Of a stretch of 64,000 bases of DNA, positions 1 to 64,000 are shown piece after piece. The translations under genes were made by a program, and so were the position numbers. Position 1 is the stretch's first letter. Every line of letters starts with the position of its first letter. This stretch comes from Branchiostoma floridae (taxonomy: Eukaryota > Chordata > Leptocardii > Amphioxiformes > Branchiostomatidae), in contig NC_049985.1 in assembly GCF_000003815.2 (NCBI RefSeq), forward strand, positions 9,629,715-9,693,714. Direction: 5' to 3'. Below the pieces are notes generated by a model. It worked only from the letters and a program-made list of their open reading frames with translations. It ran no database searches and was not told the origin of the DNA.

Positions 1-3000
1 CAAAAATATACATGTGTGAAAGTTTTCAAGCCCAAAAATACCTCTCAGTCTCAAGCTGCAACTCCCCAGGATAAGCCAGACGCTTCAGGACAGGAGAAAC
101 CATGGCTGGGCAGGACCATGCAGATTGGGCCTGGCATTATTGGGGCCCTTGCAGCAGGTAATTCATCCACACCACCAGAACAAAATATTCCTTCAAAAGC
201 CACTGTACTGAAGTTGTTGCCAGCTGCTAACCCAAATGCACCCAAAGTTTATGTCCCAGTTTCTTCTACGTTAGAAAGATTGGAAAAAGGGGCAGAAGCT
301 CTGCCTAAGTTCACACCACCCAAGTCAGCAGCACAACAAGGTGTACCCTCAGTTGCTGCAACAGTTCAACAGTCAGCCCCAGCACATACATCATCACATG
401 GCAATACCCCAACAGCAACCGCCATTAGTGTCGCATCAAGTACAAAGCCTCCACAGGTCAGCACAAAACCAGGGCATCCCAGAAAGATACCAGTGGTCAC
501 TGTTCCACAGTATCCACAAAGTCAGCTTATTCTTATTGAACAGAAAACAACCAACCCTTCCCCTGGTCCTGGAAAACAGACACAGCAGATCGTGCATTCT
601 CCTAAACTTGTTGAAATAATCTCCACTTGCAACTGGGACAGTGCCAGAAACCTTATTCTTAAGATGATAGCTCAACAAAGTCAGAGTCTCACTCTGCCTC
701 GTGTTTTCCAAGTTGCTGACTTCTTTGTTGAGGTTATGGGCCCAAGTCAGGAGAGAAGGATCTACAATCTTCCTGCGAATCTTCTTCAGACTTTGCCTCC
801 AAGAATACAGAGTGCGAGAGTGAAGATTTGGAAGCAAGCCCCATTGAAGGCTGGTAAACCCATAATTATAGTCCCACCTCCAACACCCCAGGCTGAAGTA
901 AAAGCGACACCCAATCCAGATGATGCTGTACAAAACCAAGCTGTTCCAATGATGGGACAGGCTTCAGAGGCAGACCAGCAGGCCGATGCTGCACAAAAGG
1001 AAGTGCCCACTGCTAAAAACATACAAGTGAAATTGACTGCAGAACAGGCAAAACAAAAACTCAGTAAGTCAACAGCTGTGAGTAAAGAGGCAAAGCTTAG
1101 CACCCTACAAGAAGATGTTCCTGATGTACCTTCAGAGGGGGATGTGTCAGCTGTTGGTAATGTTTTGGATAAGAGTCCGACATCAAACAGTAACAGTCAA
1201 CCCCCAACCCCTGAAAAATCAGAAATCTCGACAGTTGAAAGTGAAATAGAATGTTCAGCACCAGGGAGAGATGACGTGGATGTCTCTGGTGCTGAAAGTT
1301 CTGTTGATACACCCAATACAGCTACAGGTCCAACAGCATCTTCTAAAACTGTACCTGATAAGGCATCTGCATCTTCAGAAGTACAAGGAGCACTTTCAGA
1401 TGACATGGCAACACCAGCCAGATCTTTAGGTACTCCTTTGATTCCAGAGAAATCATCAGGAGAAAGAGGGGAATCAGAAACATTAACACATGATGAAAGT
1501 GAAGGTGCAAAAGAGGAAGTCATGGCAACAGAAGGAGCAGACAAATGTGAAAGGCAAGAGGCAGCCCAGTCATCAGGTAGCTACCATTCAGATGACACTC
1601 CAACATCAACCAAAATTGTGACGACAACTGCAGTTGCAAACCATGATGAAGGAAAATCTGTGTCCACCAAACCAGTAACCCCAACCAGGCTGTCAATATC
1701 ATCTGACTCTGCATTTCATGTTCCCAGCACAAAAAGTGAAGGAAAACTGGCCTCTTTATTGTCTGATGATGTAAAGGAAAAACAATCACTCTCAAAGGAA
1801 GCAATTGCAGAGGACAAAGAACTAAAGCAACCCATGGACGAGAACACCACTGAGAACAATGCCTCTTTGGAAACCACTGAGGAAGGAAATATCCTATCAG
1901 ACATTGATGCAACTCTACAGAAGCAATCCCAAAGTCAAGTAGAAATGAAATCTTTGGACCCGCCAGAAAATCTTGCTTCTAGTCCCATTGGAGATGCTGA
2001 TGATGTTGCAAGGGAGACTGAGGCAGGTGAAGCAAAACTTGACACACAAGAAAGGGAAGAGGATACTGAAGACAGTAAAAGTGCAGTAGTACAAGAGAAG
2101 TTACCTTGTATCCAGCAGAAAGATGTGACTGAAGGTGTGTCTGTAGATTCTGGAGACAAAGAACAGGAATCTGCCAGCCAGACAGGCCATAACAAAGATG
2201 CAGACAGCATAGTGGACAATGATTTGGACCATAACCCAAGTACAACAGTGACTAGACAAACGGACAGTTCTCAAGAGAACCAGTCAGCTAAGGTGTTGAC
2301 ATCAGGTACATTCATTCCTGAAAACCCTCTGGACAGTCTCATCACAAGGGTTGCTGCCTCAATAGCATCAGCAGAAAAGGCAGGTAATGTTGATCCTGCC
2401 AAAAGAGTAACCTCGACTGGTACATTTGTTCCTGAGAATCCACTTCTTGAAGCTGATGAGTCAGAGTCATCTGAAGAAAGTGACGATGGCACCTCATCCA
2501 GTGACAGTTCCTCCAGGAAAGGAGACTTGTCAAGTGAAGAAGATTCTGCTGAAGCTGTAGATGAGTCTCCTGAAACTCCTGTAGATTCAACATCAGTAGA
2601 GGAATCCAAGGAAGTTTCAGAGCCAAAGGTTGATACTGCTGATGACAAGGCACTGGGCACTGCTGATGACAAGGCAATAGATCAGTCAGATAATAGAATA
2701 ATGGAAATGGTTCCAAAGGAAAGCAGTAAGGAGAGCGAAGACTCCACGGGTGGCAGTCATGCTGCTGAAAAGCCTGAGAAAACTGAATCCCCTAAGAAGA
2801 TTGCCACATCAGGGATATTTGTGCCAACTGTTGCCACTGATGAGCAAAATCAATGGCTGGAAAACCAAGCTACACACACAAGTACAGACCAACATCATGA
2901 GACTATCCCTAAAGAGCAAAACAAAGTCAAAGTCAAAGAAGGTGAAGAAGCCTTGTCAAACGATCAAGGTGAAAATGGTGAAGATAGTCAGGATGAAGTT

Positions 3001-6000
3001 TTAGTTGCCAGCTCAGAAGAAGACAATGTAGATGTTGATGGGCTTCAAGCTCCTTCTTCAGTTCAAAAACGGAAAGCGGACACTGATCTTGTGGACATAG
3101 TCGATGACGATGAAGAAGACGACACTCCTGCAGCAGTGAAACTTCGCTTGAGCATTGCAGCAAGTGGTGAAGTGATAAATCCACAGTGTTCTGTGCACAG
3201 TCTGAAGGCAAAGAAAAAGAGAAAGTCAGTTATGGAAGAATTTGAACCAGATGATGTTGAGTTCATTGAAAAGGGAAGAGAGGAACTGATGGCTGAAGCA
3301 GCAGAGGCAAAAAAAAGTAAGTCCTAATTGTTTTGTTTTTTAAAAAGAATTTTCATGGATAGATATGGGCATATAATAGCTTTGTATTATAGTCTTTGAA
3401 AGTTAAAAAGATTGCCAGCATTTGTCATGATCAATCATCAAACTCTGTTATTGAGGTTCTTGAGACCAGTTGAATATAAGGTGTCTTTGTATTGTCTTTG
3501 AAGGTTAAGAATATTGTAAATTTGTAAGCATATATCACGATTGATCATAGAGCTGAGTTTTGGGGATTGAGGTGGAAATCTTCTGCAATAATATCCCATA
3601 AGTCTTGGTACACATTATAACACATTTTGATACATGTCCGTTTGGAACAGCCCTACTGGACAGAAGGCTTGGGGTCAGCCGACTGCTACATATCTCCAAT
3701 GAGAGGAGAAGGAGAAAAGAGATTAAGGATCTGTTCGGTAACTTAAAAGCCCTGCTGGGGATCCCGAGGGAAGATGACAGGGTTGCTAATATCCATGTTC
3801 TTAGAAAGGTATATATGTTTTCAAAAGTATCCTTCACTTTTATTTATAAGTTTTAAAAGCATTTGTTTTGACATGTAACATTGTGGCACTGCTCTGCATT
3901 TCTAATACATTTTCTGCATTATACTAAGTTAACATTGTCCAGAATAATAGAGGTAACATACCAAAAATACATTGTTCATAACTGCATTGTTCCTACGGTT
4001 TTAAATGTCCCACAGAGCAAAGAAGTGATTGACAAGTTGAAAAGGGATGAAAATCGGCTGACGGATGTCAAACTACATCTACTTTCTCAGCGGGAGAAGC
4101 TCATCAAGAGAATAGCAAGCAGCCCACAATCAAGTAAGTATACCTGCTTCTTTTTAGAGACAAATTGATGAGAATAAATATCTCTACTATTGTAATATTG
4201 TATTCATATGTATGACCTGACAAACAATGGCACATCTTGCATTGATTTTACTATGAAAGTTCCGTAATACTTTCCAACAAGACATTGTTCTCACTGGTCT
4301 TCTTTTCAATGGGTTTTCATTTGAAATGTGCAAATTTCACCTTTGCCACCACAGCTGTTGTCTTAAGCTATTGGTTCCATGGAGAAAGGATGGTTTGTGC
4401 CAGAAATTGATATATTAGCTGAATCTACTTTCGATAGCATTGCGGATTCCCCTTTATCATCCTACTTTCTGTGTTTTGCTCCACAGTGCATAGTGAAGCA
4501 GAGCTGCATAACAAGTTCATGCTACCCTCAGAGGAACCTGGCTTCTTTGATGACAAATCAATGAGTTGTGATATAGGAGGCACAAAGACTGACTCAGAGA
4601 GCAAATATGACAGCAGGTCTGAAAGAACAGAACGACCTCCAAAAATCACCTTGCCTCAGTTTAGTCAGATTGCTTCCATCTCGAAAAGAACAGACAGACC
4701 CCCAAGAGTCGCTGAGCCTCAATTCAGTCCGATTGCCTCCAGCTCCAAAAGAAAAGAAAGCCCTCCAAAACTTAGCCAGAATCAGTCAGATTCGTTGCAC
4801 GTGATTCCTGATGCCTCACAAGAAGAATCATCTGTACTGCAACAGGAGTTTCTCAAACAGTTGGATAGACTTAAAAAAGGGGAAGAGCTACCAGAGCCGG
4901 AAGTAGAGACAGAGGACAAAATGATGAAGACAGCTGTGAAAGATACAGCACACCCGGAGATGGAGATAGACACCCCCAGAGCAAAACCTGTGGAAAAGGA
5001 AACACAGGACACAAATAAGCGGAAACTTAATGAAGAAGATGGTACCAAACGAACAGATGCACAGGGCGGGAGACTAAGAAAGAAGGCCAGAAAGAGTACT
5101 TTTAGGAAGACCAATGTTAACAAGAGGACCATTACTCCACAGCAACTGAGTAACCTGGAACAGACTCACCCAAGCAGGTCAGTTATATATCTTTGGTGTT
5201 TTCTGTTTAGAGATGATAAGGTCAGTTTTACAGTTTTTCTGTATTGTACAGAATGTGACAATAGTGCTTTGAAAAAGCAAAAGAGTTGATATAAAAGTGT
5301 GAAACATCAACCATTTTAGACCATTGACGTTTGTTAGTGACTTAATGGGATTCAACCATTTCTGCAGGAACAACGATACACCTAGCCCTGGTAAGGACAT
5401 TGCAAAGTCACAGGATCTCCCTGATTCTCACGTTAAGACTGCTAGCAGTAAGGAAGACAATTCACCTGCCCCGGACTCAAGCAGGCCCAGCAAGAGTTCA
5501 GCTGAAGGAACCTCATCGCCAGGTACAATGTCAAATTCAGTTGTTGCCTTCGTGTTGGTATTACCTGTTGCTGTCTTTTTTGTTGTTGTTGAAGTTTATC
5601 CTTTTTTTTTTGTTCGAATTTCTGCTGTTAATGCTTTTGAAAATCCCATAATCTTTGTTGACTAACATCCAGCCACATAACTAAGTTTCATGCTAACACT
5701 GTGATAACAGCAAACAATAAACTTGCAAGTTGTTGTCCTCTTCTTTAGGAATTCAGACCTTCAAAATCCAGGGTGGACTTGTGAAGAGCCTGACAACCCT
5801 TGCAGCAGCAGGGGCCAAGAAACCTAACATCCTCAGGACCACCCGACCACAGACTCCAACGCAGTCTCAAGAGACAACAGACTCTACTAATATGAAGGGT
5901 ATGAAAATTTGGCATTCTTGGGCAGACAACTAGCTTGTGTGTTGTTTAACATGATAGGTTGGCCAAACACATCATTATCAGGGATAGCACATTATTACCT

Positions 6001-9000
6001 CCATGAAATGTCATGGAATGGAGGTTATATTTTCTGTTATGTGTCTCTGTCTGTGTAGATGATTACTCAAGAACGGCTGGATGGATTGGTTTCATACTTG
6101 TTGTGTTGGTGGGGTGTGATGAAAGCTCGAATCGATGAGATCTTGGGCGCCGTATCTGTCGTTATAATCGATGTAATAATATCAGAAATCACCCCTATAT
6201 TTGAGATATATTGGTACAGGCATCGTGCTGTATGTGTTTGTTAATGGGCTTAGCTGCAAGCAGATAGTGAGGTGACAGCTGTTTGGGGAACCTCCAGTAG
6301 TTCTATTTATGTCTGCTTAGGACTGTTTGAAATATTTGTAACAGTTGGCACAGTAGTTACCTCCATGAAATGTCATGGAGGTTATATTTTCTGTTATGTG
6401 TCTCTGTCTGTGTACAAGATTACTCAAGAACGGCTGGATGGATTGGTTTCATACTTGTTGTGTTGGTGGGCTGTGGTGAAAGCTCAAATCGATGTGATTT
6501 TGGGCGCCGTATCTGTCGTTATAATCGATGTAATAATATCAGAAATCCCCCCTATATCTGCGATATATTGGAACAGGCATCGTGCTTTAAGTGTTTGTTA
6601 ATGGGCTTAGCTCCAAGCAGATAGTGAGGTGATTTGTATGACAGCTGTTTGGGGAACCCCGAGTTTTTTTAATATGATAATTAGTTTTATGTCTGCTTAG
6701 GATATCATGGAGATGTGAAGCGTAAGTATAATTGTAAGAAGTTGATGGTACATTTAACGGTAATGCTTAACAGGTATGGTGATTAAAATGCCATTAGGTC
6801 CTCTCATCTTAGATGGGTTGGGTGTCAGAAGTTTTATGGGCGATACAGATGTTCTGATTTCGTTACGATAAGGGACAGTTGTTAGTTGTCTCTTTCGTAG
6901 CCAATGGTACTTGTTTTTTAGCAGACGGGGTTGGCGCCAAGTATTCATCTTACAGTTGATGTAGGGCTATCAGAGGAAAGTATGCATCTCATTTTTGCAC
7001 CGTGTGAACAGCTGATGTTATGACATATTGGTGGAAAATCAAATCACCATCTGACTAAAGTTGGCCACATCCCTTCTTCTTTCTGAGTTTCTCAACTTCC
7101 TCCCACCACACCGCTCTGAGGCACATAGTCGAACCTCAATAATGCTGACAACCTTAGACAGTTTAAATGCCAAACATCAAGCTTAAGGAACACCACGCTA
7201 CCATATGCCGTCGACCTCTTAAACGCACATTACACAATTAAGTGTCACATTTTAATAATTACTAATCAGATGGACATCCTCTGTGTCATTAAATAGATAC
7301 ACCACTACTTTCCCATAACATTTATAACCATTACTCTCAAATACAACCGACTATAAACATACATACCATCCACAAAAAAGCAATAAATATTTCATGGAGG
7401 TATGAGGTCCCCGAACTCTAGTTAATATATGAATACATGTACAGTTAAACCTGTCTATAGCGGCCACTCAAGGGACTGGAGAAATATGGCCACTATAGAC
7501 AGGTGGCCACTATAGAGAAAATGTTGATCAATTGACCATGAGCAAGCTACACATGATTACAGTTTCTACTAATCTTTCTCACCAAGTAACATTGTCTTGA
7601 TCGGTAAATTCACCGACAAAGACTTGCACTTGAATGCCCAAGGCATGCATACCTTCTGCTACCGCCAAAATGACCCTGTCAGGAACTCCAAATCCTTGCA
7701 AACTACAATTTCAAACACGGTGCAGGGTGACATAAGGCTGCAGTATGGTTGCAATAGGCAGTGTTTCTGTATCAAGGGGACCTAAAATCGTGTGGCCGTG
7801 GCCGCGTTGGACAGGTGGCCGCTAAGCCTATTTCTTAATCATTACAAATCCAAGGGACCGACAAAAAGTGGCCACTATGGCCAGGTGGTCGCTATGCAAA
7901 GGTGGCCGCTAATACAGGTTTGACTGTACAAGGGTGCTTTGGTGGAAAATTTGCTGTACCGGTAGTATGCAAAATTGTAAACTGTCTCCCTGCATGTACA
8001 AGATTTCTCCCAGAATCTTTGATATCCATTATTTTCTTGGTTTGAAAACTATGCAAGTTACTTAGAAAGCTGCTGCGGTTTTCATTTGTCCCAATACCAC
8101 AAGGCTAGAGATTTCTAACTGCAGTATGCTTATACTGTCCTGTTTACTCCACAGGTGGCAGTGTTACTACCAGTACCAGCTGTGTAAAGATGAGTGCCAG
8201 TGGGATAGAGATAGTCCCAGCAGGTGCTCCCAAGGCTGCCACCATCACAAACGTGCCCATCCTCCAGCTCTCCAGCAATGCTCCCCGGGGACAGCCCATC
8301 TTCCTGGAGAACTGTGACTTCCTCCCTGCTGGTGGCGTCATCGCGGTACCCATCCAGGGGGCCTCCAGCTCCACAACACCTGCCCAGGGTGTGGCACATC
8401 CCATCACAACAGCGGGGCAAGTTCACCTGACAAGCACTAAGACCATTTCAGATCTAGTGCCAGCAATGAGTACAGTCGGAAATGCTGGGTTTAAACAGGC
8501 AATAAAAGTGGTATCCGTTGCTTCATCCCCTATACTGAGTAGCAGTTCAGTGGCCTCTCAGAAGGAACCAGCAACTTCCAACACGGCCATTAAATTTATT
8601 CAAGTTGGTAGCAGCAAAGGTATAGGGCAAGCAATGAGGTTCAGTGTTCTTGACAAAAAAACTAGCCTGGCTACACCTGTGGCAATGGTATCTTCTGTGA
8701 CATCTACCACCGCGGTTACTTCCGTCTCCCCATCTGCGACAAAGTCTATCCCAGCAATCACAATGAAACCACTTTCAGTAAAAGAATGCCAAGTGATGAA
8801 GAGCCCACCACGGGTAGTCACTTTGCCAGTGGGCACCGTGTTCAGTAGCAAAGTCCAGGGACAGGTACATGTACCACGTACAGGGCCGATCAAACTGGCT
8901 CCTGGTCCAGCTCCAGCCAAACTGGCCCCAGCTCCAGCCAAACTGGCTCCCGCTCCAGCCAAACTGGCTCCCGCCCCAGCCAAACTTGCCCCCGCCCCAG

Positions 9001-9524
9001 CCAAAATTGCCCCCGCCCCAACCAAAATTGCCCCCGCCCCAACCAAAATTGCCCCAGCCAAACCAGCCCCAGCGCCTAAGGAGGACGTGACCCCAGTGAA
9101 AGAAGATCTTTCCCGATGGACGACGTTACAAATGGAACAAGATGATGAGTCAGGATTTCTGACAGCGAAAATGAAGCTGAAGGGGGCTGGGATGCCCAGG
9201 ACAAGAAATGGGCCCAGAGCAAGTCCAACAGCATGTCTGGAGGGAGCAACAAGTGGAGTAGTGTCAGAATGCAAAAAGCCCAACGCTGGGACCCAGCACT
9301 TGTATAGTGGTACACTCTCCCCAACAGCAGTATTACAGAAAATAGATGGACGCAAAAATGTGGATACAACAGTAGAGTCTGAGGATTCATCCAACAGTAG
9401 TGCATCAAAAGCAACAGAAGCAGACCAGTTGCAAACTGGTGAAAAAGGAGATAGCAAGTCCACGGGTACCCACTCAGCTGCCAAAAGTGACGTAACAGAA
9501 CAAGAGGAAGTCAGCACTGCATAA
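1..9524 (+). CDS. MGA: MGA-like MAX dimerisation protein, 3' part (partial at left edge)
   Basis: Seven exons join in frame: 1-3316, 3651-3808, 4016-4133, 4487-5177, 5368-5522, 5749-5898, 8155-9524 (stop). They give 1985 residues, with the reading frame open through the left edge. All introns are GT-AG and phases match (1,0,1,2,1,1). Exon 1 is mostly disordered (Ser/Thr/Glu/Asp/Pro rich), apart from a structured block at residues about 201-282. Exons 2-3 encode a bHLH domain whose basic region is NERRRRKEIKDLF, closest to that of MGA. Long disordered tails follow, as in vertebrate MGA, where the bHLH lies several hundred residues from the C-terminus. In the family, MGA pairs with MAX, binds E-boxes and recruits the non-canonical PRC1.6 repressor in the nucleus. 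The T-box that defines MGA would lie upstream of position 1 and is not visible, so the name rests on the bHLH and the architecture. Another large bHLH protein is a less likely alternative. Confidence 0.82.
604..846 (+). other. Structured conserved-looking block in MGA exon 1
   Basis: Residues about 201-282 stand out from the low-complexity protein around them. They have a helical, mixed hydrophobic/charged pattern containing CNWDSARNLIL, LPRVFQVADFF and LPPRIQSARVKIWK. This may be the MGA-specific domain catalogued as DUF4801 (MGA_dom), which lies between the T-box and the bHLH in vertebrates. That assignment is from memory of the family layout and not from an alignment. Confidence 0.4.
3651..4133 (+). 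other. MGA: bHLH domain of MGA on two exons
   Basis: Exon 3651-3808 encodes the basic region and helix 1: a leader RRLGVSRLLHIS, then NERRRRKEIKDLFGNLKALLG. Exon 4016-4133 encodes helix 2 and a leucine-spaced extension, from SKEVIDKLKRDENRLTDV to REKLIKRI. The intron (3809-4015) is phase 0 and falls in the loop/helix 2 junction. The E-R-R-R arrangement of the basic region is expected to contact CACGTG-type E-boxes. The acceptor at 3650 has a weak pyrimidine tract but is the only nearby AG that keeps the phase from exon 1. Confidence 0.85.
4621..4809 (+). repeat. Three 63-nt coding repeats in MGA exon 4
   Basis: Three tandem 63-nt units start at about 4621, 4684 and 4747. Each encodes a 21-residue unit beginning RTERPP, RTDRPP and RKESPP, the first two followed by a hydrophobic IAS-type ending. 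Divergence between units suggests an old in-frame expansion in disordered protein. Confidence 0.7.
5995..6702 (+). repeat. Two direct copies of a ~340-bp repeat, offset 362 bp
   Basis: Copy A (5995 to about 6322) and copy B (6357 to about 6702) lie in the last MGA intron and are highly similar over nearly their whole length. Each starts TTACCTCCATGAAATGTCATGG, which is itself nearly palindromic, continues with a TGTGTCTCTGTCTGTGTA tract and ACTCAAGAACGGCTGGATGG, and ends near GTCTGCTTAGGA. The strong match suggests recent duplication. The family theme recurs, more diverged, at about 36.8 kb and 60.3 kb. Confidence 0.85.
7442..7926. mobile_element. pogo/Tc1-like MITE with TA target duplication
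   Basis: A 485-bp element in the last MGA intron is bounded by terminal inverted repeats: CAGTTAAACCTGTCTATAGC on the left and, read inward from the right, CAGTCAAACCTGTATTAGCG. TA dinucleotides flank both ends (7440-7441 and 7927-7928). Sub-terminal copies of GTGGCC(A/G)CTAT occur in both arms. It has no transposase ORF. CAG-starting ends with a TA duplication fit the pogo/Tc1-mariner superfamily. Confidence 0.85.
8890..9078 (+). repeat. 21-nt coding minisatellite in MGA last exon
   Basis: Seven or eight tandem copies of a 21-nt unit encode LAPAPAK, drifting to IAPAPTK at the 3' end. The gradient from CTG-type to ATT-type codons across the array shows that copies spread by slippage or unequal exchange. 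Copy number is probably polymorphic and may be mis-assembled. Confidence 0.85.
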
Positions 9525-11145
9525 GGAAAATCATAGATTAATTGATGAGGTGAGTGTTGAGATCAATAGGTCCAACCAAGCCGATGATTTCTTCCTTGGT
9601 TTTATACGTGAACTCACTTTTCATATACATGTACAGTGAAAGTGATTTATTTAATCATGGTATTACCTTTCGTTGTATCTGCCCCATGGATCTTCTGCTA
9701 TTCCTCTGAATTGTTGGATCAGAAAAAGACTTGCCAAAGTCAATACTAGTATGTTGACATATCTTATTGACATGATATAAATTCTCCAATGTGGAAAGTG
9801 AAATAATTATTTGGTACAGCAATGTGCACATAATCTGTATAATGTTACCTTCCTTTTGAAGACAATTATGTTTGGCAGAGGTTTGCAAAGTGATGATATG
9901 GCACAGGATTTGTGCCAAAAGATTTTGTTCTCTTTTGTTTGTATAGGTTGGTCTTGCTTACTTCTGTTACATTTCAGTATTATGTACTTTGTTCAAAGTC
10001 TTTACCTAGCAAGGAAAGCAATTTGTTTTTCACCCAAGATTATTTAATATGCAGATGGTGTGATCTAAATTTAGTTCTATCAATATTATTGCTAATACGT
10101 TTAATCATTTCATTGTAAGTAGAGCTTTGCTTGCAAATATAATTTAAGCAAATTATTGTAATGTCAGATTTCAAATGATAATGTTTAGAGTGCTCTAAGT
10201 GCCATAGAGACAAGTATATTGTATACTTAATAATCTTGTCTTCAAAATGCCTGTTTAATATGATATTTTTGTTGTCAGGACTGTGTTAAGTACAAGTGCT
10301 TTAGAAAATATGCTTATGTTTGAAGTGCCTTATAGTAGGAAAATAGCATTAACTACCAGAGGCGAGGATAAGATTTCAATTGTGGCAGAATCATTTATTT
10401 GTACAGGAGGGTATTACTGAAGATCTTGCAATTTGACCAGAAAAAAAAAAGGTTTCAGTCAATTGTGCTGGTATGGCAAAGAAAGAATATTAAAATGTAT
10501 ATCTGTATAATAGAAGATATTTGCATAATCATCTTGAGTGCTGAAGTTAAGAGTCAAGAATTTGAATAATATGGAGTAGTAGATAATGAATGAAAAATGT
10601 TAAAGCTACTTCTCTATCTGGTTTGCATCAAAATGCACTCTCAGTAGCTAGAGGGGTAAGCCACACCAAAAGGTATGGGCTGTCCCTGCAACGTCAAAAC
10701 AAGGAGGCTATAAGTATAATCTCTTTGATCAAAAGTAACTTCTCATATCTGTTGATAAACTATTTGGCATTCTTGATGTACACGGTTAAGTATTTTTGTA
10801 GGATGAATGTATAAACAATGTAAAACAAGTGAAAACATGTAAAATATTTGACATAATAATGGTAAGAATGATGGTTATGATAAACAATGAATAGGGTAGA
10901 TAGTATAAAACTACATGTGTCCCTTTCATGGGGTGTTTTGAAATTGCTGCAAAGTACTACAACATAAAGCTGGAAAACTGATGTTGACCAGCATGTTATC
11001 AACATATATAATCAATAATGATGGCTGAGACACATGATTTTACCATGCCTTCCTTCATTTGCCTTTACGGTTTACCTACCAATTAAGCTGCAACAATTGA
11101 CACTGCCTTCCAAGCACTTGTAAAATAAAGTATAGTATTTTTGTG
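9525..11145 (+). other. MGA 3' untranslated region
   Basis: AT-rich sequence without a credible ORF follows the MGA stop. A canonical AATAAA at 11124-11129 is the first strong poly(A) signal I found, giving a 3' UTR of about 1.6 kb. The AT-rich composition changes to more mixed sequence soon after, consistent with the transcript end. Confidence 0.55.
11124..11129 (+). terminator. Candidate poly(A) signal of MGA
   Basis: AATAAA on the plus strand, about 1.6 kb after the MGA stop codon, at the end of the AT-rich 3' region. Confidence 0.5.
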
Positions 11146-11149
11146 GACA

Positions 11150-12600
11150 TTTTGGTGGTTCTTCGTATTATTGTTTTGAAGAAATGCAATGGCTGTTTTT
11201 GTACAGAAGGAGTATTACTTGATATGAAATCGGAAAGTTTCAAAACGTATGTATGATGCGACCCCTAGCGACGTTGCCAACGTTTTCAGAGGGGGTTATA
11301 ATTACTATTATCTCCAAAGAGTTGTGGAGTCCGCCTCCACCAGGCCTTCCTATGGAGTTACGGGGATCGTAGAATTCGCCAAAAAAGTCGGCAAATTGGC
11401 TAGGGTATAAAGTCTTCACTAAGGCTGCGCGGCCGGCCTACTCCTCTGGTAGCATAACTCCCCTGGCAAGTTATTCTCCCTATAATAGCCAGCGTGGTCA
11501 GTCTTGTAGAGACTAGTGTTCTAACACGTGTTCTCTCACTCCTACACGTAATATTGAACGATGAACCGGACCATTCGCGATCGTTCGCTTGAATACTGGT
11601 ATAAGGTCGTTAATATGCGTAGTCTTCATTTACCACAGAAGAACCGTTCTATTTTCTGCAAAAGTTCGAAACGACGAGTAATCCTTACATTTTCATCAAA
11701 GTGCGATCGTACATGTGGATTTGCCTCTGTGCGACAGGTCTGACTTTGCCCTACATTACTACAATAAACAAGCTTTCAGAAACACCAAAATCACGAGAAA
11801 CATGGTGTACCAATGACTTTATTGCAACAAACGTTGTGTGTAACGCTGTTTCCTGTCTGTCAGAAGTGACTTTCGAAATTTCCTTGAGACATGCCGTTTG
11901 ACGGCTGAAGGACCGCGTTGTAGACCTTCCTTAGTGAATATTACGACGGTCAACACGAAATATATACATACACATCTTGCACATTCAAGGACTTGTATGC
12001 GGCAATTGGTGACCTGTTCGTAGGTCCATGATCAAACTTGCAACATAACTCATGCATTTCTGACGTGCAACCCTGATACAGGTTCAGCTGTTCTGTCATT
12101 TAGATTCTGCCAACAATATCTTCACAATAGTGCTCGGATCGCCGCTGCCCCACTGTTCAGTAACAATTTGGATACAAAAATTGCACTTTATGAGTACGGA
12201 AAAAGAAGAATAGGTATTGCGTCTTAAAGTGGGCAACCAACAGTCTAAATGACCTGATACATCCGCAGAGCTTGTTCTTGGTTATAGTTATTCTTGACAC
12301 AAATAGTATAAAACCCATGATGGAGCGGTAGAATAGGTTCCCAGTAGTCTAATGCACATGTTACGTCTGATATATGATTCCATACCACACAAACAGTATG
12401 AAATCCATGATGGAGCCGTGTAGAAAAGGTTCCCAGTCGTGCTAACGCACATGTTACGCCCGATATATGATTCTATACAACAGGTTTTCACACATGAACG
12501 ACAGGGACGCATACACAGGTTTATACCGCACATTGCACATCACATGTTCCTGTGGCGAAGTAATGACCTATCGTAGCCAGTAAGGCTGAACAGTTCATCT
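11150..12600. other. Intergenic region between the convergent MGA and THSD1 ends
   Basis: About 1.4 kb between the two 3' ends. It holds short ORFs that look random and a 90-bp tandem duplication (12304-12483). No RNA gene or promoter is visible. Confidence 0.5.
12304..12483. repeat. 90-bp tandem duplication
   Basis: Two adjacent copies (12304-12393 and 12394-12483) share CCATGATGGAGC, GGTTCCCAGT, GCACATGTTACG and GATATATGATTC in the same order, with scattered substitutions. Confidence 0.8.
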
Positions 12601-12603
12601 AAA

Positions 12604-12609
12604 TTTATT
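12604..12609 (-). terminator. Candidate poly(A) signal of THSD1
   Basis: TTTATT on the plus strand is AATAAA on the minus strand, about 175 bp past the THSD1 stop. This gives a short 3' UTR. Confidence 0.5.
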
Positions 12610-12783
12610 ACGTACAAAGGATAACCGAAATGTGGGGATATATTGTACAGTTCTCCGTCAGGATAGACCCCTTTCATTTTCTCTACATCAGTTTGTGTTG
12701 GATCAAAGTTTGATATTTCTAATAACGTATCATCAACATATATGGTGCATTGTGCATTGTACTGTCTTCTGATGATACCCTAT

Positions 12784-15700
12784 CTACATGCGGACGGCAT
12801 CAGGGGGACAGCTCTCCAACTGAACCTGGATATTTTTCAGCTCGTTCTGATTTGTTGTTATGGGCTTAGGGCGCCCGATGTAAGTTTGGTCCATCTTTAG
12901 GAAGGATCCAGGCAGGTCGGGCATGTAGTAATCATATTCAGGATCAGGGGTCTTGTCCACAAACACCTGGTCGTGAGGAGTCTTTCTACCATCTATATCT
13001 AATGACGGCGTCCTAGGGAGTTGTCTCCTGGAGTGATTGGAGCTGACGTCACCGTTGCTAGGAGATTTAGCGTCCTCAGTGGCGCCAGATATGACGTGCC
13101 CATTCGGGGTCACCACGTCATCGAGATCTGCGCTTTTTCGCAAATCCTCAAACACGGTTTCCCCGACTGGACCAATGGAAGTTCTGTACTGATCCCGTTC
13201 GGAATCGTCGAAGTGAAAGAGTTTCTGTGTCATGGTCATGGCGTACGCCGACGACCCTTCACTGCTGAACTGGGACCTACTATCCTCAGACTGTGCGGCG
13301 TAGTGCGCAAGTCTTCGCCCCGTTTTCGGCTTCTTGTCGTTCAAACCAAGATGTTCATACAGTGAGTGCTCGTTACCAAGTTTTCGTAAGTCCAGAGATT
13401 TCTGGGGACTCTTCCTGTCAGGTGATGCACTTTTCCTCTGCTCGGACGGGTTGGATATGATTTTCTTGTGTTCAGGTGAAGACTCCCGTCTCTCAACAAC
13501 CTGTGCTACTTCCATACTTTTCTCCGGAGTTTGTCCTTTTTCGCTTACCTTTTTATCAGGTGACTTAGATCCTGGATATTTTGGCAATTGTTCCCGAGAT
13601 GATCTATGAAGCTCTTCCTTACTTGCCTTTGAGGAGGCTTTCCCCAGACTGCCCTGACTGCCCAGCCTATGACTATGACCATGACCCTTCCGTCTCTCGG
13701 AAGGTCCCCGTATTCTTATCTCCTGTGAGCTGCGCATGCCGTCCGTTGAAGACGGTACATCTGAGGGACTGTGTACTTGGGCTGCAAAATTTTCAGTTGT
13801 TCTTGACTTCTTCACGGATCCTTTCGACCTGTGCTTACTACTACGTTTAGAATGGCGGGTCGTTATCGCTCTGTCCAGTGAGTTGTACGGCGAGGGCTGG
13901 TACACAAACTTCTCTACTCTGTTTTTCCGTCTTGATATGTTTGGCGTCAGAGATTTCTTCTCACTTTTTTCTCGCCTCAGTTTTCTCGTCGCATGTGCTA
14001 ACTGTGGATCTGACGCTGTGACGGCAGCGTGTGACAACCCCGCGGCTGGCATCTCCTGGTCGGCATAAAACGCGGGCCGCGGCGCGACGGGTAGTTTTCT
14101 ACCTTGTGGCTTTGGCATTGTAGGCAGCTGCCTTTTGTTGGGCGAGTTCCTTGGGCTTTTGGAGTCTCTAACAGGGCTTCTGGATTTCCTCTTTTCTTTG
14201 TTAGAATGTGTGGGGCTGTGATTTTCAAATCGTGGGTCCAGGATGTACACATGTGCGTTATTGTTGGAGTAGTTTTCTGGCCCAGGTGGCGCCTGTGTGA
14301 ATGTTGTCTCCTGTACACTGTAGGGCTGCTGGATCGGATGGAAGTAGGCGTTGCCCGGCACGTTGCTAGGTAACGCTCCGGTGTATGGGCTGGGAACGAC
14401 GGGTTCCATCGGTGGGCCAGCCATGCTGTAAAAATGATAAATACAAAATAATTAAAACATGATTAATTATTTTGCAAGAAATGAAAATTGGTACAAGCCT
14501 AAATAGCCATCATGTCTATAAGAGCATAAGTCAGTAAGATTTATTGTTTCTCGTAGGTACAATAAACTCGTCCACTATCGTCAATATTCTAGAGNNNNNN
14601 NNNNNNNNNNNNNNNNNNNNNNNNNNNNNNNNNNNNNNNNNNNNNNNNNNNNNNNNNNNNNNNNNNNNNNNNNNNNNNNNNNNNNNNNNNNNNNNNNNNN
14701 NNNNNNNNNNNNNNNNNNNNNNNNNNNNNNNNNNNNNNNNNNNNNNNNNNNNNNNNNNNNNNNNNNNNNNNNNNNNNNNNNNNNNNNNNNNNNNNNNNNN
14801 NNNNNNNNNNNNNNNNNNNNNNNNNNNNNNNNNNNNNNNNNNNNNNNNNNNNNNNNNNNNNNNNNNNNNNNNNNNNNNNNNNNNNNNNNNNNNNNNNNNN
14901 NNNNNNNNNNNNNNNNNNNNNNNNNNNNNNNNNNNNNNNNNNNNNNNNNNNNNNNNNNNNNNNNNNNNNNNNNNNNNNNNNNNNNNNNNNNNNNNNNNNN
15001 NNNNNNNNNNNNNNNNNNNNNNNNNNNNNNNNNNNNNNNNNNNNNNNNNNNNNNNNNNNNNNNNNNNNNNNNNNNNNNNNNNNNNNNNNNNNNNNNNNNN
15101 NNNNNNNNNNNNNNNNNNNNNNNNNNNNNNNNNNNNNNNNNNNNNNNNNNNNNNNNNNNNNNNNNNNNNNNNNNNNCTAGGTAAGATGTAGTCCTATTGC
15201 CTTTTATTTAGCTCGTAAGGGCAGTGGGCTGTTATCCACTGTGTCTAGGTACTAGTAATATGATACAGCATTGGAAGGCGAATTCCAACCTGCTCTCATT
15301 CCACCGCCTTTTACCTCCAACACCCAAGTCATGTACATAGAGCGAGGAAAGTCGTGAAACGTGCCTTGCCCAAGGGCACAACGTCATTGGCATGTCAGGG
15401 AATTCGAACCCAGTACCTCTGGGTTCTGGGCCAAACATCCTAATCATTAGGCCAACACGACGCCACGCTTCCCGTACATTCTAGAGGCTACACTAGCCTA
15501 CACTTGCCTGAAGTCGTACAGCTGCTCACAGTGCTCCAGTCCGTGCTGTCTCATGAGTTTGAGCTGCTCCTGCGCCAGCTGGTACGGCGTGGGGAACTGT
15601 CCCTGCACGGTGGGCGAGGACGGACGTTCCTCCAGGGTCGTGAATCTGGGCAGCAGGAAACAGTGATACAGCTCATCAAAACAAGATCATATTTTTTCTT

Positions 15701-18700
15701 TAAAAAACGATATTTACATTATCTGTCCTAGAAAAGAAGCATTTCCTCACTAGCACCATCGTGACAAAAATGATGACTTTTTCTCAGACTTTGTTTAGTT
15801 TTTCCCCATCTTCAGCAATAATTATCATATCTTTAACCTAATAACTAACATCTACTTCTACTTGCAGATACTATGTAAGTACAACAGGTATTAGAAATCA
15901 TGGTGATTTTAACATCCATAACATCATATTAAATTTAGATTCAACCGAGTTGCTTGTTGGACATAAGTGCTGTAGTGTCCTTACCTTTGCGGGGTCTCTG
16001 GTGCAGATGCGCTGTAGATGTGGTTCGCGTATCCAGTAGGTACCTTCCCATTCTGCTTGGGCTTCCGTCTGGACGTGTGAGACAGATCCGACATGGACAT
16101 GTCCGACAGGTGCTGCTCACGCCTGTCTCTGCCGCTACGCTGGCTGCGCTGACTCTGGGCGCCGATAGAGGTCGCTTCTATGTGGTTGAGACTGAGGCTG
16201 CGCGGACTCTGGGTTCCGCCGCCCTCCACCTCGCTCTGGGCACTGGCCGCGTAGGCTGCAGTGCGCTTACGCCGTCGGCACATGCGTGTGCAGATGACGG
16301 CGATGATGCTGGGTGAAAAAATGGTGTATATCATATATCAGAGCAGTGGTTTGGGCGTAAGTCTTGAGTATGCCTGCGGTGTTAACACTGATAGGGAAAC
16401 AGGCAAGGACCTTTCAACTCATTTGAAAGGTCCTTGCCTGTTCGCTCACTGGTGACGTATAGTTAGAACGTCATTCTCCAAACTTCCATGACACCATTTC
16501 AGAAGATATAGAATCTCCTTTTTTTGTAATCTATTTTTTTATTTATTTATTCATATTTTATTTAAGAGGGTCCTTTACAAGGCCGACACCTCCAGAGAAC
16601 AGTAAATAACAAATCATTTTTAGTTGTTATTGACTATAGTCAAGTTTTTTTTACATAAAACAGCACATTCCCTCTATGTTGAGTATATTGTGTACCTGCC
16701 GATCACCACCAGCGCGCACAGCACGATGCCGGCCACAGTCACGGGGTTCTGGAAGATCTCCAGCTTGAAGAACTTCTCCACCTTCTGCCACCACGTCAGG
16801 GGTTCTTCCGGCGCCGCTGTGGTGGTCACCGCCGTGGTGCTGGGCACCAGCTCTGCAACATCAACATTCGGCAGGTTTTATTTCTCGTGACATGGACAAA
16901 GATACGAGCGGAAGTAAATCTCCGATTTTTGTCCAGTTGTAGAGATTGAATTGCCGTTAAATACTGTTTACATTGTTGTCTAAACTTCATAAACTTGATG
17001 ACTAGGACCTTTGAACACTGAGCCTACGTTTTACACTTTTGTCAATAACTACAGAGAACAACGAATTAAAGAAATCTGAATCACAGAATTGGACAATGAC
17101 AAATTACTAATCCTTAATTTGAATAAGTTGATCTAATTGTAAAGATCCTCTAACCATGTAAAAGTTGTGTGATAATCTGGCGCCAAATTGAGGATAGGCA
17201 GAAATGAAGTAAATGATAAAAATACTTCTATAACTACTGCATTTTGAGTTCTTTCTGTTACGTTAATAATGTTAAAACATTTTATGAGCTACTAGAAAAT
17301 TGCACGCCCTTCAATGCCTTACGTAGGCAACTTTAGCAATCAGTGTTCTAAGCGTAGTCCTTGGAGGTGCGGACACTACTTGTACTTTGTGTCCAAGCTC
17401 TTTATTTTACGACGAACGGATCTAGGCCGTGTGCCCACGGGAGTGCTGCGGGACAAACGGGCTGATTGAGTGACATACTGTGACTGACAAGCGTTGATTT
17501 GATTTAGGTTAATTTGGGACACGCTCTGAAACCTTATCTCAGAGTATCTGCGATATAACAGGCGTGTCTGTTAACACTTCAAGAGCTTACAAATCCCTGC
17601 TGGATCAAACCACACAGACTTCAACATTACAGTTTTAATGCCTTGTGTATAGTGTGGGTATCGGAGGCATAATTCTACGGCGCGAGGTCGAATGCAATGT
17701 CACACGTGCAACGTCTAGAATGTCAACTTTATCCTATTCTAGACATTCTCCACTCATTTCGTGATGACTTAGCTTCAGTAGAAAACGATCTGTGTTTATT
17801 CGTCGCGTTCACGCATGTCATATCGGTTTCATTTCTTTTGGGTAAGGAAAGATTCTAGAAAGATTTTAAGACGGGGTAAATGTCTGATTCAATGGACAAG
17901 AAGACCACCAGCATCAACCAATTACGAGCGTAAGATGCCCTACCGGGATATTTGATGGGCCCACCGTGTCTTATGTAATCAGAGATTATGTCCGAACATT
18001 AATCGTTAAGCGTGGCACCTCTCTTATGACAAGTGTTTACGGATAGCCGCATTACGTTGATATGTGTCTAAAGTAGACACGGGCGTTTGTTTTTTCGCGC
18101 TCTGGGTTTTTGTTTGGAGGTGGCATCCTTCCCAACCGAAATACGTCACATCTGTCATGGCTGATAAAACTCCCGCTAAAAAACAACAAATGAACTCGTC
18201 AAGAAACAGTGCCAAGCACATCCACTATCTCTTGTGGGACGAGGTTGAACTTTAAAGAATGTGTAACGCGGCGATTTCATGATATCAGCGTTTCGAATAA
18301 CTACAAAACTGTCACACACTAATATCCTCAAACTCTTGGGAAAGCAAAAACACATTGATGATGGTAAACTAAGCTTTCTGCGATAATATCACTTGATCCA
18401 GTGTAGTTAGTTTGGCCTTACGTCTTATCAAAGACGCTGAGTCGTGTGGTCTTAAGCGGTTCTACAAGACAGCTGTGTTGGATTCTTGTATCATTCTACG
18501 CCTTAAAGACCGTTATACTTTCCTGTCACCGGTTATCTAATGACTACAGGGCTGTTGCACTGGGACCTCCAATACATGTACATGAGACGCATTACTCCGA
18601 TGCCAATGTCCTACAATCCCACGATATGGACATCTTGTACTGCCCAATAAACAACTCCTCAAGACACTCTGGGCTGAAGTCGCCTCGCGCTCGACATTCT

Positions 18701-21700
18701 GAAAACACGATTCCCAACCCACGGCGGGAAACCTGACCCTGAAAACGGCTTCCGTTGTGGAATGTGATACTTACGGAATGATGAATATGAGGCCTGGAAG
18801 CCGCGGGTGCTGTAGGACTGCAGGTCCGGCTGGACTCGGAACTCGATGAACACACGACTCCCTGATGACGTCAGAGTCGTGGGCGGGTCGGACCCCGTGC
18901 TGAATAACAGCGGCGACGTCGCCTCCCCACCGTCACGGATCTAAAACAGAAGTGTCATTAAGTTGTTAGTGTAGAAAAGATGCCATACATAATCACAAGA
19001 AAAGAAAGGTATAGTCGCATTTCCCCTGACCTTGCGTGCAGTATTGTCCTCGGGGAAGACAGCGAAACGTACCAACTGAATTAATACATCCTTCTGAAGG
19101 AAATGGTTGTAAATTTCTTCTTAAGTCGGAAAAGTGGTCTATTCTTGGGGCTTGTCAACGTTTATCTCTCAGTTAGCGTCCAATTTGATATACAAGTAAC
19201 AAAGTGTCAAATCAAGTATTCTTGCGTTTCCGGGCCATCTACCGCACTCTCAACTCAGTGTTGCAAGAGTTTAAAACAAGTTTCAACGCAAAAGAAATAA
19301 ATGTTGGAGCAAATATATGCCCACGGTTTAATAGGTCCCGAACCACGACAGTCTCGCCACTGTTTGAAGTCCGAATCTGGACACAGCATATGGATCCGGT
19401 CGGAAGACATTACAACTTTCCCTGGAGATAAACACGTCTGGTCATGGCGATATTTTGGCGCGAAACGAGCGTTGGACGACATTTGGCGGGAGGGTACCGC
19501 TGTGATCGTTATGTTCTGAGGGAGAAGAGCGGACGGACAGGGCGGCATCTAGATATGCCATGTGGATCCGGTTGGTGAGATTCTCCGTCGGTGGCGGAGA
19601 TAACAAGCGAGGCATGCCAGGAAAGACGACATTGCCAACTCGAGAAACTAAACCTGACAAACGTGCCTCACAACTCCAGTTTCACTACCACGGAAGAGAA
19701 AGTATTGTGCCAGGGTTAAATACATAGAATAAGGTCGACGCCAAGAATAACTGCGAGATGTCCTGTGAATGATGATATTCGGGTAGCGTCACGTTCGTTT
19801 TTGCACGGGACACCGAGGAATTCTCAAAACACACAGACGATAGATCACTGCTATCACATCAGCGCGCAGGGCGGACTGGAGGAAGCATAATTGCACGGCA
19901 CCATCCAGATGCGGCTGCCTGTTACTGGTACCTCCCGGGTTGAAAACTGGACACAATTCTTAGGCCAGGGAAATATAACAAACATCGGAAAGGTTGACTT
20001 AACAGAAACATCGAGAACCTACACAGGGAACTGCTATCTTACAAATATCAAAATATGCAGATGCTTGTATGTACACAACGATGTCTGTTTATCAACATAC
20101 GTACCTACACAAAGTACATCATACCCAGAATTGTCAAAGGCCGACTGAATCGCTGAAGGGCAGAATGGGCTAGGTGTTTGGTCATACGATATCTGACTAC
20201 TGTATATTCTCTGAAACTGAAAGACCCACCTTTAGCCGTTCCTGTGTCTTGTCCAAATCGAACACCTCAAACTCCAGACGTATCTTGTAATCCTCCAGGA
20301 CCCAAATCAGCCAAGTGACTACCCCGGCGCACGCGCCGTACGGGGGTCTCGTCACGCCCCCTTGCGGTGCCCGCAGGGTACAGCCACAGGCGCAGTTGTC
20401 AGTGGCGACAGGTCGGACCGTCAGAGGCGGGAGGGTGCGGAGGTCTTCTGGAGGAACACACAGTCGGTTATCGTTCAGAAAAACTTATTTGGCTTCAAAA
20501 TATTCCATTTGAAAGCCAGCCCAGTGAACAGTCATAAGAAGTCTTATGTTGACACACCGTGGGCAAAGATACACAATTTTCTCGGACACCACAGTCAAAG
20601 GAATAAAGTTGGTAGCCTCTACCAGGCTCCACGGATCGGTGGTCTAATTGCAGAAACTGGTCAAATAGAGTCTATAGTGCGCTAGGGAGGTCAGCCGGCC
20701 AGAGGAGTACGTTTCCTATCCGACGGTCTGTAAGTCAGTAAAGATGGATCAGATTCTAATCCATCTATTATCAAATTAAAAAGTAAATTGCATCTTTATT
20801 ATCTATCATGAAGTTGATGTAAAACGACGATAACAGAGAAGAACACATTACCTGCCGGACAGGGCGGCAGTCCCTGACATGAACCGGACTCCAACGTTTC
20901 GCCTTCGCAGAAAGCGCCCCCGTTCGACGGAGGCGGGTTATTGCACACACGGAACCTCTGAATGCGGCCCTCCCCACATGTCACGGGACAGCTACTCCAG
21001 GGCTCCCACGTCCCCCAGTTACCATCTATAGCTGGAGCTGGAGGTGGGGGGGAAAGAGTTCGTTTTTTATAGATCAAGGCTGTCAAGTTAGCAAGTTAAC
21101 AAACGTAAGCACAGGTAGTTTGACCCAAGTTACAGGTGAACCCTGTGTTTTGGCGCGCGGATACAGAAAACCGCTCATACTATAGTCTCCAAGCAGGTGT
21201 TCTCGAGTGTAGGAAGGACGTCATATTCTGCCCTTGGGAAGTTTAGCTTGTAGCTTGTACCATGTGTTTTTCCGATGTGTCATTTTTCTCTCAACACATT
21301 TGTGTTTCTACCTTCAGTAGGTGTGATCACAGTGCGCCTACATGACTTGTGAAGGAGGCAATGGTGGGTCAGCGGTCTGTTCGTATCTGCGTCTGTGGTC
21401 AATATGTCTGTATGTGCGCGTGCACTGGCAAAAACAAACATCTGTACGTGCTGAATGCAAAACAAACCATAAGTTCTTTGGCCGCGGGACCAACGGCAAC
21501 GGTGGACAGATGAACTATTGTCACAACACAACAATTCGTCACAAACTGCTTTGTCATCTCACGGTCTCTATTGCGAGTATTCCGCCTATTCAGACTATGC
21601 ACAAATCTACGACAAAGTTGACGTTGTGACAACAAACGGCTGACAGTGACAATCAGTCAGTTCTGTTGACAAAATAAAACATAGGAATGAAGTCCACCGT

Positions 21701-21837
21701 TCGGACATCATGCCAACATCCGGGGTCGGACACTCCCTGTCACCTTGTCGCTTCATCTCCGTAGATAAGGGACGGACCAGTACTGACCACGGGGTAGGGA
21801 CGTGCGGAAATGGTCCAGAAATTGCACAATGACGGAA

Positions 21838-21874
<37 letters not shown>

Positions 21875-24800
21875 AGTGATATTTTGGAAGACAATGTTGA
21901 GAGGAAAAATAATGAAAAGATATTAGCACTACATCTGGCAGATATCTGACTATTTTGGAATACTAGTAGACTTGATAACTTTTCAGCTAGCTATACCACC
22001 ACCACCCACTGAAGACATATTCCTACTGGTTTGTCCCAATGAACATTTGCCCTATGCATTGTAAGATTCATTTGTATAAAAAGGGTACTCATCGAGTAAC
22101 CTGTGTGCATATACATGGCCCTAAAGAGTGCCTATTGTTTTTTGACGCCATCTTTTCCCGATGCGTCTTAATGTTTTTGGAGTATAGAATAAACGTCCCG
22201 ATAAGGCTCCACTGCGACCTTTGCCTGGTAAATTTTCCCGCCGTAAAACCAACTGACATAGAGACGGCATCAAAACAACAATTGTTCCTACAGTGAGAGC
22301 ACAACTGTCAGACATTCGAGGCACGTTTGCGGGTAAACTTGGGCGGAAATGGGTAAACAGGAGTACGTGCTACCTTTGCCTTTGGCAGAAAGGATGTGGT
22401 GGGATTATTTCGCACAGCCGTGGCTCTGTTAGCGCACAGGTCTGTTAGCTTTGTTCGTACTAATGATGCTATAGGTCAGCAGGGGGTCACAGGAACACAG
22501 GTGTAGTTGTACCGTACATGTCAGTCTCTCCTGACTGTTATTGTCTGGTCATGACGCAACCGCCGACAGGGACAAGTGGACGGAAAATTCTCCCCCCACC
22601 ACGAAACTAGGACACAGATCCCAGTCCGCAAACTTCTCCTGGTTAACAGTTTAGCCACAGGCCGAGTGAACAAATAGACCAGGTCCGTACGAGGTCAGTA
22701 AAGCCAGAAACACATGTTTTCTACCCTCTACTACGGACAGTAGGACCTGTAAAATGGACTTTAGGCCCTTGATGCGACGTTAGTACGGGTTAGTCGCAGG
22801 TACCGCGGGCATGGCTGACGGGCGGAATGGCAAACACCGGCTTATCGCTATCACACTGTTTGTACAAATACTCAGGCCTAATTTCAGGATTAAGGTGAGA
22901 TGTGAGACCGCTATGGATCCTGTCACAGACCAAATACCCATTCCTTCACGTCGTACCATCTCTGCATTGACTTTGAGAGTTATAAAACGTACTCAGACCG
23001 TTCAGAGGCCAGGCAAATTTTGGGCTACAAACAACCAGAAAGTTGCGTTCCGTGTAGAAGGCAGTGAAGTGAAAGAAGTGTATTGTGAAGAAGTCGCGCC
23101 AAGACGACTTAAGTACAGTCTTAAGCTGAGGTTGGTGTAAGATGGCCCCGCTTCCTTTCCGCCTTTACTCCACACACCACCCGATTATTAGTGAAAACAC
23201 GAAGTCGGCACCGTGAAGATCTGAACTACAACCTCTAGGCTTTATCGTCACCGCAAGACGAAAACAATCAACACTCTTGATATAGCACTAACGCCTAATG
23301 GAAACAAACCCACATTTTCATAGCCTATATCTCCTGCACAGTGGGTGGACTGTCAAATGTGGGTTTTTACAATCTGGCAGACGGGTGGGAAGTCTAACTA
23401 CTTATCTAGTGGATGGTTAAGGAATGCCCTTGAGTCTAACGAGCGTGTATTTTCCACTAGACCGGTCTGCTTGGCTGCACCAATTAGTCCTAACTAGCCA
23501 GGATTTCTAGACTACCCTTCCCCCACCAGGACCGTATGCCTATGTCCACACACCACACTATTTACGTTGACAATGTCGCTTCCTTTAATCGCTTGCCCAG
23601 GTGAACAGTACGGCACGGCATATTTGACAATGGCTCGGCGACTGTTTGCACGACATGGGAGGGTCAACAGCCTCTAATAGAAGGAAAACATACTGTTTCT
23701 GTTGTCAAGTACATCAAGGTTTTGTACATTCATTATGGCGTAGGACTTCTCAAACACACAGACGACTTCTGACACTGGCGAGAGGTATGCCGACACTTAC
23801 TCTGCAACACAAACAAGACGCTCTGAGATGTGGAGAAAGAAAACCAGTCATAGAGGCTTAAGGCGTTCGGGACACCAAGGGTTCGGCTATGGCATTCTTC
23901 CGAAGATCTGTCACTGCCGACAAAAGGTCAGGTCCATTACGATATCGCAAGGTTCAGAATAGAAACGGTTGAGATAGCAATACGCAAGTGAAGCAATAAA
24001 ACAGCCACACACATACAGTACACACAACCATTCATCGTACACAGAGGTTGGAACGTACCACTTTCGGGCAGCTCGACTGGCGAATGGAGATCTCTGGTCT
24101 TACTCCGACGTACACCCTCCTCAGGACACACGGGGTCCACTACCGGGCACCTAACCTTCTTGGTACTCGAATCCCCCAAGGAGAAAGTCTTAAAATCATC
24201 GAATCAGGAAGGTGTTCTTAAGTCACTGGCAGCGTCCCTGTTTAGCCTGCGCGCCCTTTCGCCTGAGATCCCGTGCAAACAAACCCGCGTGAGACCCGGG
24301 GCGATGTTTTCTCAGCAAATTGGCGATAATTGGAGATCGATTTCCGAGTGGGCTGGCCGACAACCTGGTGTGATTAGTCCTGTGTAGGGCTGGTACACGT
24401 TCTCGGTCATGGACGATCACTAATCACATTTTCATCCAGTGGTGTTAAGCTTTAGTCTCGAGTCACTTCCCTTTTCATCCCACAGTTTAGAACCGCATTC
24501 TCTTCCCATGCATGTTACGAATACTGGCGCAATCCTGACCTGGTCGGAATCCACACTATGCAGTGGATGATCTATGCCGAAAGAACTGTAGTAGACAAAC
24601 AGATTTTTGAATAAGCCTCCGTCCCAATATCACAGGTTTGAAAGACTTGTTCATACTATGAGATCGGATTTACGACTTGGTAAGAAATATTCCCCTTGTG
24701 AAAGTGTACATGGATTGTGGAATGCCTCCCGTGGTAAGCCTGTTGTGGTTGTACACCGCGTGGGGTGAGACCCTGGTGAAGAGAGAAGAAACCGCCAGCT

Positions 24801-27800
24801 GGAAGAAGGAACCGCCGCACGAAGTACCCCACTCCCCGCGCAACTGGAGATCCTTCGAACCACGAACTCACGTCTTGGGCAGCTACAAGGAGCCGTGAGA
24901 AGTGTCTTGTTTGCCCTGAAGTAGGTCTTCTGTTTTACTCATCGTACAAGTGGCCATAAGTCATCCGGTACCTTACTTGGTCCGCGTCTCCTGGCAGATA
25001 ACGTGCCGTGAGCCCCGTGAGCACCACCCTTACCCTTACAGTGCAACACTTGTGATGAATGAACGGTTATTTAGCAAACACGCCATTGTCTACGCAGTAA
25101 ACAGCCCTTACTAACAGCACTCCCTGTCAGCTTTCAATGTTATCAGCTCTCTAACCGTTAGCAAAGAAAGTAGGCCATTCCGACAGGTAAACCTACCCCT
25201 TTCCACTACATATCGACTGAGTGTCCCTCCTCTAATACTGCGCGGAACTACTGGTATATTCTGGTTTTTCAACATGTCAGCGTGCATGAATTGTGCAAAC
25301 AATACTCTTGACTTGAGTGTGATTACAAGGAGCACGAAAACAAGGTCAAAGTACCCTCTTCTCCGTTCTGTTGACTACCTGTTTCTTCGATGGCTGAAAA
25401 CTGGTAGGATTAGGGCTATAGAATGTTAACGGTATTTTGTTTTCATTCCATCGAAATAAAATCCAGCGGACAATCAATGTGATGTAGAAATCTACCAGCA
25501 TTCTATTACTATAGTATAGATGCAAACAGGTGTGTGTGTGGGGGGGGGGGTGTTCGAATAGACTTTTTCATACTTTTCTCCTTGTCTTACAATCCTGTCA
25601 TGAACAAATCTGCTGTACAAGTGAGTAAATAAAGGTTCTTTGATCAAGGGATAGGTAGAAGATGCAACCCTGAGATAACTGTCAAGAAGTGGCCCATGCG
25701 AGAGCACGTCTGAGGCAATGATTGACAGGTGCATCTGACGGCCCGCGGGTGCGGGTCCATCTCATTTTCGCGCCCGACTTCTCCCCGTCCTGCGCACCTA
25801 CATACCTGGCCGGCCTGACTGACAGACGCAGCGTCAGTCCCTTTGTTTATGAGTCCAACTGTCAGATCCCGTGAAGATATCGGGACGGAGAACTATCTAT
25901 CGCTATCCCACAGTGCCGTGCACGGCGAGGGTTATGACCTGGTTATGTCTGGAGTTTTTAGAGTGTCTGCCTTTCAAGAACAACCGCCACAGGTAGCGCG
26001 GGGAGAACACGATATACCGAGACGTCCTGACATGTTCTGAATAAAGGATGACGAAATGGTTCAGATGTTTATGAGAAGATGATAGCAGTAGTCAATCGCA
26101 ACGCTCGGAGGAGTGAATTTGTTAAAATTCTACAAAATTTACTATAAATGACATAAATCATTATAGTTTTCTCACCAGGCGTTTCTCATGTAGTTATAAA
26201 CAGTAATGTATTGTAGGAATGAGAACAGCTGTGAGGGAATGTGGCCGTCATGACCCCCTACAGTCCCCGGCCTTCCGTGACATGGGAACGAGACCATGTC
26301 GTGTAATTAGCGCGCGCAGATGGCACGTCAGGACGTATGAAATGTCAGCCGAGAACAAACATCGCATGAAACTGCACGCGAGGGGACCCGCCAGCGGACA
26401 CCGACTCAAGCCAAACAAGTTACGTCGACCCAAAACAAGCCGTAGTCTTAAGCCATTCTCTGTGCCACTCCGTGCGTAACCACCTACAAATGGGTGACCC
26501 TACAGTCAGAGGTTAGAATTGTCTGAAGGAAGCCGGAAACGACCCCTTAGCTCACCTTGTACAGGTGCACCACTCGCCGAGTTCAACATGTCCGGTGGAA
26601 AGGCCCGAAACAGAGAATTCGTACCGTATGGTTTTCACAGTCATGTCAGTTTACATGTCAGCTAGTTAGCTGTAACCCATAAAGTCTAAGAACGCAGGTT
26701 GGCAAAGGTATGACATCCCCCACACCCCATAATGTTACATTGTTTCTACCTCACTGAATGTTCTAAAGGAGCGCCTCTTGTCGACCTGTCTGGAATTTCC
26801 TGTTGTAAAAAGAACCTACCTGTGTTCTTTCCGCAGTTTTCGTGAGCTATGTGTCCACGCTCTGCGACAATGCCACATCCACTGCCCCTGCCTCCTCAGA
26901 AATACGCGTTTAAGAGAAACTTAAGGCGGCAAGGACAAGATCTCTGCCTTGTAATGGAAAGTGTCTCCCGGCGACTAAGGAAACAAATCCTCTTGGTGTT
27001 TTCACCACGCCTGCCTGATTTACTGTGCGATGCAGAGGCGGAATGTTTGTGCTGACTTGGTCGTTAACCAAATTTACATTTCATTAGGTCCCTATCGGCC
27101 ATCGTGCAAAAATTTGGAGTGGCATAGTTCAGATGTGTGCTGTCCTCTCCCGCCTGCCTTATAGAGGGAAACAGTCGTTATCGGTAAGCCACATTCATGT
27201 AAAGAGGGTTGAAGTTGGTGTGTCTGTTCTCTAGCTGTCTACACGAGAACTATACGTGACCTTGGACTTGGCTGATATCGCATGGGTAAACTCATTTACT
27301 CTGGGAAAGACAGGCCCAACCTGTACGTTAGCTCTATTTTCAATATCCTTGCTCCTGCGTCTGACTTCACCTTCGATGTGAAGCGATTTTGTGTGGAAAC
27401 GATCCAACCACACGAGGATGAAATGAATTTTGTCGAGCGAACCGAATTTGGTCTATTGCGAAATAAGTATATGGAAAATATTTGAGGAAATTCTAACCTC
27501 ATTAGGACGAACTGGGGTCATCCTGTAACTTCGAGGTCAAGACTTTGACGTACAAGTGCAGGAATGACAGATTCGCACACTCAATAAATGAGGTTGGAGA
27601 ACGCCATATTTCAGACAAGCGACGTCTTGCGAACATGATCTAAAGGGCAGTCTTTAACACTCCTGGTGACAGTTTTAAAGACTGTCTAATGCAGTGACTG
27701 TCTGTAAATTTCGGCCGTTTTGACAGTTCCAGTCTACCTGTATCAAAACTTTTCTGAGATCCACGTGAACATTTATAAATTTCAGAACATCTATGATTAG

Positions 27801-30800
27801 CGTTTTAACATTTAGGACTCCTAATTTCTGACGGCTCACGCCCTTCCTGTATATGGAGTGTTGCTATGCTGGTCTAACGAAAGACGAAGGGCTAATTGAA
27901 TTAGTGGTTCCCCTCCCCAGCCTAATCCGACAAGATCGGCTTACAGAACTACCGGCTTACGCGGACAAATTGAGGATAACACCCTTAGAGGAAGTGGCTT
28001 TTACTCTTGTACACACACTTACTCAACAGTCACTGGATACTGCGCAAACACAGCAAGGGACGAAAGATGAGATTAAAAGAGAAAAAGTGTGCACACCACC
28101 TGAAGTCCTAGCCCGAAGTAACCACGCATAAACATATTTATCATAGATTCAATGATATTCTGACATGTTAACATAGCGTACGGCTCGCATAGGAAAGACA
28201 GACTTGAAGAACATTACCACAAATCGCTCCGAAATTTAGCGTGAATTTGCGATATTTCATACCAGTTCCTAGTACATTTGCGAGTCATAGTTCCAAAAAC
28301 GCGATTCAAGTTGTTCTGTGAACAGACTGTGAGAGGGGGTGGTCTACTGACTACCCGACCACCACCAAGAAGACCTTAAACGTAAGATTTACAATGTATA
28401 CCTTTTTTATAGTTTATAGTTGAACATACGAAAATCACTGTACTTTTTGTCGTGTCAATAAAGCTTGATATTATTTCTGCTCTCCCACTGCCTGTGCATA
28501 CTCTGTCCCATACGCCAATGGAAAACAAACCGAAGTGAGAACCATTAGTTCTAGCTCACCTGTTGCACAGTGGATACAGTGTGGTCTTTGTCTTTTGACT
28601 TCCCAACGCCGACACCTTTACTGCTGTAGGGCTGGGCCCGGCTCACTTGTGACTATACGATAAGATGTTATCAGACGGTATTAAAGGGTACCTTTGAGGT
28701 TTGCTTCTTCTGGTTAGGTTAGAATACTGCAAAGCCGTTTATTAACGGGGGACTTAATTTCACGGTCGGAAAGGAAAGGAAAGCATGCCTTTGTGGCGTT
28801 TGAAGTTCGCAATTGAAACAATTCTTCAGTGCGGTAGTTCTACAATTAAAACTCATACACGGTCAGTCATGAATTCCCAGTTGAGAGTTCGCAGCAGAAA
28901 TAAAATCACTGCGAAAAAATTGACGTTTACGGTAGGCCATTCTGTTGAGAAAGGCTAATGATGACGAATGGTTTCAGTAACCTAGAATGTAGATGAGGTA
29001 CCAACGCCAACCTCAAGTTCAGAGCTCTGTTGTTCTTGGCGACGTTTAGCAGTCGTTAAGGTCTCAGATAGACAGATAAAGCTATGCAGGCGCCGAATTG
29101 GTCGTAAATACCTATTTGAACTCTGCTCTCTTCTCGTTTTTCCTCGGGGCAAAAGAATCTAGTCATTCAACAGCGGAGCGATGTGAACCACTGATACGGG
29201 GGTAAAATATGCCGCCCCCTGTAATATCCAAACACTGTCAGAACAGCTGAACAGAAAACTACTAAGTAAAGCTGTGAAATATACGGTTATCTCTCAACAA
29301 CCCTCCCTGTCGTTCATCAAGCTGATGTGGAGTAAACAGTGTAAGGACTACCCGATAGTCTGATGATATCAAACAAGCCAGTAATCACCATATAGCCTTG
29401 TGTTTCCTTAATCAACTCACACAGCAAATAGACTTGACACAGATTTCATTGGCGAGAAAAGCACGAAAAAGAGTCACGTCCTAGGTCGTGATTTTTAGCA
29501 ATGGCAAACAATATATACATCACAGACATAGTTATTGATGGTAGTCTTAATCTGAGACATAAAACTCCTTTGCTCGTTCCTGAGAGCACGTCTAAACATT
29601 TCATGAAATCGTGGGTGTTCCGAGAACCATGGAGTAATATAACTGTACCTGTCTTCCTGGCCCGCCCACTGAGATTCACCTCTCAGACACAACTGGTATA
29701 TATCTGGTAACAGAAGCGCAGCCAAGGCGGACAGAAGGATGGTACAACACACACGTGCATTGCAACAATCGTCAACCACTCAAGTTCGGTACGTGATGCC
29801 AGGGGGCTATCATGGGGGTTCTCAGATTACCGGAAATTGAACAATTATATTTTCTGGTGTCCATATTATTCCCATAATACAAGGAGTGCCCTATACAGGT
29901 ATTTGCCATTTTACAGCCATTTTTAATACAAGATGTAGACTACTACAATTACTGTAACAATGTCGCTATGGTACCCCATAATATCCTCTGCTGGTCATGA
30001 CCTTAGGGTTTCCTATCAGCACAGGTTATCACTGGTAGATCTGTTGCCCACTACCGCACACAGACTGTAATTGTGCGGTCGAATCTATTAGTCCAGTGGA
30101 TGATGATATTAATGTGGGGAGGTAAACTTTTGCTTAAAGTTGTAGCAAGTAACGGGGCTGTTACATCCATCATAGGTCGTCCTCCGATTTTGATGTCGTA
30201 GAATTCATGTTCAAGCAGAATGTGACAGAACCAACCACCGACAAGGAGTCAAAACATATTTTTACGTAACAAGTTGTTACGTAAAAAGACTGTTTTGAAT
30301 CCTTGTTGGTCGACTAACAAGACACAACATTTGTAATTGCATTTTGTAAGACACAACATGCAAGACGACTGTCCAAAAATATCTGCCTTCAGTTTGCAAT
30401 CGTAGGGTGATTAGGACCAGGCCCTGACAAGAATAGATGCAGTTTTTACAACGCCAGTAACGTTACTACTGATATGACCTCTCCTTGGTTAAAACTCACC
30501 TGCACAACCATTCCCTCCCATCAAGTATGGCTTTACCCCAAATCCTGGTTACATCAGTACGTTAGTCGGTAGTTCAAACCTTTCAGTGAAACAGGCCAAT
30601 CATAACGTCTCCTTCTAATCGCCCATGACACTGGGAGGATTAAGGTAAGCCCGGGGGTAGACCTCTCCCCTCCCACCCAGGGGGCTTCCAATTTCGCCAT
30701 GGCAGCGCTCAGCCAGGTCTGCTACCCCGCTCTTGGACAACAAGGTCTGGGGTTCGAAGCCCGGCCTATCCTTCGTATTTCTGAACCCGGATACACACGA

Positions 30801-33257
30801 TTGTTGTGTGAAAGCATATAACCTCCTTGGTGAAAGGATGTGTTATGACGTTAACGTAACATCCATTGAACATTGAGTCATTTTGAAAAGTTTTGTAGCA
30901 CATGATTAGGTTAAAGGCTTGTATGCAGCTAGCTCATTACCGCTTAAGCCTGGCTTAAGGGAGAACAAATTTAATATCTAGCCAAGAGGTGGCCTTTCTG
31001 AGCCGAATGGCAGGGGGGTTAGCGGACACATTAGAGTGTAAATAAGGAGATTACAGCTCTTGAAAGGGGCTATTACAACATCATTCCTCACATACCCATA
31101 CCCACGTGTACGTACATAAATCGGTAATACGGTTGGGCCTTCATAGGATTCATTTTGTGCAAGGGCTTATGTAAGAATGACAGAAAAATTCCAAAATGCG
31201 ATGTCATTTTGCTAGCGAGGAAAGAGTAAGTGTTTTTTTTTTTTTCAAAAAAAGTGGGGAAATAGCAATTTCCCCTCAAACATCTGCTTGGACACCAATG
31301 TAGTGTCTACAATGTCAAAACCTACTAACTATACGTTTGAGGAAGTAAACGTTGCGCACACTGATTCCTTACACTCTGATGAGTGATAGACACGGAATGA
31401 ACACGAGAAGTGTTTAGAGTTTTCCTTACCTGAGTACTGAGAAGGTAGACATAAGGTTGCCTGTTCGGTGACGGCTCCTCTCCGGGCAATGCTGACGTAC
31501 TTGAAACAGTAGACCGGGAAACTGGGGTCAAACTCGCTGCACGTGAACTGCACAAACGTCTTCCCCGGACGGATCCGCTGCTCTGTGACGTACTCCAACT
31601 GATCGGAGGCCTGTCCCGCTAGTCCCGCCCCCTGGCGGTACAGACGGACCCTGTCGTGGCCGTGACAGACAGGTGTGTAGAACGACACATCCACGACATA
31701 CACGCAAGGGAAAATTGCATGCTTCTCGGTGGTTAGTGCGTAGTTTTCACTCCACTTCACCGGAAAATCCTGACTGGAGGCGATCAAAGAATCGTTAAAC
31801 TCTGACCTGAGCTCCACTCGGTACAGCCCGGCCTGGTCTAAAGATTCGCAGCTGACTGTTACATGTGTCTCCTGTGATTGTATATCCAGAGTCTGAGTCG
31901 TCACAATCGAAGGTTTGACACTCTGGTCCACCGTGTCATTTGTACCTAAATATTTCACAACAAAGTTGGTGCGGAATCTTCTGGGCTGTGAGCTGCACAC
32001 CTCACCCTCCGTCCTGACTCCCACCTGCACCTCTCCCGTCATCGCCTCGTGAGAGTTCGGCACAGAGATGGAGAAGTCCTGCCACACCACGTCCATGATC
32101 TCACTCTCCACCAAGATGGGCCCGCCTTCCTCCAGGAGAAGTTTGAAGAGAAACCCGCCGGCGTGGTCGAAAATCGCGCAACTGAAGTTCATATGGCCGT
32201 CATGTATCCCGACAGGCACCGGGGCAACCCTGGTAACACTGGAGTTCAGAATGTCATAAACCTGCGGACAGAGAACGATGTGTTATAGGCAACGTCAAGT
32301 CATGTAAAGCTATCTAAACCTCTGATTTCGGCTATATGTTAAACCAAGGAGGCTATAGTCTAAAACCTCCTTGGATACCCCTATAATACACTCGACGACT
32401 TTGATTTTGATGACCCCAACAAAAGAGGGTTGCGCATATTTTTCACCTGAAATCTTCTCTATTCAGAAAACTTCGAACATTTTTGGCCGATCTCTAATAA
32501 TCACCCGATGATGAAGAGAACACCGGGTGTATCACTACCGAAAATTTCAATTAGGGCCCCTCATATTCGTAGGCCGTTAATCTCCATGCTATGTGGGTGA
32601 GGTATTATGAATTACTAAGAAATAAGGATATGACTGCCCAAATATTCAAAGTAAATATTGTCTTCCAAGCAAACTCACCTCTATTACTGCATTTTCAAGT
32701 TCGGCCTGAGTGGGAATGGAATATTCCACGTCCACCTCTGTTGACATGGCAACGTGCGTGTCCGGAGCCAGGACGTTGAAGCGGTACTCAGACGTGACTA
32801 GGGCAGGAAAAAAGACTAAATGTCAGTTACAAAACATCTTTTTATACCAGATGTACACACATGAAAAACAGGAACACGGCGCAGAGACGTTGCATTGTAA
32901 CGCGAAAGTATCACAATGATATTGATTAATACAAGCAACAACAAGAACGCTTATAATTGTAAAATGCAGACCCAGAATAAAACGTTATATCTGCAGACCA
33001 AGTATTTGCGTTTGCTTGCCTCTAACGGTTTTACCACTGTCGACTACGACACATATGTTGTGCATGAACCTTATCGGCATCCTTCACAACGTGTTCTTTC
33101 CCGGCCCTTTTCATTACAATGGTCTAGTTCTATCCCGTAGTCCAAGAAGTCCTTGATCCTCACCTTGTGCAAAAATCAATGACGTGATGAAGTAGAAATA
33201 GTTGCCATAGGAACTGCCAAACGACGTTTGTCTCGCCCGCCGCCATATTGCACCCAT
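12784..33257 (-). CDS. THSD1: THSD1-like transmembrane protein with TSP1 and CUB domains
   Basis: Ten coding exons on the minus strand: 33257-33164, 32797-32679, 32261-31430, 21031-20852, 20447-20230, 18940-18775, 16852-16696, 16308-15985, 15645-15508, 14425-12784. The total is 3870 nt, or 1289 residues, in frame throughout. Order: signal peptide (YFYFITSLIFA), two THSD1-type extracellular regions (about 32-348), TSP1 (349-408), CUB (409-535), stalk, membrane helix (574-595), basic stop CRRRKR, long cytoplasmic tail. Homology to vertebrate THSD1 is strongest in the cytoplasmic YQLAQEQLKLMRQHGL block (718-742), like YRLAQQQLKEMKKKGL in human, and in a C-terminal DLPGSF like human DLPGYF. Human THSD1 is an endothelial protein linked to focal adhesions. 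The tail has proline-rich SH3-type sites (RKLPVAPRP). The CUB domain is unexpected. The exon at 21031 could start at 21037 instead, both in phase. The start codon is the one before the hydrophobic leader; an in-frame upstream ATG may exist in a spliced 5' exon. Confidence 0.85.
14595..15176. other. Assembly gap (582 Ns)
   Basis: Unknown sequence within THSD1 intron 9. The flanking exons join in phase, so the gap need not hide coding sequence. Confidence 0.98.
15235..15464 (-). mobile_element. tRNA-derived SINE
   Basis: Read on the minus strand from 15464, it begins GGCGTCGTGTTGGCCTAATG, an A-box-like tRNA head, followed by a B box (GGGTTCGAATTCC) at about 15405-15415. It continues with the widely shared SINE motif TGCCCTTGGGCAAGGCACG near 15362-15380. 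The 3' end is unclear, about 15235. It lies in the THSD1 intron next to the assembly gap, in the same orientation as the gene. Confidence 0.82.
15502..15507 (-). other. THSD1: GC-AG donor site of THSD1 intron 9
   Basis: The exon ending TACGACTTCAG (15508) is followed by GCAAGT instead of GTAAGT. Phase 2 here matches the acceptor before 14425 exactly, so the exon joins the last exon across the gap with no exon missing. Apart from the C, the donor matches the consensus strongly, as is usual for GC-AG introns. Confidence 0.8.
16398..16442. repeat. Perfect 20-bp hairpin in a THSD1 intron
   Basis: AACAGGCAAGGACCTTTCAA (16398-16417), a 5-base loop, then its exact complement (16423-16442). It lies in the intron between the membrane exon and exon 8, about 90 bp upstream of the exon 8 acceptor in transcript order. 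Confidence 0.9.
16540..16615. repeat. T-rich tract and repeat fragment
   Basis: An ATTT-rich tract followed by AAGAGGGTCCTTTACAAGG looks like the end of a degraded interspersed element inside the THSD1 intron. Confidence 0.3.
16853..18774. other. THSD1 intron 6
   Basis: A 1.9-kb intron between the CUB and membrane exons. I see no credible ORF, RNA gene or clear transposon ends. Confidence 0.5.
18775..20447 (-). other. THSD1: THSD1 exons 5-6: CUB domain
   Basis: Exon 20447-20230 encodes the first half (CACGCTLRAPQGGVTRPPYG, then WLIWVLEDYKIRLEFEVFDL). Exon 18940-18775 encodes the second half (IRDGGEATSPLL, TSSGSRVFIEF, GFQASYS). These are the hallmarks of a CUB domain: CGxTL start, aromatic FDL strand, IRDG and a GFxAxYS end. 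The internal intron is phase 0 and the flanking introns are phase 1. I know of no CUB domain in human THSD1. Confidence 0.88.
18941..20229. other. THSD1 intron within the CUB domain
   Basis: A 1.3-kb phase-0 intron splitting the CUB domain. Only short random ORFs are seen. Confidence 0.5.
20852..21031 (-). other. THSD1: THSD1 exon 4: thrombospondin type 1 repeat
   Basis: One exon encodes a complete TSP1 repeat: the Trp ladder WGTWEPW, then SSCPVTCGEG, RVCNNPPPSNGG and six cysteines ending GLPPCP. Introns on both sides are phase 1, so the domain is a symmetric 1-1 module. Confidence 0.93.
21839..21871. repeat. (TA)n microsatellite
   Basis: About 16 uninterrupted TA units. Confidence 0.95.
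30226..30320. repeat. Long hairpin / foldback element
   Basis: The centre TTTTTACGTAACAA / TTGTTACGTAAAAA is a perfect palindrome. The arms extend outward with the imperfect pair CAACCACCGACAAGGAGTC and its counterpart GAATCCTTGTTGGTCG, giving a stem of about 40 bp with few mismatches. It may be a very short MITE. Confidence 0.8.
30690..30775 (+). mobile_element. Possible tRNA-derived SINE head
   Basis: GGTTCGAAGCC near 30751-30761 matches a pol III B box, and TGGCAGCGCTCAGCCAGG about 50 bp before it resembles an A-box region. No foldable tRNA was confirmed, so this is weak. Confidence 0.3.
31430..32261 (-). other. THSD1: THSD1 exon 3: main extracellular region
   Basis: An 832-nt exon encoding residues about 72-348, preceded by CCGCAG and followed by GTAAGG. 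The cysteine-containing beta-rich sequence near its end (VVDVSFYTPVC, FVQFTCSEF, VYCFKYVSIAR) resembles the region just before the TSP1 repeat in vertebrate THSD1. Several N-x-S/T sites are present. Confidence 0.85.
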
Positions 33258-33281
33258 GGCCGACACGCACTGCGGACCAGC
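33258..33281 (-). other. THSD1: 5' untranslated part of THSD1 exon 1
   Basis: TTTTCCACAG ends at 33282 and is a good acceptor, so the exon with the start codon is not the first exon. The 24 bases before the ATG are open in frame. Confidence 0.6.
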
Positions 33282-35893
33282 CTGTGGAAAACATAGATAT
33301 TAATTGCGCAAGTCAGGGGTGGCATATTTGCATTGATAAAAAGATAACGATGAAATATTGCCTAGAAATGTCAACAAACAAACGGATGAAATTGAAACAT
33401 TATCGTAGATACAATCTGCAGTAGCGTTAGAAGCAACAATGCGGACATGAGAAATGTCAAACAGAGCTACACCGTAAATTGTCAGCGATCCAAAAGAAAC
33501 ACTATGGGTACCAAATGAATCACGAATGTTTACTGAGCGGTTTTCCCGGGTGGAAAATCGGCCTTCTGAGTGGTGAAAGGCGCTCGGTGTGCTGATGGGC
33601 ACTGATGTCAGACGACAGAAATAAAGGCGGGAATTGAAGGGGCAGGGATCACAGGGAGAAGCGTAATTGGGCTTTGCGCAGAGAAAATGAGATCTTGATT
33701 GAAGTCTTCGTGATTCTTCAGACTTCAATAGCTGCTGCGTTTTGAACTCCCATGGCACATGAGATCTGAGGCGAGGTGTCCCAGATATTAGAGATGAAGG
33801 AAAAGGCAAAGGTGAAGCAAACAGCGCAGGTTTAGCCCCATGGGTATATTCTGCTACATGAAGCGCTTCTTCCGGCTCCAACATTCAATCAGGGAAATAA
33901 AAAATAGAAAACGTATTTCTCCTGCCTTCCACCAGCGTAATATAAACTTGGTACAAACTATCATTCTGGAGACCCACTGATCCTTGGCTTTCCATTAGTG
34001 TCGAAACGTTCTGATAGTTCTCTTTAGACTGCGTTAAAAACCCGTGCTATCTTTCATATGGGCGAGAAGTGAGACGAACATATAACTCGTATCAAAATTA
34101 CCGGGTATTAGATTATTAATGGAGGCAAGGAAGGACAAATTACATTACTTAATCAGAAATTATCAGTATGATATGTTGGATCCCGTTATTTCAGGGCAGA
34201 ATTCCTGTCAGCACACAGCCTCGTGCCAGTAGCATAGCAATTTCCGACCTTGCACATTTTTTCATCCATGGGGAAAAAGAGTGAGATAAAACTATGTGGT
34301 ATACAATTGTAGAGACACGAAACCTGTTCTACACATGTTTGTGTTCTTAGGTTTCTACACACCCACAGAGCTCGTCTCTCGGGTTTAACTTGAACGTTGC
34401 TAAATCGTTTTCAAACGTTTGGCGCTGTGGTCACGTCCAAGGCCATGTGCAAAGGCCGTGACACAATGGGACCAAGTACACCCATACAGCTGTGGGACAG
34501 ACTGGTTTAAGACGACGAATGACTGTCGACGTGACCGATCTCCACCCAACGAAACATTATAAGAAAATACGTCTAGATTATCACAGTAATGTATAAATAT
34601 AATCATAGCTTTTAGTATGAATACTGGCTCAGTATCTATTGTCTCACCAATGGTACAAATGTATCTCGGAATTGATATTAATGCTGAAACTTGCATATAC
34701 CTTGGACACCAAAATGATATTACATGATGCCTGATTTAAACTAACCAAGGAGCTTTCCCCTGAAATAACCAACTGTGATTGCACTCTTCTTGCTCATTTT
34801 CAACTTCTGAAAACCCCGCATTCGCCCCCCTCCCCCACCTGCCATGTAGCATGTAATATACCAAAGACTGTTACCAGTGCAATATTTCTGAGGATGTTAA
34901 TGCAAAAAACTCTGCCAAATTCTAGGACGATTTCCGATATGTGACACGATGCAAAGAGTCTCGACACAAATCTTAGCACAGCTGGAGATAGAAGTTGAAC
35001 AATCACAGTTCCCTACTGAATTGTTCACAAAGCCCGCGCAATCACGAACATGGATATACAAATGCATCACAAAGACTTCAAAATACTCCTTCACTCCTAA
35101 CCCTGATTTAGGATCATCTTACTACATCATTCCGTTAATAGATTCTTAAGTCCTCATCATCTACGAAGGAGGAGGAATTGGGTAATCAGGCAATTGTACA
35201 ATTCGCCATTTCAACACAAAAGGAGGTGTCTTAATGAGGAGAGGGCGCGTGCAAGCTTCACAGAGAAACATCCACTAACCCTGTCGTGATGGTTACCTTT
35301 CAGGTGAACGTCCTCAGGTTAACCAACAACAATCCTGGACACGGTACCGAGCCATTCCTCTAATTGTAGCGCACGGGAAAGAAGCGTTTTTGTCGGCTAG
35401 ATTCGTGCACTGAAAGAGAAATGCGCCTGAGATATGGAGAGACGCTAGCGGGTGCAAGCGGGGCCATTGTTACCGAACTTCATTTGAATTGGAGATTCTG
35501 TGCTCCGGGATGCCTGTCTGTTGTGTTGTCCCGCTCCCGGCAACTGGCTGTGGAGATGGGAATAATTCTGCTGCGACCTCTGACAAGAAGGGCTGGTTGT
35601 GTGCCGACGGAAACAAATATAAGGGGCGATATAAGATGGCAGACGGGAAAGAGTGCAACTGAAGTCAGTCTGTCTGGCGTAAATAAGACCCAAAAGACTT
35701 GTGTCGGTGTAGACTGAATGAGGAAATGTCACTTTTCCATTGACGGCCCGTATATCTTCAACCCAAACATGTAATCAGAGGCTAAGAGCTTGCAGTTTCC
35801 GATGTCCCCATTGTAAGAAGATTTCACAGAGAACATCGTCCGTTGTTATGTAGCCAGCAAGTCGAAAATATCAGAAAGCAGCGTTCACTAGTC

Positions 35894-36009
35894 TCCAAGC
35901 AGATGTTATGGTGAAAACGTAACGCTTTCTGGCTGTCCTGCTTTCTTGACTACTAAAAAGCCGGCCAGTGAGAGGACGTTATAAGATTCCACCTCAACAT
36001 CTGCTTGGA
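35894..36009. mobile_element. Short MITE ending TCCAAGCAGATGTT
   Basis: Perfect 14-bp inverted ends TCCAAGCAGATGTT (35894-35907) and AACATCTGCTTGGA (35996-36009) enclose 116 bp with no ORF. A single TCTGCTTGGA end also occurs near 31.29 kb, and a related CTCCAAGCAG end at 53.98 kb. Confidence 0.75.
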
Positions 36010-36542
36010 ACATGTAGGTTGACTGCAGCTGGTGACCTTAAGTGACCTTGTCTCGGGTATCTATATTTGCTCAAGAACTTCCCGATGACCTTTAACTTAG
36101 GTTTACGTCTTTAGCCCCGTGGGATATCAATCAGAAAACACTTAAGTAAAACGCAGACGAGGTGTACAGACTTATTACTTGTACCAGTCGTTCAGTAAGA
36201 GAGGCAGACAGATGCAAAGGAAAGGGGAGAGCACGACGTTAAGTCTTGTCAAAGGGTCTGCATGACCCTTTGTCTGTAAAGAGAACAGGAATAGCACTAC
36301 AGAACAGGAAGTCACCCGTATAGATTGATTACGATCGACATGCTTCAACCTCCCTCATCCTCATCTTATCACTCCTGGATGCCATCCGGATGAAGTGTAG
36401 ACCGCCTCACAATTTTCACCAGTTTGAAGTTAAATAGCACTGATTTAAAAGATCACAACGTAAACCCGATGCTTTGTTTATATTCGCACAATGCCGTCAA
36501 TAGTTAGTAGGGTTTTGATAGGTTTTGAAACACCTGACGTAC

Positions 36543-36646
36543 CTGCATGTTTGAGGCAAAGTTTCCCAGGTGAACATCATGACCAACACGACTCGTCTTC
36601 ACCCATGGGTACCGTAAGGACACGGGCGTCAGTCATGTCAGGGGGT
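36543..36646 (-). other. Candidate upstream exon of THSD1
   Basis: On the minus strand, a CTAAC branch-like site and TTCTTATTCCCACAG precede 36646, and CAG^GTACGT follows 36543. If it splices to 33281, the frame stays open and an ATG at 36548 would add ten residues to the N-terminus; otherwise it is 5' UTR. Confidence 0.4.
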
Positions 36647-36789
36647 CTGTGGGAATAAGAATAGTGGCGGTTAGAGTTCAAATGTCTAAACACACCTCGT
36701 CACTGTAGCCTGAAAGTACAGATGCATGGCTGTTAGACTGGTACAAAAGTAGGTATGTGCGGAAATTCATGAAACATGTGTTTTTATCT

Positions 36790-37050
36790 TCATGAAAATG
36801 GTGATATTGTTTTGGGTGTGTCTGTGTGTCTGTTTGTGTTTCCAGGTTTCTAAAGTCAACATAACGTAAGAACCCCTTGATGTATTACGATGATATTTAG
36901 CATGCGGGAAGGTGTTGGAAAGACAAAGGTCAAGATTGATTTTGCCCCCCCCCCCCTAGTATGTGGCATTGGTACTGCAGCAGAACTTCCATTTTTCGTA
37001 TCATTTGACCTGGACATGTTGGATACGGTGCATCACAGAGGCTATCAAGA
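36790..37050 (+). mobile_element. Dispersed repeat with TGTGTCTGT tract, copy 2
   Basis: A GTGTGTCTGTGTGTCTG tract is followed by GATGATATTTAGCATG, GGTGTTGGAAAGACAAAGGTC, a C-run and GTACTGCAGCAGAAC. The same order occurs on the minus strand at 60.06-60.38 kb, so both are copies of one interspersed element. Confidence 0.65.
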
Positions 37051-37786
37051 TTTACGTACAATGAATTCAGGCCAACTCAAACCAGTTTTAAATTTTCTCT
37101 AGGAGTATTTACCATCGCCTGACCCAGGAGTTAAACTGTTTGTCCTTATGTCGTGACAGCACACCTCAGCCCCTGCGGTATATACAGGGCCTTTCCGGTA
37201 TCTTCTCTCTAACAGTAATTGAACCACAGATGTGATAAAACAAAATCCTTTCCTCTTTGTCAATCTTCGCACATCAAGGTCAAGTTAATCCACACGGTAC
37301 CACGGTGACGGGTAGGTCCGTGCCATCAGGGGCGGATTAGCTAAGGCTAGGTCACGATTCCCTAATCCAATCCAGAAGAATTTACGACAAGCTTTCAACG
37401 ATATAGTAGCTAGATTAAACCCTTCCGAACCTGAAGAATGTAAATCCATCGAGTCACAGACAAAATAGATTGGGACGGATACAAGAATGTTGCTCGGCGA
37501 GTTAACCTGGGTTAATAGGACTCACAGAAATACATAGAGTGTAGGTCCTGTAACTGGAAATCATTACTTTCGGATGAATGTCACGGTTATATACTTGTAT
37601 GTTATAGCAACGTAAGCATTGATTGAAGAATAGCTACACCATGGTTTCTTTTTTTCACCTGAACACGTTTGTTAGTAAGAAGCCCATGTGTTGTTAGAAG
37701 ATAGAAATCACGTTTTGGTTTATGGTAGGGCGTGAGCCTTGTCTGGGTGCCATCCAGGTAATTCAGAGAAGCGGCTTGGAATTAGC

Positions 37787-37873
37787 CTGGGTACCATCCG
37801 ATTTATACCGGGGCTCCTTTACGTAGCGAGTGTAAGGAGCCCCGGAAGAAATCAGATAGTGCCCAGGCTAGCT
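37787..37873. mobile_element. Foldback MITE, TAGCCTGGGTACCATCC family, copy 1
   Basis: TAGCCTGGGTACCATCCGAT at the left and its imperfect complement ending GTGCCCAGGCTA at the right enclose an inner perfect stem CGGGGCTCCTTTAC / GTAAGGAGCCCCG. Almost the whole element is one hairpin. Confidence 0.82.
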
Positions 37874-38790
37874 TGGAATCGAAGCTCAATCTAAGTTAGG
37901 GAGATACGATGTGATCGTAGAGGGGAGAAATCCACAGGAGACAAGAAAACAACTAATCATAGAAGAAACATCCACTTGAGTCAGACAGGAAATATTGACG
38001 GAAATGAAACAAATTCCGTGAGAATGTTTGAAATCTTATTATAAGAAGGCTGGGCCGAAACCATTTGGCTGCCCTTAAGCACACATGCCATATGACTTGA
38101 TAAATCATAAGTGCAAGTATTCTCAAATAGACACTACACATATGATAAAATTTCTCTAATGAACGATTTCTTTCCTTGTGATATTCCGTTATACGACGTT
38201 CCCACGTATCGCCCGACAGTTCCCAATATTTCAGTGATACGTCCTGAGATACGCCGGCCCCTGGCGTGCCTCTGATGCTGTCCAGACCGCGATGTTGACA
38301 TGCCGGCTTTGATTGTGCCGGCCAACGTCACGTCGAAACAGGCACTCGTTAATTCCTTGCCAAAGGCAGTAGCAAAATGGACCCGACGAGCGCTCATAAC
38401 ATGTCTGATGGTATGCTGATATATACAATTTGAAGGGGATCATCTGGGACCTTAGAATGTTTCTCCTAAACCGTGTTCTCCCACACAGTACTTTAATATA
38501 TGTGTGTTACGTCCTATATCGTTACGAGCCACATAAGCGTATACGTGCAACGAGCTTGGACTTGGTGATACACACGACAACTTCAAGGAGTAACCACCTA
38601 CTTGCGATTGTCGTGACAATGTCTGCCTAGTGGTACTGTCAATGATGTGCAATAATATCCCATTGTCCAAACATACATCGTATGGAATCAGTGGCATTTG
38701 CTTGAATCCTTCATCGCAAATTGCCGAAGATTTCGCTCCGATTAAATGTCGGGTAATATTGGGAACAATGTCTACTGTCTTCACGTATTG

Positions 38791-38953
38791 TAGCCTGGGT
38801 ACCATCCGGAAAGCAGTTCACTCCGGCGTTTATTATACATTGTACACAGTCTCGTTCTGACATTTATTATACACTACATGTATATGTACATGTCGCTTCT
38901 CTGCTGTAGCAGAGGCGAACATAGGAACGAACTACCCAGGTACCCAGGCTACG
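38791..38953. mobile_element. Foldback MITE, TAGCCTGGGTACCATCC family, copy 2
   Basis: GTAGCCTGGGTACCATCCGG at the left and ACCCAGGTACCCAGGCTAC at the right form inverted ends around a T/A-rich core. The left end is the same as in copy 1, 1 kb away. Confidence 0.82.
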
Positions 38954-39010
38954 CGTATGTAGACTACGTAAACACACAGTACTGGTTTAATACTTAAATA
39001 TTGACATTAC

Positions 39011-39063
39011 CTTGTTCGGTGTCTGTAGATTACAGTTCCCTGTTATACGTCAGTGCCATCGAT
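39011..39063 (-). other. Candidate non-coding 5' exon of THSD1
   Basis: On the minus strand a pyrimidine-rich tract ending TTTTATAG precedes 39063 and AAG^GTAATG follows 39011. It has no clear coding content, so it would be 5' UTR if used. Confidence 0.3.
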
Positions 39064-42010
39064 CTATAAAACAAGAAGATACAATCGCAGTGTTATGCTT
39101 CCTCCACGTACCGAAAACAACATCACAAGGCAGTACATATCCTATTAGTACTGTCCGCGGGTCGGAGTTGACAAGCTAGGGAAAGTTCACATAATATGAA
39201 AGACGAAGGATGTGTCGGCATGGTGATGTCTTAAGGCACTTCCCCTGAGTTAGGTCAATACGTGACGCAGCTGATATGACTTTGTACACCCACCCCGTGG
39301 GGGCAGTAGTGAAATGGGAAAAGAATGCTTTGGAAGTGTGCCCAAACATTGTACAAACACTGTATCTGATTGCTCCCCCAGAACACCAGCCTATGGTCAC
39401 CGGCGGCCCCACAAACCACGACTTCTGTTACTAAATCTGAACATCTAATCACGCCTGATAACGAAACGATAGCTAGCGCTTGACGCATATATACAGCATG
39501 TACATATTCAGGTTACAGGTACATGTGGTGTGCAGTATTTAGTATACAATTTGAATATACAAACTCCGTAAAACACCGATGATCAGTAGTCGCACAATTT
39601 GGTTTCATGTATGACTATGTTTTTGCACATTTCTCAAGCATAGTGCATGTACCTAGACTAGTCTCGCTGCCTCTTCAGCACACTAGTAACGCGTTTATGA
39701 CCGATCCAGCAGTGTCTGGTAGATGCTAACACATTGGTCATATTTGCCCTGACCAACACGTCCTCTCACACGGACTTCAAGCAGTCCAGTAGCACATGTT
39801 AGAGGACATGTTGTCAACGGATCGATCCAGGCAGGGAGATATGACCCGGGACTCCAGTGTCACCGGAGGGGATAATCAATATATGGAGAGAAAAAGATGC
39901 AGAATTGTATGCTCGGGACGGCGACAGTCAAATGGACAATTCTCGTACTATCCTGTACGTCCAGGTTTCCTGACTTCGGTTGCCAGTGTGTGATGATGTG
40001 TGACTCAAGATGTACAAATTTACATATATCATTATGAAGTGGACATTAAGTGATCCAGCTTGTGTGCTTCCACACCTATTGTGGGATAATTTTTATGTTA
40101 TCAAAATTTGCATCACGCAACCTAAGCACAGAAAGGGCCGGGGCACCTGTCAAGGATCCGGATCTTTTTACGACGCAATAAATAAACATACGCGTCATCT
40201 ATGCCCAGTGTATATGACACGTGTTCATGAAGTCTATACCAAAGCAATATAACTCTTACGCCCCAACAAAATCCCTAACGACTCCAGCTCGACTTTCCCG
40301 GCCTGTTAACCGATATACCACCGCATCACAACGCCTAACAGGTGGGCAAATGAAACTACCAACGACAAAGAAAGACGGCTACCTTTAAGTTTAAGCAGTT
40401 TAGCTGTGCAGGCCATGGGTCCGTATCCTGTACTGTAGCCATTGTCATCACATGTTCGACTCGCCAACCGAAAATAGTACTTGCAAGGACGAACCTCGTT
40501 GAAGCACTACACTCCCACTCAGTACAGGGTACACGTCACTGTAGCTGGCCACGGTGTGTCCCCTCCACACATGGCTACATCCACTAGTTCCCCTCAACGT
40601 AAACGGGAGCCAGGTTGTACAGGAAGTTACATCGGCTCGGCACAGGGAAACAAGCACCCTCTTCGCCATGCAAATTCAAGAGCTTCGGGACAAAGGCCAA
40701 CCATAACAAGGTACTACAGGCAGCCACTCAACAGTAGCGACGGTCGATTTTAGCTTTGAATCACTGACACACGCTAGGCGGGAAGAAGAGAACACGGACT
40801 AAGGTCTAGGTTTCCGCACTAAACTAGCATTCACCTCTAACTATCCTGAAATTTAAAATCTACGACAAGCGAAGACTCCCTACTCCCTTCCTGATACTGT
40901 TGGCATTCTGATAGTTGATCCAGGGCCGCGGTGCTGTGTGAAGTGCAGATCTCTTGCAGGGTACTTAGGACGAAAAGGATATCCCTTGGAAAATACCTCC
41001 ACTCAACAACCCTGCATCCTGCAGAGATGTTTTCAGACAAGCAAAGATGAGATGATTTTTAGTACAACAAAGCGGAGGGTTCTCTAATACCCTGGAATTC
41101 AGTAGAACTTTTAGTAATGTCGGCTAAATTTAATAGAACGTGTGGGAAATTATTTAAGTACCTATATTTGGGAAACAACACACTCCAAAGGATAATTCAT
41201 CCTCATTTTACGCGCAGTTCTATCAAACCAGATTGGACAACCATATGTGCGACATGTTCTGATGTGGTTTGACCACATGCCCCGCATAAATTCAACATCG
41301 CTATGCTTGTTTAACAAACTCATGCAAGGATTTTCCTTGGCGTCAAATATAGCCCTTCCCTATATATCTCCGTGCCGCCCGGACCGTTTCCCGCCACGCT
41401 ACCGGGCACGGAAGCAGGTCAACAATTTGACCCGAAGTCTTTCAATTATAACAACACGAGTTGGGCAGTTTACAGCTGTAAATTCGGACTTGCAAGCCCA
41501 GTAGCTCGTTAAATCACGTTATGAAACTGCGTGATGAGTGTCTGACACAGGTTTGTCTATGCTCACCATTCCAGTGTGTCAGTATTCGTTTATTTCTACA
41601 ATAGGACAGGTGCCTTCCGTCATGAAAAATTCTACAAACGACGAAGTTCAGAGAAGACGTATTTATGGGTAAACACTCCACGAAAAAACGTTTCTAATTT
41701 TGCGAGATTGAAATTGGACATCGGAGAGGTGCTGAAGTATGCATTACGTAGTACGGTACATTGCTGAATGAAAGGACAAACTCGGCAAAGCTAAAGGCAG
41801 AGGCAGCCCGACGACACATAACCAAATAATCCCCCAGCGCCATTCATCAACGAGTCATCAACAACTTGATGTTTTCCTTCATGCTTTACGTCAGATTCAC
41901 TCGCCTGAAATTTTCGCGGAATGTGACGGTTTCTGGCGGGTGTGACGATAGGAACGACAATGTTATATCTAGTATTATCTACACTGCACGGAGCGACAAT
42001 GTGTGTACAT

Positions 42011-42134
42011 TCTCTCCCTCTCCCTCTCCCTCTCCCTCTCCCTCTCCCTCTCCCTCTCCCTCTCCCTCTCCCTCTCCCTCTCCCTCTCCCTCTCTCTCTC
42101 TCTCACTCTCTCTCACTCTCTCTCACACACACAC
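42011..42134. repeat. (TCCCTC)n / (CT)n / (CA)n microsatellite
   Basis: A run of CTCCCT hexamers passes into CTCTCTCA and then CACACA. Any Ser/Pro/Leu-rich ORF across it is an artefact of the repeat. Confidence 0.97.
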
Positions 42135-45100
42135 GTGATGACTTCATAGAACTTAACGGCAAAGCAGCACAGGAAAGTTTGTGATTCTGTCTTATAAAGA
42201 AATGGCTAGAGTTTCTTCATGTTTGTCGGCATAAAATGCCTGAACTCCTCCAGTTGAGAAATGTTTAATCTACGTAGATCTATGGTTCACCAGTCCTGAC
42301 CATGGCAGACACAGCTCTGCGCTCTTCCACGGCCAAGTGCACCGAGTGCAGGCATTTTGGCCCTGCATGCTTCTGGTTCGGTGATTGTAAGCCGTTGTAA
42401 CGTGACATTTCCCACGCGACCACCAAACAGTGTCGGGAATGTCAACTCGTGTGTAACAGCTCAACCACGTGTGGACAGGCGCTGAAAACGCTCAGTCTGT
42501 GTTTGACTTCGCCATTCAACACTGAAGTCTCCAAGGATCCAGACACTGTAATATTTACACCGCGCTTTGCAGCATCACGCGATTTGTGTTCACATCGATT
42601 TTCTCCGGGTAACTGTATAACGTGACCGTCTGACACTGTCGGAGTATTTTGGGAAAGAGGCGAGGTAAGGCCAAGCAAAGTGTGTCTGAGAATGTAGTGA
42701 CTATACTATATACACATATGTGGACATATGTGGACATATGATCGGCCTTTGAGCGTCGGTGGGCAAGATTTCCTGCTAACAACTCAATCAAGTATGACCT
42801 TGATCACACATGTTGTATTTGCAACAAAACTACCCCCGACCCCGACCCACCACCTACCCACCTACCCACACGGTGAAGTCCTCAACATTGCGATCAAACA
42901 AGCTCCCATGGGAACTGGGTCTAAAGCCCAGTAGCTGACCCACATCCGGGCATTGACCTACGTGACCTGCTGGCGGAGTTTCCGCCTATCAGTGTAATGT
43001 TAGATCGTTATGCATCGATCAACTTCAACCTGCCAAGGTCTGCCGTAAATTTTAACGATCACCGTTGAAGATGGTCCATTCACGTACCCGTACTCCCTTT
43101 GAAGGCCCTGGCGCATAAAGTTTTAGATGACATATGACTTCATCTTTCTCACATGCAACTTTACGAACTTTTATATCCCTTTCTTTGCCTGATTCGTTGC
43201 GACTGGAAGAGGGTATAACGGTATGGAAAAAGAACCTCCGCTGAATCGATTCAGCTCTCTTGTGGGTGATCAGAACTGTTCTTTTAGTGAGGCTTTCTGT
43301 TAAAAGCACCATTCTCCATGTGAAAAACCAAGCTTTCTTTGAACCACACATAGCGTTTCCCAATAGAGCATAGACCTTTATGCACCCAACACGTGCACTA
43401 ATACTCATGGACATTTCCTACATTCTAATCGAAGAATTTAAGTCAGCAGAGTCAAGTTCAAATGTGGTCACGAGCGTCAGCTTACAGTCTGACCACACAG
43501 GTTAACGTTCCGTTATAATCGGAGCAGTCAACAAAGCATTCCACCTGTTACCGAAACCTGTCATGTAAAACAGACATACACAGTTCAGGACATCAGAGAC
43601 TGGTTTCTCATGGATGGTGATCGCAGGTATCACAGAGAAGAGCGATTCGTAGCCTGGTAACAGTTTCAACGAGCCAGCTTAGGAGTGTTTTACAGGTCTC
43701 AATCCTAATACTTTTTCTGACGCTAATATTTTCACCCAGCCCTGCAAAAATCCACCGCGTGTACTATTGAACCTGGGCGGGCGGTCAACATTGGCAGCAC
43801 CGTAGAGCTTGTGGGGACCTCACGATAGCATGGTTACCAGTTTAAGCGATGCACCTTCACGAAGCAGACGATAACAACGAATGATGTTGTCAAACAGTCT
43901 AGAGGAAGAAACGTTACCCGTGTAAACACGCCATCTGTGGTGGAATGGCCAAGGTCACAATTAAGAGAGTTTCTTTTGAAATAAGAGCGGTGATACTTGA
44001 GCCAGCAGTAAAGAATTGAGATATTTTAGGAATGACATGTATGCTCATGACCCTGCACCGCTGCAATAAATGCTTTGGTACTTTGCACTATCATTTGCAC
44101 AAGTTGTATGAATATGGCTATAACGTTTGGACCAAATGAGAGATGTGAAGAGGGATTCAGGATGGGATGGGGGATGTTGATGTCAAGACTTGCACATTCG
44201 AACCGGCTCTCGTTATAATGAGGGAAATACTAGTATTGTGGGTTTTAAGAGTGTGTAGCTACCCGTCCTGGATATCTTTTTAGCCTCAATTCTTCATTCT
44301 CTAGTAGTGACACAGCATATAAGGCCATAGAATCCTCATGTTCCTACACACAATGGGACGGATCCGGAGCGAAAGGAGCAGTTGATTGAGAGCGATTCCA
44401 GGCCAGCCCTACTCCTGTGAATCCATCACAGCGTTAGCGTTATCTCCTGAATCTGCCATCAGGAATTTTACTACCTGGGTTGAGACACCTTGTGCTGATA
44501 TACCTACCGCTTCGTACACATGGGAATGATATCCTGACCTTGACTTTGCTCCTAAAAGGTAACCAGGCGCTAACACTACCTGGCTGTCCTGCCATGTACT
44601 GGGTCTACCCCCTACCGTGCGGCAGGGTAGCGTAGTGGTCCCCACCTGGTGATTCCCATCTTCCAAAGTTAACAGATGCCGTCACGACTTAACGGCAATC
44701 TGTTGGAAATGAGTCACAACCATTGGTGTAGAGGAGGGAGTGTTACGCATATTTTCAGTTTTGTCATTATTTAGTAACTCCCAAGCATATAACTAACGTT
44801 AGAATTAGTGGCACTTCAGTACCATACAAAATTGAGAACAGATGAAAATGTTCATATTTCTATATCTTAAGTTTTCAGAAACACAACACGTGCGAAATTT
44901 TAAATCGTCCCTTCTCATTTCAACACAGAACAATTTTTCGAATATCAAAGTACCAGCACTTTCAATAAACAATTCCTCAGCAGAATAGTAATTTAAAAAA
45001 AGTGTATGAATGAGAGAAGGATTGTAATGTAAGCAAAATGTATGAATGAGAAAAGGATTGAAGTCATAAAATGCTTATAATTATGATACACGTAATTCAA

Positions 45101-45504
45101 ATATATAAGCACTTTTGAAAGTGTTGACAAGCTAGCGTTGCCCTTCATGGCCCAAACGTCCCGAACTGAGGCGTAACTTATCAGCGACTGAGTCTTGACC
45201 GAGAAGAGGTCATAAACGGAAAGGACAGGAAGGATAACAGCGTGAATATCTCAAGTTCTCCGCTGTTCATGCAATTTGACATTGGGCTTCGAGTGGGCGA
45301 AATTATGCTTAATACCTCAGGCTTTTCCGGACAGAAGTAGTTTCATTTCCATCAGATTCTTTCTTTTGACAAAAGTCATCATTTAAGATGGAATGCAGAC
45401 TGACAGGTGGAAAGTGCTTTTGTGATGAATAAAGACATTCATCAATACCGTGAAACTAACTCTAACAACGTTTTTCTGTTGTTATTTTTGCATGAATGGT
45501 AACG

Positions 45505-45700
45505 CTAGTTCACCTCTTTTCGCAGAGCGACCTACATCCGTTGTCAGTTTTTAAAACACTGTATCAAGTCGACTGTGGTTTCAAATTGTACTAATATTTT
45601 TAAATTGTGGGGTTTGAAACCGCCGCGTCGACTTGATAACCCTAAATACTCTGTTTAAAAACAACAGATATAGGTTACTCTGCGCATGAAGGTGAACTAG
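45505..45700. mobile_element. Foldback MITE ending CTAGTTCACC
   Basis: Ends CTAGTTCACC (45505) and GGTGAACTAG (to 45700). Inner inverted blocks include CGCAGAG / CTCTGCG, GTTTTTAAA / TTTAAAAAC, ATCAAGTCGAC / GTCGACTTGAT and GGTTTCAAA / TTTGAAACC. The two halves pair nearly end to end over 196 bp. Confidence 0.85.
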
Positions 45701-46901
45701 TCTTACTTTTATTTATCATCCCTGGTGCTATGAGAGGATACAATAACATCCTTCATGCTCGTCCTACAGAGTTTTGTCAGAAAACAGCCGTTCCCACCCC
45801 TGATGATTGATGAACACATGCCCACCCGGCCCCCTCCGAGAGCCAATTCCTAAAAACAGAGACGAGCAGTTGGCCATCCATATAACATCACCGGCAGGAC
45901 CTGACATGTTCTATAACGTGATGAGGGTTCAAAGTCACACAGATGGCAGAATGGCCCACACGAGCTCGGCAACTTAGAGCGACTTGTGTGGGAAAAGTAT
46001 TCAGCCTCGCCGAGGATAACAAAACTTACCTTGTTATCGAGCTTGTGAACAAGCTCATAGAATTCCAGACGCTGGAAACAGGCCAATTTTCCGTCGGACT
46101 CAGTATGAATATCTTAATCCGACTGAGAGGTGATGTATCATAGTATCAACTTGTTGCTGCGGAGCCGTAGTAGTATGCCTTTCCGAATTCCGTGTGTCCG
46201 GAAGGTCTGGAAACGGGGACGGATACGTCAGTCGTCAGTGACACGCCAGGTACTCAATATCCCAAATGAACAGAAAGATGGCAGGAAGTGTCGGTAAAAC
46301 TCGGCATGCGTCTTTAAACGGTACGAAGCCCAAATGTTCACTGCGTTGTGCTGTGAGGTTGGAACACAAGGTTCGCCTTGTCCTTTGACCTTGCTGCCAG
46401 CTGACGCATGTCTGACGACGTCCCGAGGAAGCGACGACAGCAGGCAGGGGGAGGAACCTACCCACGGGCGGGCCCCGCCGCTGATGTGGTACCAATCATC
46501 CCACGAATTCTTCCTCGGGGTGCTGATGGTTTTTACGACACAAGACGTGCGGATTCCGTCAGTTTTTCATCAGGAGGCCGGCCTGGGAGGTCAGGGCCGG
46601 GGAAGGGACATACGAGAGGGCCGGGCACCGGAATGACAGTAATGAAAATTCGCGGGATGGAATGGCGGGAATTACGGATGGTGTATCGGGTGTGGGGTTA
46701 GGGAGGCAGGCGCACATATGACTACATCATTCAAAATCCCGGCAATTTCTTTCCTACTGAAGGCACAAACGGACGACAAAACCCAACATTTCAATACAAA
46801 TAAAGCACGCTTGCAACATAAGTTTACAATACATTAACTTTTAAACTTTTCTATTATTCACTCCATCGCAATATCACAGATACATTCCCTGTACAGATCT
46901 G

Positions 46902-46924
46902 ATTGGTCGTGCATGTCACGTGAC
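46902..46924. promoter_or_regulatory. CCAAT box with adjacent palindromic CACGTG E-box
   Basis: ATTGG (inverse CCAAT) lies 8 bp from GTCACGTGAC (46915-46924), a perfect ten-base palindrome of the USF/TFE3 (CLEAR) type. It could be a regulatory element or an unannotated start. Nothing nearby confirms a gene. Confidence 0.3.
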
Positions 46925-49139
46925 TGTGCGATAACATGCAAATCAGGGTGATGACAACAAACGAGGATGTACATGAGAAGAGACGAGCATGACCATTGCG
47001 CCATACACGGCAATGAACGTACTGTAACAACATTACCACACATGTCGTCACAGCTGCCACGCTGCGGGGGGTACATGGAGGGGGACGACGTCATATATAC
47101 ACTGAGCCGTCGCGGGGGGTCACAGATGTTAGGCTTGATTGTGGTGACTTATGGTAATGTGCAGTGGGGTGCTGTGAATATCACGTTGTCCCGGATAAAA
47201 GGACCATACAACGCCCTCGTTGAGGCAAAGATGGAGATACAACAACATGGTTGGTATCTCCCCAGGCCTTGCTTGTAAGGTCTTTTGAATAGTTACATCT
47301 GAAAGAGATGGTCACAACTATGCCCAGACATGCTCCATGGTCTTCCCTAGCGACACTACCATGCAGTACAAACGTTAGAATGTTTGAAATTTGAAAGAAT
47401 AAAAATTACTTACCATTGTATTCTTTTCATAATCATTGATAATGTAATAATGTCAATAATGGCCCAGGCTGGACAGAACAAGATAATTTGCAGTTAACCG
47501 GAGCATCACTACGGATTGACCCGTCCCGTCGTGTGCTGCATATCTTTACGATCGATGCCATGTCTGTTTTAAGAGCAAAGAGTGCAGAAAGAACATGTCA
47601 AAACTGTTTGTAGTACTGGTACTCTTACACCTCAATATCCTGAGTGGGGACCTGTCAGTTTTAAACAATATGCTGACTAATTCTGTGGACACACGCCCTG
47701 ATAAGAAAAAGTACTCACAGACAACCTTGAATCAAAAGTCAACAGACGAAAGAGCTTCCTCTCTAGATGTTATGATTATGTCACACTGTACTGTACTACA
47801 ACCTCAGTTGTTGTGGTGGAATGTGTTAGAAAGAAAACACGCCACCAACACTCACCGTGCCTGAGGCCATAAACATACCTGTCCTGTTCATCATATCCAG
47901 CCTACCCACGTAATTGTAGGGTAGGAGAGAGGCGCGTCAGCCGGGAGTGCTGTGTAATAACAGACCCCAGGACTAGATGTGGGCGAAGATTCTGAACTAA
48001 AAAAACGTCAGATAAGTCATCACGACAGACAGAGGGCAACAACCTTCTGACGATTTGCTGATGTCATGTCGCATGTGTCTTCAACTGTCGGTACGGCAGT
48101 GATTGCAGAGTTACGATGTAAAGAAGAAATTTTGTTTACATTGTAGTACCCAATTTGTTGCAAATCGCCTTCAATTTCTATGAATTCACTGCTTTATCTT
48201 TGAAAAAGTGTACCAATTAAATCTCAATCTAAAAACTGGTCTAGTTATACTATTATATCAGGTTAAACCTGAGCCTTACCGGTCTTGGCAATACGCTTAA
48301 CTGGATTTAAGTTAAAGGTATTGGTATTACTTCTAGATGACATGCAGAGAAACACAGTACTGCAAAACGAACAGATAGTGATAGAGTATTACTTTATCCC
48401 CCAGAGCACATGTGCAGGGGAAGCAAGAACTCTGCTGAAATGTTTGATCAGATCAACAGTTGTCGGTTTGAACAGACTCAAACTAATGAAGTATCAGAGG
48501 CTTGTGTTGATGTGAACTCGCGGGGATAACAGGATCGGACAGGTAGTTGGGTTAGTGATTACGCATGTACTGGACTGCCTTATCGGATCTCTAGATTGCA
48601 CAGCTGAAAAATCTAGTGCGTACTAGTATGCTTTGAAAAATTTAGAACGGCCAGCTACCCTCGTGAAGTCTGGGATAGACTATTCCACAAGCAGATATCG
48701 TGAGGAATGTTTGCGAGGGTTTCTGACTGGCTTCATGCATATTAATGGACAAGCAAGTCAGAAAATGGCCATCAGCCCCAAACCATAACAATCTTCCCTC
48801 CCTATGTCACAGGAAAGACTAGCACAGCGACTAATTGTTAGTATTCTGCCTACGGCTAGAATTCTTGCGGTGTGTAAGTGTTCTCTTTTACGTTCCATAT
48901 TGTCACATTCGCGTGTTTTAAGTCATGTAAATGTCAAATGGAGGTCATTGACGACATGTGTTCCCCATGCAAAGAACAAAGTGCCGACTAAGAGAACTTC
49001 AAAGTGCACGCCGCAACACACCTGTCCGTGAGACGCACCTGGCCAAGTGCCCCGCCCCGTCTTTTCCTTGTGAAGACCAGAATGTCGGCCTATTTGTCTT
49101 GAGATTCAAGCAACATACAAGTGTATATGTCCACATTAT

Positions 49140-49512
49140 TCCGATGGATGTCACCCCCGACCCTAAGGGTCAACACACGTGCAGCGTCTACACGGTTACG
49201 GGACTATGACCCCCACTTGCTTCAGTTGCCACATGTCAGAGTGACGTCATTTCGCGGGAGTCTGCAGTACTACGGTGTGCAGCTGTGGAACAAGCTTTCT
49301 CATGAAACACGAAGCATGATGAAGTTCAGGACATTTAGGCGCCAATTACACCTAATGGCTTAGTAATGCTATTTTTACAGTATGTTGTTATTCATTGTTA
49401 TTGTGTTGTTTTTATGTATGCGCATGTGCCCAGGATTGCCTGAAAAACAGGTCAACGCTGACCTGAGATGTATTCCTGGTAAAATAAATAAACTGAAACT
49501 GAAACTGAAGTG
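49140..49512 (+). mobile_element. LINE 3' end (reverse transcriptase ORF tail)
   Basis: Plus-strand codons to 49363 give a C-terminus containing YGVQLWNKLSHETR and FRTFRRQLH, the typical ending of CR1/Jockey-like non-LTR reverse transcriptase ORFs. A short 3' UTR follows and ends in a tandem ACTGAA tail after AATAAATAAA, as non-LTR elements often do. Everything upstream is missing, so it is a 5'-truncated dead copy. Confidence 0.75.
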
Positions 49513-51920
49513 TATTGGTCTTGTTATATGTAAGACAATCCACAGAGAAAGAAAAACACACACTGAAGCCAACGAAGGTTTGTCAAGACTACAAGACCAA
49601 CACAATGTTTGGGGGATTAAAAAAACAGACGTTCATGCTTCTTACCATCGTATCTCGGCATCTCGGGATCTATGTCGTCTTTAACATTCCGATTTTCAAC
49701 TCTTGAAAGACGAGATCGTGATTTTAACTGCAAAATCCTTGAGGATAGCCGAAAGTTGAAACCACAAACACACTATAGAATACATTGAACAGTATGAATA
49801 CGGAAAGCCGGTGTGTTGAAATGGGGAGGGGACAGAGCTGTGAAATATGATTTTGCAACTGATGCAGACGTGCAAAGCGTTAAATCATTGTCTCAACTTC
49901 CCTTTTAAGAGACAAAAGTTTAGTGCCACACATCACCAATTATAGTGCTTACGGGTTAATAAATAAATCGACTGAATATCAAGCACCATAAAGCTGGCTG
50001 AACACATCGCATTAGTTTTATCTGCTCTGCGCTGTTATTTATGGTGCTGAACACCTCGGTCACACCTGGCCCTAACACCCCGGCCTAATTTCTCCATCCA
50101 CTCATCCGAACATGTCCGTTCATTACTTTGAATATCGATCGCCCAACATAACGACGGAGATGGAAAATTTCAGAGAGGGTCGGATGATGAACATGGCCAG
50201 AAGCGGGTTGGTCTGGTTTACGAGGATTTACATGGCGGATAAGGGGCGAAAGGAAGGGAGTACGCTTTAGGTTTTTGTAAATAAAGGTTGCGGGGCAACA
50301 CAAGTAGTCAGCTGTTAATATCTTTATCGCTGAAGGAAGAGATAAGATAATGCTACAGCTTGAAAGATACGGAGATAGATAAGTATGTAAGCGTGAGGTA
50401 TGGCCCACCCCTAAGGCTTGACAACAAAACGTGGCGCCCACAATAACATAGAAGTGAACACAGAAAATTTGTGTCATCGGTACTCCTATCAAAGCTGTTA
50501 CCTAAAAGGTGGCATATTCAGGAATACACCACCGGTAATGACAATGGACCAGCCCGTAACACTTCGGCTCCCTCGTGGCTGAGCTGTTTTCTGTGATATT
50601 GTCCTGCGTTTGTTCTCATCAAACATTCATGTAAGCCCGAATATCTGCACACGGGAGTTGTCAGTCAGTTACCTTTCACTTTGCAGCCTTGCTAACTCAG
50701 CGCATCGTTGTTGGAAAAGAAAGAAAGAAAGACATTTGGGATACTGTCCGTAATGCAGCTATCCCGGAAACAGATAGCGAAAGGATGAAATGGGATTTTA
50801 AATATCTTTTGAAAAAGGTTAGAGCACGCCAGTGAGAGGGATTTATGAAGCTTGATTCACCTTTATATTGTCACAAGTAACAATCCGAAATATTTCGACA
50901 TTTCTTCCAAATTGGTGTTTACAAATTCCTCCGTAAGCGGCAGAGGTAAGTCTATAATAAGTGTGATTCTTCAGCTTGGCATCGAATCAACCATCTCCTG
51001 TTACTCTTCAGCACCCCGAGCAGGGGAAATGGGTCAAGGAATCACCCGCAGATGTCAACACCTGGTCTCTGATTTTCCGTCCATTCTTAATGTCTCTGTC
51101 TTAAAATGATATTTACAAGCCAACCAGAGAACGTTCCTGTCCCGATAGACAGTGTCTGCTCAAGGACGTTATATAGACCTTGGTCTGCTATTATTCGGTG
51201 CTGCTTCGAGATAATGTAGTCCCGCTCTATTTGACCTCAATTATGCCATCAAGGGCGACTTCTACATTTACGTTCCTGCATGTGTTCGGGTCACATAAAT
51301 CAGGGACAGAGGCGTCCAACCGCCAACCGTCTGCACGTGCGGTCTTTACACAAACATCATGTTCAAGCAAAACAAACAAACCAAAGCCAAAGAAAATTCT
51401 GCGAAACTCTGGTCCTATTCATTACATTGTTTACAGTATTTGAGCACTGATGGCCCTTAATGCCATTAAGTTAGCTCCGCCCGCAGGCGGGCCAACAAAA
51501 GATACAGGACCCCATTAAGCATTCACAGGCACATGATAATAGTATGGGTGCATGCTTCAGTAAGCAAGGGTGTAAACCAAGAGATTGTGCACACGTAATG
51601 CACTAAAACCAGATTTGAATCCTATACAATCTACAGGATATGTCTACATAAATGGCTGGGGATTGAAGCATTATGACGTCTGACTGACGATATGTATAGA
51701 GAGGCGTCAAAACAGGAATGAATACCGAATGGTTGTCCCCTGGTGTGTAGAGCCTAAATCGTCCCTACTCGCTCTGTGAGTTGACTGTATAACAATGCAC
51801 ACACGGGGGTTTCTATCAACCACTCACTTCTGTAGGAAAGCGGGAGCTTCGGTAACAAAATCACACACGCATTTATCTGTTTCCTACGCTACACTTCAGT
51901 GTAGGAATCTATGCACTCAC

Positions 51921-52060
51921 CTCAGTGCCAGTCATAAGGTCGGGAGAGCCGTAGACGACGTCGTCTGTCCGCACACAGACCGGACCGGGCGCGCTCGTAC
52001 TGTACTGACAGCGGTGATGAATGGGTACGGCACGGAAAGACGGCGGTCATGTGACCCCAC
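51921..52060 (-). promoter_or_regulatory. Candidate first exon / promoter of THSD1
   Basis: A GC- and CpG-rich stretch ends with a strong minus-strand donor, CTGAG^GTGAGTGC at 51921. It contains the palindromic E-box GTCATGTGAC (52046-52055). This is the best candidate for a transcription start upstream of the candidate 5' exons, but no sequence proof links it to the gene. Confidence 0.35.
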
Positions 52061-53221
52061 CGGCAACACGACCTAGATGCGTTAAAAAGGCCTTCTAGGA
52101 ATTAATGGTGCGAATTTAAACTGATCCGACTCTGAGTGAGTTGTTTCTGGCAATAGTTTGGTAACACGGAAAATCGTATAAGATATAATGCGATTGTGTT
52201 AAATTCCATTTAACTACTACTACAGTGCACTCAGTAAAATGTATGTCAAGGTGGTCATCGTATGTTTCTGAAAATGATACATGAATCGCTAGCCATGCCT
52301 GATGCATGAAATTAGGTATTATCCATACCTCGCTGCTCATTTCAGCAGGAAGGCACCTTTTCTAGGGCGTTTCGTGCTATACTAATTTGTTGGAACAATC
52401 CTACGAAAACGTAATATTCCTTGATTAGGTCAAATTTGCACTTATTTTTCTACCTTTTTCTGCCTCGAATAATTTGGCATTTGGCAAATCGTTTACCCTG
52501 GGTCATATATTGCTAAGTCTTTACAAGGAGGTAAAAGTAAGATAATTGGTCTCTGATATCTATTTTCAGCCCTGAAAAGTCTAGTGGATCTAGGAAAATC
52601 CTAACAGTGATAAGACAGACCACCAACATCTCGGACACTGGTACGTGACCTATCGAGCGGCCGTGACTCGCCTCGCGACCCCTGCCACCGCCCGTTCTCC
52701 TGCCTTTATATCATCGTAATAAAAATCCAAAGATACTCTAAAATCAAATCAGAACCACCTTGATGAAAAGCTCCTCTCCCCTGGCGAACACGCGAGACGG
52801 CAGACTATCCGCGGCAGTGAAAGGAGGATCTAGTGTAAGGAATATTAAATAGCGCGAGCCCTTTAGATCTCCTTTCATGGTGCATACGTAATAGCCAATC
52901 ACAATTACCCTAATATTTCACTGGACCGATTCTACACGCTCCTAGCGAAACTTTACGACTCCCTTGGGCCACATATGTCGGCTTTCCTGTTCTAGGAATT
53001 CCCTTTACGATTTGTTTTACGATTTCAGTACTAAAACATTAATAGAGAGATCTAACTAGACGTAGCGCTTTTCTGTGATTCACAGTTAATGGGATTTTCA
53101 AGGTCTTCTTTTTACCCCAAATTTGTCTGTCCCTTGTCGATATTTTTAACACAGAAATCTCGACTTCACACCTCACCAGGGGTGGAGCAGCCATTATCGC
53201 CTGTGGGGTTCGCACATGAAC

Positions 53222-53520
53222 TCTAATTTTGGGGTGGGCGGGAAAAGGAAAATAATTAACCCGACTTTCACAGCTAGGTGCGAATGGGTGGAACCCTCCT
53301 CGTCTCTGTCGTGTTCTTTTATTAGACAAGTCAACACCGACTTTTTCATGGGGGTGGGAAAACGCAAATAATCAACTGGTCTTTAGCAACTTCGTGCGAA
53401 TGAGTAAACACTTTATTGTTTCGTTTCTAGTAAACCGTAGGTTTTTGGGTGGGCGAGGAACAGCAAATTTAGAAACGGCCTTCGACAACTACGTGTGAAC
53501 GGACGAAACCTTTATCTTTA
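53222..53520. repeat. Three degenerate ~100-117 bp tandem repeats
   Basis: Each unit has a GGGTGGG(C/A) start, an AAAT-rich middle and GTG(C/T)GAA(T/C)G near its end, at 53278, 53395 and 53493. The copies are strongly diverged. Confidence 0.6.
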
Positions 53521-53978
53521 TCTGTCGCTTTCATTTTCATGAATGAGAATTGTAAGACACGATTTGTGATACAATGTAAATTTTTGAATATAATGTACAG
53601 AAATTTCTTCTTTGAAAAGACAGATTAAACAGCTAGTATTCTTTTCTCCAGCAACGACACAATGACCATACTGGCCAATCTAAACTCTCCAGCCTCATAC
53701 AAAGCAAAGAGCAAGACTGTGTCATGTTGTACGAATGCCAGCCTAGTTCCCCAGCCCAATCTTTTGAGGTTGGGGTATGGTATCCAGGCTATACCAAACC
53801 AGTCCGGTGTCCATTTGACTATACTCGTACTCCTCGCCCAGCGTTCATAGTATCTTGTGGCACCGTAGGATCTGCTTGGAGATTAAGTGCATGCTCTGAA
53901 ACGCGCTGATGATACACCATACTGGGTGAAAAATGCATGTTAAGAAGGTACCTGCAACATATGACCCACATAACTACA

Positions 53979-54143
53979 CTCCAAGCAGAGGTTAGGCTCC
54001 GGCTGTTTTTTGTGTGTGGTCATTTTCATCAGGCTTCCTATTTTGTATCATATCTTATAGGTTTTGACAATAAAAAATAGAAAACCCAATAAAAACGACT
54101 AAAAAAACGTTTAAAATACCTGGAGCCTAACCTTTACTTGAAG
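53979..54143. mobile_element. MITE ending CTCCAAGCAGAGGTTAGGCT
   Basis: The left end CTCCAAGCAGAGGTTAGGCT and the right end, read inward, CTTCAAGTAAAGGTTAGGCT pair with few mismatches over about 24 bp. The AT-rich 165-bp interior has no ORF. Confidence 0.8.
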
Positions 54144-54798
54144 AGTACCACATAACAGTCATAACTACACCCTTGGTAAAACTGATCTCCAAAAGAAACA
54201 TATTACACATTCCTTAAACTTGTTAAGGCAACAGGTCTAACCTCGTAGTCTGGGCAGACAGGTTTTTGGTTTGTTTTGGCAACGAGGGTGAAGAAATATT
54301 TTGAAGAGTTGGGGGCTTGAAATTCTACCTTGTCAGTTATTTGGCAAGCCCAAGGATGAATCATGTTAAACTTCAGAAGGTGCTACTTTATAGCTACATG
54401 TACATCCCTTTTTACTAGAGGCTGAAGCAGCTGACGACCAAACACTAGACAGGTAAGTCAATAAATTTCAAATATAAAGAAGAAATCTTTTACATAATGT
54501 ATGTCTAGTGTCTTTAATATCATAGTTTTAGATTGTGCAATGTGCATCATATCTCAATAATAAAATTACACAGATTCTATCTTGGTTGCCTAATGGCTGC
54601 TCAGCCATCACCCTCTAGTGGAAAGGAGACCTTGCTAGGTAGGTCAATACCAAGGTCATTACAATATCATGTCCTTGATCCACCCATAAAAAGAGCAATA
54701 AGTTCATGAAATAAAAGATGAATAAGCCTTTCATACAAACTAATTCACTACTACATAAATAGGAAGGACTTCACAAAATCATGAAAATGAACATTGAG

Positions 54799-54804
54799 TT
54801 TATT
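54799..54804 (-). terminator. Candidate poly(A) signal of ZCCHC10
   Basis: TTTATT on the plus strand (AATAAA on minus), about 230 bp after the ZCCHC10 stop. Confidence 0.55.
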
Positions 54805-55033
54805 TCTGCATACATTGGCTATTGTACATTACACGAGAATATATAGTATAAGGTACAATGTAATACAATTGGACATTGAGCACTTGTTTCTAACAAATGT
54901 TACCTCAGATGATAGCAGGATCACTGGTTGATACTGAAGTGCCTTTGAAAATGCTAAGCTCTGGCTCTCACACTTTCAAATCTACGGTCTTAGTGCCATC
55001 TTACGTCCTTAAAACTATAGACTATTCACACTG

Positions 55034-56502
<1,469 letters not shown>

Positions 56503-57342
56503 CTTGATTTTGTTGGCGCCTCTTCTTTCCTCAGCAAACAGGTCAAGGTGCCGCACAGTGTCTTTCGTAAGACAGTCTGAGAGGTTCTTCCAAGCAGTTT
56601 GGAACCCTCAGTTTCTTCTGTACGTCTCTGGTTGTCTCAACGTGTCCCAAACTCGTCAGAGATCACAGGAAAACTGGTGAAAATCGACGAATATTTTGTC
56701 CCGTCCACGCAAATGTTATCTGACCTTTGCCCCTACACCGCAACAAAAGTGAAAATACTGAATAAATTTATCCTTTAGCGCAACTTTCTGAGTCACTCTG
56801 CTAGGCTACCTAAATCATCCACGAAAAAAATTAACAAATATATTTGCTGTTTTACTAAATGGGAATTTGTTTTGTATCATTGCATCTGTCATATAAAATT
56901 GTGGTAAACAGGCCATAGGTCCTAAGTCTTTAGCTGCGTTTGGTTGCGGTGCTAAAATCTGCCAAATCAAACAAAATGCACAAAAAATGTGGATTTACTG
57001 TATTGTCAGTCATTTCTAGGAAAAAACAACGACATGCAGCGCTTAAAGTGGCTAGGAGTGTATCCTTAAAATGATCTAAACAGCAACACTAACGTGTTAG
57101 CTGTAACATAACGTTAACATTGACAGGTGGCCTATTAATTCCTACTTTACGGAAAACTCACAGTGGGGAAAACTTATTCCGTAACACCAGTAAAGTACCA
57201 TCTGCTTTAACGTTAGTCCTCTTTGTTGTTTTCCTTTGTGCTTTATCAGATACGATCCTTATCCCGGCGTTTTCGTTTTGCCCTCAGACTTTTCTTGCCT
57301 AAGACTTTCTCTTCGCCCTTTTACGCATGCGTCAACTGCAAC
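56503..57342. promoter_or_regulatory. Bidirectional promoter region of ZCCHC10 and SLC2A8
   Basis: About 840 bp separate the two divergent start codons, so both promoters and 5' UTRs must lie here unless distant 5' exons exist. No clear TATA box is seen. The strand-specific starts cannot be placed from sequence alone. Confidence 0.6.
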
Positions 57343-60300
57343 ATGGCGACGATCCAGACGGACACTGGGATGGACCCAGACCGTGATCGGGACACAGCGC
57401 CGATCCTGGGCGGGGACGGGGGCAACAGGCGCCGGGAACAGGTCCGTAACCAGTTCCTGGCCACGTTCGTGTCCACGCTGGGGCCGCTGGCGTTCGGCAT
57501 GGTGCTGGGATACTCGTCTCCGGCACTGCCAGATCTACAGAAGGTCAGTCACATGACGTTTGGGGAGGAGGGAGGGGGGCGGAGTTGTTGTCAACTTTAT
57601 TACATACATGTCTCGTTCATTGTGTTTGTTCTGTCAGGTTAGACCTAGAGGACTGAAGTCTCTATATAGTTGCCCTCATGTCGAATTATGTGTCATGTAT
57701 GTATATGTAGCATAAATCACATTGTAAGGAGCTAACGTTACATTCCCATGTAGACATGAAAGTTATAACGTTGACTAGCACATGACTATGGGTCGTTTAA
57801 AGATCATAGTACATCACCCAACCTCAGATCCCCGTGCACATGATTGGCGGGGATGAAAATATCATTACTGTAAACATTAAAGTTAATGACTTTGACTAGC
57901 ACATGACTATGGGTCGTTTAAAGATCAGAGTACAAACAAAATAGTGCCATTATATCTATATGTGTATATGCTATACATATAAATGTTGTACATGTAGACA
58001 CAGCATGGTGTTTAAACATGTAGATAGAACACTGATAAGTTTTAATATCATCCTGTCACATAGATACATGGTATATTATCAGGTTATGGTTTTCACATCC
58101 TCTGTTAGTCTGTAGAACAAAAAATTTTGATCCTTGACAGCCATACTTACCATAATACATGTACCTCCTTCAGGAAACTGGTGCTGTACACATGGACAGC
58201 TACCACGGGTCCTGGTTTGGGTCGCTTTCCGCGATCGGTGCCATGTTCGGAGGGCCACTAGGAGGATGGTGTATTGAGGCACTGGGGAGAAAGACGTCGC
58301 TCATGACAGCAGTACTACCATTCACAGGTAGGGAGAAGGTGTAACTTTTCCAAATCTTACCAACATGACCAACTTCCGGATTCCAATGTTAATGTTATTC
58401 CATTGACAGCTTTTCTGCATTTATTTATTAGATTTTAAGAAAAATTTCTTTAGCTGAAAAAAACATGTCTTGATGTATTTTTATCTAGTTTTCATTCTTA
58501 TGGACAAAAGGAAGTAATAACTATTAATAACGTTAATGTTTTTCTGACATTCTTCTTTATTTCATGTGGTGCACCCAAAAATGTTTTGGAGCACCCAATT
58601 TTTTAGGTTGGGTGCACCAGTGTACCTAATCGCAAAAATGCATTTTCGTCATGTATTCAAAAACTTTATCAGCTGATTTGTATTTTCTTCTACAGCTGGC
58701 TGGCTGATACTGGCCTATGCTCAGAACCTGGCTATGCTGTACGTGGGTCGTCTGTTGACTGGTATTGCAGCAGGCATGACCTCCCTTACTGTTCCTGTAA
58801 GTAACACCCTAACATCAAAAACTACTGTGTTATGTGTGCTGTATCTTTCATTTCTAAGAGAAAAGCCAGAATACCACAACACTCTATCAACTTTTATGAG
58901 AACATGTGTCTATTTTTTTAATTATTTATTTGTTACCTGTTGGTAACATGCACAGTCAGGACTGCCCTACTAGCCTGTGCCCATTTTGATGGGCTGACAA
59001 AGACAATACAAATGGAATATGACAGGATTACAGATCAACATATACAAATGTACATAGAGGCTGCAACATTACTTTGTGTAGAAAATATGAAAAACTAGAG
59101 TTCCACGAATACATACCTTTGCCAAATATACCAGGTTTGTTATGTAGAATGATGTCTGCAGACAAATGTGTTACTCATTTCATTTTCTTTATAATTATAT
59201 GCATGGAGTTGGTTTATAAAATTTCGGCATTGATTATGCAAATTAGATCCTAAGTTACAATTAATTGAAATCAAATTGTATCAAGCATTACTTAAGCTAT
59301 CAGCATGCCAAAAATCATGATGATCCTCTGATCCATTCTTGATCCACTCTCTTCCCTCTTTCTCAGTTACATATGTGACAACTTTGATGAAAGTACTATA
59401 ATGGAATGCAGTGGATTTATCAACTTTTCCTAATCAATTATGCAAATTAGCTGTTAATTTGCATAATAAGTATCACATTATATAAGTCTTCACTTAGGCT
59501 ATCTACATGCCAAAAATCAGGACGATCCGTCAACACGTTCATATTTTCACATTAATTATGCAAATGAGATCATCATTTGCATGATAAATATGTATTGACA
59601 TTTCTCTCTTTCTCAGCTACATATGTGACAAGTTTTAAAGTCCTATCATGGAATGTAGTGAATTTATAAAATATCCTCATTAATTATGCAAATTAGCTGT
59701 TGATTTGCATAATTGGTATCTCATTATGTAGGCCTTTAGTTACGCTACCTACATACCAAAAAACATGATGATCCGTCAACATGTTCATATTTTCTCATTA
59801 ATTATGCAAATGAGGTCATCATTTGCATAATTGATATCTATCGACATTTTTCTCCCTCCCAGCTACATATGTGACAAGTTTGAAAGTCCTATCATGGAAT
59901 GCAGTGGATTTATGAAATGTCCTCATTAATTATGCAAATTAGCTTTTGATTTGCATAATTAGTATACCATTCTGTAAGTCATCACTCATTCTATCTACAT
60001 ACCAAAAATCATGACGATCCGTCAACACGTTGTAGAGTTATTCTCGTCTAAAGTTTGAAAGGAAACCGGCGCCTGTAGTTCCAAAAAAGCCGCTAGGGGG
60101 CCCAAACTCACAGCACTTACTCTCTGCCTCGAGGGCTATCTACCACTCAAAAATTATGACCACAGCATGTCCAGAACACGAGATTTAAGAAATTGAGTTT
60201 CCGCTGCAGTACCTTAGCAAGCCGCTAGGGGGCCCATTATCGAACTTGACCTTCGTTTTCCCTACCCCTACCCACCTACCAAATATCATCAGGATCCATC

Positions 60301-63128
60301 CAAGGCTTCTCGAGTTATGCTGTTGACACACAGACACACACACACACAGACACACAAACACGCCCAAAACATAACCTTAGCCATTCTGGCAAAGGTAATC
60401 AATGTTCCCAGAAGGGATGAGAGAGTAAAGAATCCATGATTGTTACTATAAGGAATGTATTGTTTGAACTATGCTAAAATTGTACTAATTTTGCAGGTGT
60501 ATGTGGCAGAGATCTCATCTCCCCGTGTGCGAGGGCTCCTTGGTGCATCCTTCCAGTTGATGGTGACCATCGGGATCCTCCTGGTCTATGTGTTTGGGAA
60601 CTTCCTGCACTGGAGATGGCTGGCTATAGTCTGCTTAGTTCCAGGTATTGTAGATAAGTTGTTGAGGAGTTGGCCACTTACTGATATGAATAGAATACAT
60701 TGAATGATTGATGGATAAATATACAGTCAAAACTGCCAAGAGAACCAATAAACTGTAGTCTATGTCGACAGTCAAAATTGTCATTGGGAAAAAAACTTAT
60801 CCAAGGGACAACCTTGGAAAGGCGTTGGTCACTTTGGTGGTCCTTGTGTAGATGTGATCACTTCTACAGGTTTGACTGAATGGAAGAACAAATATGCAAA
60901 TGAACTAAAATGCAACATGTTGGATATCAAGATAACCACATTGTTGAAGAAGTTCATCAGTCATATATGACTACAGTTACTACAACATTCTTCCAACAGT
61001 GACAGTTCTTAAAGGCATAGGTACATGCCTCCAAGTCTTATGATAACCACAATGTTTATCAAATCTTTTATGTCTTATGATAACCACAATGTTTTTCTCT
61101 CCTAATTTCCCAGCGGTGATCCTGATCATTGCCATGGCCTTCATGCCAGAGACTCCCCGCTGGCTGCTGGCCAAAGGTCGTCGCCCCGCAGCGGTGACGT
61201 CCCTGCTGTGGCTGCGGGGGCCGGACGTGGATGTGGAGGACGAGTGTGCCGACATCGAGAGTAATCTGCAGCAGCAGGTACCTGTCACTCATCCTTGGTG
61301 TTCTGTTATATATGTCACAGTAGAGATCACGATCCGGTAGAATCGCCATTTGTCCTAGGAGAGATCACAATCGTAGTTGGTCCTAGGGCAGGCTGCGATT
61401 GGGATCTGTCTTAGGACAATTGGCGATTCTACTAGTACAGATTGCGATCGGGATCTGCCCTAGGACCAACTCCGATCCAAACTCAAATGATGCTAAGATA
61501 TAGGAAACAGACTGCGATCTCTCCTAGGACAATCAGCGATTTTACTGGATCGTGATCGCTACTGTGACATATATAAGTGATGATGAAGCAGTAGTACAAA
61601 TGCTACAATTGTAATGGGTAATAGTCACCACACCCTCTCCTGAACCACAGTCTCAAATTGTCAAAAATCAAACCACTCCAAAATGTCAAAAGATTTACAG
61701 TAGTTGCATAACTTCAAGCAACCTTACAGTGTACAGCCAATATTTGCATGCCTTGAACAAGGCATGCAACATACACAACAAAAACAGTCATTGAGATAGA
61801 ATTACTTATACTAAATCATAGAGATATCTTAACTTCACAGTTTTGTTCCCATTTAAGTGTTACATATGTATATCCTTCCACCTACAGGAGACCATGTCAT
61901 GGAGAGAGTTCACCCAGCCCAGCCTGCTGAAGCCCTTTGCTATCGGGATGGCCCTGATGTTCTTCCAGCAGTTCAGTGGCATCAACGCCGTCATCTTCTA
62001 CTCCGTGTCCATCCTGGAGGATGCTGGGGTGGAGGGGCACACGGGAGCCATCATAGTGGGTGCTGTGCAGGTGCGATCTTACTCTTACTCTTCTTTTCAT
62101 TAGTATTTATTGGTTTGGCTGTTCAGCACGCACAGCCAGGGTTGCCCAACTAGCCTGTGGCTACTATAAAGGGCTAGCCCTGCTGATAAAGACAGACGTC
62201 ACAGAGACAATACAAATGGGATTTAACAAGGACAGGATAAGTATCAATAACTATATTGATTTTGATTGTTAAAGCCAGACCAAGTCTTGCCAACCTTGCA
62301 CGATAGCCTTTTCTTTGGTGGAATAGACAATCAAATGCAGCCACAACAACATACTGGTACTGTGAATATTGAAATATTTGCAAAGCTTGGTCATGGTAAC
62401 ATGTGTTTTTGTGCTACAGCATTGCTTCGACCACGATTTTAGAACACAGTGAAAACCTCCTTTCTTTTCCTTCAACAAAATTAAATTCCCACTAAAATAA
62501 GTGAATTTATAGTGGTTTATTGTGCTAAGTAAATACTCTTTTCCCTCTCCCCCAGGTGGTTGCCACATTTGTGGCCTGCCTCCTGATGGACAAGATGGGG
62601 CGCCGCATCCTCCTAATCGTGGCGGGTGTCGGCATGGCGATCACGTCCGTCACCTTTGGTCTGTACTTCCAACTGGAGCAGAACAACAACCACAACGCCA
62701 CCCTCACCGCCCCCACGGCTACCCCTGCCCCCGGCCCCGATCTCAGCTGGCTGTCCCTCACCAGTATGATCGTCTACATCATCGCCTTCTCCCTGGGGTG
62801 GGGGCCCATCCCCTGGCTCATGATGAGCGAGATCTTTCCGGCCCGCGCGCGAGGCACGGCCAGCGGCATCGCCACGCTCTTCAACTGGTTCGGCGCCTTC
62901 ATCGTCACCAAGGAGTTTAACGACATGGTGGCGGCGTTCACGGAGCAGGGCGCGTTCTGGTTCTTTGCGGGGATCTGTGTCTTGGGCGTGCTGTTCGTGT
63001 GTTTCCTCGTGCCTGAGACTAAGAATGTGTCCCTGGAGGAGATCGAGGCGTACTTTGAGGGGAGAGGGAGGGCCGGCTCAGCGCTGCAGAGATCACCCTT
63101 TTCTGCCCCACCAGGAGAGGACACCTAG
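57343..63128 (+). CDS. SLC2A8: SLC2A8/GLUT8-like facilitative sugar transporter
   Basis: Seven exons: 57343-57543, 58174-58327, 58696-58796, 60497-60644, 61114-61277, 61888-62070, 62556-63128. They total 1524 nt, or 507 residues, in frame (phases 0,1,0,1,0,0). It is a major-facilitator sugar porter with twelve expected membrane helices. Motifs: GYSSPALP in helix 1, GRK after helix 2, PETPRW (213-218) after helix 6, [12 protein letters not shown] (283-294) in helix 7, GRR (332-334), [15 protein letters not shown] (398-412) in helix 10, PETK and [10 protein letters not shown] at the end. The extracellular loop between helices 9 and 10 is long and carries N364-A-T, a glycosylation site, as in class III GLUTs. 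The N-terminus has DTAPIL, matching the position of the dileucine signal that holds mammalian GLUT8 in endosomes and lysosomes. SLC2A6 is the nearest alternative. The start is the first in-frame ATG, just before the acidic leader. Confidence 0.92.
57773..57935. repeat. 40-bp direct repeat in SLC2A8 intron 1
   Basis: GACTAGCACATGACTATGGG and the following GTCGTTTAAAGATCA occur twice, at 57773 and 57894, 121 bp apart and nearly identical. Confidence 0.85.
58905..59045 (+). mobile_element. SINE-like repeat, copy 1
   Basis: TTTATTTGTTACCTGTTGG, GCACAGTCAGGACTGCCCTA, CTAGCCTGTG and GACAAAGACAATACAAATGG occur in the same order as at 62.1 kb. The two are copies of one interspersed element in two introns of SLC2A8. 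Confidence 0.7.
59322..60030. repeat. ~246-bp tandem repeat in SLC2A8 intron 3
   Basis: GATCCGTCAAC(A)C/TG starts at 59524, 59770 and 60016, exactly 246 bp apart. Each unit contains TTAATTATGCAAAT twice, CATTTGCAT, CTACATATGTGACAAG and TCCTATCATGGAATG. A more diverged partial unit precedes 59524. Confidence 0.85.
60050..60390 (-). mobile_element. Dispersed repeat with TGTGTCTGT tract, copy 3
   Basis: Read on the minus strand: a (TG)n-TCTG tract, ACTCGAGAAGCCTTGGATGG, GATGATATTTGGTAGG, a poly-G-like GGGTAGGG, AAGGTCAAGTTCG, GGTACTGCAGCGGAA. It contains CCGCTAGGGGGCCCA twice (on the plus strand). It is related to the 36.8-kb element and more distantly to the 6-kb repeat. Confidence 0.65.
60724..60878. 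mobile_element. Small pogo-like MITE
   Basis: CAGTCAAAACTG at the left (after TA) and CAGGTTTGACTG at the right are inverted ends like those of the 7.4-kb MITE. It is about 155 bp, without an ORF, in SLC2A8 intron 4. The right flank is AA, not TA, so that end has mutated or the boundary is off by a base. Confidence 0.6.
61307..61575. mobile_element. Foldback MITE with nested GATC/CCTAGG inverted repeats
   Basis: TATATATGTCACAGTAG at the left pairs with CTACTGTGACATATATA at the right. Inside, GATCACGATCC, AATCGCC and TGTCCTAGGA recur in both orientations, several times. The 269-bp element has no ORF and sits in SLC2A8 intron 5. Confidence 0.9.
62098..62245 (+). mobile_element. SINE-like repeat, copy 2
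   Basis: GCACAGCCAGGGTTGCCCAA, CTAGCCTGTGGC, GGGCTAGCCCTGCTGATAAA and GACAATACAAATGGG match copy 1 at 58.9 kb in order and spacing. It lies in SLC2A8 intron 6. Confidence 0.7.
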
Positions 63129-63165
63129 GAACGTGGGGACTACAGCTTGCCTCGATTGGTGCAGT

Positions 63166-63420
63166 CAGGGTTGTAGCCAGTCCAAAATCATTTTCCATCC
63201 CCTCGTTTTTGAATGGCTTTGGCGCAGCATTCCTAAGGGGTCCTGGGGCATGCAGCGAGTCCCAAGGAAAATTTTGAAATCTGGACCCTCTAAAACGCTA
63301 TTTCCTGCATTTTGAGGGTTAGATTTTGCTCACAGAGGACGGAATGGGCAAACTTTTTTTCCGTCCCCAGCTGCAGAATTCAGTCAAAGGACAGAAGGAC
63401 AAGTGCTGGCTACAACCCTG
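63166..63420. mobile_element. hAT-like MITE with 8-bp target duplication
   Basis: Perfect 15-bp inverted ends CAGGGTTGTAGCCAG (63166) and CTGGCTACAACCCTG (to 63420). The 8 bp outside are GGTGCAGT (63158-63165) and GGTGTAGT (63421-63428), a target duplication with one change. CAGGG ends and 8-bp duplications are diagnostic of the hAT superfamily. It has no transposase. It starts 38 bp after the SLC2A8 stop, so it forms much of the 3' UTR. Confidence 0.88.
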
Positions 63421-64000
63421 GGTGTAGTACATAGCTGCAACAATCTGGAGTATGCAAAATAGATATTAATCATGCTTTTCAGTGTACCTACGACACATAA
63501 AATTAAGGCCAATAGTCAACCAAAAACATACAATGTGAAAAGGTGAGATGACAAGAATGTTCTGTATATTATATGTCTGATACTATTGTTTAAAACATTA
63601 GTCGTAATTGGGTGTGAGTTTTTGATTCTTTTGACAAACTGTATGAAAAGAGTAAAATATGGATGTATTACTTGGCAAAGTTTAAAAAATTTTGCCACAT
63701 AAAAATCAGTTTAAAAAACTGTTATCTTTTGGCAGAAAATTTTCTCTTATTGTTTAATTTTCATTCTATTTTCAAGGTATTCAAGTTGATTTCCTATTGT
63801 TTCCAAAATTGATGGTACTGTAAATACCTTTAGTATGTTACATGTGCAATACATTTGTATATCAACTTGCCAGCTATAAGCATCACATTTTTCTGTTGAC
63901 TATGTACCCAAGACAGTTCAATGGTAGTGCTTTAAGCCTTTATCATTCCCTTCATCCCACTTTGGGTAAATCATGGTTTGTGAGATCTAATGTAAGAATG
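63421..64000 (+). other. Downstream part of SLC2A8 3' region
   Basis: AT-rich sequence after the hAT element, presumably 3' UTR and beyond. I found no AATAAA before the window ends, so the poly(A) site is either further right or uses a variant signal. Confidence 0.4.

Follow-up and report, generated by a model that had tools for sequence, protein, structure and literature searches.

A putative lancelet THSD1 homologue with a CUB domain encoded between the TSP1 repeat and the membrane helix

The window analysed here is a stretch of 64,000 nucleotides of the lancelet Branchiostoma floridae (contig C7, 9629715-9693714, in a genome of 513,431,437 bases and 431 contigs), and it contains on its minus strand a single predicted gene for a homologue of the membrane protein THSD1, which acts in blood-vessel adhesion in vertebrates (Table 1). 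Joined at their splice borders, the exons give a single open frame of 1259 residues that runs from 32797 to 12784, exon 1 not included. The exon borders are GT-AG and their phases are compatible, with the sole exception of the GC donor of exon 9. A run of 582 N (14595-15176) lies between exon 9 and the last coding exon, and since the GC donor and this run share one intron, a small exon may be missing there. The intron between exon 3 and the TSP1 exon is 10.4 kb long and harbours a run of AT dinucleotides (21840-21871) upstream of the latter exon.

The start of the gene is a weak part of the model. A first scan for signal-peptide exons returned eight rows, none of which was judged credible, and a looser scan returned nine, including the putative exon 1 of Table 1, which was picked because it is near and yields the 1289 residues given by the initial annotation of this DNA. 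That length is reproduced exactly with this exon and the TSP1 acceptor at 21031, while the acceptor at 21037 gives 1291 residues; the TSP1, CUB (CUBa, CUBb) and transmembrane (TM) exons also lie where the initial annotation had put them; all four are on the minus strand, are bounded by GT-AG and agree in phase.

Table 1. Predicted lancelet THSD1 gene and its exons, in positions of the window.
Feature	Position	Strand	Remarks
Predicted lancelet THSD1 gene	33.3-12.8 kb	-	single gene
Exon 1 (putative): start codon and moderately hydrophobic leader	33164..33257	-	weak prediction, without homology
Exon 2: start of THSD1_N	32679..32797	-	phase 1 in, 0 out
Exon 3: remainder of THSD1_N, THSD1_D2 (sub-threshold), THSD1_D3	31430..32261	-	phase 0 in, 1 out
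Exon 4: TSP1 repeat	20852..21037	-	phase 1-1; Pfam TSP_1; alternative acceptor 21031
Exon 5 (CUBa): first part of CUB	20230..20447	-	phase 1 in, 0 out
Exon 6 (CUBb): second part of CUB	18775..18940	-	phase 0 in, 1 out
Exon 7: Thr-rich stalk, most of the membrane helix	16696..16852	-	phase 1 in; aligns with the TM of the provisional human reference
Exon 8: end of the membrane helix, basic cytoplasmic part	15985..16308	-	
Exon 9: conserved cytoplasmic block YQLAQEQLKLMRQHGL	15508..15645	-	GC donor
Last coding exon: C-terminal MPDLPGSF	12784..14425	-	

The identity of the gene was addressed with a Pfam hmmscan of the 1259-residue model, in which seven families match at E 1 or below. THSD1_N (40.2 bits against a cut-off of 27, E 2.9e-10), THSD1_D3, the third Ig-like domain (33.6 bits against 27, E 3.4e-8), and TSP_1 (44.3 bits against 21.6, E 2e-11, one stretch located after D3) exceed their cut-offs, while TSP1_spondin and TSP1_ADAMTS give sub-threshold matches only. 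The region before TSP1, which had been described as specific to THSD1, is thereby recognised in its THSD1_N and THSD1_D3 parts; conversely, the second Ig-like domain, THSD1_D2, is found at the expected place with a score (17.2 bits, E 0.0053) that stays below the cut-off of 27. In the lancelet genome, THSD1_D3 matched two places at E 1 or below, namely the window gene (5.6e-7) and one on contig C5 that is under the cut-off (E 0.53), so the window gene is the only place over the cut-off in a search that would miss a second THSD1 gene with an intron-split or very divergent D3. One of 14 control genomes, that of Methanocaldococcus jannaschii, has a below-cut-off D3 match, taken as chance. The corresponding genome search with THSD1_N returned zero matches and failed to detect even the window gene, presumably because an intron splits the domain, and is uninformative on a second THSD1.

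Comparison with human THSD1 relied on a provisional human reference stretch of 564 residues. A one-sequence search aligned it to the lancelet protein from HVALS through TSP1 (E 6e-24), with 91 of 369 columns identical (25%), and in a second block (E 1e-4) that spans the TM together with the conserved cytoplasmic residues. The membrane helix was recognised by eye as a hydrophobic stretch across exons 7 and 8, which aligned with the helix of the provisional human reference, and the cytoplasmic block, identical to that of the same reference at 11 of 24 positions, is indeed THSD1-like. The C-terminal DLPGSF, which had been proposed as a further mark of THSD1, is present, but its DLPG motif is weak evidence alone, as shuffling the last exon 2000 times yields 100 sequences that match the motif of the provisional human reference at least as well. 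In Pfam, the tail piece matches only Rubella_E2 (E 0.072), a sub-threshold chance match. Taken together, THSD1_N and THSD1_D3 over their cut-offs, the single D3 place and the human alignment support the view, already advanced in the initial annotation, that the window gene is a predicted lancelet homologue of THSD1 in which a CUB domain separates TSP1 from the membrane helix.

Synteny does not contribute to this assignment. The neighbours of human THSD1 are VPS36, CKAP2 and NEK3, and a Pfam scan of five neighbouring pieces in the window gave a family over the cut-off in two of them, one being a zinc knuckle and the other a sugar transporter, hence no synteny support. The zinc-knuckle exon (56164-56316, minus strand; zf-CCHC_3, E 9.4e-19), which we take to be ZCCHC10-like, has a Ser-rich stretch nearby (55052-55216), and pieces of the sugar transporter gene with coding signal extend over 57322-63125 on the plus strand (Sugar_tr, E 4.2e-31 in one 160-residue piece). 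At the other end of the window, open frames with coding signal on the plus strand (2455-9253) are acidic and rich in Ser and Pro; for three pieces of them, Pfam gave no match at E 0.1 or below.

The CUB domain (PF00431) is detected in the 1259-residue model between TSP1 and the helix with 33.1 bits, over the Pfam cut-off of 21.4 (E 7.4e-8), as the initial annotation had anticipated, and when the 130-residue piece between TSP1 and the stalk is searched separately, CUB is the only match (37.1 bits, E 4.3e-9). A phmmer search of solved structures returned 20 sequences up to E 1, of which we take the first 17 to be CUB-bearing proteins and the last three, at E 0.17 or more, not to be. Cubilin, a chain with several CUBs, ranks first (E 1.9e-13), and since the lowest E-values sum over the several CUBs of a chain, this figure is to be read together with those of single cubilin domains, which are at E 0.027 or worse among the alignments shown. 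The best single-domain match among these alignments is the enteropeptidase heavy chain (E 0.0015); procollagen C-endopeptidase enhancer matches in one stretch (E 0.00013), and neuropilin-2 and ASFP are also among the matches.

Moreover, CUBa and CUBb each carry a coding signal: their coding scores in the used frame were reached by none of 5000 windows drawn from the introns, each window taken in the best of its three frames. The codon score was derived from the remaining exons of the gene; its background model came from the same introns, which favours the separation. Open frames of exon length are not uncommon within the introns (313 of 5000 windows for CUBa and 918 of 5000 for CUBb), and in the TSP1 exon, whose homology marks it as coding, a wrong frame outscores the used one (0.143 vs 0.095).

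The domain departs from the usual CUB pattern in its cysteines. CUB domains usually contain two disulfides formed by four canonical cysteines, an arrangement that is not obligatory. In an alignment with seven lancelet CUBs, the THSD1 CUB keeps the W and the DG turn, while of the canonical cysteines C1 is present, C2 is displaced by four residues, and C3 and C4 are absent. The domain had been called full, which holds for its extent (positions 5-110 of the 110 of the profile) and not for its cysteines, as the second canonical pair is absent. One of the seven aligned CUBs (L006, 86.2 bits in the genome CUB search) also is without C3 and C4; hence the four-cysteine set does not define the CUB fold. 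At the places of the calcium site, where the calcium-binding subset has the trio Glu, Asp, Asp, the alignment reads by eye Asp, Glu, Gln, and a further Asp follows two residues later. From these substitutions and the state of the cysteines, the THSD1 CUB is likely to have at most one canonical disulfide, and calcium binding by it appears doubtful.

The CUB is encoded by two exons of 384 nt in total with intron phases 1-0-1, located 404 intron bases from the TSP1 exon on one side and 1922 from the TM exon on the other. The TSP1 exon is of phase 1-1, the CUB exons are 1-0 and 0-1, and the TM exon is entered in phase 1. Skipping either exon 5 or exon 6 singly leads to a stop, whereas skipping both keeps the frame and yields a vertebrate-like order of TSP1, stalk and TM with a linker of about 40 residues and no stop. 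By its phases and by the outcome of these skips, the CUB is a symmetrical module of class 1-1, and modules of this class are described in PMC8001218 as the substrate of exon shuffling in animals. In terms of mechanism, the cassette would have been placed in the intron between TSP1 and TM, or removed from there in vertebrates, leaving the reading frame unaffected either way, and joint skipping of exons 5 and 6 could produce CUB-containing and CUB-less forms in cells.

The same property raises the alternative that the CUB exons, though real, are used in an alternative isoform only, and that the main product is vertebrate-like, with TSP1 leading directly to the stalk and TM. The in-frame joint skip would allow it, and symmetrical modules are suited to exon skipping according to PMC8001218; yet the two exons are bounded by GT-AG, show coding signal and bear no mark of being optional, and we regard this explanation as unlikely. 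Very improbable is a chimeric model, in which the CUB exons would derive from a nested or neighbouring gene or would be a pair of pseudo-exons: the length of the intron between exon 3 and TSP1 leaves room for such an error, but the CUB exons are on the same strand and in order, contain no stop, fit the TSP1 and TM exons exactly with their phases, and are flanked by short introns, and none of the matches listed for the lancelet genome is a close duplicate of them.

CUB domains are abundant in this genome: the genome-wide Pfam search scored 150 matches out of 969 candidates, all 150 over the cut-off, and thus gives a count of at least 150. The THSD1 CUB exons are not among these 150 scored matches, the lowest of which has 53.1 bits, which indicates that the THSD1 CUB is a divergent one. 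Used as a query against its own genome, it finds 81 places up to E 1, two of which are its own exons; the other 79 are 27-46% identical in the aligned parts (best E 1.1e-5, with 35% identity). For all the abundance of potential donors, a recent copying of the CUB from another lancelet CUB gene is hardly credible, because none of these listed matches is a close copy.

Four CUB regions picked from the genome CUB searches (L031 to L034) were read for their exon structure. Read by eye, L031, L032 and L034, which were selected for a CUB exon that shares its first or last residue position with the THSD1 CUB exons, contain a two-exon CUB with phases 1-0-1, whose internal intron likewise precedes (I/V)xDG; the first two of these loci are near-duplicates and hence not independent. 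In L033, the CUB pieces have different edges. The THSD1 CUB belongs to a class of two-exon CUB modules that is present elsewhere in the lancelet genome. The genome also holds a dense array of CUB exons (G000:C16:7844807-7889993), which we presume to be cubilin.

On this combined evidence, we consider it highly probable that the gene is the lancelet THSD1 and that the CUB, a two-exon module with symmetrical 1-1 phases, sits in the intron between TSP1 and TM. The predicted product would be a type I membrane protein composed of Ig-like domains, TSP1, CUB, stalk, helix and the cytoplasmic tail of THSD1. Its TSP1 keeps WxxWxxC and CxxTCG, which we take as signatures for C-mannose and O-fucose, respectively. 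The CUB would add a membrane-proximal binding surface for the matrix, a soluble ligand or a partner in the same membrane, and the tail of the receptor would work at cell-matrix adhesions as in human THSD1. The lancelet protein is probably an adhesion receptor that carries an additional binding module close to the membrane.

The ligands of the THSD1 ectodomain are, to our knowledge, little characterised, and a CUB-bearing homologue represents an evolutionary handle on this part of the protein. Human THSD1 is reported to span the membrane once and to interact with talin and integrin, and its loss leads to cerebral haemorrhage in zebrafish and mice (PMC8689057); it binds FAK and supports focal adhesions (PMC10889294). 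In human disease, THSD1 has been associated with intracranial aneurysm and nonimmune hydrops fetalis (PMC12189160); on ectodomain binding, the same review names CD36. No description of a lancelet THSD1 or of a THSD1 with a CUB was found in the open-licence literature, and public gene models may well show it.

A CUB-bearing THSD1 might be ancestral in chordates or older, in which case the loss of the cassette in vertebrates would have turned a ligand-capturing receptor into the endothelial THSD1, and lancelets, which are not known to have a true endothelium, may still splice both forms; we put this forward as a tentative scenario that is rather less probable than not. As the cassette is a symmetrical pair of exons, gain or loss is decidable from a few outgroup genomes and RNA-seq.

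Among known systems, vertebrate THSD1 (Tmtsp) shares with the lancelet protein THSD1_N, THSD1_D3, a single TSP1, one membrane helix and the block Y-LAQ-QLK-M---GL, all in the same order. It differs in the CUB, which in the lancelet lies between TSP1 and the membrane helix, and the gap between the two aligned blocks is about 25 residues in the provisional human reference vs about 170 in lancelet. That vertebrate THSD1 is without CUB is based on this provisional human sequence and on passages of the review PMC12189160, in which THSD1 consists of a TSP1 repeat, the only part named extracellularly, followed by a helix and an intracellular domain. With cubilin and other two-exon lancelet CUBs, the module has in common the CUB profile, cubilin being first among the solved structures, and with the three selected lancelet loci the internal phase 0 intron and the phase 1 borders; it differs from the other lancelet CUBs in its low identity to the 79 listed places and in the missing second cysteine pair, a feature that L006 shares. 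ADAMTS13 likewise has TSP1 repeats followed by CUB, but is a secreted protease with two CUBs and without THSD1 domains or membrane helix; its similarity to the lancelet THSD1 is a resemblance only, in the succession of TSP1 and CUB.
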